Part shown: piece after piece, positions 1 to 39,977 of the stretch
How the letters are laid out: every line of letters starts with the position of its first letter
Numbering within the stretch: the first letter of the stretch is position 1
From: Nitrospira sp.
GTDB taxonomy: Bacteria; Nitrospirota; Nitrospiria; Nitrospirales; Nitrospiraceae
DNA: 39,977 bases
NCBI GenBank assembly: GCA_016788465.1
Contig: JAEURV010000094.1
Location: 1 to 39,977, forward strand
Direction of reading: 5' to 3'
The notes under the pieces: model-generated
The model's input: only the letters and a program-made list of their open reading frames with translations
Told to the model about the DNA's origin: nothing
Databases searched by the model: none
Made by a program: the position numbers and the translations under genes

Positions 1-263
1 TCGATTCTGACTTCTTTGGTCAAGCCAGATGCCGAGGAATCGCTCATGGCCTTGACGACGACTTGCGCTCCTTCTTCCACCAGTTCGTACGTCGTCAGCC
101 TCGGGATCTTCCTAAAGGTCAGCGGTTTCCAGCCATCCGGCAGACTTGTCCCCGGTTTGCTTACCGAAAAGCGCGCGACCTCCACGATGGTTGGACCTTG
201 CGCCTGTACCACTGCAGCCGACATGGTCAGGATCATTATGAGGACACGACCGGTGATCACCAT
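1..263 (-). CDS. DUF3047 domain protein, exported, 3' part missing
   Basis: The reading frame starts with ATG at 263 and runs off the window at base 1, so only the first 87 residues are visible. It opens with a hydrophobic signal peptide (VLIMILTMSAAVVQAQ, cleavage probably after the AQA). Next come a segment around 'FSVSKPGTSLPDGWKPL' and 'YELVEEGAQVVVKAMSDSSA', which match my recollection of the start of DUF3047, a family of secreted bacterial proteins of unknown activity. It begins 24 bp after the oxidoreductase stop on the same strand, so it is probably the third gene of the TVP38-oxidoreductase operon. GAGG lies 3 nt before this ATG and 6 nt before the following GTG, so the exact start is ambiguous. 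The function is unknown. Confidence 0.7.
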   Translation of the reverse strand, partial: MVITGRVLIMILTMSAAVVQAQGPTIVEVARFSVSKPGTSLPDGWKPLTFRKIPRLTTYELVEEGAQVVVKAMSDSSASGLTKEVRI

Positions 264-287
264 CTACCTCATGATTCCCATCCATCC

Positions 288-1841
288 TTATCGTCGCATC
301 CACACAAACAGCTTCGTGAGGAGATTCTTTGTTCGTTCTGTAAAGTGCGCTTTTCTCCACAGATTGATGACTTTCTTATTCACCTCAGCCTGAGTCGGGT
401 ACGGATGGATCGTACCGGCGAGCGCCTTCGCACCAGCGCCCGTTTTCATCAGCACCGAGAGCTCACTGATCATGTCGCCAGCATGGGCCGCCACGATCGT
501 CGCCCCAATGATCTTGTCTGTCCCCTTCTGAATGTGCACGCGTGCGAACCCTTCTTCTTCCCCGTCGAGAATCGCGCGATCCACTTCATCGAGCTTGTAC
601 GTATAGGTTTCCACCTCGATGCCCTTCTGCTTGGCATCGTGTTCATACATCCCGACATGGGCGATTTCTGGTTCAGTAAACGTACACCAGGGCATATTCA
701 ACGACTCAACACTGGCGTATCCAAACCCCATGGGATGAGGGAACAGTGCATTCTGGATCACGATTTGCGCCATGGCATCGGCCGCATGGGTAAATTTGTA
801 CCGAGAGCAGACATCGCCGGCGGCAAACACCTTGGGATTCGTGGTCTGCAACCTGCCGTTCACCTGAATTCCCCGTGTGTCATACGCGACGCCGGCTGCT
901 TCCAGCCCGATTCGCTCCACGTTCGGAAGGCGTCCCACACCGACGAGAATCTCATCGACCATCACGTCATACGGTTGGCCGTGCGAATCGAGGATCAGCC
1001 GTTTGCCGCCCTCAACCTTTTCGATTCGCAGGTCTTTTCCGCAACAGAGAAGCTTGACGCCATCTCGCATCATCTGCTGCTCGACGAGCTCCGCCGCATC
1101 TCGATCCTCATTCGGCATGATGCCGTGTGTGGTTTCGATCAGATACACGTGGCTCCCAAAGCGGGCAAACGCCTGCGCCAGCTCGCAGCCGATCGGTCCT
1201 GCGCCAATGACACCCAGCCTTTGTGGCAACTCCGTCAGTGAAAAGACCGTTTCATTCGTGCGGTACCCGGCTTCCTGTAACCCAGGGACCGTTGGCACTG
1301 ATGCTCGTGCCCCTGTGCAGATCGCCGCTCTGGCAAAGGTGAGAGTTCGATTACCCGCAGAACCTTCCACGTGGATGGTATCAGTACCGATGAAACGTCC
1401 GCTGCCAATGTAGACATCAACACCGAGGCTGGCATAACGATGGACCGAATCGTTCTGACTGATCCGTGCTCGTAACTTTCTCATCCGTGCCATGACAGCG
1501 CCAAAGTCGTATTGCACCCCAGCGGGAATATGCAAACCGAACTCCGGCGCCTTTCGCAAATCAGCCCAGGCTCTGGCGGCACGAATGAGGCTTTTGGACG
1601 GAACGCACCCAACGTTCAGGCAATCCCCGCCCATCAGATGCTTTTCGATTAAAGCCACTTTTGCTCCCAGGCTCGCAGCGACAACCGCAGTGATGAGTCC
1701 CGCTGTTCCCGCTCCGATCACCACAATGTTGTAACGGCTGCTCGGTTCGGGGTTGATCCAACCCGCAGGATGCACGTTCTTGAGCAACTGCTGATTGTAT
1801 TCGTCATTGGGAAGGACCAATGGCTGGTCGCGTTCACTCAT
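288..1841 (-). CDS. FAD-dependent pyridine nucleotide-disulfide oxidoreductase (mercuric reductase/lipoamide dehydrogenase-like)
   Basis: This is a class I flavoprotein disulfide reductase of about 517 residues. The FAD-binding GAGTAG loop lies at about residues 43-48, the redox-active pair at C74 and C79 (GGDCLNVGCVPSK), a second Rossmann motif (GVIGAGPIGCELA) mid-protein, and the FAD motif 'FAAGDV' later, followed by the dimerisation domain. It lacks the N-terminal heavy-metal domain and the C-terminal CC pair of true MerA, so the substrate is unknown and mercury is not supported. I chose ATG 1841 because AGGGA stands 8 nt upstream. The longer frame to 1904 begins with TTG and has no ribosome site. 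An extended N-terminus of about 37 residues precedes the FAD domain. It follows the TVP38 gene by 78 bp; this pairing with TVP38/TMEM64 proteins recurs in many bacteria. Confidence 0.88.
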   Translation of the reverse strand: MSERDQPLVLPNDEYNQQLLKNVHPAGWINPEPSSRYNIVVIGAGTAGLITAVVAASLGAKVALIEKHLMGGDCLNVGCVPSKSLIRAARAWADLRKAPEFGLHIPAGVQYDFGAVMARMRKLRARISQNDSVHRYASLGVDVYIGSGRFIGTDTIHVEGSAGNRTLTFARAAICTGARASVPTVPGLQEAGYRTNETVFSLTELPQRLGVIGAGPIGCELAQAFARFGSHVYLIETTHGIMPNEDRDAAELVEQQMMRDGVKLLCCGKDLRIEKVEGGKRLILDSHGQPYDVMVDEILVGVGRLPNVERIGLEAAGVAYDTRGIQVNGRLQTTNPKVFAAGDVCSRYKFTHAADAMAQIVIQNALFPHPMGFGYASVESLNMPWCTFTEPEIAHVGMYEHDAKQKGIEVETYTYKLDEVDRAILDGEEEGFARVHIQKGTDKIIGATIVAAHAGDMISELSVLMKTGAGAKALAGTIHPYPTQAEVNKKVINLWRKAHFTERTKNLLTKLFVWMRR

Positions 1842-1919
1842 GCTCAAGATCCCTGGAAGTGGTTGCGTGATCATAGCCTTGCATTCTTCGTTGGAACACG
1901 TCAATCACAACACTGTCTC

Positions 1920-2657
1920 TCATATTGGTTTTGCCGAAAACTTTTTGTAGACGACAGGAACCAAGGCAAGCAGTCCCAACAAGACAAACGCCCCGATCAC
2001 ACTCGGAGACGCAATCTCCTTGAGTGAATTGATCGTGCCCAGTTGGCGCCCCGCATACGCATACACAAACGACCCAGGAATGATGCCGATCGCCGTAGCA
2101 AGCATGTACGTTCCGACATTGACGCGTGTGAGACCTGAGACCAGATTGACGACAAAAAATGGAAAAAGCGGAATCAGTCGAAGGGTCAAAAGATAGCTAA
2201 AGGCGTTCTTCGAAAAGCCCTCTTGGAATGGTCCCATCCACTTCCTGAACTTCTGCTCGACCGTGTCTCGCAACAAGTATCGCGCAGTGAGAAAGGCAAG
2301 CGTGGCTCCGGTCGTCGCACCGATATTGATGAACAGCGTCGCCAAAATCCCACCGAACAAGAAGCCTCCCGCCAGCGTCAGAATGACGGCACCCGGCAGC
2401 GATAGGCCGGCCACCACCACATAGGTCAGGATAAAGATCCCGACCGCTGCCCCAAAGTTGGCATCCGCAAACGCCAGCAAGCTATCTCGACTCTCTTTCA
2501 ATACCGTAAGCGACAGGAATCGCCCGAGATCAAGATAAAAGAAGGTCCCGATGGCGAGAACCATGACAACGGCAATGAAAACCTTGACAGTATTTGTCTT
2601 GCCTGTTCCGGCCTGATTGGAAACCTGTGTACGCATAACGGCCTCCTGGCGTATCAT
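1920..2657 (-). CDS. TVP38/TMEM64 family inner-membrane protein
   Basis: This 245-residue polytopic membrane protein belongs to the TVP38/TMEM64 (SNARE-associated, DedA-related) superfamily. A first membrane helix lies at about residues 25-47. The central VTT-type domain includes the glycine-rich 'LSLPGAVILTLAGGFLFG' segment and 'GATTGATLAFLTARYLLRD', followed by 'RLIPLFPFFVVNLVSG', the usual family signature. The family is linked to lipid scrambling and membrane homeostasis; the exact role here is unknown. It is the first gene of a minus-strand operon with the disulfide oxidoreductase and the DUF3047 protein. Two starts are equally well served: ATG 2657 (GAGGAGG, 5 nt spacing) and ATG 2636 (AGGAGG, 6 nt spacing). 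Confidence 0.88.
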   Translation of the reverse strand: MIRQEAVMRTQVSNQAGTGKTNTVKVFIAVVMVLAIGTFFYLDLGRFLSLTVLKESRDSLLAFADANFGAAVGIFILTYVVVAGLSLPGAVILTLAGGFLFGGILATLFINIGATTGATLAFLTARYLLRDTVEQKFRKWMGPFQEGFSKNAFSYLLTLRLIPLFPFFVVNLVSGLTRVNVGTYMLATAIGIIPGSFVYAYAGRQLGTINSLKEIASPSVIGAFVLLGLLALVPVVYKKFSAKPI

Positions 2658-2672
2658 GGGACCTCCTCAGCT
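2634..2672 (-). promoter_or_regulatory. Two consecutive ribosome binding sites with two in-frame ATGs
   Basis: Reading the minus strand, GAGGAGG precedes ATG 2657 by about 5 nt, and AGGAGG precedes a second in-frame ATG at 2636 by 6 nt. The two starts differ by 7 residues (MIRQEAV). Sequence alone cannot say which is used; both may be. Confidence 0.5.
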
Positions 2673-2799
2673 GGCTGTCAACGAAATAGGCGGCATGGGG
2701 TGTTAGTCACATCACGCCGCGCAATCTTACAGGCTCGGTTCCGAAAAGCCGGTTGCCAGGCTTGATTCGATTCCCGTAATCTGATGTGAGGAGGTCACC

Positions 2800-3444
2800 A
2801 TGGATGACTCAAGCCGTCTCACGAAAACCAAAGAACAATGGGCTCGGGCCAGGCGAGGGGGAGAAGAGCGTGAAGTGTTTTATGAGGGAGATGCACGCTT
2901 GCCACCAGGCCAGCACCTCGTCGAGAACTTCCCCGTGCTAGACCTTGGCTTCAAGCCGAACATCCCAATAACCGAATGGACGCTCACCGTCGGAGGATTT
3001 GTCACAACCCCTGTGACATGGTCGTGGGAACAGTTCCTTGCACAGCCATCATTTAAAGATCGTTCCGACTTCCATTGTGTCACCTCATGGAGCCGGTATG
3101 ACAATGACTGGGAAGGCGTAAGCTTCAAACATCTCATCTCAGTGGTTAAACCGCTGTCACTCGCAAAGTTTGTCCTCTTTAAGTCATACGACGACTACAC
3201 GACGAATCTTCCGCTTGAGGCCTGTAACGACGACGATGTGCTGCTCGCGCATAGCTGGAACGGCACGCCTCTATCCCGAGACCATGGCGGACCGGTGCGG
3301 GTGATTGTCCCGAAACGGTATGCCTGGAAAGGAGCGAAATGGGTGAAGGAGATCGTGTTGTCGGATAAAGACGAAAAAGGCTTCTGGGAAGTCCGAGGAT
3401 ATTCGAACACCGCGCTCCCTTGGAAGAACGATCGCTACGGATAA
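2800..3444 (+). CDS. Sulfite oxidase-like (YuiH-type) molybdopterin oxidoreductase
   Basis: This 214-residue protein has the oxidoreductase molybdopterin-binding domain of the sulfite oxidase superfamily. The cofactor-ligand cysteine is C93 in 'FHCVTSWS', which matches the family 'C-V-T-x-W-S' pattern. Later motifs 'EGVSFKHLI', 'DDYTTNLPLEA', 'HGGPVRVIVPKRYAWKGAKWV' and 'GFWE.RGYS' are typical of the short YuiH-like subgroup. There is no signal peptide, no haem domain and no dimerisation domain, so it is probably cytoplasmic or a minimal catalytic subunit with an unknown substrate. The start is clear: GAGGAGG lies 5 nt before ATG 2800. It is the only plus-strand gene in the first 16 kb, divergent from the TVP38 operon and convergent with the ydbL-like gene only 9 bp away. 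Confidence 0.9.
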   Translation: MDDSSRLTKTKEQWARARRGGEEREVFYEGDARLPPGQHLVENFPVLDLGFKPNIPITEWTLTVGGFVTTPVTWSWEQFLAQPSFKDRSDFHCVTSWSRYDNDWEGVSFKHLISVVKPLSLAKFVLFKSYDDYTTNLPLEACNDDDVLLAHSWNGTPLSRDHGGPVRVIVPKRYAWKGAKWVKEIVLSDKDEKGFWEVRGYSNTALPWKNDRYG

Positions 3445-3453
3445 AGGCAAACG

Positions 3454-3789
3454 TTACTTCTTAATCCAACCGCCAGGACCTTCGATAAAGTTTCCCGGCG
3501 TGGTATTCTGAATGGCCTTTTCCCCCGCAAGGGTTTCAACGGCTCGCATATCGGTACGGTTTCGTTTTGCGATCTCTTCGTAGGCTTGTCTCCGCTTTTG
3601 ATTTACATCTTCGATCAAGCTTTGAGCTTCAGCATTGGAAGGGTTCACCGCACCCAAATAGCCGTTTGGTTTTTCGCCCACCAACCCCTTTGCTTTCGCT
3701 TCATCCAGCGACAGGGCGAACGCTGAAAACGCGACCGCAACTCCTGTGACCGTCACACACAGCATAATCGTCAGCCGTACCATTTTCAT
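3454..3789 (-). CDS. ydbL: YdbL-like protein (DUF1318)
   Basis: This 111-residue exported protein has a signal peptide over residues 1-25 (ends 'AFSAFA'). The DUF1318 domain follows: 'LDEAKAKGLVGEKPNGYLG', 'LIEDVNQKRRQAYEEIAKRN', 'VETLAGEKAI', 'PGNFI'. These blocks are characteristic of E. coli YdbL. The protein is periplasmic by inference. It is the last gene of a ydbH-ynbE-ydbL operon, 15 bp after the ynbE stop, with GGAGG 5 nt before ATG 3789. In E. coli the small partners are tied to the function of YdbH, one of the AsmA-like proteins proposed to bridge the two membranes; the role of YdbL itself is little defined. Confidence 0.88.
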   Translation of the reverse strand: MKMVRLTIMLCVTVTGVAVAFSAFALSLDEAKAKGLVGEKPNGYLGAVNPSNAEAQSLIEDVNQKRRQAYEEIAKRNRTDMRAVETLAGEKAIQNTTPGNFIEGPGGWIKK

Positions 3790-3804
3790 TATCGCCTCCG
3801 AAAT

Positions 3805-4008
3805 TTAGAACAGTCCGCTGTCCTTCGACAACACCTCATCCAAATCCTTGTCTACTTTTAGGCGGATCTCATGATCGATCTTCACATTAAGATTGATCGT
3901 AATCGGTTTTTCTGGTGCAGCCACTTCCACACGGGGGGTACAGGCGCATATGGCCATCATGAGCCCTGCCCAGATCAACGCGTTCGCTCGTCTCAATATC
4001 TTCACCAT
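3805..4008 (-). CDS. ynbE: YnbE-like outer-membrane lipoprotein
   Basis: This small lipoprotein has a hydrophobic leader ending in a lipobox-like '(I)CAC' and then 'TPRVEVAAPEKPITINLNVKI' and 'HEIRLKVDKDLDEVL', nearly the same blocks as E. coli YnbE. From ATG 4008 it is 67 residues; GAGG stands 6 nt upstream. An earlier in-frame ATG at 4020 overlaps the ydbH stop as ATGA and would give 71 residues, so translational coupling is likely with either start. YnbE is known in E. coli as the outer-membrane lipoprotein partner of YdbH, possibly forming a continuous beta-strand bridge. The order ydbH-ynbE-ydbL is the same as in Enterobacteria. Confidence 0.88.
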   Translation of the reverse strand: MVKILRRANALIWAGLMMAICACTPRVEVAAPEKPITINLNVKIDHEIRLKVDKDLDEVLSKDSGLF

Positions 4009-4016
4009 AATCAGCC

Positions 4017-6821
4017 TCATGAGGGTGAAAGTCGTCTATACTTTCGCTCGATGGTGCCCGGTATCTCTTCAATGAGCCGGAGACTTTTCAGAAGCGTCGG
4101 AATGTGTTCCTGCACCGTAAGGTTGAAATGGATGGGCGGGAGCTGTGGAAGATCTGGATTGCGCCCCTCCAATCGAGCACTCAAATATAACATGCCTGTT
4201 TCTCCATACTTGACTCCAACGCGCAGGAACTTATAGTGAAAGTTATTAAGGGCCTGCGCAACAAGCTGGAGCGGCGCATCCGATTCTGAAAGTACCGGTG
4301 ACGATTCTACGTTTGAGTGATATCGTATCACCCCGCCGGGAGGCTGCCCCTCAATCATTCCATCATCTATTGCGACTCCTCTCGAAGTGATCGAGAGCGG
4401 GAGTGTCCCATTGAGCGTACCAGATCCCTGCAGTCCCCGTTGCTGTTCCACACTGAGAATCTTTGCGAGATCAAGATTCCGTAAAGAAACGGTGGTTATG
4501 GACGGAGGTGACGCCAAGTCTGCGACAAGACCAGGACTGGTAATTGTCCCTCCAAACGCTTCACACCGAAAGTCTTTCAGCTCAACGATTGGAAAAGAGT
4601 CCGTCAATTTCCACCGTGCTTGATACAAAGTCTTGATATTGGTGACTTCAACACCACTCTGAAAAGCTCCGACAAAGAGAGCTGCCGGCTGAACCATCAG
4701 TATGGACTCCGTCCCGTCCGCACGAAGTACCGCTGACGTACTCACCCCCCTCAGGCCATAGTCATGATAGTAGCCGGAGACATTCTCTGCTACGACCCGT
4801 GCGGTAGCAGAGGTGATTCTGGTGCCGCTGCTGGATTGATTCCCTGTTGCATTATCCCAGGTCACATCGACCGTGGCGCTGACGGTCCCATCAAGCAGAT
4901 CGCTCGATGGAGCAACCGTTCGAATAAAGCGGCTGAGCCGCCGCTCCGCCCCATCAAACTGTACAGGCCCGATCGTGGCATGTAACACACCATAGGCCGT
5001 CTTCAGTGACTGCTCAAGCCTCGCTGTGACCAACCCCTCATAATTCGGGAGATCGACCTGTAGATCCGCCCCAATACCCGTTTGATCAACCGAGAACTTT
5101 GTGAGCCAACGACTTGGTGAAGGGATGACCGCTCCCGCACCCACATTGAGCCCGTCCATCACCAGCATCCCGCTGGTTGTCCAATTCGCGCCTCTCGTCT
5201 CCATCTCCTGGACGCTGAGCAGTCCTTGCGTCACCGTGACAGTTTGACTGCCTATTCTGACGGCGGGAGTCCGAATTGTGGCAACCAGCGGTCCTCCGAT
5301 GCAGTGCAATGGAACGAGGTCACATTCCACGGTCAGGGGTTCGGAAAGATTCAAGGTTGCTCCTGGGACAAACACCACGCCTTGTCCCATCTGTCTTACG
5401 GTCATCGAAGATGGCGGTGATAAAACTGCCCCGAGATGTGTCCGTTCCAACCGTACGGTTCCCCGAACCCCACCGGCTGCCTCTTTGGCGGAAAGCCTCT
5501 CAGTGAATACCTTAGGGAGCGTCCCGATCAATTGATAGGCCCCTTCAGCCAATATCAGTTGATCCCCGCGCCCTTCCGCCTTTGTCGTCTCGAATGTGGC
5601 GACCAATGGCCCTGCTGACCTGCCATAGGTCACCTGCAGTGGACCCTGGGCCACTGTGCGGATGGGGTTCTCTTTCCAATAGAGCGTCCCCTTCACGACC
5701 TCCTTGTTTTCGATTCGTACCGGCTGATCCCCATGAGGAAGGATCAGTCGAACAATGTCTGGGATAAGACGAGGTTGCGTGTTCAGCGTCGCGGTGAGGA
5801 GTACGCCTGGACTCATGGCCCACTCCGCCTGAACGGCATTGCCTACAAATCTTCCTACATAGGCCAGTGCAATGTCCTTCGCCACTCCTTTCAGTGCGGG
5901 TAGAGTGAGCGTGATTCGGATCTGACCGTCTACACGAGTATGTGCATCCTCCCAGAGAGACCCGAGCGCAGCCTGGGTGGCAGCAACTCCTGCCCAATCG
6001 AGTGCGATCTGCCCAGTGACCTTCTCCAATTCCGGACCGATCGGTACGAGGAGTGCAATGAACGGAGCCAACTCCTGCACATTAATTCGAAGGTTGCCGT
6101 CGACTTGAATGTCCGATCCATCGGTCGGACGCGCTCTGGACTGCCAGGAAACAATCGGAGCTGCATGCGGTCTGGTTGATGACAAGGTGGCCGACCAGGT
6201 ACTCGCCGAATTCCCCGACACCACGAGACCATACGAGCCGGTGTCCCGCCCTTGAAACGAGAGATGCCCTCCCACTTCATTGCCGGCAGAGGTCAGCTCT
6301 CCATTAATCGTGACTTTACGGAGTGGGCCCGTCGCTTGTTCGCGGAACAGGGTCAGGTGCTCAAGCTGCAGTTCCCCGAAAGGGAGAATCGGAAGACTCC
6401 TCAGGAGATCTCCTGCCGTCAGCAATTTCCACGGCGATGACTCTTCATCATCGTTCTCGTCTGCTTGCTTTCCTTCCGATCCAGATTCAGTTGAGTGAAC
6501 GGTCAGGACATGAATGGCGACCTCTCTGAGGAGGACACGATTCGCACGCCCTTGAAAGAGTTGTCCAAGGTCATACTGAATCTCTGCATCGGTGAGGGAG
6601 ATCATCAATCGTTCTTCTCCTAAATCTTGCTGGAATGACACGACCGGTATATTCAACTTGGTCCAGCCAGGATACCCAAGCTGAAGGACGACATGACTGT
6701 ACCCATGCGCGCGAAGCCCATCGGCCAAGACATACGAGGCGCCCAACGGCAACAGGAGATACCCTCCACAGAGCACAACACAAACTAACAGCACGGCAAC
6801 TTGATAGCGTTGCGTCAACAT
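4017..6821 (-). CDS. ydbH: YdbH-like AsmA-family inter-membrane transport protein
   Basis: This 934-residue protein has one N-terminal membrane helix (about residues 7-30) and then a long periplasmic beta-rich body of repeating amphipathic strands, ending in the YdbH/dicarboxylate-transport C-terminal domain ('FGGTITSPGL', 'LDLAKILSVEQQRGLQGSG', 'LNGTLPL', 'GMIEGQPPGGVIRY'). E. coli YdbH, TamB and YhdP are AsmA-like proteins with partly redundant roles in moving phospholipid to the outer membrane. The length is close to that of E. coli YdbH. A stretch at about residues 115-130 is acidic and low-complexity (ESGSEGKQADENDDEESS). It is the first gene of the operon, and its TGA stop overlaps one of the two possible ynbE starts. 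Confidence 0.88.
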   Translation of the reverse strand: MLTQRYQVAVLLVCVVLCGGYLLLPLGASYVLADGLRAHGYSHVVLQLGYPGWTKLNIPVVSFQQDLGEERLMISLTDAEIQYDLGQLFQGRANRVLLREVAIHVLTVHSTESGSEGKQADENDDEESSPWKLLTAGDLLRSLPILPFGELQLEHLTLFREQATGPLRKVTINGELTSAGNEVGGHLSFQGRDTGSYGLVVSGNSASTWSATLSSTRPHAAPIVSWQSRARPTDGSDIQVDGNLRINVQELAPFIALLVPIGPELEKVTGQIALDWAGVAATQAALGSLWEDAHTRVDGQIRITLTLPALKGVAKDIALAYVGRFVGNAVQAEWAMSPGVLLTATLNTQPRLIPDIVRLILPHGDQPVRIENKEVVKGTLYWKENPIRTVAQGPLQVTYGRSAGPLVATFETTKAEGRGDQLILAEGAYQLIGTLPKVFTERLSAKEAAGGVRGTVRLERTHLGAVLSPPSSMTVRQMGQGVVFVPGATLNLSEPLTVECDLVPLHCIGGPLVATIRTPAVRIGSQTVTVTQGLLSVQEMETRGANWTTSGMLVMDGLNVGAGAVIPSPSRWLTKFSVDQTGIGADLQVDLPNYEGLVTARLEQSLKTAYGVLHATIGPVQFDGAERRLSRFIRTVAPSSDLLDGTVSATVDVTWDNATGNQSSSGTRITSATARVVAENVSGYYHDYGLRGVSTSAVLRADGTESILMVQPAALFVGAFQSGVEVTNIKTLYQARWKLTDSFPIVELKDFRCEAFGGTITSPGLVADLASPPSITTVSLRNLDLAKILSVEQQRGLQGSGTLNGTLPLSITSRGVAIDDGMIEGQPPGGVIRYHSNVESSPVLSESDAPLQLVAQALNNFHYKFLRVGVKYGETGMLYLSARLEGRNPDLPQLPPIHFNLTVQEHIPTLLKSLRLIEEIPGTIERKYRRLSPS

Positions 6822-7077
6822 AATAGCCTGGGATCAGTGAGTGTCTTGATTGTCACGGTTTTCAAACAAACCTATCTGCGCTGTCAAGATGGCCGAACGG
6901 CTCTGCCTGACATAAGCCGATAAACCGCAGCCCGTGACTTCCTTATCTGGCTGTCATAGGAAACCGGTGTAGCTCTTCGGGCTCATGACGGATAGATGGA
7001 AGGTCTCACAAGAAATCTTACCAACTCATTTTACCCCGGCCAAACCAAACGCGATCGCCGACAATACGCCAGCAGAT

Positions 7078-7647
7078 CTATTTCAAGCAGAAGTTCATGT
7101 CAAGTAATCCATCCGCGGCCACCGTCGCTTCCCCACCTTTCCGACAGTCTTCCTGTTGAGTTTTTCTCTGGATTCCAATGCTCGTCTCTACCTGGCCTTC
7201 GGCTCGAGAAGACATCCCGCTCAAGGGATGTAGACCTTGACTCTGACGAACCAGTGTCCCTATATCCCTCTTCTGGAGAGTTGTCCCACCTCGTGTACGC
7301 GTCAAGACGAGAGCCGACTGGGGCTGTTTCCCCGACAGAGGGATTGCGGACGCTTGAAAGGATGCTCCCCCGTCTTCCACCCGAACCTCAACCTTGTAAT
7401 ACTTGAGCGTCGGCATGGCAGTAAGGCCAATCGCGGCAACATCATCCGAATAAATCCCATGATGAGTGTGGTAAAGCGTTTCCAATCTGTTAATCTCCGC
7501 GAGGACCACCTCAGCCTCCACACCTCTCGCATGATTGACAACGTGATCATGCGAGACCATCGCCATCGTGACCAGAATACTCAGGACGGCGAGAACCACA
7601 AACACTTCAAGCAAAGTGAACCCACCGTTCCGACTTCCTCTACCCAC
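7078..7647 (-). CDS. Type IV pilin / pseudopilin-like protein
   Basis: This 189-residue protein begins MGRGSRNGGFTLLEV, a textbook prepilin leader: a short basic leader, cleavage after the second G of 'NGG', F at +1 and E at +5 of the mature chain. The hydrophobic helix 'FVVLAVLSILVTMAMVSH' follows, so prepilin peptidase (PilD) should process it. The rest is a soluble domain without recognised family features and with few cysteines (one in 'QQEDCRKGG' and one at the C-terminal 'NFCLK'). The start is GTG 7647, only 2 nt after the TAA of the HAMP gene, with AAGG just upstream, so the two are probably translationally coupled. No other pilus or type II secretion gene is present, so this is an orphan minor pilin. 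Confidence 0.8.
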   Translation of the reverse strand: MGRGSRNGGFTLLEVFVVLAVLSILVTMAMVSHDHVVNHARGVEAEVVLAEINRLETLYHTHHGIYSDDVAAIGLTAMPTLKYYKVEVRVEDGGASFQASAIPLSGKQPQSALVLTRTRGGTTLQKRDIGTLVRQSQGLHPLSGMSSRAEGQVETSIGIQRKTQQEDCRKGGEATVAADGLLDMNFCLK

Positions 7648-7649
7648 CC

Positions 7650-8270
7650 TTACACCCTTCCGTGCCTGATATGCGCCCTCCGAAAATCAAACTGTTCTAA
7701 CGTTTCGGTAATGCCGTCCAGAGCCTCTCGGGCTTCCCTCAGGCTGGTAGGCTCAACTTCCTCAATCTGCTGGAGTGCCATCTGCAAGGCTCGTGCGTGA
7801 TGGTGAATCTGCTCAAACGACCGTTCGAGGTTCTCCAAGGCTGAATTGGCATGATCAGCCAATCCTTCCAACCGGTCACCAGGGGAAAAGCGAAGGCGCC
7901 AACGAAGGTTTCCGGTGGCCCACTGCTGAAGACTTTCGTCCAGCCGAGAGAGTGGCCCTGCCACACGCCGAGTCACGACAAGGCTGAAAATCATGGAACC
8001 AAAAAAGAGTACCGGAACCGCAACCCAAACCGTCTGACTCAAGGCCAACATCTCTTCAGCTGCAGCCTGCTGTTCGTCCAATGAATCACCCGTATACATC
8101 ACGACGATGGGCTTCAAATGGGCTCCATAGAAGGCCATAGTGAAAAACAGCGCCGAATACAGAAACAGCAACAATCCGATCCACGCGACGTAACCCTTTT
8201 GGATTCGATGCACGAAGAACCCCGACCGACGACTGACAGTTGCCATCGACGTGGATGTGGCAGTAGTCAT
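7650..8270 (-). CDS. HAMP-domain membrane protein without output domain
   Basis: From ATG 8270 this is a 206-residue protein with two membrane helices (about residues 22-46 and 79-100) enclosing a short periplasmic loop of about 30 residues. A HAMP domain follows ('VTRRVAGPLSRLDESLQQWATG', 'LRFSPGDRLEGLADHAN'), then a helical, probably coiled-coil tail with 'ALQMALQQIEEVEPTSLREAREALDGI'. There is no kinase, cyclase, GGDEF or methyl-accepting domain. GGAGG stands 8 nt before ATG 8270, so the longer frame to 8357 is unlikely. The stop lies 2 nt from the prepilin start, which suggests that the two act together, perhaps with the HAMP protein as a sensor or assembly partner of the pilin. That link is inference. 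Confidence 0.78.
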   Translation of the reverse strand: MTTATSTSMATVSRRSGFFVHRIQKGYVAWIGLLLFLYSALFFTMAFYGAHLKPIVVMYTGDSLDEQQAAAEEMLALSQTVWVAVPVLFFGSMIFSLVVTRRVAGPLSRLDESLQQWATGNLRWRLRFSPGDRLEGLADHANSALENLERSFEQIHHHARALQMALQQIEEVEPTSLREAREALDGITETLEQFDFRRAHIRHGRV

Positions 8271-8430
8271 GCTCAGTCCCTCCATTCTGACCGACCTGAC
8301 ATCGAGAAAGCGGCATATATCTACAGTATCACCAAGACTACCATCCACAAAGCACATGAATACGGCATGAATCAGAACTGGTCAGGTTACGCTGAAAGGC
8401 GACACTGAGGGAAACACAGACTTGCGCCGG

Positions 8431-8646
8431 TTATGATGAAGGGGGAAGGGCAAGAACTGCAGGCTCTTCACACTTCTTACAGTTCAAGAAGGTCCCGAGG
8501 TGCCGCTCACGCCCCCCCTCAGTGAGTACCCAAGGGCGGTTGAAAAACGGCGGGTGATGTCGAACATGTTGTCCATGACCACAGGCTAGGTCGGCAACCC
8601 AGTCGCCGTACTCGTCTTGGTGGTAGCCGATAATAGGTTGCTGCAT
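8431..8646 (-). CDS. DUF3565 domain protein
   Basis: This compact 71-residue protein has the DUF3565 pattern: 'IIGYHQDEYGDWVADLACGHGQHVRHHPPFFNRPWV', then 'GR', 'LG' and a terminal 'CKKCEEP'. The conserved Cys and His (CGHGQHVRH and CxxC) suggest a bound metal, probably zinc, but this is inference. No function is known for the family. It is a single gene, 376 bp downstream of the start of the HAMP gene on the same strand. No good ribosome site is visible before ATG 8646. Confidence 0.85.
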   Translation of the reverse strand: MQQPIIGYHQDEYGDWVADLACGHGQHVRHHPPFFNRPWVLTEGGRERHLGTFLNCKKCEEPAVLALPPSS

Positions 8647-8747
8647 ATAATGAGAGCGTTCCCCGTCAGATCATGGCCGTCGAGAGATCAATGCCGATGG
8701 GCATCCTAGCCACGATCGATAGAAGATTTCAATGACGGCTGCGGCCC

Positions 8748-9203
8748 TTACCGTTTTTCAAACGGCAACTCCTGTCGTTGAAGCGCGGACACATACTTCC
8801 ACTGTTTAGCCTGATCCTGATCAAAGCTCCCCAAGAAGATCACATCTCGATCGAGGTGGCGAAACTCCGTCAGATTAGCCTGACAATTCTGTGGATTAAT
8901 GACTCGCGCATCGTACTGACCAACAACATAGATATTGCCTTTTGCCGCCAAATAGACATTCCGCCGACCCGCATAGCCGGTATCTGGAAACAGTTCCGTT
9001 GAAGACTGACACCCCCCACGTCCCTGAACATTCATCGTAAGATTGAACCGCTGAAGAAATGGATCGGTTGCTGTCCTCACAATGGCGACTCGCACCTGCA
9101 GTGTCGCGATCTCAAGCGACGCGGTTTCGGGAACATTACTGTTGCATCCCACTGCAATCGGCAACAACGCAGTATAGATCATCGCCCGGACGGGGAGTCT
9201 CAC
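8748..9203 (-). CDS. Hypothetical lipoprotein
   Basis: This 151-residue protein has a hydrophobic leader with a lipobox-like 'IAVGC' at about residues 16-20, and a mature part rich in beta-prone segments ('VRVAIVRTATDPFLQRFNLTMNV', 'NVYLAAKGNIYVVGQYDARVI'). Cysteines occur in 'GGCQSS' and 'PQNCQAN' and may form a disulfide. I do not recognise the family. The GTG start at 9203 overlaps the stop of the upstream GlcG/HbpS-like gene (GTGA), so the two are very probably translated together and may form a periplasmic pair. An alternative ATG at 9182 would give a short leader. Confidence 0.65.
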   Translation of the reverse strand: MRLPVRAMIYTALLPIAVGCNSNVPETASLEIATLQVRVAIVRTATDPFLQRFNLTMNVQGRGGCQSSTELFPDTGYAGRRNVYLAAKGNIYVVGQYDARVINPQNCQANLTEFRHLDRDVIFLGSFDQDQAKQWKYVSALQRQELPFEKR

Positions 9204-9745
9204 TTGGCTGGCGAAACCTTGGGGGCCGCCCCGATCGCATCCAGTCCTTCCTGCGCACAGGCATCATCCAGATGGGTACCTGGCGCTCCACCAACCCCGA
9301 TTCCACCAAGCACGTCTCCTCCAATTTCAATGGGAAGCCCGCCGCCCAACATTAGAACCTCACCATTGATCTCACGAAGAGCCTGAAGCGCGGGAACTTT
9401 AGCAATGAGATCGGCAAGTTCACTCGTAGGACGCCGAAGACTGGCGGCCGTATAGGCCTTTTTCCGGCTACTGTCCACCGTATGAGGCCCAGCACCATCA
9501 GAACGTCCCATTGCACGAAGCACACCGTCACGGTCTACCACTGAAACACTGACCCGGTACCCATCCTTTTTACAGACGTCTAATGCGGCTTGAATCGCCT
9601 TGTTCGCCATTTCCAACGGCAAAACCGACTCTTTAGGCAGTTCATCGGCCAACGTGACGTAGGGAACTACGAAACTCATGAGAAGACAGAGCGGCACCCC
9701 GGCGACGATCATGCGAGACGCTAGGCGTGATAGAATCTTCATCAT
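9200..9745 (-). CDS. Exported GlcG/HbpS family (haem-binding-like) protein
   Basis: This 181-residue protein has a signal peptide (ends 'VVPYVTLADE') and then the GlcG/HbpS (DUF336) domain: 'EMANKAIQAALDVCKKDGYRVSVSVVDRDGVLRAMGR', 'GPHTVDSSRKKAYTAAS', 'GGGLPIEIGGDVLGGIGVGGA' and 'DDACAQEGLDAI'. HbpS of Streptomyces is an extracellular haem-binding protein; other members are linked to glycolate use, so the ligand here is undecided. ATG 9745 was chosen because GGAGG stands 7 nt upstream; the frame to 9772 is less likely. The stop overlaps the start of the lipoprotein gene. A periplasmic location is inferred from the signal peptide. Confidence 0.85.
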   Translation of the reverse strand: MMKILSRLASRMIVAGVPLCLLMSFVVPYVTLADELPKESVLPLEMANKAIQAALDVCKKDGYRVSVSVVDRDGVLRAMGRSDGAGPHTVDSSRKKAYTAASLRRPTSELADLIAKVPALQALREINGEVLMLGGGLPIEIGGDVLGGIGVGGAPGTHLDDACAQEGLDAIGAAPKVSPAK

Positions 9746-9815
9746 CTGAGAACCTCCGATCATACTCTGCATGCAGACTACGGATGCGTAGGGGGCCTGT
9801 CAAGGGAGGGACCGT

Positions 9816-11834
9816 CTAGCGGTGCTTCATAGCTGACCGATTGGGTCGAACCGAATTGGTTGGCTGAGCGGCAATCTTCAGTCCAAGGTCCTCAACCATG
9901 GCGCGAAGAGGTTCGGCAAGAGACCAGGCTTGTGCCGGACAACCTCGTGGAGCATGTGGATAATCTCCATCGAAAATCTCTGATATCTGGCCAAGGCAGG
10001 TTTCGCCCAGACTTACTTCTATTCCGTTCAGAAATGACCGCGCCTCACGTTTGACTGTCGAGGTGCGCCCGAACGTATTCACCCAGGCTGTGACAAAAGC
10101 TCCCAACAGGAACGGCCAGACGGTACCCTGATGGTAGGCACTAGCCCGTTCTCCTGGCCCTCCTTCATAGCGTGGCCGATACCGATTATCCTGTGGTGAC
10201 AATGTTCGAAGGCCCACTGGGGTCAGAAGCTGCTCCTTGACGATCCGAAGAGTCTGCATGGCCTGTGCGTTCGTCAACAGATCATCGCACAGGGAAATCG
10301 CATATACCTGATTGGGCCGGATCGAGGTGTCCTCCCCCCCTGGCCCATCGATGGTATCGTAGAGATACCGTCCATCCTTGTACCAGAATCGCGTACGGAA
10401 CGACGTGACAGCTCGTGTTCGATCTTTCCGACAACCAGCTGCATAGTCCCGCTCTCCAAATTGCTCCGCCAAACACCCGCCAACCTGCAACGCCCGAATC
10501 CACAAGGCTTGAACTTCTACAGGCTTTCCACGCCGCGGAGTGACAACGCAATCGCCGACCTTGGCATCCATCCATGTCAGTTGTATCCCTGGTATTCCTC
10601 CAGAAATTAGTCCATCAACATCCATCTTGATGTCGTATCTCGTCCCATCACGATAGCCGTCGAGAATCTGTCTAATAGCTGGCCACACGACCTCTCGAAC
10701 ACGTTTCGTATCCTTGCTGTAGGCCAGATAGCGATCAACCGCATGAATAAACCACAGGGATGCATCAATCGCATTATATTCAGGACTTTTGCCGAGATCT
10801 GGAAAACGATTCGGCACCATGCCTTTTGACACAAAGGGAATAAAGGATTGAATGATATGCCACGCAACCTCGTACTGTCCGGTCACAAGAAAGAGGCCGG
10901 GTAATGAGATAAAAGTGTCTCGCCCCCAATCTGTAAACCACGGATATCCAGCGATAACCGTCTGCCTCGAACCCTGCCGAACGAAAAATGTACCGGAGGC
11001 TTGTCGGAGCGCTTCGGCGAAGCGGTCATGATGCGTTATGATCTTGCGATGCCTTACCCGCCCGGCACCTTCCGCCCGAATGAGTTCTCCTGTCTCAATA
11101 CCGCCAACCACTTCGCTGCTCAGTACAAGAACTTGCTCCTCGTCGGACTTTAACTGAAAAATCATTTCTCCTGGAGACCACCAGTCTTCTTGAAAATCAA
11201 GCCCACGCTCTCGCTCGAGGGGAAACTGCACATACCGATACCAATCGGGAGCGTGGCGATAGCGTCCGGTATGTCTGCAATGTACGGCCGGAAGACTCTG
11301 ATATGGCTGCCAGGTCACCCACTGCTCCGCGACCGTTGCTTTGGGGTAAAGCGCTTCGTTTTCATGGTGGAGGGCATGATAATCCCGTCCCGTGAGCATC
11401 GGGCGCACCTGTAGTTTGATGACGTCCGTCGTAGGGTTGGGTAGTCTCCATCGCACCACAACTGTGTTGTGGTCTCGCACACAGAATATTTCCCGGCTGA
11501 CGGTTCGACCTTTGAACCTAAATGTCCAGGTTGGCCAAGGAGCCGATGAGAAGGAGGTGCAATGGCTATACCCTTGAGGATGGGTTACGCCGGGATACAG
11601 ATTCGTCGAGATTGAAAACGTGCAGCCATCCACATGGAGCCATTCCTCTAAGTGATTGACCAATACATACCGATGGTACTCAGGAGGACTCGCCACAACC
11701 AACAACCCATGATAGCGGCGCGTATTGGCACCAGCCACAGTCCCCGATGCAAATCCCCCGCAGCCGTTCGTCTCCAGCCATTCTAGACTCAGCGCACGAT
11801 CGAGATCTTGGCATGCCTCTTTGCCAATCCGCAT
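9816..11834 (-). CDS. Glycogen debranching-type enzyme (amylo-alpha-1,6-glucosidase, GH133)
   Basis: This 672-residue protein has two domains. The N-terminal beta domain carries the signature 'EWLETNGCGGFASGTVAGANTRRYHGLLV' (read in two parts, residues 18-47). The C-terminal (alpha/alpha)6 barrel carries 'AGYPWFTDWGRDTFIS', 'NAIDASLWF', 'TWMDAKVGD', 'GKPVEVQALWI', 'GLRTLSPQD' and 'AYHQGTVWP'. These are hallmarks of the bacterial/archaeal GH133 debranching enzymes, which remove alpha-1,6-linked glucose from glycogen-type glucans. There is no signal peptide, so it is cytoplasmic. AAGGGGAG stands 3 nt before ATG 11834. It lies 103 bp downstream of the GH63-like gene and probably acts with it in turnover of a storage glucan or compatible solute. 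Confidence 0.9.
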   Translation of the reverse strand: MRIGKEACQDLDRALSLEWLETNGCGGFASGTVAGANTRRYHGLLVVASPPEYHRYVLVNHLEEWLHVDGCTFSISTNLYPGVTHPQGYSHCTSFSSAPWPTWTFRFKGRTVSREIFCVRDHNTVVVRWRLPNPTTDVIKLQVRPMLTGRDYHALHHENEALYPKATVAEQWVTWQPYQSLPAVHCRHTGRYRHAPDWYRYVQFPLERERGLDFQEDWWSPGEMIFQLKSDEEQVLVLSSEVVGGIETGELIRAEGAGRVRHRKIITHHDRFAEALRQASGTFFVRQGSRQTVIAGYPWFTDWGRDTFISLPGLFLVTGQYEVAWHIIQSFIPFVSKGMVPNRFPDLGKSPEYNAIDASLWFIHAVDRYLAYSKDTKRVREVVWPAIRQILDGYRDGTRYDIKMDVDGLISGGIPGIQLTWMDAKVGDCVVTPRRGKPVEVQALWIRALQVGGCLAEQFGERDYAAGCRKDRTRAVTSFRTRFWYKDGRYLYDTIDGPGGEDTSIRPNQVYAISLCDDLLTNAQAMQTLRIVKEQLLTPVGLRTLSPQDNRYRPRYEGGPGERASAYHQGTVWPFLLGAFVTAWVNTFGRTSTVKREARSFLNGIEVSLGETCLGQISEIFDGDYPHAPRGCPAQAWSLAEPLRAMVEDLGLKIAAQPTNSVRPNRSAMKHR

Positions 11835-11883
11835 CAGCTCCCCTTGTTGCCCCCTATCTCGTCACTCCGAAGATGCGTTTCAC

Positions 11884-11925
11884 CGTTCGACAGGCTCACC
11901 GCCCTGAGCGAAGCCGAAAAGCGAA
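11884..11925. repeat. REP-like palindromic repeat between the two glycosidase genes
   Basis: The plus strand reads TTCGACAGGCTCA (11886-11898), then CTGAGCGAAGCCGAA (11904-11918), two imperfectly complementary halves around a 5-nt centre. This resembles the widespread intergenic element 'ttcgacaggctcaggg...cctgagc...gaa' that I know from many bacterial genomes. Only one copy was seen in this window. Confidence 0.6.
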
Positions 11926-11937
11926 CGACGCGCCTCC

Positions 11938-14619
<2,682 letters not shown>

Positions 14620-14880
14620 AAGCACCCCGCACTCAGCACCCACGTGAGCAGTGCACGATCGCTACGATGCACCCAGTCGACACCCGAATCAAGTGCACAT
14701 CCCGACCAGGCACTTCAACTCAAGTCTCTCTTCGGTCTTTTTTCAAATTGTCTGAATTATCCGAAATCAACCAAGAGCGGTGTTCACCACCAGTCCGACA
14801 GGTACACAGTTATCTTGGAATCACGCGATAGGGTTGGAGAATATGACGAAGGAATGCAGGAGGGAGAACGGTGCCGACAC

Positions 14881-15141
14881 CTAGCTCCAGATCACTTGTT
14901 CCTGGTTCAGGAGGTACTCGATCACTTCAATGCTGTTCCGCATTTGGATCTGCGCCTGTTCGGACATGGGAAGTACGGCACCGACTAATTTCCCTGACTC
15001 CATATCCATGAGTGAGGGAATGGCCTCACCCGACAGTTTTTCGAGATTGCTTCGGAAGCTAGCCAATGGACGACCTCCTGGTTGAATCTTTCTCGGCATA
15101 CCCAAGCCGTTACTTGAGCCGGAAAGTGCACTGGAAGGCAT
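14881..15141 (-). CDS. Hypothetical protein, 86 residues
   Basis: This is a soluble, mostly helical small protein. The first 30 residues are rich in Ser and Gly (MPSSALSGSSNGLG), then comes 'PLASFRSNLEKLSGEAIPSLMD' and a helical tail 'QAQIQMRNSIEVIEYLLNQEQ'. There is no signal peptide, membrane helix or cysteine. GAGG stands 8 nt before ATG 15141; the frame could extend to a GTG at 15186, but that start has no ribosome site. I do not recognise a family. The gene lies alone between the beta-helix gene and the GH63-like gene, all on the minus strand. Confidence 0.5.
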   Translation of the reverse strand: MPSSALSGSSNGLGMPRKIQPGGRPLASFRSNLEKLSGEAIPSLMDMESGKLVGAVLPMSEQAQIQMRNSIEVIEYLLNQEQVIWS

Positions 15142-15218
15142 CGCACTCGCCTCAAAGGATATCAGACGCAGCTTGGCAAGCGACACAACCTGCTATCTAA
15201 TTGTTTTTAATAATATTT

Positions 15219-16253
15219 CTACTTTATCGATGGAGATCGACGAGGGGGAAGCGCTCCAAGATGAGAGAACCCACCCATATTGAGAAGAGTAGAGTCCGGC
15301 CGGAGATGGAAGTCATCCTGCTCGGCATCAACAAAACGGGGATCCGCAAAGATATCGGAGTTGACCTTCAGCTCCGGAGCGGGACGATTCGGCGAACCGA
15401 CTCGCATATAGTCGGCCTCGCCGTTGAAGAGAAGGTTGTACCCCGCCTTCATCTGACTTGACGGGGCAATCAGAAAACCAACCTTGTTGAAGCTCAAAAT
15501 GTTCCCCATGGCCTCAATCTGTGAGGCGCCGAGAAATGTTGCGCCTCCGCCGTTCTTCACCAGGGTGTTATTCACTAATACCGCAGCAGATTGATCACCG
15601 ATGACGACAGCCTCAAAAAGACTTCTCGTAATGATATTGTGCTCGAGTCGAACCGACGACTTGCCGGTAACATTGATCCCATAATCGTTATCATGGATAA
15701 AATTCCCAACCAGGACGGCCTGGGAGTCTGAAAAGTGCGCGCCGGTCGTCTCGCTTCCACCGATGATACAATCCTCTATTCGAACGTCTTGAACCTGCTG
15801 GCTGAAGACCATGCCCTTGACATGAAGTTGACGAAGTACGATACGGTTCCCGTTGAAAATACCCAGCGCATGCCCTCCATGCTCGTTGATCGTCAAACCG
15901 CTGATCTCAATATCCGTGGCACCATAAGGCCATTTGCCCACATGGAGAACTCCCACCATCTCCCCGCGCCCTTGCAAGACAACCTGCTCAACTCCGGCAC
16001 CGACAATCTTGACCTTTTCCTTACTATGGATGGTCAGGTCCTGGCGATACAGACCGGCCTTAATCAACACCGTGTCGCCTTTTCCTGCGCTGTCGACAGC
16101 CTCTTGTATTGAAGAGAAATCACCTGAACCATCCAATGCCACGGTGATCGTCCGTGGATCAGACGCCATGCCCTCCGTCCCGGCCACAGCAATCCCCGCG
16201 CCGAGGACAGAACAGACGACGATCAGCAGAAATCGATACATGGCAAAACTCAT
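15219..16253 (-). CDS. Exported right-handed parallel beta-helix protein
   Basis: This 344-residue protein has a signal peptide (ends 'GAGIAVAGTE', about residue 27). The opening strand 'ITVALDGSGDFSSIQEAVDSAGKGDTVLIKAGLY' is of the pectinesterase/NosD type, followed by repeated coils with the 'N.I....GI.V' rhythm ('LVGNFIHDNDYGINVTG', 'LEHNIITRSLFEAVVIG', 'LVNNTLVKNGGGATFLG', 'AMGNILSFNKVGFLIAP'). The end 'DPRFVDAEQDDFHLRPDS' is the usual tail of secreted beta-helix proteins. The family includes polysaccharide lyases, epimerases and binding proteins. I see no catalytic signature, so only an envelope polysaccharide-related role is suggested. A second in-frame ATG lies at 16241. The gene is divergent from coaE. 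Confidence 0.82.
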   Translation of the reverse strand: MSFAMYRFLLIVVCSVLGAGIAVAGTEGMASDPRTITVALDGSGDFSSIQEAVDSAGKGDTVLIKAGLYRQDLTIHSKEKVKIVGAGVEQVVLQGRGEMVGVLHVGKWPYGATDIEISGLTINEHGGHALGIFNGNRIVLRQLHVKGMVFSQQVQDVRIEDCIIGGSETTGAHFSDSQAVLVGNFIHDNDYGINVTGKSSVRLEHNIITRSLFEAVVIGDQSAAVLVNNTLVKNGGGATFLGASQIEAMGNILSFNKVGFLIAPSSQMKAGYNLLFNGEADYMRVGSPNRPAPELKVNSDIFADPRFVDAEQDDFHLRPDSTLLNMGGFSHLGALPPRRSPSIK

Positions 16254-16322
16254 ACAAGCGGGGAACCGGGGATGTCAATCTCAGTTTATTGTCAGGCCTG
16301 ACGCGTGATAAGCTCCGCCGCC

Positions 16323-16952
16323 ATGATATTGATCGGACTCACCGGGGGTGTTGCCACCGGGAAAAGCACTGTCGCGAAGATGTTCAAGCAATGCGGGGCC
16401 ATCATCATCGATGCCGATGAACTGGCGAGAGAGGTCGTCCTCCCAGGCAAACCGGCGTGGCGCGGCATTGTGCGTCAATTTGGCAAGTCCGTCTTGAACG
16501 CCGACCGCACGATCAATCGACAAGCCCTCGGGGCAATCGTATTCAGTCGTCCGGTGAAGCGACGAGTGCTTGAACGTCTCATCCACCCCCGTGTCGCCCG
16601 AGAACAACGACGTCTGACCAGAGAAGCAGCAAGAAAAGATCCAAGCGCGGTGGTGATCTATGACGTCCCCCTACTCTTCGAAGCCGGTATCAACAAACGG
16701 GTTGACAAGATCATTGTCGTCACTGCCGACCGAAGCACGCAAATTACCCGTCTGAAGAACCGGAATGGCCTCACCCGGGCTGAAGCACTCCGGCGTATTC
16801 GCAGCCAAATGCCGTTGTCAGAAAAACTTCGCAAGGCCGATATGGTCATTGACGGAACATTGCCTCGCACAGTTGGTAGGAAGCGAGTGCGGAGTGTTTT
16901 CAGAGCACTCTCTACGCTGGCATCATCCACGGATTCTCCGCAGATCCGGTAG
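16323..16952 (+). CDS. coaE: Dephospho-CoA kinase
   Basis: This 209-residue cytoplasmic kinase phosphorylates dephospho-CoA at the 3' hydroxyl, the last step of coenzyme A synthesis. The P-loop GGVATGKST is at residues 8-16, then 'GAIIIDADELAREVVLPG' (substrate-binding DAD), 'RRVLERLIHPRV', 'VVIYDVPLLFEAGI' (PLLFE block) and 'QITRLKNRNGLTRAEALRRIRSQMP' (lid region). These are the standard CoaE landmarks at the usual length. ATG 16323 is chosen because 'MILIGLTGG' matches the family start; a GTG at 16305 would add six residues. It is followed 165 bp later by trxB on the same strand. Confidence 0.95.
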   Translation: MILIGLTGGVATGKSTVAKMFKQCGAIIIDADELAREVVLPGKPAWRGIVRQFGKSVLNADRTINRQALGAIVFSRPVKRRVLERLIHPRVAREQRRLTREAARKDPSAVVIYDVPLLFEAGINKRVDKIIVVTADRSTQITRLKNRNGLTRAEALRRIRSQMPLSEKLRKADMVIDGTLPRTVGRKRVRSVFRALSTLASSTDSPQIR

Positions 16953-17117
16953 ACTCGCGTCCTTGTCCTCCCGACGATTGTATGCCGAAACGCAAGCCAT
17001 TGCCCATCAGTCGATGATCATCCAAGGGCACGAGCCGCATGAATCGTGCTTCGTGCTTTCAGCCGATCGCCGACCACCTCCTACCGTCTCGTTCCCACAC
17101 TGTGTTAAAGTCCCGTT

Positions 17118-18038
17118 ATGCATAACGTCGTCATCATCGGTTCGGGACCGGCCGGTTTAACCGCTGCAATCTATACCGCGCGGGCGAATCTGTCCCCCCT
17201 CCTCATCGAAGGTTGGCAATCAGGAGGACAACTCACCACCACAACGGAAGTGGAAAACTACCCTGGATTTGCGAAGGGCATTATGGGCCCGGAGTTGATG
17301 AAAGACATGCGAGCCCAAGCAGAACGCTTCGGCACGGAATTTCTCACCGGCGAGGTGTCAGCCGTAAACTTCAAGAACCGCCCGTTGACGCTCACGATCG
17401 ATGGTGAGCGAACCGTAGAAGCAAAAACCGTCATCATCGCCACAGGCGCATCAGCCATTCCTATCGATGTACCGAACGAAAAGCGACTGACGGGCCATGG
17501 CGTGTCGACCTGTGCGACCTGCGACGGATTTTTTTTCAGAGGGAAAGACCTTATCATAGTGGGCGGAGGCGATAGCGCGATGGAAGAAGCCATCTTTCTC
17601 ACCAAGTTCGCCACGAAGGTCTCCATTGTGCATCGTCGTGACAAGCTCAGGGCCTCGAAAATCATGCAAGAGCGTGCGCTAAAAAACGAGAAGATTGCGT
17701 TTGTGTGGAATTCCATCGTGGAAGACATTCTCGGCAACGACGTGGTCACTGGCGTGCGACTCAAGAACGTGGTCACCGGCAAGACGATGAATCTTGCGTG
17801 CGCAGGCATATTTGTCGCCATCGGTCATCGACCGAATACGGCTCTCTTCACAGGCCAACTCGACATGGACGAAAAAGGCTATATCCGAACCCACAGGGGC
17901 ACGACCACGAGTGTGCCGGGTGTCTTCGCCGCCGGAGACGTACAAGATTCAACATATCGTCAAGCCATTACCGCGGCTGGCACCGGCTGCATGGCCGCGA
18001 TTGACGTTGAACGGTTTCTGGAAGCGAGTGAAAGGTAA
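17118..18038 (+). CDS. trxB: Thioredoxin reductase
   Basis: This 306-residue flavoprotein transfers electrons from NADPH to thioredoxin. The N-terminal FAD loop GSGPAG is at about residues 8-13, 'QSGGQLTTTTEVENYPGF' at about 34-51, the active-site pair C132/C135 in CATCDG, the NADPH loop 'GGGDSAMEEA', and 'GVFAAGDVQDSTYRQAITAAGTGCMAA' near the end. The length and all motifs are normal for a low-molecular-weight TrxB. The last codons (GCGAGTGAAAGGTAA) already lie in the low-complexity inverted repeat that brackets the next gene, so the C-terminus may have been altered by the insertion of that unit. Confidence 0.95.
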   Translation: MHNVVIIGSGPAGLTAAIYTARANLSPLLIEGWQSGGQLTTTTEVENYPGFAKGIMGPELMKDMRAQAERFGTEFLTGEVSAVNFKNRPLTLTIDGERTVEAKTVIIATGASAIPIDVPNEKRLTGHGVSTCATCDGFFFRGKDLIIVGGGDSAMEEAIFLTKFATKVSIVHRRDKLRASKIMQERALKNEKIAFVWNSIVEDILGNDVVTGVRLKNVVTGKTMNLACAGIFVAIGHRPNTALFTGQLDMDEKGYIRTHRGTTTSVPGVFAAGDVQDSTYRQAITAAGTGCMAAIDVERFLEASER

Positions 18039-18058
18039 AAGGTTAGAAGTGAAAGGTG
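18028..18058. repeat. Left arm of imperfect inverted repeat (GTGAAA-type)
   Basis: Purine-rich sequence GTGAAAGGTAAAAGG... (31 nt). It matches the reverse complement of 18476-18506 at about 24 of 31 positions by eye. The left arm begins inside the last codons of trxB; the two arms enclose the four-helix-bundle gene. Confidence 0.65.
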
Positions 18059-18064
18059 GACTCG

Positions 18065-18427
18065 GTGGAGAAGCCGCATAAGAAACTGGAGGCTTGAAAA
18101 ACAGCCATTGAGATGGTTCTGTTCGTGTACAAACTAGCTGATGCGTTCCCATCTAAAGAACAATACGGTCTTTGCACTCAGGTTCGTCGTGCTGCAATCA
18201 GCATCCCTAGCAATATCGCAGAAGGGGCAGCGCGTCAGTCCAAGAAGGAGTTTACTAAGTTTCTCCATATCGCCAAAGGCTCTTTGAGCGAATTGGGTAC
18301 ACAATTTGAATTAGCTCATCTCCTCGGTTATCTAAGCCCCGCAGAGTGGCATGCCATGAATGACAAACTCACACACGTTGACCGCCTGCTCAGTGGCCTC
18401 ATTCGTCATTTCCGCACTAGAAAGTAA
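18065..18427 (+). pseudogene. Four-helix-bundle protein (23S rRNA intervening-sequence type) with in-frame TGA
   Basis: Reading from GTG 18065 gives VEKPHKKLEA, then TGA (18095-18097), then KTAIEMVLFVYKLADAFPSKE and on to the end. The family normally has Trp at exactly this point ('..kLeaWk.aielv..vYklt..fP..E'), and TGG to TGA is one base. Downstream are the family blocks 'YGLCTQVRRAAISIPSNIAEGAARQSKKEF', 'FLHIAKGSLSELGTQ' and 'LAHLLGYLS'. The full reading would be 120 residues, the usual family length; from the internal ATG 18113 it is only 104 residues and lacks the first part of helix 1. It could be a nonsense allele, a shortened but working protein, or a sequencing error. The family is found inside 23S rRNA insertions and as free-standing genes; its function is unclear. 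Confidence 0.75.
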
Positions 18428-18475
18428 CGCATGCACTCTAACTGCTCTTCTCCGCACCTCTCACTTTCCACTTTT

Positions 18476-18528
18476 TGCCCTTCACTTCTTACTTTTCACC
18501 TTTTACTTTTCACTTTTCACTTTTCACG
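18476..18528. repeat. Right arm of inverted repeat and ACTTTTC heptamer tract upstream of thiI
   Basis: 18476-18506 is the right arm, complementary to 18028-18058. It runs into a tract of 7-nt units (ACTTTTC, ACCTTTT, then three ACTTTTC) ending directly at the thiI start codon. There is no purine-rich ribosome site between the tract and ATG 18529. Confidence 0.7.
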
Positions 18529-19716
18529 ATGAAAGTCGCCATCGCCCATTACCATGAACTCGCCTTGAAGGGTCACAATCGAGACTACTTCGAGCAAAGC
18601 CTCATCACGAACATTAGGACGGCGCTCAAAGATTTGGGCATTCGACAGGTTCAGAACGTCCATAGCCGCATCCGCATTGAGCTTCCACTGGAATCAGATC
18701 TAGATGTCGTTCGCAATCGGCTTGTTCGCGTGTGTGGTATTGCGAACTTCTCGCTGGGTCGCGTGATACCGTTGCAGTTAGGAAACCCGGATCTTGAGGC
18801 ACTCTCCAGCGCTGCGGTTGAGGAGCTCCAGACCAAATCATTCCGGACTTTTCGAGTCACCGCGAAGCGAGCCGATAAACGATTGGCGGTGACCTCTATG
18901 GATATTGAAAAAGCCGTCGGTGCCGCCATTTGCGAGAAAACCGGAAAAACAGTCAGTCTGAAGCAGCCAGACGTCACAGTCTACATAGAGCTCCTGACGA
19001 AGGATGCATTTTGTTCAGCGGAAAAAGTCGAAGGCCCGGGAGGCATGCCCACCGGCGTCAGCGGGAAGGTGGCATGCCTGATTTCAGGAGGGATCGACTC
19101 GCCGGTCGCAGCCTATCGCATGGTCAAACGCGGTTGCCTCGCGATGTTTGTCCATTTTTCTGGCCGACCTCTTGTAAGCCGAGCTTCCGAGGAGAAAGTT
19201 CGTGACCTCGTACGGACATTGACCCAATATCAATATGCCTCACAGCTCTACATGATTCCGTTTGGAGAAATTCAGCGTGAGATTGTCCTCACGGCACCGG
19301 CGCCCTTCCGCGTCGTGCTGTATCGCCGAATGATGGTCCGGATTACAGAGGAACTGGCCAGGAGAAACCACTGCTGGGCGCTGGTCACCGGCGATAGCCT
19401 AGGCCAAGTCGCCTCACAAACCCCTCAAAACCTCTGTGTGATTGAAGATGCCGCAGAACTGCCGATCCTCCGCCCCCTGATCGGGATGGACAAACGTGAG
19501 ATCATCGACGAAGCCAGACGGCTCGGCACCTATGAAACCTCCATCGAGCCGGACCAGGATTGCTGCAAACTCTTCGTGCCTCCTCATCCAAGCACCAAGA
19601 CCCGGCTGGATGACGTGTTAAGAATTGAGCGCACCTTGGATATCGCCGAGCTGGTCAAGCGAGGACTCGAGAAAGTCGAACTGACGGAGTTGTCGTTCCC
19701 CTCTTCCACAACCTAG
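18529..19716 (+). CDS. thiI: tRNA 4-thiouridine sulfurtransferase
   Basis: This 395-residue enzyme makes 4-thiouridine at position 8 of tRNA and may supply sulfur for thiamine. The N-terminal ferredoxin-like part begins 'VAIAHYHELALKGHNRDYFE', the THUMP domain covers about residues 60-165, and the PP-loop ATP site SGGIDS is at about residues 186-191. 'HFSGRPLVSRASEEKVRDLV', 'YRRMMVRI', 'VTGDSLGQVASQT' and 'DCCKLFVPPHPST' follow, with cysteines at about 345-346 near the place of the E. coli disulfide-forming Cys344. There is no C-terminal rhodanese domain, as in most non-enteric ThiI. ATG 18529 fits the family start. The upstream frame to 18475 is repeat sequence. The lack of a ribosome site in front of it is unusual. 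Confidence 0.93.
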   Translation: MKVAIAHYHELALKGHNRDYFEQSLITNIRTALKDLGIRQVQNVHSRIRIELPLESDLDVVRNRLVRVCGIANFSLGRVIPLQLGNPDLEALSSAAVEELQTKSFRTFRVTAKRADKRLAVTSMDIEKAVGAAICEKTGKTVSLKQPDVTVYIELLTKDAFCSAEKVEGPGGMPTGVSGKVACLISGGIDSPVAAYRMVKRGCLAMFVHFSGRPLVSRASEEKVRDLVRTLTQYQYASQLYMIPFGEIQREIVLTAPAPFRVVLYRRMMVRITEELARRNHCWALVTGDSLGQVASQTPQNLCVIEDAAELPILRPLIGMDKREIIDEARRLGTYETSIEPDQDCCKLFVPPHPSTKTRLDDVLRIERTLDIAELVKRGLEKVELTELSFPSSTT

Positions 19717-19773
19717 CTCGTACGTTTTTTCTTCTGCGAAGAGGAAACAGATCAGTCAAAAATTGGTGCCAAC

Positions 19774-19836
19774 GGCGAGGGGGGGCGTTTGAAGTCGCGT
19801 TCGCATCAGTTGCGCTTGCTCCTACTGAGGGGGACA
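19774..19836. repeat. Degenerate repeat, copy A (tRNA-Ser 3'-end related)
   Basis: It starts GGCGAGGGGG and continues TTTGAAGTCGCGTTCGCA...GCTCCTAC.GAGGGGG. It is a more decayed relative of the copy at 19904-19969. Confidence 0.5.
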
Positions 19837-19903
19837 ACACAGGCGGTGCTCTATCCCGTCGCCAGGAACAAGACTAAGGCTTCGGATCGAGCAAGCTCTG
19901 TTT

Positions 19904-19969
19904 GGCGGAGAGGGTGGGCATTCGAAGTCGCGCTCGCAGAGATTGCTCACGCTCCTACAGAGGGGGCCA
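19904..19969. repeat. Degenerate repeat, copy B, starting with the tRNA-Ser 3' end
   Basis: 19904-19918 (GGCGGAGAGGGTGGG) is identical to 20108-20122, the 3' end of tRNA-Ser(CGA) seen from the plus strand. After one inserted base, ATTCGAA also matches. The rest follows copy A. Such partial tRNA ends are typical of attachment-site duplications left by integrative elements; no integrase is present in the window. Confidence 0.6.
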
Positions 19970-20042
19970 TCCCCCTCGTACGCTCCCCACGCGGTGGAAC
20001 TTTTCCCCCGCGGTCCCCCTTGTTCGAATCCTACCCCCTCTG
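19958..20042 (+). other. tRNA-like relic (acceptor-type stem plus T-loop consensus)
   Basis: CAGAGGGGG (19958-19966) and CCCCCTCTG (20034-20042) are perfectly complementary over 9 bp and lie 85 nt apart, the span of a long-arm tRNA. The consensus GTTCGAATC (20022-20030) sits just before the 3' half, in the right place for a T-loop. The T-stem (CCTTG against CCTAC) and the D and anticodon arms do not form, so it is not a functional tRNA. It may be a pseudo-tRNA or a chance hairpin. Confidence 0.4.
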
Positions 20043-20106
20043 TTCATTCTTAATGACAATGGCTTCCGACTTTGCTCTGGCCGTAGGGCAAACACGGCTA
20101 CCGAAA

Positions 20107-20196
<90 letters not shown>

Positions 20197-20298
20197 GTTA
20201 TGACAGATCGTCGGCTGGATGGATTATCGAGCGGATGAGGAGTGCCTACCAAATGACTGTGCCGAGCTTACCGTGGTCCATGCAGTTTTGCAATGGCT

Positions 20299-21882
20299 TC
20301 ACATCACTCCCGCAACTTTTTCTTCTCCATGACGTCCAGTCTTTCCTCTGAGCGCCCTTCTCAGCTCCACCATAGCCAGCGTATCTCGCGCGCAATACCG
20401 TAGTAAGGCTTCTCGTATGGCCTCCCGTTCTACCCAGTCGGTTTCGACAAAAACCATACGGTAGTACTCCGCCGCTGCATGCCCGCCTTCCTGAATCGCC
20501 AGATCCCCATATCCAAGCGATGGTACTATCGCCGGCAACACCGACTTGATCGAATACGATCCGTTAAAAGCCGGGTGGTAGTAGTGGTCTTTGATCACAG
20601 GCAGCAGATCCCACAGGCGTTTTTCAATCTCCCGAAACGCTGACTTGAATTCAGGGAACGTGTCTGCCAACTGGCGGATGAGCCCAGCTTCGTAGGCTGA
20701 ATAGACCAGAATGCTGCCGCTTGCACCGAGGGACTCGATCAAGGCCTCAGCCCAGCGCCGGCGTGGCTCAGACGCTTCGGTGTGAAGAAACTCCTGATGC
20801 ATGACTTCACCGGATTCGAGTTCAATATGATTGGACCACTGAACAGGAAGAGCCTGATAGGGCCTCGTGGAAGGAAACCGTGGGACGGCCAACATCACGG
20901 TTTCTGCATCGAGATGGTGGATGGGATAACGGAGAGAACGAAGGAGTGAACCCAATTCCGACGAAACCCATTCCACGTTGTTTTTGACCTTTTGCTGTGC
21001 GTCGGACAGTCGGGCTCCCTCCGGAATCTCGTCGATCGTCGTGATCCCCTGTCGGACCAGCTGACCGACCAGCTCTTTTTTCCCCGGCAGGTGATAAATC
21101 CAGCGTGGCGGCTTGTCCTTGGTACAATGAGCCCAAAAGGGACATTCATAGGGACTGTGGCAATGCTGATCCGGCTCGATCGCTGGAACCTGTGTTCCCA
21201 ACAACATGGCTTTCATGGCGGCTAAGCGTTCCTGTACCGATGCTCGTCGGCCTGACACAGCTTCGGATACATTTTCAACCGAGAACAGCCGATGCAAGTC
21301 GACAAGACCACCGTTGTAGACGTAGCCTGTGTTGATGTGCATCAGGCAGGTCGCATCCAGCTGTACCCCCGCACCTTGAACGATCGCACTCTGAATCGCT
21401 AAGTCATCGAGGTGCACCTCTTTCACTCTTGTCGAAGACTTCACTTCGATCAAGCGCCAGGAAGGCGATCCCTCCGAGCCATTCTGGAGGCGCTCTAAGA
21501 TATCGACGCGAACAAGCACCCCATCATATTCAAATGCTCCCTCAAAAATAGCCGGGATCCTGGGATCTTCAATCAACGCAGCAGTCTCGGCGACCGCAGC
21601 CTCTCGCTGGCGAAACCCTGCTTTCACGAGAGCGCCTCCGGGAAAGCGCTGTTGCGCCAGGACACCGATCTCCGTACCCATATCTAAGATCGCCTGTGTG
21701 GACGCATCCGGCGGCGTTGCGACGGCTGGTTGATGAATTTCCAAATAGAGTCGTTTGTGGCATTGCAATCCAGAGAGAAACTTAGATTTTGAAAGCCGCG
21801 GTGGGACCGCGGCAGGAGAGATCCTGTTCTGAGCATCCACGCTCGGCTTCCGATTCATGGTGTGATCACTGATTTCTGACAT
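20299..21882 (-). CDS. DUF2779 protein: Cas4-like nuclease domain plus DEDD exonuclease-like domain
   Basis: This 527-residue protein has two nuclease-like parts. The N-terminal half looks like a Cas4/RecB-type PD-(D/E)XK fold with D127 ('VRVDILE') and E146-x-K148 ('LIEVKSS'), and four cysteines in the Cas4 arrangement (C41 in 'LQCHKRLYL', then C241, C247 and C253 in 'HCHSPYECPFWAHC') that could hold an iron-sulfur cluster. The C-terminal DUF2779 half has the start of an RNase H/DEDD exonuclease ('HHLDAETV' D325, E327; 'LVYSAYEAGLI'; 'YCARDTLAMVEL'). The natural substrate is unknown; DNA or RNA processing is inferred from the folds. No CRISPR array or cas gene is nearby. ATG 21882 has no strong ribosome site. 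Confidence 0.82.
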   Translation of the reverse strand: MSEISDHTMNRKPSVDAQNRISPAAVPPRLSKSKFLSGLQCHKRLYLEIHQPAVATPPDASTQAILDMGTEIGVLAQQRFPGGALVKAGFRQREAAVAETAALIEDPRIPAIFEGAFEYDGVLVRVDILERLQNGSEGSPSWRLIEVKSSTRVKEVHLDDLAIQSAIVQGAGVQLDATCLMHINTGYVYNGGLVDLHRLFSVENVSEAVSGRRASVQERLAAMKAMLLGTQVPAIEPDQHCHSPYECPFWAHCTKDKPPRWIYHLPGKKELVGQLVRQGITTIDEIPEGARLSDAQQKVKNNVEWVSSELGSLLRSLRYPIHHLDAETVMLAVPRFPSTRPYQALPVQWSNHIELESGEVMHQEFLHTEASEPRRRWAEALIESLGASGSILVYSAYEAGLIRQLADTFPEFKSAFREIEKRLWDLLPVIKDHYYHPAFNGSYSIKSVLPAIVPSLGYGDLAIQEGGHAAAEYYRMVFVETDWVEREAIREALLRYCARDTLAMVELRRALRGKTGRHGEEKVAGVM

Positions 21883-21916
21883 GATCTACGAACAATCTCT
21901 GTTAGGATAGCGCTCC

Positions 21917-23242
21917 ATGGGCAACGGTGTCACCCAAATCAGACGGGCCGTGATGACTTTAGCCCTTCCCGTCACGCTGACCACGCTACTCCAGCGGGCA
22001 GAAGGGATTGTCGCCGTCTTTTTAGTCGGCGGACTCGGTGCCACATCCATCGCTGCAGTCGGGCTTGGGCAACTGCTCGCGTTCGTCGCCACGACCCTGG
22101 TCTCCGGGATCTCCGTTGGCACAAATGTGGTCGTGGCCCAACTCTGGGGAGCACGACGTCGGCAGGATGCAGGAGAAGCAGCCCGTCACTTTCTCTGGCT
22201 TTCACTCGGTATCGCAATTCTGTTGGCTAGCCTAGGGATCGCCGGTAATGGGTTCGTGATGCAGCAGCTTGGTGCCGAATCTTCCGTTATTGAACTTGCT
22301 CTCCCCTATTCGACGCTCATTTTTCTGGTCATTCCCTGTACCATCCTCATCCAAGTCTTGTCATCGATTCTTCAAGGTACCGGCGACACAAAAACTCCCA
22401 TGTATGGTCTCATCGCCGTCAATCTTCTCCATATCGCCCTGGCCTACCCGCTCATCTATGGGCGGTGGGGCCTTCCTGCCTTGGGACTGAAGGGTGCGGC
22501 GATCGCCGTCGGCCTTGCAGAAGCGGCAGGAGTTCTCTATCTCATGTCGCAGTGTCGTCCCATTCTTAAGCAATCGTCAAAGTTACGCATTGATCTTATT
22601 CGATCGATCTGGGATGTGGGAGCGTCTGTATCCGGAGAACGCATCGTTCAACAAGCCGGCATTTTTATCTACACCAAACTCGTTCTCCTGTATGGCACCG
22701 TCGCCTATGCGGCCCACCAAGTCGGATTATCAATCGAATCCTTTTCCTTTCTCCCAGGCTATGGGCTGGCTATCGCTGCCGCCACGATGGTCGGACAGAG
22801 TATCGGAGCAGGCAAGTACACCAGGGCCAAATTAGAAAATTGGGAAGCAAATCGTCTGGCGATCGTCATCATGACCGTGATGGGGCTCCTGTTTTTCTTC
22901 GTACCATCCACCCTATTTAGGGCATTCACCACCGACGAAGCCGTGATCGAACTCGGAACAATGTTTCTCAAGATCGTCGCGTTATTGCAAATCCCGTTGG
23001 CTCTCACCATGGTCTTAGCTGGATCGTTGCGCGGCGCCGGCGACACACGGTTCATCATGGGCGCTACCATGATCGGCATGTGGGGCGTCCGCGTCCCATT
23101 GGCCCTCGTGGCCGCCCTCTGGATGCGTCAGTCGGTCTTCTATATTTGGGCGGCCATGATTGCAGACTGGACCGTACGAATGGGGCTGCTCCTCTGGCGA
23201 TATCAGTCGGAACGCTGGCGGCAAATTCAGATCATCAGATAG
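21917..23242 (+). CDS. MATE family multidrug/toxin exporter
   Basis: This 441-residue inner-membrane protein has about 12 helices in two homologous halves. Typical MATE stretches are 'ALPVTLTTLLQRAEGIVAVFLVGGLGATSIAAVGLGQ', 'SSILQGTGDTKTPMYGLI', 'GLPALGLKGAAIAVGLAEA' in the first half, and 'QVGLSIESFSFLPGYGLAIAAATMVGQSIGAG', 'LAGSLRGAGDTRFIMGATMIG' in the second. It should exchange cations (Na+ or H+) for organic cations or drugs; the substrate is unknown. It starts 34 bp from the divergent DUF2779 gene, and AGGA stands about 10 nt upstream of ATG 21917. It is convergent with nhaD. Confidence 0.92.
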   Translation: MGNGVTQIRRAVMTLALPVTLTTLLQRAEGIVAVFLVGGLGATSIAAVGLGQLLAFVATTLVSGISVGTNVVVAQLWGARRRQDAGEAARHFLWLSLGIAILLASLGIAGNGFVMQQLGAESSVIELALPYSTLIFLVIPCTILIQVLSSILQGTGDTKTPMYGLIAVNLLHIALAYPLIYGRWGLPALGLKGAAIAVGLAEAAGVLYLMSQCRPILKQSSKLRIDLIRSIWDVGASVSGERIVQQAGIFIYTKLVLLYGTVAYAAHQVGLSIESFSFLPGYGLAIAAATMVGQSIGAGKYTRAKLENWEANRLAIVIMTVMGLLFFFVPSTLFRAFTTDEAVIELGTMFLKIVALLQIPLALTMVLAGSLRGAGDTRFIMGATMIGMWGVRVPLALVAALWMRQSVFYIWAAMIADWTVRMGLLLWRYQSERWRQIQIIR

Positions 23243-23450
23243 TGGGCACGCAAAAAGGAGTTGTTTTGTACCAGACAACCTTGCATGGTCCATATTCTCT
23301 CAATTATTCCGACCCCTCTCAGCGCTCCGTTGATCGTCCACTCCTGCATGACGATCGAAACAATCACACCAGCCTATGTGATAGTGACAAGTACCTGCGC
23401 AAGGAACGAACCAAGATGGAAACCCATACGAACAGAAGGAGAATCCCTAA

Positions 23451-24812
23451 TCAGGGAGTGAACAAATGGCTGTTCATCATCCAGTGAACGCCGATACTGG
23501 CCGCATAGCCCAACGCAATCGCCCATGTCCATTTCAGGTGGGCAAAGAAGGTATAGACACCTCGTGCTTGTCCCATTAGGGCCACGCCGGCAGCCGACCC
23601 GATCGAGAGAAGCGATCCTCCAACCCCTGCGGTCAACGTGACCAGCAACCACTGGCCAAGGTTCATATCCGGATTCATGCTCAAGACGGCAAACATAATA
23701 GGGATGTTGTCGATCACGGCTGATAAGATTCCAACGAGGATATTGGCGGCCGTTGCGCCTAGGTCTTGGTACAGGAGGCTGGACAGAACCGCCAGATAGC
23801 CCAGCGCCCCAAGGCCGCCGACACAGAGCATGATGCCGTAAAAAAACATCAGCGTGTCCCATTCCACGCGTTTCATGCTGATGAAAATGTTGAACGGTTT
23901 GACGGCTGGTTTCCAGAGCGCAGGCCTTTGTCCCGTCTGCTCGTCATCAGATATGGGAATGTCCGTCCATTCGACCAATTCCTTTCTCCGTATCCAATGC
24001 CCATAGGATTTGAGTATCCCCAGTCCGGTCATCATGCCGAGAAACGGAGGCATCTCCAGAAAATGATGCATCACCACGGTGCCCGCTATGGTGAGAAGAA
24101 ACAACAGTACGATGATGTAACCGCCATGTTTCACTTCCACCGATTCCAGGGTGGCCGTTGGCTTGTCAGGTCCGATAGTCATGGCCATGACTATTGCCGG
24201 CACAAGCCAGTTAACAAGCGAGGGAACAAACAGGGCCATAAACTCCCCGAATTGGATCACGCCTTTTTGCCAGACCATCAGCGTCGTGATATCCCCAAAC
24301 GGGCTAAACGTGCCACCGGCGTTGGCGGCCACGACGACATTGATGCAGCCCAAGACAATGAAGCGCCCGTTACCTGCACCGATTGCGGAAACCACGGCGC
24401 CCATGACCAACGCCGTCGTGAGGTTATCGGCGACCGGCGAAATGAAAAACGCCAGGATGCCGGTGAGCCAAAATATGCTGCGCAGTGATAACCCCAATGA
24501 AATAAGGCGGGTCCGCAACGCCTCAAAGAGATTGCGCTCACTCATCGTATTGATGAAGGTCATGGCGGACAGGAGAAAGAGCATCAACTCGGCATATTCA
24601 AGCAGGGTATGCCGCAGAATTTCTGCAGCGACATGAGATTGGTGTTGCGTACCGTATGCCAGCGCCGTGACGATCCAGATTCCCCCCGCTGCCACCAGAA
24701 CCGGTTTTGATTTACGTAGATGAATGGACTCTTCGACGATCACCAACAGATACGCGGCGACAAACACGGTGAGCGCCACATAGCCTGTCCAATGGGTAAC
24801 AAAACTCGTCAT
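23451..24812 (-). CDS. nhaD: Na+/H+ antiporter NhaD
   Basis: This 453-residue polytopic inner-membrane antiporter is of the NhaD branch of the ion transporter superfamily. Landmarks are 'EYAELMLFLLSAMTFINTMSERNLFEALR', 'FFISPVADNLTTALVMG', 'NVVVAANAGGTFSPFGDITTLMVWQKG', 'LGMMTGLGILKSYGH' and 'ILSAVIDNIPIMFAVL'. It exports Na+ in exchange for protons and so maintains pH and the sodium gradient. GAGAGG stands 6 nt before ATG 24812. It lies 67 bp after an unrecognised 131-residue gene on the same strand and near the SulP-carbonic anhydrase gene, which may depend on sodium. Confidence 0.92.
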   Translation of the reverse strand: MTSFVTHWTGYVALTVFVAAYLLVIVEESIHLRKSKPVLVAAGGIWIVTALAYGTQHQSHVAAEILRHTLLEYAELMLFLLSAMTFINTMSERNLFEALRTRLISLGLSLRSIFWLTGILAFFISPVADNLTTALVMGAVVSAIGAGNGRFIVLGCINVVVAANAGGTFSPFGDITTLMVWQKGVIQFGEFMALFVPSLVNWLVPAIVMAMTIGPDKPTATLESVEVKHGGYIIVLLFLLTIAGTVVMHHFLEMPPFLGMMTGLGILKSYGHWIRRKELVEWTDIPISDDEQTGQRPALWKPAVKPFNIFISMKRVEWDTLMFFYGIMLCVGGLGALGYLAVLSSLLYQDLGATAANILVGILSAVIDNIPIMFAVLSMNPDMNLGQWLLVTLTAGVGGSLLSIGSAAGVALMGQARGVYTFFAHLKWTWAIALGYAASIGVHWMMNSHLFTP

Positions 24813-24879
24813 CTAGTCCCTCTCATTGTATTGAAGCTTGCAACGTGGCTCGTTCTGCCATGTGATACCTTCGTCGGAT

Positions 24880-25275
24880 CTAACGAAGGTACCGAACGTA
24901 GTTGATATGGATTTCGTAGGCCGGCCACCGAGCAAGTACGACATCCTTACCATGCGCCTTCACGATCCGAGCCATCCAGAGCCGCTCAACGACTGTCAGT
25001 TTAGGAATGATCTTCGATAAGGTCAGAGGCGGCTCGACCGTGAGCGGTTGAGAATCGTCAGGCTCACTGCTCAGCTCATGTTCAAGATTTGCATCGTCAA
25101 AATCCTGTAACATGTCTCGCGCACGTTCGTTGCCCCGCATCTTCGCAATTTCCTCAGCGACCTGCTTCTGGAAGTCTTCCGCCTCTCGCGACCTGTTGGA
25201 TGGAGGCAGCCCAAGAAACGGATAGGTTCGTACGCTGGGGCGTGGCACCCCATGGAAATGATTCATTTTCGACAT
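24880..25275 (-). CDS. Hypothetical protein, 131 residues
   Basis: This soluble, charged protein has no signal peptide or membrane helix. Around residues 24-50 lies a helical acidic/basic stretch ('SNRSREAEDFQKQVAEEIAKMRGNERARDML'), then an acidic segment 'DDANLEHELSSEPDDSQP', and a basic C-terminal half 'IIPKLTVVERLWMARIVKAHGKDVVLARWPAYEIHINYVRYLR' (two blocks, residues about 89-131) that looks like a folded helical domain. I do not recognise the family. The ribosome site AGAGGA lies 5 nt before ATG 25275. It is directly upstream of nhaD (67 bp) and probably co-transcribed. Confidence 0.6.
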   Translation of the reverse strand: MSKMNHFHGVPRPSVRTYPFLGLPPSNRSREAEDFQKQVAEEIAKMRGNERARDMLQDFDDANLEHELSSEPDDSQPLTVEPPLTLSKIIPKLTVVERLWMARIVKAHGKDVVLARWPAYEIHINYVRYLR

Positions 25276-25501
25276 GTTGTTCCTCTACTCTCGATGATGG
25301 TCTGTTTCGCTCGATGCAAGCGACTAGTTTGGCTCGCTGCACGAGGATGACCGTTCATGATCGTCCGATGCCTAGGGCTTGCAGGCGACAGGCCTTCGAT
25401 CAAAATGGCTGTGGCACAGACAACGTGCGACTATGCTCAAAGACCGAGCACGCAGGACTCAGTTGAGCGCCTACACAAGCGTAATCGTGCAAAACCGAAG
25501 G

Positions 25502-25795
25502 CTACCCTTGGGGAGGGCGGAAGATGGCGGTTGAAAAGATCGGCAGGTAAATGAGTCGCTGAAACTCCACAGAGATGGAAATGTGATTGAGAATACCGGG
25601 CTTCAAAGTAATCGGAAGAATTGACAAGTCTTCAGAAAGAGATTCTATCGGTGAATCCGAAGTGAGCAGGGCAAGCAACGTGACTGGCACCCCAAGCATT
25701 TGAAAGACCACACAGAGACAGAGGAATGAGATCAGCCAGACTACGGCCAACCGTCGCGTTGAAAAGACAATCCCATCCAACCCTATCAGCTTCAT
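25502..25795 (-). CDS. Small membrane protein, paralogue A of a four-member family
   Basis: This 97-residue protein of unrecognised family has three similar copies further right (29591-29893, 31985-32284, 33706-34005). The N-terminus is basic, a membrane helix covers about residues 16-37 ('LAVVWLISFLCLCVVFQMLGVPVTLLALL'), then come the motif 'SDSPIESLSEDLS', a variable middle and a hydrophobic end 'LPIFSTAIFRPPQG'. ATG 25795 is preferred because it puts the helix at the same distance from the start as in copy C; the frame could extend to a TTG at 25831. No ribosome site is visible. It is the most divergent copy and lies 226 bp upstream of the hypothetical-nhaD pair, both on the minus strand. 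Confidence 0.6.
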   Translation of the reverse strand: MKLIGLDGIVFSTRRLAVVWLISFLCLCVVFQMLGVPVTLLALLTSDSPIESLSEDLSILPITLKPGILNHISISVEFQRLIYLPIFSTAIFRPPQG

Positions 25796-25831
25796 GATTG
25801 AAAGGTACCGGCTCTCATGATCGGCAGTCAA

Positions 25832-26399
25832 GTGACAGCCGCTCAGAGAACGTTTCCGGAAAGCAGCTTGCAGACGGCCTATCTATTAGCAACCAGAATC
25901 TATGCAATAGAACTTTCGACGCTTCAAATACGCTCAGGACATTGAGGCAGTGACAGAACTTCTCTTGCTGCTTATGGTCGATCGCGCGTAACGCCGGCGA
26001 CTGTGCAGTGGCAGACCAATCTCCCCCACCATCAATTTTGAGCGGAAGCTCTCGCCATGCCTTGCTGGATGATACACGACACTCGCCACAGGTGTTTCAC
26101 CACTGAGTGTCCCGATGATCGCCGGGTGAGACGCCCATGTCCAGTTGGACATTGTAGCGGCCTTTTTGATGCATCAGTCAATCTTCTCCATCAAGGCGAC
26201 AACATATGGATTGGACTGTGGGAGTAGGAACAATCTGGCAATATTAGTATGAACGATAGCAACACACTGAGAGAAGGTCTGATTTATTCGGAGTTTTGAG
26301 TCGAAACCAGTCAAGTCTCCAGCTTTTTCAGCGTTGGTTGGCTGACAAACTAAATTATTCTGATCTTCCTCAGTTGATTCGATGGGATCTGGGTCACGA
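25832..26399. other. 568-bp stretch without a convincing gene
   Basis: Only a weak minus-strand frame is seen (25934-26152, 72 residues beginning MSNWTWASHP, with AAGG about 8 nt upstream); it has no recognisable family and may be chance. A perfect 10-bp palindrome TGATGCATCA lies at 26167-26176, just upstream of that frame. The rest is AT-richer than the neighbouring genes and holds no RNA gene I can identify. Confidence 0.4.
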
Positions 26400-28676
26400 T
26401 CAAGCCCTATGTCTTTCCCCCATTTCCTCTACCCCCTCCGCCACCAGAAACTCGATCCCTCCTGTGACGCCGTCGTACATGGAACCAACAATTGCAATAC
26501 GTCGTTCTTGAACGAGGCTATCGAGCATCTGGCTCCGAGCTCGCAGTTCCTGCCCCACCCACACGACATGATGTCTGGCCACAAAGTCGCTACTCCATAC
26601 TTCTACTGGCAAGAGCAACTCGCCGACCTCAGAGCACATAATCTTCTTCACCGATTGTTGGATCTCCCTCACAATCGGATCAAAAGGCTCGCCCATTTTC
26701 GCCATACCATCGGTTCGAGCCGATGCGATACATTCCATCGCTGCGGCAATCGCACCACATCGCGTATGTCCCATGATGAGAATCAGTTTGGCTCCACTCC
26801 TCACACACCCGTATTCCACGCTCGCAATCACCTCTGGACTCATAACATGACCAGCGATCCGAACACTAAGGATATCCCCCATCCCCATGTCGAATACCTG
26901 CTCCGGGGATTGCACAGCATCGCTACAGCTGACGACCAGGGCCAAGGGATGTCGCTTCTCTTCTGAGACACGGCCTTGGCGATTGCTATTTGTCGGCAGT
27001 CGTCGGCCAGTACGCATTCGTTCGTGGCCGTCCCTCAGAATCTGCAAGACCCTCTGAGGCGTGAGGGATGCCTGGAGTTCACGTGTTGAATAATCCACAT
27101 TTTGGATCTGATCTTTAAACTTATGCTCGTTCAGAAATCCGATCAGGCTTACATCAATGCCGCGAACAGGGCCTGCGGTCTCCTTGAAATCCCGAATCAG
27201 GCCAAGCACGTCGGGATCAATATAGTCCGTGTTGCGCGCATCAAGAAGCACACGGCCATTGCGAGGGACTTCGTTGAGCGCTGCGGTAAGGGCGGCACGA
27301 TTCAGAAAACTCTCCTGATTCGCGAGCTCAATATGGACGACCTCACCACCAAGATGCTTGGAGACGAAGCGGCGCACCGGGCGACGCATATTGCTATTGA
27401 GAATAAACCCAATGGACACAGCAAGTCCGATCACGATGCCGATGAGGAGGTCGGTCAGGACAATAGCCGCCACCGTTGCTACAAACGGAATGAATTGATA
27501 GCGCCCCTCCCTCCACATTTGCTTCATTAGGGCTGGACTGGCCAATTTGATACCGGTCATCAACAGGATGGCCGCCAAGCACGATAAAGGAATAGCATTC
27601 AACCAGGTCGGGATGAGGGGAACAGTGACAAGCAACAAGGTGCCGTGAATGATCGTGGCCAACTTGGTTCTACCACCGGCAGTGACGTTGACAGAGCTAC
27701 GGATGATCACAGAGGTGACCGGGAGCCCACCGACTAATCCACAAGCCACGTTTCCGATACCTTGTGCCAAGAGCTCTTGACTTGGCGGGGACGTCCGCTG
27801 TTGCGGATCGAGCCGATCGGTTGCGTTGAGATTGAGCAAGGTTTCCAGCGAGGCCACAAGAGCCAGTGTGATCCCTGCGGTATAGACCGCCGGATTCATC
27901 CATTGCGAGAAGTCTGGTCGTGGAAGCAGTTCAAACCACTCAGCCAGGTCGCCCGCCACCGGCACCTGCACCAGATGGCTTGGCTTGATCACCCACGGGT
28001 CGCCGAGATGTTCGAACCACAATCCTCCTCCAATACCGAACAGCACCACAGCGACAGGAGCGGGAAAGAGAGACATCTTCAACGGCTTCCAATTGTCCCA
28101 GAGGATGAGCAGTGCCACGGACAACAGCCCCACAACGGCGGCTCCCAGTTGATAGTCTCCGAACATGCGGAAGAGTTCGGAAAACGTCGTTTCGAGATCC
28201 GGCTGAGAAAAGGACATGTCCCCCTCCGGATCGGAGTCATGCCCAACAAGATGGGGAATCTGTTTGAAGGTGATGATCACACCGATCGCCGCCAACAACC
28301 CTTTGATGACGCTGGACGGAAAGAATTCTGAGATGAACCCTCCTTTGGCGACACCGAGACCGATTTGGATCACCCCGGCAAGCATCAGAGCCATCAGAAA
28401 AGTTGAAAAGGAGCCGAGAGAGAGAATTTGTGCGGCCACAACCGCCGACAATCCGGCCGCCGGACCACTCACACTGGTATGTGATCCGCTGAGGAGTCCC
28501 ACCACAGACCCGCCGACGATCCCGGCCAGCAATCCAGACATTAACGGAGCACCGGATGCGAGTGCGATCCCCAGGCAGAGAGGTAGCGCCACGAAAAACA
28601 CCACGAGACCGGCCTTACAATCACCGAAAAGAGTGGATGAGGAGACAGCAGTCATCCCAAACATGAGATCCTTCAT
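26400..28676 (-). CDS. SulP anion (bicarbonate) transporter fused to a beta-carbonic anhydrase-like domain
   Basis: This 758-residue fusion has a SulP membrane domain at about residues 10-430 ('FGDCKAGLVVFFVALPLCLGIALASGAP', 'SGPAAGLSAVVAA', 'NVACGLVGGLPVTSVIIRSSVNVTAGGRTK'), then a STAS-like domain at about 450-545 ('VHIELANQESFLNRAAL', 'VLLDARNTDYIDPDVL'), then a beta-carbonic anhydrase domain at about 575-750. The zinc ligands are present: C584 in CSD, H637 and C640 in GHTRCGA. The normal CSDSR is CSDAV here, so the Arg that pairs with the catalytic Asp is lost. The usual role proposed for SulP-CA fusions is bicarbonate uptake with interconversion at the membrane. The domain here may be inactive, altered or regulatory. 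Other possible starts are ATG 28664 and 28655. Confidence 0.9.
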   Translation of the reverse strand: MKDLMFGMTAVSSSTLFGDCKAGLVVFFVALPLCLGIALASGAPLMSGLLAGIVGGSVVGLLSGSHTSVSGPAAGLSAVVAAQILSLGSFSTFLMALMLAGVIQIGLGVAKGGFISEFFPSSVIKGLLAAIGVIITFKQIPHLVGHDSDPEGDMSFSQPDLETTFSELFRMFGDYQLGAAVVGLLSVALLILWDNWKPLKMSLFPAPVAVVLFGIGGGLWFEHLGDPWVIKPSHLVQVPVAGDLAEWFELLPRPDFSQWMNPAVYTAGITLALVASLETLLNLNATDRLDPQQRTSPPSQELLAQGIGNVACGLVGGLPVTSVIIRSSVNVTAGGRTKLATIIHGTLLLVTVPLIPTWLNAIPLSCLAAILLMTGIKLASPALMKQMWREGRYQFIPFVATVAAIVLTDLLIGIVIGLAVSIGFILNSNMRRPVRRFVSKHLGGEVVHIELANQESFLNRAALTAALNEVPRNGRVLLDARNTDYIDPDVLGLIRDFKETAGPVRGIDVSLIGFLNEHKFKDQIQNVDYSTRELQASLTPQRVLQILRDGHERMRTGRRLPTNSNRQGRVSEEKRHPLALVVSCSDAVQSPEQVFDMGMGDILSVRIAGHVMSPEVIASVEYGCVRSGAKLILIMGHTRCGAIAAAMECIASARTDGMAKMGEPFDPIVREIQQSVKKIMCSEVGELLLPVEVWSSDFVARHHVVWVGQELRARSQMLDSLVQERRIAIVGSMYDGVTGGIEFLVAEGVEEMGERHRA

Positions 28677-28792
28677 CTTTTGATCGTCTCACCTTGCGAC
28701 AAGCCTGTTACCTGGACCATGGTACGTTCGTGGTCCTTTCCTGCCATTCATCGAATGCGCACTTCATGCACGTTTCAGTACCACCCTATTGA

Positions 28793-29401
28793 TTAGAATC
28801 GCTCCAAACGCTTTTCGTAAAGCCCTAATTTAACCGAACGCGTCACGGGTGATTCCAGTGGGGTGATGGCAGTCGGGCATTTTTCTCCTCCCACGAACCG
28901 GTCATGGCCATCGTCCTCAAGCTCTTGCTCCTTGATCACCTGGCGCGTGATCCATCCATCAAGAAATCGAACCTGGAGCTGAAACTCAGAGGTTCCCAGA
29001 GAGGTACATTCTCGGGGACGAATCTCAAAGGTAGTGGGAAGGACCGTGTGCCATTTTCCTCGGGAACTATCGAAGACGATAGTGGTGACGCGATAAGAAC
29101 CTGCGGGAAGTTTCACGGCAAATGCCCCATCCAAAGGCAGGCGAACGATCTGAAACCGCTTTCCATGCGTGACCTCCTCAATCCACCATTTCATATCGTT
29201 CGACCACTTGAGGTTCGACAATTGTGTTTTCCCATCGCGATCGAGGCGATGTGTTCCAAGCAGCACCCCACGACTGTCATCGATCATCTCAACGTCCAAG
29301 TCAGAGATGGGAACAAGGCGCGTGGTACAGCCATATGCTACACCAGCCATCAACAACAGGACGGTCATCAGATAGGCAGTAGGAGACAATGCACGATCCA
29401 T
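28793..29401 (-). CDS. Lipoprotein, paralogue A of a three-member family
   Basis: This 202-residue lipoprotein has a leader with lipobox 'GVAYGC' (Cys about residue 25) and then a mature domain shared with 30426-31037 and 31243-31839. Shared blocks, in order: 'GVLLGTHRLDRDGKTQ', 'W..DMKWWIEEVTHGKR', 'GAFAVKLPAGSYRVTTIVF', 'SSRGKWHTVLPTTFEIRP' and 'ECTSLGTSEFQLQ'. The 'F-VKLP-GSYRV' and 'C-x-SLGT' elements suggest a beta-sandwich with a conserved cysteine. I do not recognise a named family. AAGGAG stands 6 nt before ATG 29401. It follows the small membrane protein B by 189 bp, and the two are probably one unit. Confidence 0.72.
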   Translation of the reverse strand: MDRALSPTAYLMTVLLLMAGVAYGCTTRLVPISDLDVEMIDDSRGVLLGTHRLDRDGKTQLSNLKWSNDMKWWIEEVTHGKRFQIVRLPLDGAFAVKLPAGSYRVTTIVFDSSRGKWHTVLPTTFEIRPRECTSLGTSEFQLQVRFLDGWITRQVIKEQELEDDGHDRFVGGEKCPTAITPLESPVTRSVKLGLYEKRLERF

Positions 29402-29590
29402 TGTGCGCTCCTTTTTGTCACGACCATTTAGTGCATGCTGAATAACTCAAAGCATGAAGATTCCAATTGATAACCGGACAATGCCTGAAGACGATGATCA
29501 GGTCTCGGTACCCATCACGTTCAGTATGGTGTAAGTGCCTGCACAACGATGGCGCTTACGCAATACCTGCGATGGTGTCTGAAAATCTGG

Positions 29591-29893
29591 TTACAGGACG
29601 ACAGGCGCGGGAGGATGGAACACAGACGTGAGCAAGACAGGAAGATGAAGTCTTGGACGAATGTCGGAGAAGAGGCCGAGCAACACAGGCATCTTAATGT
29701 CAACAGCCGATGACAGAGCTGAAAGGTCTTCGGACAGGGATTCAGCCGGCGCATCTGAGGCCAGCAGACCGATGAGGGTCACGGGCATTCCAAGTATCTG
29801 CGTGACGACACAGACACAGAGCAGTATCACCAAGCAGGCGACGCCGATTGCACGAGATGGAGAACGAACTACCCTTGGGGCCCTGTGACTCAT
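29591..29893 (-). CDS. Small membrane protein, paralogue B
   Basis: This 100-residue protein has a basic N-terminus (SHRAPRVVRSPSRA) and a membrane helix at about 16-37 ('IGVACLVILLCVCVVTQILG'). The family motif 'MPVTLIGLLASDAPAESLSEDLSALS', a variable middle and the hydrophobic end 'LPVLLTSVFHPPAPVVL' follow. Copies C and D share the CVCVVTQxLG, SED.S and LPVL.TSVFHPP blocks. There is no ribosome site before ATG 29893, but the sequence TATGATA lies about 14 nt upstream, as it does before copy C. It stands 189 bp upstream of lipoprotein A on the same strand. The membrane location is inferred from hydrophobicity; the function is unknown. Confidence 0.68.
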   Translation of the reverse strand: MSHRAPRVVRSPSRAIGVACLVILLCVCVVTQILGMPVTLIGLLASDAPAESLSEDLSALSSAVDIKMPVLLGLFSDIRPRLHLPVLLTSVFHPPAPVVL

Positions 29894-30425
29894 AGGTCTT
29901 TTATATCATATCGCGGGCTCTCTGGCATATGCGATGGTCCCCTGAGAAAGGAAGATCGCTTCGCATTCCACAATCACATCGCGGGAATCAAGGTCCACCA
30001 GCAACCCACAGTGCATGCGGGTCAGCTGAGAATGGATACCCGGGAATCTCGTACCGTTGTTTGGCATATGAACCTTTTACGAGCTGGGTTTCTGGATCCA
30101 CGGAGTAACCGGTTCTTCGCTCGCCGTTCATCCGTCGGTCCTTGTTGAGGGCGAAATGATCGGGCCCCACGCGGTATCGCGCTCGATGAGGGAAGGGATC
30201 ACCTCATCTTTCAGAATTGAGAGCACCTGGCGGATAAATTGGACCGTCATGAATTCATCCATTTCGAGGATATCAGCCGCTTTCAGCAACAAGCTCGCAG
30301 CATGCTCTCCGTTGCAGTAACGGTCTCCATAGTTCGGAATGACCGGCTTATTGGCCGCGATGTCGTGCTCGAACTCGCGCAGTGCTTCGAGACCTCAAGC
30401 CGACTCGTTGTCGAACAGTGAACAG
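29894..30425. other. 532-bp stretch with remnant coding sequence
   Basis: No intact gene is visible. A minus-strand frame of 88 codons (30128-30394) is described separately. A second minus-strand frame overlaps its end (29988-30170, 'MNGERRTGYSVDPETQ...', 60 residues) and has no family I know. The sequence just upstream of copy B (29895-29915) carries the TATGATA element. Confidence 0.4.
30128..30394 (-). pseudogene. Coding remnant, possibly from a transposase C-terminus
   Basis: The frame opens just after an in-frame TGA (30395-30397) with no start codon and reads GLEALREFEHDIAANK PVIPNYGDRYCNGE, then 'HAASLLLKAADILEMDEFMT...' to a TGA at 30128. The block 'N..VIPNYGDRY.NGE' resembles the C-terminal region of a transposase family I recall ('IPNYGERYR.GE', ISKra4-like), but the characteristic continuation ('..ESAVN..SKRM') is missing. 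It is therefore either a scrambled insertion-sequence remnant or the end of an unrelated decayed gene. It sits between the lipoprotein B stop and the small membrane protein B. Confidence 0.35.
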
Positions 30426-31037
30426 TCAGTAGCGATCAGCACCTCGTGGGCGGAGGTGGAGTTTGACGGAGCGTTTTATGCCCAAGTCCGGCGGATGAAT
30501 CAACGACGGACAACCCTTTAACTGAAGAGTGTCTTCCATCACATTCGGGGTAAGCACCGGCGTATGAGAAACGGTCTGTGTCATCAAACCGGCCAGGTGC
30601 TCCGTTTGAACCTGAAGTTCCCAGGTCCCTAGCGAGATACACTCCTTGGAATGAACGCGAAATGTTGTCGGTAGGTCGGCATGCCATACACCCCGACTGC
30701 TCCGAAAACTGATGTCCCTGACTCGATAGGAACCAGGGCGAAGTTTCACCGCAAATGGTTCATCAAAAAGAAGACGGGTAAGCAGTATGCGCGATCCCCG
30801 ACTTTCTTCTTCGATCCACCAGTTCATGTATATCGGCCACTGAAGAGGAGCTGAGGTATGATTTCCGTTCTGAGCCAGATCAATTCTTCCGAATAACAGC
30901 CCATGATTGTCGTCGGCCACAAGGTCCCTCAAGGGCGGCGCTACAGGAACGACGGTGGTGCTGCAACCATGGACAAAGCCGGCAGCCAATAAAATGACAC
31001 TGAGATGAAACGTACCTCGAAGATTCGGATAGTTCAT
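30426..31037 (-). CDS. Lipoprotein, paralogue B
   Basis: This 203-residue lipoprotein has leader 'LSVILLAAGFVHGC' and Cys at about residue 25. It shares the ordered blocks of the family: 'NHGLLFGRIDLAQNG', 'QWPIYMNWWIEEESRGSR', 'PFAVKLRPGSYRVRDISF', 'SSRGVWHADLPTTFRV' and 'KECISLGTWELQVQ', then a variable tail with 'LGIKRSVKLHLRPRG', similar to the tail of paralogue A ('PVTRSVKLGLYEKRL'). ATG 31037 is chosen because GAGAGG stands 5 nt upstream; the frame reaches back to 31097 without support. It lies 205 bp downstream of paralogue C, the only pair of lipoprotein genes not separated by a small membrane gene. A remnant follows on its 3' side. Confidence 0.72.
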   Translation of the reverse strand: MNYPNLRGTFHLSVILLAAGFVHGCSTTVVPVAPPLRDLVADDNHGLLFGRIDLAQNGNHTSAPLQWPIYMNWWIEEESRGSRILLTRLLFDEPFAVKLRPGSYRVRDISFRSSRGVWHADLPTTFRVHSKECISLGTWELQVQTEHLAGLMTQTVSHTPVLTPNVMEDTLQLKGCPSLIHPPDLGIKRSVKLHLRPRGADRY

Positions 31038-31078
31038 ATGATCCTCTCTTTCAGATATCCCGACACACCGGTTCAGGA

Positions 31079-31264
31079 CTATTTTGAAGACAGGCAACGT
31101 TCTTGATCACGAGCGAGATACTCTTCCCAGACGTGAAGACGTCCCACTGCCCAACATGAGGTCCGAGGGGTGGACTCATGCTTGTCCACCTCCTGGGCAA
31201 ACAGGGTCGCACCACAGCGCGCCCACGTGAAGCTTTGCGCTGTCAGAATTCGTACCCCCCATGT
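31079..31264 (-). other. Open frame between lipoprotein genes C and B, no clear start
   Basis: The frame runs from just after TAG (31265-31267) to TAG 31079-31081 and reads '...ILTAQSFTWARCGATLF', 'AQEVDKHESTPRTSCWAVG', 'RLHVWEEYLARDQERCLSSK'. The composition looks protein-like, but no start with a proper ribosome site exists: a GTG inside has GGAG directly against it. A second frame starting ATG 31173 (43 codons, MSPPLGPHVG) has AGGAGG 9 nt upstream and is the alternative. It could be a small unannotated gene or a remnant. Confidence 0.3.
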
Positions 31265-31839
31265 CTATTTTGAAAGCCCAGCTTGCTCCTCACAGGTGAT
31301 CCAGCCGACGCAGAACAGTCTTGTGTAGCCAGGACCTGCTGCAATTCAACATGCGTTTCATCGAGGTCTTTGAAGACGTGCCCCGTGATCCAGTCTGCGA
31401 ATGATTCGGTCTCCCGTTGTAGGTACCACGTTCCGAGTGAGGTGCAACCTCCCGCCTGGACCTGAAAGGCAGTGGGCAACACAGTGTGCCATGTGCCCCA
31501 GACGCCCTTGAAGCTGATATCTTTGACCCGATAGGAGCCTACCGGCAGCTTCACCACGAAGGGACCGGACGTCGGAAGATCAACGATCACGATGCGCTTG
31601 CCCCTCATCTCCTCCTCAAGAGACCATTTCATATCCAATGGCTGCGTGCGCCCCGACGACGTGTTTGGCCCGTGCCAGGTCAGCTGAACATGTCCGACCA
31701 CCAAACCATGATTCTTATCTGGCGAAATGGAGTCCGACGTCGAGCGAGGCGTCAACACGGTGGTACAGCCGGCGGCGAACGCCATAAACCAAACGACGCT
31801 CGCCACGACTAAACGTTGACGAAGAATTGAGGCATTCAT
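31243..31839 (-). CDS. Lipoprotein, paralogue C
   Basis: This 198-residue lipoprotein has leader 'VVASVVWFMAFAAGC' and Cys at about residue 25. Family blocks: 'NHGLVVGHVQLTWHG', 'QPLDMKWSLEEEMRGKRIVIVDLP', 'PFVVKLPVGSYRVKDISF', 'GTWHTVLPTAFQV', 'GGCTSLGTWYLQRETE' and 'ITGHVF'. ATG 31839 is supported by AGGAGGGAAGT directly upstream; the frame continues to 31944 without a start of its own. It follows the small membrane protein C by 145 bp and precedes lipoprotein B by 205 bp. It shares 'ISF' and 'WH..LPT.F' with both other copies. No enzyme motif is visible; an outer-membrane or inner-leaflet anchored binding role is only a guess. Confidence 0.72.
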   Translation of the reverse strand: MNASILRQRLVVASVVWFMAFAAGCTTVLTPRSTSDSISPDKNHGLVVGHVQLTWHGPNTSSGRTQPLDMKWSLEEEMRGKRIVIVDLPTSGPFVVKLPVGSYRVKDISFKGVWGTWHTVLPTAFQVQAGGCTSLGTWYLQRETESFADWITGHVFKDLDETHVELQQVLATQDCSASAGSPVRSKLGFQNRHGGYEF

Positions 31840-31984
31840 ACTTCCCTCCTTTGTCGAGACAGAGATCGAGACAAGTCCAAGAGGCTCTGCGCCCGGCACA
31901 GCAACACAATTCGATACGGCGGAACAGTCTGAGGGGACCCTCACACTGTCGGACGATCAGGACTCTGGAACTGTTACGACTGGG

Positions 31985-32284
31985 CTATGTAGAGGGAGGG
32001 TGAAACACCGCAGTGAGTAACACCGGAAGATGACGAGCAGCGCAACACTCAACAAAGAAATTGAAAAAACGAGGCCGCCACGGCTCGGGCGACGGGGAGA
32101 AAGCAGACGCGTCCTCCGATGCTGGCTCTGACTTTGTGAGGACATCCGAATTCAATAAGTCCATAAGCGTGGCCGGGACTCCAAGCATCTGCGTCACCAC
32201 GCAGATGCACAGCAGCACCACCAAGCACCCCACACCTATTCGGTGATAGAAGGAGTGTAATGCCATTCGGTTCATCAGGCTCAT
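31985..32284 (-). CDS. Small membrane protein, paralogue C
   Basis: This 99-residue protein begins 'MSLMNRMALHSFYHR', has a membrane helix at about 17-37 ('IGVGCLVVLLCICVVTQMLG'), then 'VPATLMDLLNSDVLTKSEPASEDASAFSP', an aromatic middle 'FFNFFVECCAARH' and the end 'LPVLLTAVFHPPST'. It is closest to copy D: 'M.LMNRMA' and 'SDxLxKSEP.SED.S' are shared. No ribosome site precedes ATG 32284. A TATGATA element lies 15-21 nt upstream, at the right distance for a leaderless or very short leader transcript. It stands 145 bp upstream of lipoprotein C. Confidence 0.7.
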   Translation of the reverse strand: MSLMNRMALHSFYHRIGVGCLVVLLCICVVTQMLGVPATLMDLLNSDVLTKSEPASEDASAFSPSPEPWRPRFFNFFVECCAARHLPVLLTAVFHPPST

Positions 32285-32286
32285 GA

Positions 32287-32303
32287 AATCAATTTATCAT
32301 ATG
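32287..32303 (-). promoter_or_regulatory. Possible -10 element close to the start of small membrane gene C
   Basis: On the minus strand TATGATA lies 12-18 nt before ATG 32284, in a stretch (about 19 nt) that matches the region before ATG 34005 of copy D at roughly 13 positions. Copy B also has TATGATA at about the same place. The element resembles a -10 hexamer; no clear -35 is visible at 16-18 nt spacing. Confidence 0.35.
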
Positions 32304-32462
32304 AGAGACATGCTGTCATGCGCGCAGGGAATGGATAGAGCCTCTCGTACTCCCGGATCCATGCTGACGAGAAGATCAAAACTGTTTGCCGGCCATCGCT
32401 CTTGTCCGGGAGAAAGCCGGAGTACATCTCTCTACTCGCTGTCGAAAAAAGATTACAAGACC

Positions 32463-33422
32463 TTAGAACTCGCGAATCAGCCGAAACCCGATTTCAGGGA
32501 GCGTGAGATCCTTGGTAATCCTTGTTCCAATACCTCCTTGAATCATCCAGCGCTTACTAACTTCATAATGAAGTTGCGGCATAACCAGTAAAGACGCATG
32601 GCCATTGACGACTTGCCCCACATTAGTTTCAATACCCGCGACAAGTCGGTTCGTCACATCCACAAACAACGTCACATTGCTGAGCCACTCAGTTCGACGG
32701 TCTGTGACACGGCCTCCCAATTCAGTCCGTGGCCCAAACATCCCAAAGACGCTCCAGGTTTCATTGAAGCGGAAGCCGGCCAGATAGAGAAACGTGGTCG
32801 TCCAGATTTTCGGCTGCTGGTCATATTGGACGATGATCTGGGATCCATGAATAAACCGGTCCTTCAACCCCGTACCGAAGAACACCTGACCTGCGCCCTT
32901 GTAGGCCTCCACGCGGACGTTTTCCATCGGTAATTCAAATTCAATCCCAATGCCATCCCAGACGTCATACTCAATCTCCGGGGCCCACTCGAGGCCCTGT
33001 GTGTCCGGGCTACGCCGGACAAAGCCCAAGGGATCAGGTGCATCGTCGACCGTTCTGGCTTTCCGCCGCAGAGGAATGCGCCCAAGAGCGTTGATCTCTC
33101 CTTCACCCCGTCTCCCACCCAAGGGACGCACCAGGTCAAAAACCATCGGTTCGGGAATCCGTGGCCCTCGTGTTTCTCCCGATACCCGCTCAATTGTCCC
33201 GCCGTTAGAAGATGCCCCCGTCATACTCTCTATGCGCGGTACAGGAACGATCGATTCCTGCATATATGAAAACAGCGTGTCACGCACGGTAGACACCATC
33301 GCCTCACTGGAATACCTCGGCGGTGCCGGTGGGCCGATATCAAGGGCTTCCCCAGGGGAAGGGACCAACACGGCAAGAGCTAACACAAGATGACGAACTG
33401 AAACGCAGAATTTAGAATGCAT
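32463..33422 (-). CDS. Probable outer-membrane beta-barrel protein
   Basis: From ATG 33422 this is a 319-residue protein with a signal peptide ('VRHLVLALAVLVPSPGEALD'), then an extended Pro- and Gly-rich part ('LDIGPPAPPRYSS', 'SNGGTIERVSGETRGPRIPEP'), then from about residue 150 alternating amphipathic strands ending in 'LTLPEIGFRLIREF'. A final Phe and strands such as 'GIGIEFELPMENVRVEAY', 'TTTFLYLAGFRFNETWSVFG' and 'RLVAGIETNVG' are typical of outer-membrane barrels. I do not recognise a named family. Upstream in-frame starts at 33452 and 33566 exist; none has a clear ribosome site. It lies about 284 bp downstream of the small membrane protein D gene. Confidence 0.65.
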   Translation of the reverse strand: MHSKFCVSVRHLVLALAVLVPSPGEALDIGPPAPPRYSSEAMVSTVRDTLFSYMQESIVPVPRIESMTGASSNGGTIERVSGETRGPRIPEPMVFDLVRPLGGRRGEGEINALGRIPLRRKARTVDDAPDPLGFVRRSPDTQGLEWAPEIEYDVWDGIGIEFELPMENVRVEAYKGAGQVFFGTGLKDRFIHGSQIIVQYDQQPKIWTTTFLYLAGFRFNETWSVFGMFGPRTELGGRVTDRRTEWLSNVTLFVDVTNRLVAGIETNVGQVVNGHASLLVMPQLHYEVSKRWMIQGGIGTRITKDLTLPEIGFRLIREF

Positions 33423-33705
33423 GCATCGCGAGACGAAAACACACAAACGCATAAGCGAGTTTCGAGACCTTGATTGGATATCGATGCGTCTAACTCCTCG
33501 TATGAGCGTTCTTGGCTTGCACCGATTCTTCCGCCATATCGGTGATCGCCCTAAGCTCAGGAGCAATGTCTATTGCCATGAGCACGTTCTTGATATCGTG
33601 ACATCCACTGTTCACAACAATTCCCAAAGGTAGTCGTGATCACCCACGCGAGCGTGGGCCACCAGACAACTCTCGGATCGATACTATAGAGCCGACGAGA
33701 TCCCG

Positions 33706-34005
33706 CTAGATGGAAGGGGGACGGAACACCGACGTGGCCAATACTGGGAGTTGCAGCACAAGACATGACTCAGTGAAGAGGTAAAGGAGGCTAGGCTTCT
33801 CCGGTTCAAGTGAGGGTGAGAGAGAAGAAAAGTCTTCGGAAACAGGTTCGGATTTCGCGAGCATATCCGAATTCATCAGACCAATCAGCGTGACTGGTGC
33901 GCCGAGCATTTGCGTCACCACGCAGACACAGAGCAACACGACCAGGCTCGCCATACCCATGGCGTGACAAGTAGAATCGGACGCCATTCTATTCATCAGA
34001 TTCAT
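33706..34005 (-). CDS. Small membrane protein, paralogue D
   Basis: This 99-residue protein begins 'MNLMNRMASDSTCHA', has the membrane helix 'MGMASLVVLLCVCVVTQMLG' at about 16-36, then 'APVTLIGLMNSDMLAKSEPVSEDFSSLSP', a middle with 'LLYLFTESCLVLQ' and the end 'LPVLATSVFRPPSI'. It is the copy most similar to C. The start ATG 34005 has no ribosome site. The region before it (about 19 nt) is related to that before copy C. It lies upstream of the outer-membrane protein gene and downstream of the DUF1269 gene (34082-34636), all on the minus strand. The function is unknown. Confidence 0.7.
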   Translation of the reverse strand: MNLMNRMASDSTCHAMGMASLVVLLCVCVVTQMLGAPVTLIGLMNSDMLAKSEPVSEDFSSLSPSLEPEKPSLLYLFTESCLVLQLPVLATSVFRPPSI

Positions 34006-34040
34006 GTAACCAATCTACCAAATACGTAACAGATTGTCCT

Positions 34041-34056
34041 GTTCATAACCATGAAC
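34041..34056. promoter_or_regulatory. Perfect inverted repeat (GTTCAT-N4-ATGAAC) between DUF1269 gene and small membrane gene D
   Basis: GTTCAT (34041-34046) and ATGAAC (34051-34056) form a 6-bp stem with a 4-nt loop. It lies about 36-51 bp upstream of ATG 34005 and could be an operator or a weak terminator for the DUF1269 transcript. No T-tract follows. Confidence 0.3.
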
Positions 34057-34081
34057 CCACAGACAGGTTTCCCGATGCATG

Positions 34082-34636
34082 CTACTTCCCACCGATCTGT
34101 TGTTGATGTTCGTGCGCCAGCGCAGCGCGCAGCTTCTCTTCCTGCTCTGTGGTCAGCGATGTCGTGAGGATGGTGCCTTCGTATCGTGAGAAGCTGGCTA
34201 GTAGCTTGTCGTGATCAGCACTCCGGATCAGCAAGAAAATGGCCGAGGTGCCTCGCGTGAGGGTGCCTCCCAAATCCTTGATGAACTTATCGGGAATCCC
34301 ATAGTCGTTCAAGAGTCCGTACTCGCTTGCCGTCGTAGTGAACGCTCCGGCACCAGCTCCCCCAGCGAGACTGCCGAAAAGGCCCGCCAGGGGATTGAGG
34401 AACAGCAGGCCCATGAGTCCACCCCACAACATGCCCAGTGCCACCCCTTGTGTCGTCGCACCGCCAAACACATCGACACACTGTTTGAGATGGACCTTCC
34501 CATCCATATCACGAACGACGATCACTGCATCTTCCAAGTCGAGCACATAGTCTTTTTCCATCGCACGCAGTTCGTTCAAGACTCGATCAGCTGTGCTGGA
34601 ATCCTTAAATGCGATACACACCAGTTCACTCATCAT
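34082..34636 (-). CDS. DUF1269 membrane-associated protein
   Basis: This 184-residue protein starts with a ferredoxin-like segment ('LVCIAFKDSSTADRVLNELRAME'), then 'YVLDLEDAVIVVRDMDGKVHLKQ', then a Gly-rich hydrophobic hairpin ('GVALGMLWGGLMGLLFLNPLAGLFGSLAGGAGAGAF') and 'DYGIPDKFIKDLGGTLTRGTSAIFLLIRSA'. This pattern is DUF1269, a family of small membrane-associated proteins of unknown function often seen near stress and transport genes. GGAG lies 4 nt before ATG 34636 and 7 nt before ATG 34633, so the second may be the real start. It is the most upstream gene of the minus-strand accessory run. Confidence 0.85.
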   Translation of the reverse strand: MMSELVCIAFKDSSTADRVLNELRAMEKDYVLDLEDAVIVVRDMDGKVHLKQCVDVFGGATTQGVALGMLWGGLMGLLFLNPLAGLFGSLAGGAGAGAFTTTASEYGLLNDYGIPDKFIKDLGGTLTRGTSAIFLLIRSADHDKLLASFSRYEGTILTTSLTTEQEEKLRAALAHEHQQQIGGK

Positions 34637-34737
34637 TCGTCTCCTTCATGATACGGATATAGATAATATTCCGTGATAAATTCACTCCCCGATAACCTAG
34701 ACTTGTGCGCTCCCAGAAAGACGGCGTTTTATTCCCC

Positions 34738-34970
34738 GCCACTGTTTCCATTGGAACCATAACCAGGTCTCTAGGCCTACCACGAGAGAGACCGTGACTG
34801 CCGCCGCCAGCATCAGTACCCTGGCAGTTCACCGTGTGGAACTTTCGGCTCAGGCTCGGACTATCAGCAACAAGACTTGCACCTCCCTCATGTCAGCTAT
34901 CCCTCACCAAAACCAAGAATTATTGAACAGACCGATATGAAATACGGTGTATTACGACGAGCAATCTGGC
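34738..34970 (-). pseudogene. Decayed copy of the cation ATPase 3' end
   Basis: This region aligns by eye, with small gaps, to 39441-39690, the 3' part of the P-type ATPase gene at the right edge: shared blocks include ACCAGGTCT.., CTACCACGAGA.AGAC.GT.AC.GCC.CCGCCAG.ATCAG, CGTGTGGAAC, ATTGCTGAACAG/ATTATTGAACAG and GAAATACGGTGT/GAATACGGTGT. Roughly two thirds to three quarters of positions agree. Substitutions and small indels break the reading frame, so it is not translated. The orientation is the same as that of the ATPase gene. It lies downstream of the RND pump gene, as if the ATPase-adaptor-pump block had once been duplicated and mostly lost. Confidence 0.7.
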
Positions 34971-35005
34971 ATCTGAGATCGTACGCGAAAGAGCATTGCC
35001 CATAT

Positions 35006-38000
35006 TCATCGCAGCGCCTTTTCCGACTGATCGCCCGTCTCGAACCATTGATAGAGCGCAGGCAACACGATCAGCGTGAGCAGCGTCGAACTCACCAGAC
35101 CGCCGATCACGACAACCGCCAACGGCCGTTGAACCTCCGAGCCGATGCCTTCCGCCAGCGCCAGGGGCGCTAACCCCAGCAGTGTGGTCAGCGTCGTCAT
35201 TATGACCGGACGCAAGCGCTGGAGACACCCTTTCAGGATCGCGTCTTCTGTAGTGAATCCCTCTTGCCGCATGCCGTTGATGGTGGACACAAGGACGATG
35301 CCATTCTCGACCGCTACACCGAACAACGCGATAAATCCCACCGAAGCCGGAACACTCAGATACTGTCCCGTCACCCACAAGCCGAACACACCGCCGATGA
35401 GAGCGAATGGGAGATTGGCCACGATCAACGACGCGGAGCGTAGGGAGTTAAAGGCAAGGGCCAGCAACAGTCCGATCAGCCCGATCGTGATCGGCACGAC
35501 GATCCTGAGGTGCGCCATCGCGCGCTCCATCTGTTCGAACGCGCCGCCCCAGGTGATGGTGTAGCCGGACGGCAAATGAACACGTTCCGCGAGCTTACGC
35601 TGCCCTTCTTCAACGATGCTGCCGGGATCACGGCCCACTACGTTGAAGCCGATAAAGATCCGTCGGCGCACCTGTTCGCGGCTGATCCGCGCCGGGCCCT
35701 CGCGCATCTCCACCGTCGCCAGCTCACTGAGCGGAATCGGCGCGCCGACCGCCGAGTTAACAAGAATCTCGCCGATCTGGCGCACCGTGCTCCGGTGTTC
35801 CTCGGGGAATCGTAGGATGAGCTCGAATCGGCGCTCATTTTCATAGACCGTCGTCGCAGGTTTTCCGCCGATCGCGGTTTCAATGATGGCGCGAATATCC
35901 GCCACGTTGATGCCGTAGCGGGCGATTTTGTGGCGATCGATATCCACGGTGAGGTACAGTTGTCCCGCGATCTGCTCCACACGCACATCCTTTACACCTT
36001 CGATCGTTCTCATCACGACAGCGATCTGGTCCGCCCGTTCCTTCAAACCATCCAAATCATCTCCGAACAACTTGATGGCGAACTCCGTTCTGACGCCTGA
36101 GATCAACTCGTCCACTCGCTGCTGGATGGGCTGGCTCATCATGAACGACATGCCGGGGATCTCGGCAAGCCGTCGGCGGATCTTCTCGACCAGCTCGGCT
36201 TTGGTCCGGGCGGTCGTCCAGGTGTCCCGAGGGTGCAGTAGGACAACCGGATCGCTTTCATTGGCCTCTTGCGGTTCATTGCCAATTTCCGACCGACCGA
36301 TCTTACCGACCGCGAGGCGGACTTCCGGAAATTCCCGCAGGGCCTGCAAGGCGCGTTTCTCCAATTCGATGGATTCAGGAAGCGACACCCGTGGCAACCG
36401 GATGATCAGCGGCGTCAGCGCCCCTTCATCCAGGACCGGCACGAACTGTTTACCCAGATACGGCACCAGCATCAGCGTCAGACCCAGCAGAGACAGGGCG
36501 CTGATCAGCACCAGTCGACGATGGGCGAGGGCCCAGCGGAGCAGCGGTTCATACCCTGCCTTCGCCCATCGGACGATCGGCATCTCCCGTTCGTTCCCGC
36601 GGCGGAGTCCCAGCGCACAGAGGACCGGTGATACGGTCAGACACAACACCAGCGATACGACCAACGCGATGATGACTGTATAGCCCAATGGGGCGAACAT
36701 CTTGCCTTCGATGCCTTCCAACGTCACGAGCGGCAAAAACACCACGATAATGATGAGCATCGCAAACGCGGTCGGTCGCGCCACTTCCTTCGACGCCTGT
36801 AGTACCACGTCCCAACGGGAGTCGGGCGAGCCGTCGGATGTGGAAAGGCGGCGATACACGTTCTCCACCACCACAATTGACCCGTCGACGACCATCCCGA
36901 TGGCGATCGCCAGTCCGCCCAGCGACATGAGGTTGGCCGAAAGGTCAAGATCCTTCATGATCCGAAACGTCAACAGCGGTGTGAGAATTAAGGTCACCGT
37001 CACGATCAGTGCGCTTCGAACGTTGCCGATCGTGGCGAAGAGGATGAGACCCACTAAGATCGTCCCCCCTAGTAAAGCCTGACGGACCGTGTCGAGGGCC
37101 GCCGTGACCAGTTCAGATCGGTCGTAGAACGGCATGAGTTTCAGCCCGCCGGGGAGGATGCCGGCCCGATGGACTTGCTCAATCTTGGCCTTGACGGCTT
37201 CGACGACTTGTCGCGCATTGGAGCCACGGAGCATGAGAACAATGCCGGCCACCACTTCCTGATCGCCGTTAAGCACGGCGGCGCCGTGGCGGATGGCATG
37301 GCCGATACGTACCTCGCCAAGATTGCGCACATACACGGGCGTCCCGCCCGCCTCCTTCACCACGATATCCTCGATATCGGCGATGCTTCGTACCAGCCCC
37401 AACCCGCGTACAATCGCCCGTTCACCGTGTCGATCAACCACATTGCCACCGGCGTTGGCATTGTTCTGCGCAACCGCATTGAAGACCTGGGCCAACGTCA
37501 AGTTGTACTTGCGCAACTGGGCCGGATCAATGATGACCTGATACTGCTTCACGAATCCGCCCAACGCATTCACATCGATGACGCCGGGAACCGTCCTGAG
37601 AAGCGGCCGAAGCACCCAGTCCTGTAAGACTCGCTGCTCAGTCAGGGCGGCCTCGAGCGCCGCGGAGCTTGTCGCGTCCACCCTCGGCCCATCCAGATAG
37701 TACTGATAGATCTCACCGAGGCCGGTCGTCACCGGCGCCATGACCGGCTCCACCCCAGGAGGCAAGGTCGCTTTCGCTTCAAGCAGTCGCTCCAGGACGA
37801 GCTGGCGGGCACGTAAGAGGTCCACATGATCCTTAAACACGACGGTGATTTGGGAGAGGGCGAATTTTGACAATGAACGGATTTCAGTGAGGTCGGGCAA
37901 GCCCGTCATCTGCAGTTCAAGGGGAATGGTGATGAGCCGCTCAACCTCGATCGGAGACAGGCCCGGCCCGTCGGCCAAGATCTGCACCTGGATGTTGGTG

Positions 38001-38125
38001 ACATCCGGAAATGCGTCGATCGGTAACTCACGGAAGGCCATAACACCGGCCGCGGCCAGGAGGCCGGTCAGGATCAAAATAAGCGGCCATCGTCGGATCG
38101 ACAAGGCGATCAGCGCGTCGATCAT
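35006..38125 (-). CDS. Heavy-metal efflux RND pump (CzcA/CusA family)
   Basis: This 1039-residue inner-membrane transporter has two repeats of six helices with large periplasmic domains. The N-terminal 'MIDALIALSIRRWPLILILTGLLAAAGVMAFRELPIDAFPDV', 'VQILADGPGLSPIEVERLIT', the TM4 motif 'GLAIAIGMVVDGSIVVVEN', 'GKQFVPVLDEGAL' and 'GVAVENGIVLVSTING' are features of the HME-RND group. The TM4 motif is of the mixed 'GMVVDGSIVVVEN' type and lacks the Met cluster used by CusA, so divalent metals (Zn, Co, Ni, Cd) are more plausible than Cu/Ag, but the metal is not settled by sequence. The start overlaps the adaptor stop by 4 nt. No outer-membrane (CzcC) gene is visible in the window. Confidence 0.93.
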   Translation of the reverse strand: MIDALIALSIRRWPLILILTGLLAAAGVMAFRELPIDAFPDVTNIQVQILADGPGLSPIEVERLITIPLELQMTGLPDLTEIRSLSKFALSQITVVFKDHVDLLRARQLVLERLLEAKATLPPGVEPVMAPVTTGLGEIYQYYLDGPRVDATSSAALEAALTEQRVLQDWVLRPLLRTVPGVIDVNALGGFVKQYQVIIDPAQLRKYNLTLAQVFNAVAQNNANAGGNVVDRHGERAIVRGLGLVRSIADIEDIVVKEAGGTPVYVRNLGEVRIGHAIRHGAAVLNGDQEVVAGIVLMLRGSNARQVVEAVKAKIEQVHRAGILPGGLKLMPFYDRSELVTAALDTVRQALLGGTILVGLILFATIGNVRSALIVTVTLILTPLLTFRIMKDLDLSANLMSLGGLAIAIGMVVDGSIVVVENVYRRLSTSDGSPDSRWDVVLQASKEVARPTAFAMLIIIVVFLPLVTLEGIEGKMFAPLGYTVIIALVVSLVLCLTVSPVLCALGLRRGNEREMPIVRWAKAGYEPLLRWALAHRRLVLISALSLLGLTLMLVPYLGKQFVPVLDEGALTPLIIRLPRVSLPESIELEKRALQALREFPEVRLAVGKIGRSEIGNEPQEANESDPVVLLHPRDTWTTARTKAELVEKIRRRLAEIPGMSFMMSQPIQQRVDELISGVRTEFAIKLFGDDLDGLKERADQIAVVMRTIEGVKDVRVEQIAGQLYLTVDIDRHKIARYGINVADIRAIIETAIGGKPATTVYENERRFELILRFPEEHRSTVRQIGEILVNSAVGAPIPLSELATVEMREGPARISREQVRRRIFIGFNVVGRDPGSIVEEGQRKLAERVHLPSGYTITWGGAFEQMERAMAHLRIVVPITIGLIGLLLALAFNSLRSASLIVANLPFALIGGVFGLWVTGQYLSVPASVGFIALFGVAVENGIVLVSTINGMRQEGFTTEDAILKGCLQRLRPVIMTTLTTLLGLAPLALAEGIGSEVQRPLAVVVIGGLVSSTLLTLIVLPALYQWFETGDQSEKALR

Positions 38126-39324
38126 GGCGCAGGCTCAATCAGCGTTTTCTCGAATTCAGACCTGAGCACGAATGTGCCTGCGGTGACAATCCGCTCCCCG
38201 CCGCGCAGGCCGTTCAGCACTGCGACGACCTGGTCGGTTTCCTGGCCGAGGACCACGGGACGCTTCTCGAACGTCCCGCCGTCCAATTGGACAAACACAT
38301 ACGAAGACTCGCCGCTCCGTTGCACGGCTGAGACCGGCGCCATCGCGACCTCCGGTTCGGGCTCCGCATACACGCGCACCGTCGCGAACATTTCCGGTTT
38401 CAGCAGCTTCTTCGGATTGGGGACCGTGATACGCAAGCGCATGGTACGCGTTGCAGAGTCCAGCACATCACCGACATAGGTGATCGTGCCGGAAAAGACC
38501 TTGCCGGGATAGGCCGTCATCCGCACCTCGACGGACTGCTCGTGATGGATGAACTGCACGTCCTTCTCCGGGACATTGCCGACGACCCAGACATCTGAGA
38601 GATCGGCGACCGCGAAGATGGTCTGCCCCATCTCCACCACCTCACCACGCGTGAGATTGCGCATGATGATCCGGCCGGCAATCGGCGCACGGATCGGCAC
38701 ATCTGAGCGGACAGTTCGCTCACGATCTAAACGCCGAATCTCCTCTCGCGGCAGCCCGAGCAACTCCAACCGATGCGTGGTTTCCCGCAGATCGGCGTGA
38801 GCCACCCGCATCGCGGCTTCACGACGTTTCAATTCGGCTAGGCTCACCACTTGATGTTCGTACAACTCACGGGCCCGCTCATAGGCTAAGGCGGCTTCGT
38901 GCGATTGAGCTGCGGCCTTCAAATAGGATGATTGAGACAGGCCGATGTCCGTACTATGAACCAAGGCAAGCGCAGTGCCTCGCTCAACATCATGGCCGAA
39001 GTCGACATAGACCTCTTCGACCCGTCCTCGAATCAATGTCGTGACCTCCGCCAACTTATTCTCATTCGGCTGGACGACGGCGGGAAAATCTCGATGGAGC
39101 CGAAACTCCCCACGAACGATCGGAACTACCTCGATCCCGGCACTTGCCAGGAGTTCAGGCTTGAGCGTGACCATATTCGGAGACGACGGGGGCACCGTAC
39201 GACTCGATGCCTCAATCGGTTCATCGCGTGCCTGGAATCCTCTGAGGAGACTGAACGAGGCCAGTACAAGCCCACTCACCCCCACCACAAGCGCCCAAGA
39301 CGCAATCCGCCTCCTGTTCACCAT
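38122..39324 (-). CDS. RND efflux periplasmic adaptor (CzcB/CusB family)
   Basis: This membrane-fusion protein has about 400 residues. An N-terminal anchor helix ('RIASWALVVGVSGLVLASFSLL') is followed by a beta-barrel/lipoyl region ('VTTLIRGRVEEVYVDFGHDVERGTALALVHST'), an alpha-hairpin with 'SHEAALAYERARELYEHQVVSLAELKRREAAM', then 'RSDVPIRAPIAGRIIMRNLTRGEVVEMGQTIFAVADLSDVWVVGNVPEKD' in the second lipoyl half and a C-terminal barrel 'GGERIVTAGTFVLRSEFEKTLIE'. It links the RND pump to an outer-membrane channel. ATG 39324 is preferred; AGGA stands 9 nt upstream. The frame continues to a GTG at 39354. It starts 59 bp after the ATPase stop, so the three genes are probably one operon. Confidence 0.92.
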   Translation of the reverse strand: MVNRRRIASWALVVGVSGLVLASFSLLRGFQARDEPIEASSRTVPPSSPNMVTLKPELLASAGIEVVPIVRGEFRLHRDFPAVVQPNENKLAEVTTLIRGRVEEVYVDFGHDVERGTALALVHSTDIGLSQSSYLKAAAQSHEAALAYERARELYEHQVVSLAELKRREAAMRVAHADLRETTHRLELLGLPREEIRRLDRERTVRSDVPIRAPIAGRIIMRNLTRGEVVEMGQTIFAVADLSDVWVVGNVPEKDVQFIHHEQSVEVRMTAYPGKVFSGTITYVGDVLDSATRTMRLRITVPNPKKLLKPEMFATVRVYAEPEPEVAMAPVSAVQRSGESSYVFVQLDGGTFEKRPVVLGQETDQVVAVLNGLRGGERIVTAGTFVLRSEFEKTLIEPAP

Positions 39325-39383
39325 CACACGACGTCCTATCTCAATCGACGACACATGAGCCGACCGGTTTTGATCCGCAATCC

Positions 39384-39977
39384 TTACGCAGCATGTCGAT
39401 GGTCCTCTGCCCTCTCCCTTCTCAATACGACCGACCCTCTACGCCGCTTCCATTGCAACCGCAACCAGGTCTCCACCTCTACCACGAGATAGACGGTCAC
39501 AGCCACCGCCAGGATCAGCGCCCAGGCTAGCCCGTCTATCGGCGCGGTGTGGAACAACCGGTTCATGCTCGAACTGTAGGTCAACAGGAGTTGTAGGGCG
39601 GTCATCGCGGTGATCCCACGCCAAATCCAAGGATTGCTGAACAGGCCGACATGGAATACGGTGTGTTCCAGCGAGCGACAGTTGAACAGGTAGAACAACT
39701 CAACCATGACGAAGACGTTCACGGCTGCGGTGCGGGCAGCCACCACAGAGGTGGTTCGCTCCAATTCCCACAGAAATACACCATAGGCGCCGGCCAGCAT
39801 CAAGGTTGAGACCAGCAAGATCCGCTCAATTAACACACCCGTCAGGATCGGCTGATCAGGCTCGCGGGGTGGTCGTTGCATAATGCCGGGCTCCTTCGGC
39901 TCAAATGCCAGCATCAAACCAAGCGCCACCGCCGTCGTCATGTTGATCCACAGAATTTGCACCGGCAACACCGGAAG
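39384..39977 (-). CDS. Cation-transporting P-type ATPase, C-terminal part
   Basis: The frame enters from beyond the right edge (39977) and ends at 39384. The 197 visible residues are the C-terminal membrane domain (Cation_ATPase_C): 'LPVLPVQILWINMTTAVALGLMLAFEPKE', 'ILLVSTLMLAGAYGVFLWELE', 'RTAAVNVFVMVELFYLFNCRS', 'LLLTYSSSMNRLFHTAPI' and 'LAWALILAVAVTVYLVVEVETWL', then a basic tail of about 20 residues. The 'PVQILWIN' and 'FNCRS' motifs are typical of P2-type cation ATPases (Ca2+/Mg2+/Na+/K+-like), not of the P1B heavy-metal type, which is odd next to a metal RND pump. The ion is unknown because the ion-site helices are not in view. Confidence 0.85.
   Translation of the reverse strand, partial: LPVLPVQILWINMTTAVALGLMLAFEPKEPGIMQRPPREPDQPILTGVLIERILLVSTLMLAGAYGVFLWELERTTSVVAARTAAVNVFVMVELFYLFNCRSLEHTVFHVGLFSNPWIWRGITAMTALQLLLTYSSSMNRLFHTAPIDGLAWALILAVAVTVYLVVEVETWLRLQWKRRRGSVVLRRERAEDHRHAA

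Follow-up and report, generated by a model that had tools for sequence, protein, structure and literature searches.

Three paralogous Nitrospira lipoproteins accompanied by a small membrane protein in a cassette of transport genes

Three lipoprotein genes in a 39,977-nucleotide stretch of Nitrospira DNA (hereafter the window, meaning the whole stretch that we analysed) encode what appear, from their sequences, to be old paralogues on a Nitrospira-specific branch of an envelope lipoprotein family that is found across the order Nitrospirales. The most useful new fact about them is their setting, namely a constant small-protein partner (a single-TM protein with an F(H/R)PP motif) and a neighbourhood of transport genes (Table 1). 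The lipoproteins themselves are real, uncharacterised and lineage-specific, with an ordinary fold and ordinary selection. We consider them most likely to be non-enzymatic envelope accessories of ion and bicarbonate transport, a tentative reading to which we give somewhat less than an even chance. The source genome is 3.7 Mb in size, and the window's close relatives are Nitrospira MAGs.

Table 1 Features of the lipoprotein cassette in the window
Feature	Coordinates	Strand	Remarks
NhaD-type Na+/H+ antiporter	23451..24812	minus	NF038006 4.7e-167, above cut-off
Single-TM F(H/R)PP protein, 97 aa	25502..25795	minus	downstream of the SulP-carbonic anhydrase gene
SulP anion transporter-beta-carbonic anhydrase fusion, 758 aa, putative bicarbonate transporter	26400..28676	minus	PF00916 3e-58, PF00484 5.6e-24; sub-cut-off matches to the sulP and carbonic anhydrase models of NCBIfam
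Lipoprotein 1, 202 aa	28793..29401	minus	117 bp directly upstream of the SulP-carbonic anhydrase gene
Single-TM F(H/R)PP protein, 100 aa	29591..29893	minus	about 190 bp upstream of lipoprotein 1
Lipoprotein 2, 203 aa	30426..31037	minus	long branch, in no well supported subclade
Lipoprotein 3, 198 aa	31243..31839	minus	clear orthologues (84-85%) in UBA5698 (L074) and RBC100 (L073)
Single-TM F(H/R)PP protein, 99 aa	31985..32284	minus	145 bp upstream of lipoprotein 3
Predicted secreted, probably outer-membrane beta-barrel protein (OMP)	32463..33452	minus	weak sub-threshold NCBIfam match (HAEPLYID), short
Single-TM F(H/R)PP protein, 99 aa	33706..34005	minus	upstream of the OMP-like gene
DUF1269 membrane protein	34082..34636	minus	PF06897 5.6e-29
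CusA/CzcA heavy-metal RND efflux permease	35006..38125	minus	TIGR00914, above cut-off
CzcB/CusB-type periplasmic adaptor	38122..39324	minus	TIGR01730 above cut-off; PF16576

Sequence and predicted structure of the lipoproteins

The original prediction of three paralogous lipoproteins of ~200 residues was borne out. The three proteins are pairwise 38–40% identical across 183–194 residues (BLASTP), with single-comparison E-values of 6e-48, 2e-36 and 4e-39 that lie far beyond chance, and in each of them a hydrophobic signal sequence ends in a lipobox-like Gly-Cys at residue 24–25 that is directly followed by T or S. The ordered blocks said to be shared by the copies were recovered in a three-way alignment with 45 invariant columns, including F.VKL..GSYRV, G.WH..LPT.F and (E/G)C.SLGT. 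A fourth member was not detected in the source genome at E<=1. The proteins had been described as belonging to no recognised family, and this held in profile searches: the three window lipoproteins matched nothing in Pfam, NCBIfam or PADLOC. PF13620 (CarboxypepD_reg) left the window proteins unmatched, and a distant relative (L067) reached 14.1 bits against a gathering score of 32.3. Kindlin chains were the only matches in a profile search of PDB sequences (E 0.036 or worse) and were taken as chance.

The guess of a beta-sandwich was strengthened by two AF2 models, which were run with different first rows on nine-sequence alignments and which agree on the same all-beta core, with no family identified. 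The core has 8–9 strands over mature residues about 20–119 and was modelled at pLDDT mostly 70–90, with block values mostly 68–89 apart from one loop; the tail is poorly predicted with low confidence, and the pTM is 0.65–0.66. Fold-database searches of the models with Foldseek and VIA-align returned a scatter of transthyretin/CnaB-like sandwiches as best structural matches. The best VIA-align Z-scores were 6.6 and 6.9, with many tied rows of unrelated sandwiches, and no match pinned a well-characterised family. Transthyretin/prealbumin-like and CnaB-like domains (BT_0210 N-terminal domain 4ecn, DUF3823 proteins, CnaB2 8bdw, BcpA 3kpt) are likewise all-beta sandwiches of similar size, but the lipoproteins match them at Z 4.5–6.9 and rmsd 2.9–5.6, which is the tool's "common arrangement" range, and without a sequence profile match. 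The lipoprotein block F.VKLP.GSYRV is similar to the "LPPGTY.V" strand that typifies such domains. The sole low-E Foldseek match, 4ecn (8.6e-4), has a TM of 0.35 and an rmsd of 7.6.

The columns kept across all three groups of the family (see below) are mainly G49, L98, G101, Y103, F94, F125 and G136. Most invariants are G, Y, F, L or W, the kind of residue that maintains a fold, and no polar catalytic set is conserved; the pattern fits a signature of the fold and not one of an active site. The Cys of (E/G)C.SLGT, described as conserved, is so in the window copies but not in the order-wide group, where 12/12 sampled members have I/L/V (C132) and W117 is replaced by S/V. A functional Cys was rejected on these grounds; since the order-wide relatives carry I/L/V, the residue probably packs the core and does not act as a functional thiol. 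H118 is Q/R/M elsewhere, and C175 is gone from most of the TSPP branch.

Distribution, phylogeny and selection

A profile built from the three window lipoproteins detected relatives in 35 of 79 Nitrospira genomes and gave weak matches elsewhere in the phylum; a wider profile recovered relatives in 75/395 phylum genomes, mainly of the order Nitrospirales. Tree and sequences distinguish three groups: the close family of the window copies (30 rows), a group ending in "TSPP", and an order-wide group. The first two were each found in the genus Nitrospira only, and the third is a distant, mostly single-copy branch that occurs throughout the order Nitrospirales. A contig pattern scan, which detects close relatives only, returned Nitrospira loci only. 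The C-terminal "TSPP" is almost invariant in its group (L057, L058, L059, L072, L084, L086, L087, L089, L090, L091, L092), and a Pro-Pro C-terminal end is common to these lipoproteins and the F(H/R)PP proteins.

Within the close family, lipoprotein 3 groups with copies from G076 and G010 (100/100) and then G009, and lipoprotein 1 with five copies from other genomes (100/99), whereas lipoprotein 2 has no firm place in the tree. The copies sit in different clades, which include orthologues from other Nitrospira species; they therefore predate the species split, and a fresh tandem duplication was ruled out by the tree. In all five clade-mates of lipoprotein 1 the lipobox Cys is replaced by Ser/Thr (Ser/Thr/Tyr in some relatives), and broken (decayed) copies are present in G031, G060 and G075. 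That one clade has lost its lipobox and that copies have decayed argues for a dispensable role.

The lipoproteins are under purifying selection at the whole-gene level. Their dN/dS in nine orthologous pairs (Nei-Gojobori, whole gene) is 0.10–0.30, with which a few positively selected sites would still be compatible, and is comparable to that of the SulP-carbonic anhydrase fusion (0.14–0.34). Raised amino-acid over silent change was not seen in any of the nine pairs at the whole-gene level. These results bear on the suggestion that the tandem copies are diversifying surface or ligand-binding lipoproteins that vary so as to bind different external ligands. Lipidation, the beta-sandwich, the presence of 1–3 copies per cassette and the inclusion of adhesins among transthyretin/CnaB-like folds are all in keeping with it, but the low dN/dS, the separate and ancient clades, the lost lipobox or broken copies elsewhere and a neighbourhood of transporters rather than surface structures all speak against it, and we regard it as distinctly unlikely. 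Diversification, as originally proposed, thus finds no support, and the transport-gene setting favours a transport-linked role; the proteins might still bind a ligand.

The cassette and the small F(H/R)PP protein

Four paralogous F(H/R)PP proteins are interleaved with the lipoproteins in the window, a feature that did not form part of the original prediction. Every genome with a close-family lipoprotein (23/23) has an F(H/R)PP gene no more than 1.5 kb from it, mostly 150–220 bp off, and the SulP-carbonic anhydrase fusion is equally near in 16/23; related genomes share this adjacency by descent, and the counts are therefore not independent. No conserved DNA element was found in the 150–220 bp gaps between F(H/R)PP gene and lipoprotein, and a promoter/terminator scan did no better than shuffles. 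The F(H/R)PP proteins share a TM segment rich in Cys and, close to the C-terminus, an invariant F.PP; there are up to 11–12 copies per genome (G064, G065), and the source genome has further loci on contigs C340 and C209 (L106, L107).

Leader proteins such as CzcI, which are small and belong to heavy-metal RND operons, may be a counterpart of the F(H/R)PP proteins. Both are small secreted or membrane proteins near CzcA-type genes; the F(H/R)PP proteins gave no match in NCBIfam and Pfam scans, also occur away from RND genes, and were seen only in the family Nitrospiraceae.

The fusion in the window is of a kind known elsewhere. Such a fusion has been described in N. marina (PMC8115632), and SulP-can linkage and fusions are more widespread (PMC6458275, citing Felce and Saier 2004). 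Uptake of HCO3- by Nitrospira has been proposed to proceed via a BicA-like SulP beside or coupled to Na+/H+ antiporters (PMC8115632, PMC7784846). Near the SulP-carbonic anhydrase genes considered here, Na+/H+ antiporters recur as NhaD (window, L073, L074) or PF00999 Na_H_Exchanger (L078). The papers cited here make no mention of an associated lipoprotein or F(H/R)PP protein. The fusion is present in about 40 Nitrospira genomes, most of which lack an adjacent lipoprotein, and transport therefore does not need the lipoprotein.

The cassette occupies a variable slot, with ketopantoate reductase-like and Sir2-like genes at one end and a MATE exporter at the other (flanking identities as read from sequence); in the window it is also bordered by the CusA/CzcA-CzcB system and NhaD. 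G063, G053 and G008 retain the pair of small protein and lipoprotein in this slot without the fusion, while the lipoprotein of G072 is near metal efflux only and that of G032 is near neither fusion nor metal efflux. It is possible that the lipoprotein and small-protein genes are hitchhikers, that is, passengers of a variable slot with no transport role. This would be consistent with the variation in small-gene content of the slot between species, with the decayed copies and with fusions that occur without the two genes. Nonetheless, the purifying selection on the lipoproteins and the persistence of the pair at other places (G072, G032, G060) argue against passenger status, which we judge to be rather unlikely.

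Identity to the corresponding locus of UBA5698 (L074) is 94.3% over 31159–39977, a region that holds the metal efflux genes, DUF1269, the OMP, two small proteins and lipoprotein 3, compared with 80% over the SulP-carbonic anhydrase gene and 87% over 20721–25957. Lipoproteins 1 and 2 are absent from that locus; lipoprotein 3 is present in the same gene order. The identity step lies just past lipoprotein 3, which therefore moves with the metal-efflux block, and the block with lipoprotein 3 at its edge appears to have been exchanged as a unit. Positions 34101–39977 are 97% identical to L083 of G072. The CusA/CzcA-CzcB block as such is 94–97% identical across otherwise more divergent Nitrospira genomes, which suggests recent exchange. 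An OMP of the type at 32463..33452 recurs beside close-family lipoproteins (L073, L074, L081, L083).

Settings of the TSPP and order-wide relatives

At four TSPP loci (L072, L086, L087, L092) the lipoprotein has a SulP gene on one side and, on the other, an RND operon that comes with a PII-like protein; the remaining TSPP loci have in common only two-component regulators. The PII-like protein, of the PG0541 family (above cut-off in L086), is located between the TSPP lipoprotein and the RND operon. The order-wide group adjoins ApbE (PF02424), a facing porin, an FMN_bind protein and others; TonB, ExbD, ExbB and ABC genes follow at a greater distance. A gene order of porin-lipoprotein(15)-FMN_bind-membrane protein, lipoprotein and ApbE is conserved in nine loci. 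This order-wide cluster of ApbE, FMN-binding, porin, small lipoprotein-like and membrane proteins (L061, L062, L063, L065, L066, L067, L068, L071, L088) could be an extracytosolic flavin/iron system.

Such settings raise the possibility of a metal- or redox-linked family, whose order-wide ancestor took part in extracytosolic flavin-based electron transfer or iron uptake and whose Nitrospira copies retained metal handling beside CusA/CzcA. Besides the conserved ApbE/FMN_bind gene order and the TonB/ExbD/ExbB and Fe-type ABC genes of several loci, this reading can draw on a close-family copy (L055) that adjoins ABC permease and ATPase genes from the same clusters, and on CusA/CzcA near close-family lipoproteins in the window and L083. 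It is weakened by the absence of a conserved metal-ligand set, given the substitutions of Cys, H118 and C175 noted above, and by the ancestral cluster's function being itself inferred, and we think it improbable.

Possible role in transport

Under the transport-accessory reading that we prefer, the lipoprotein would be lipid-anchored, and the T/S at +2 would place it in the outer membrane by the E. coli +2 rule. It might then act as a periplasmic, non-enzymatic adaptor or scaffold together with the small inner-membrane F(H/R)PP protein, whose conserved C-terminal tail would face the periplasm and which may be its working partner. The pair would assist or stabilise the transport encoded in the cassette (SulP-carbonic anhydrase bicarbonate uptake, NhaD Na+/H+ exchange and CusA/CzcA metal export), and the paralogues could serve separate transport modules, with lipoprotein 3 assigned to the metal-efflux block and lipoprotein 1 to the SulP-carbonic anhydrase gene. 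In favour of this reading we count the recurrent F(H/R)PP and SulP-carbonic anhydrase neighbours, the Na+/H+ antiporters near the fusion, the four TSPP loci with RND and SulP genes, the exchange of the block that carries lipoprotein 3, the shared core of the two models and the fold-type invariants. Adjacency is no proof of function, however, and the genomes that keep the pair without the fusion, the many fusions with no lipoprotein beside them and the signs of dispensability speak against it. A more specific proposal, which we hold to be doubtful, is that lipoprotein and F(H/R)PP protein make up a trans-envelope module of two genes, restricted to Nitrospira and its relatives, whose role would be to couple or tune cation export and the uptake of bicarbonate by SulP-carbonic anhydrase. 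Inorganic carbon uptake by nitrifying Nitrospira has been little studied, and an envelope pair tied to a bicarbonate transporter, if true, would offer a new handle on it.
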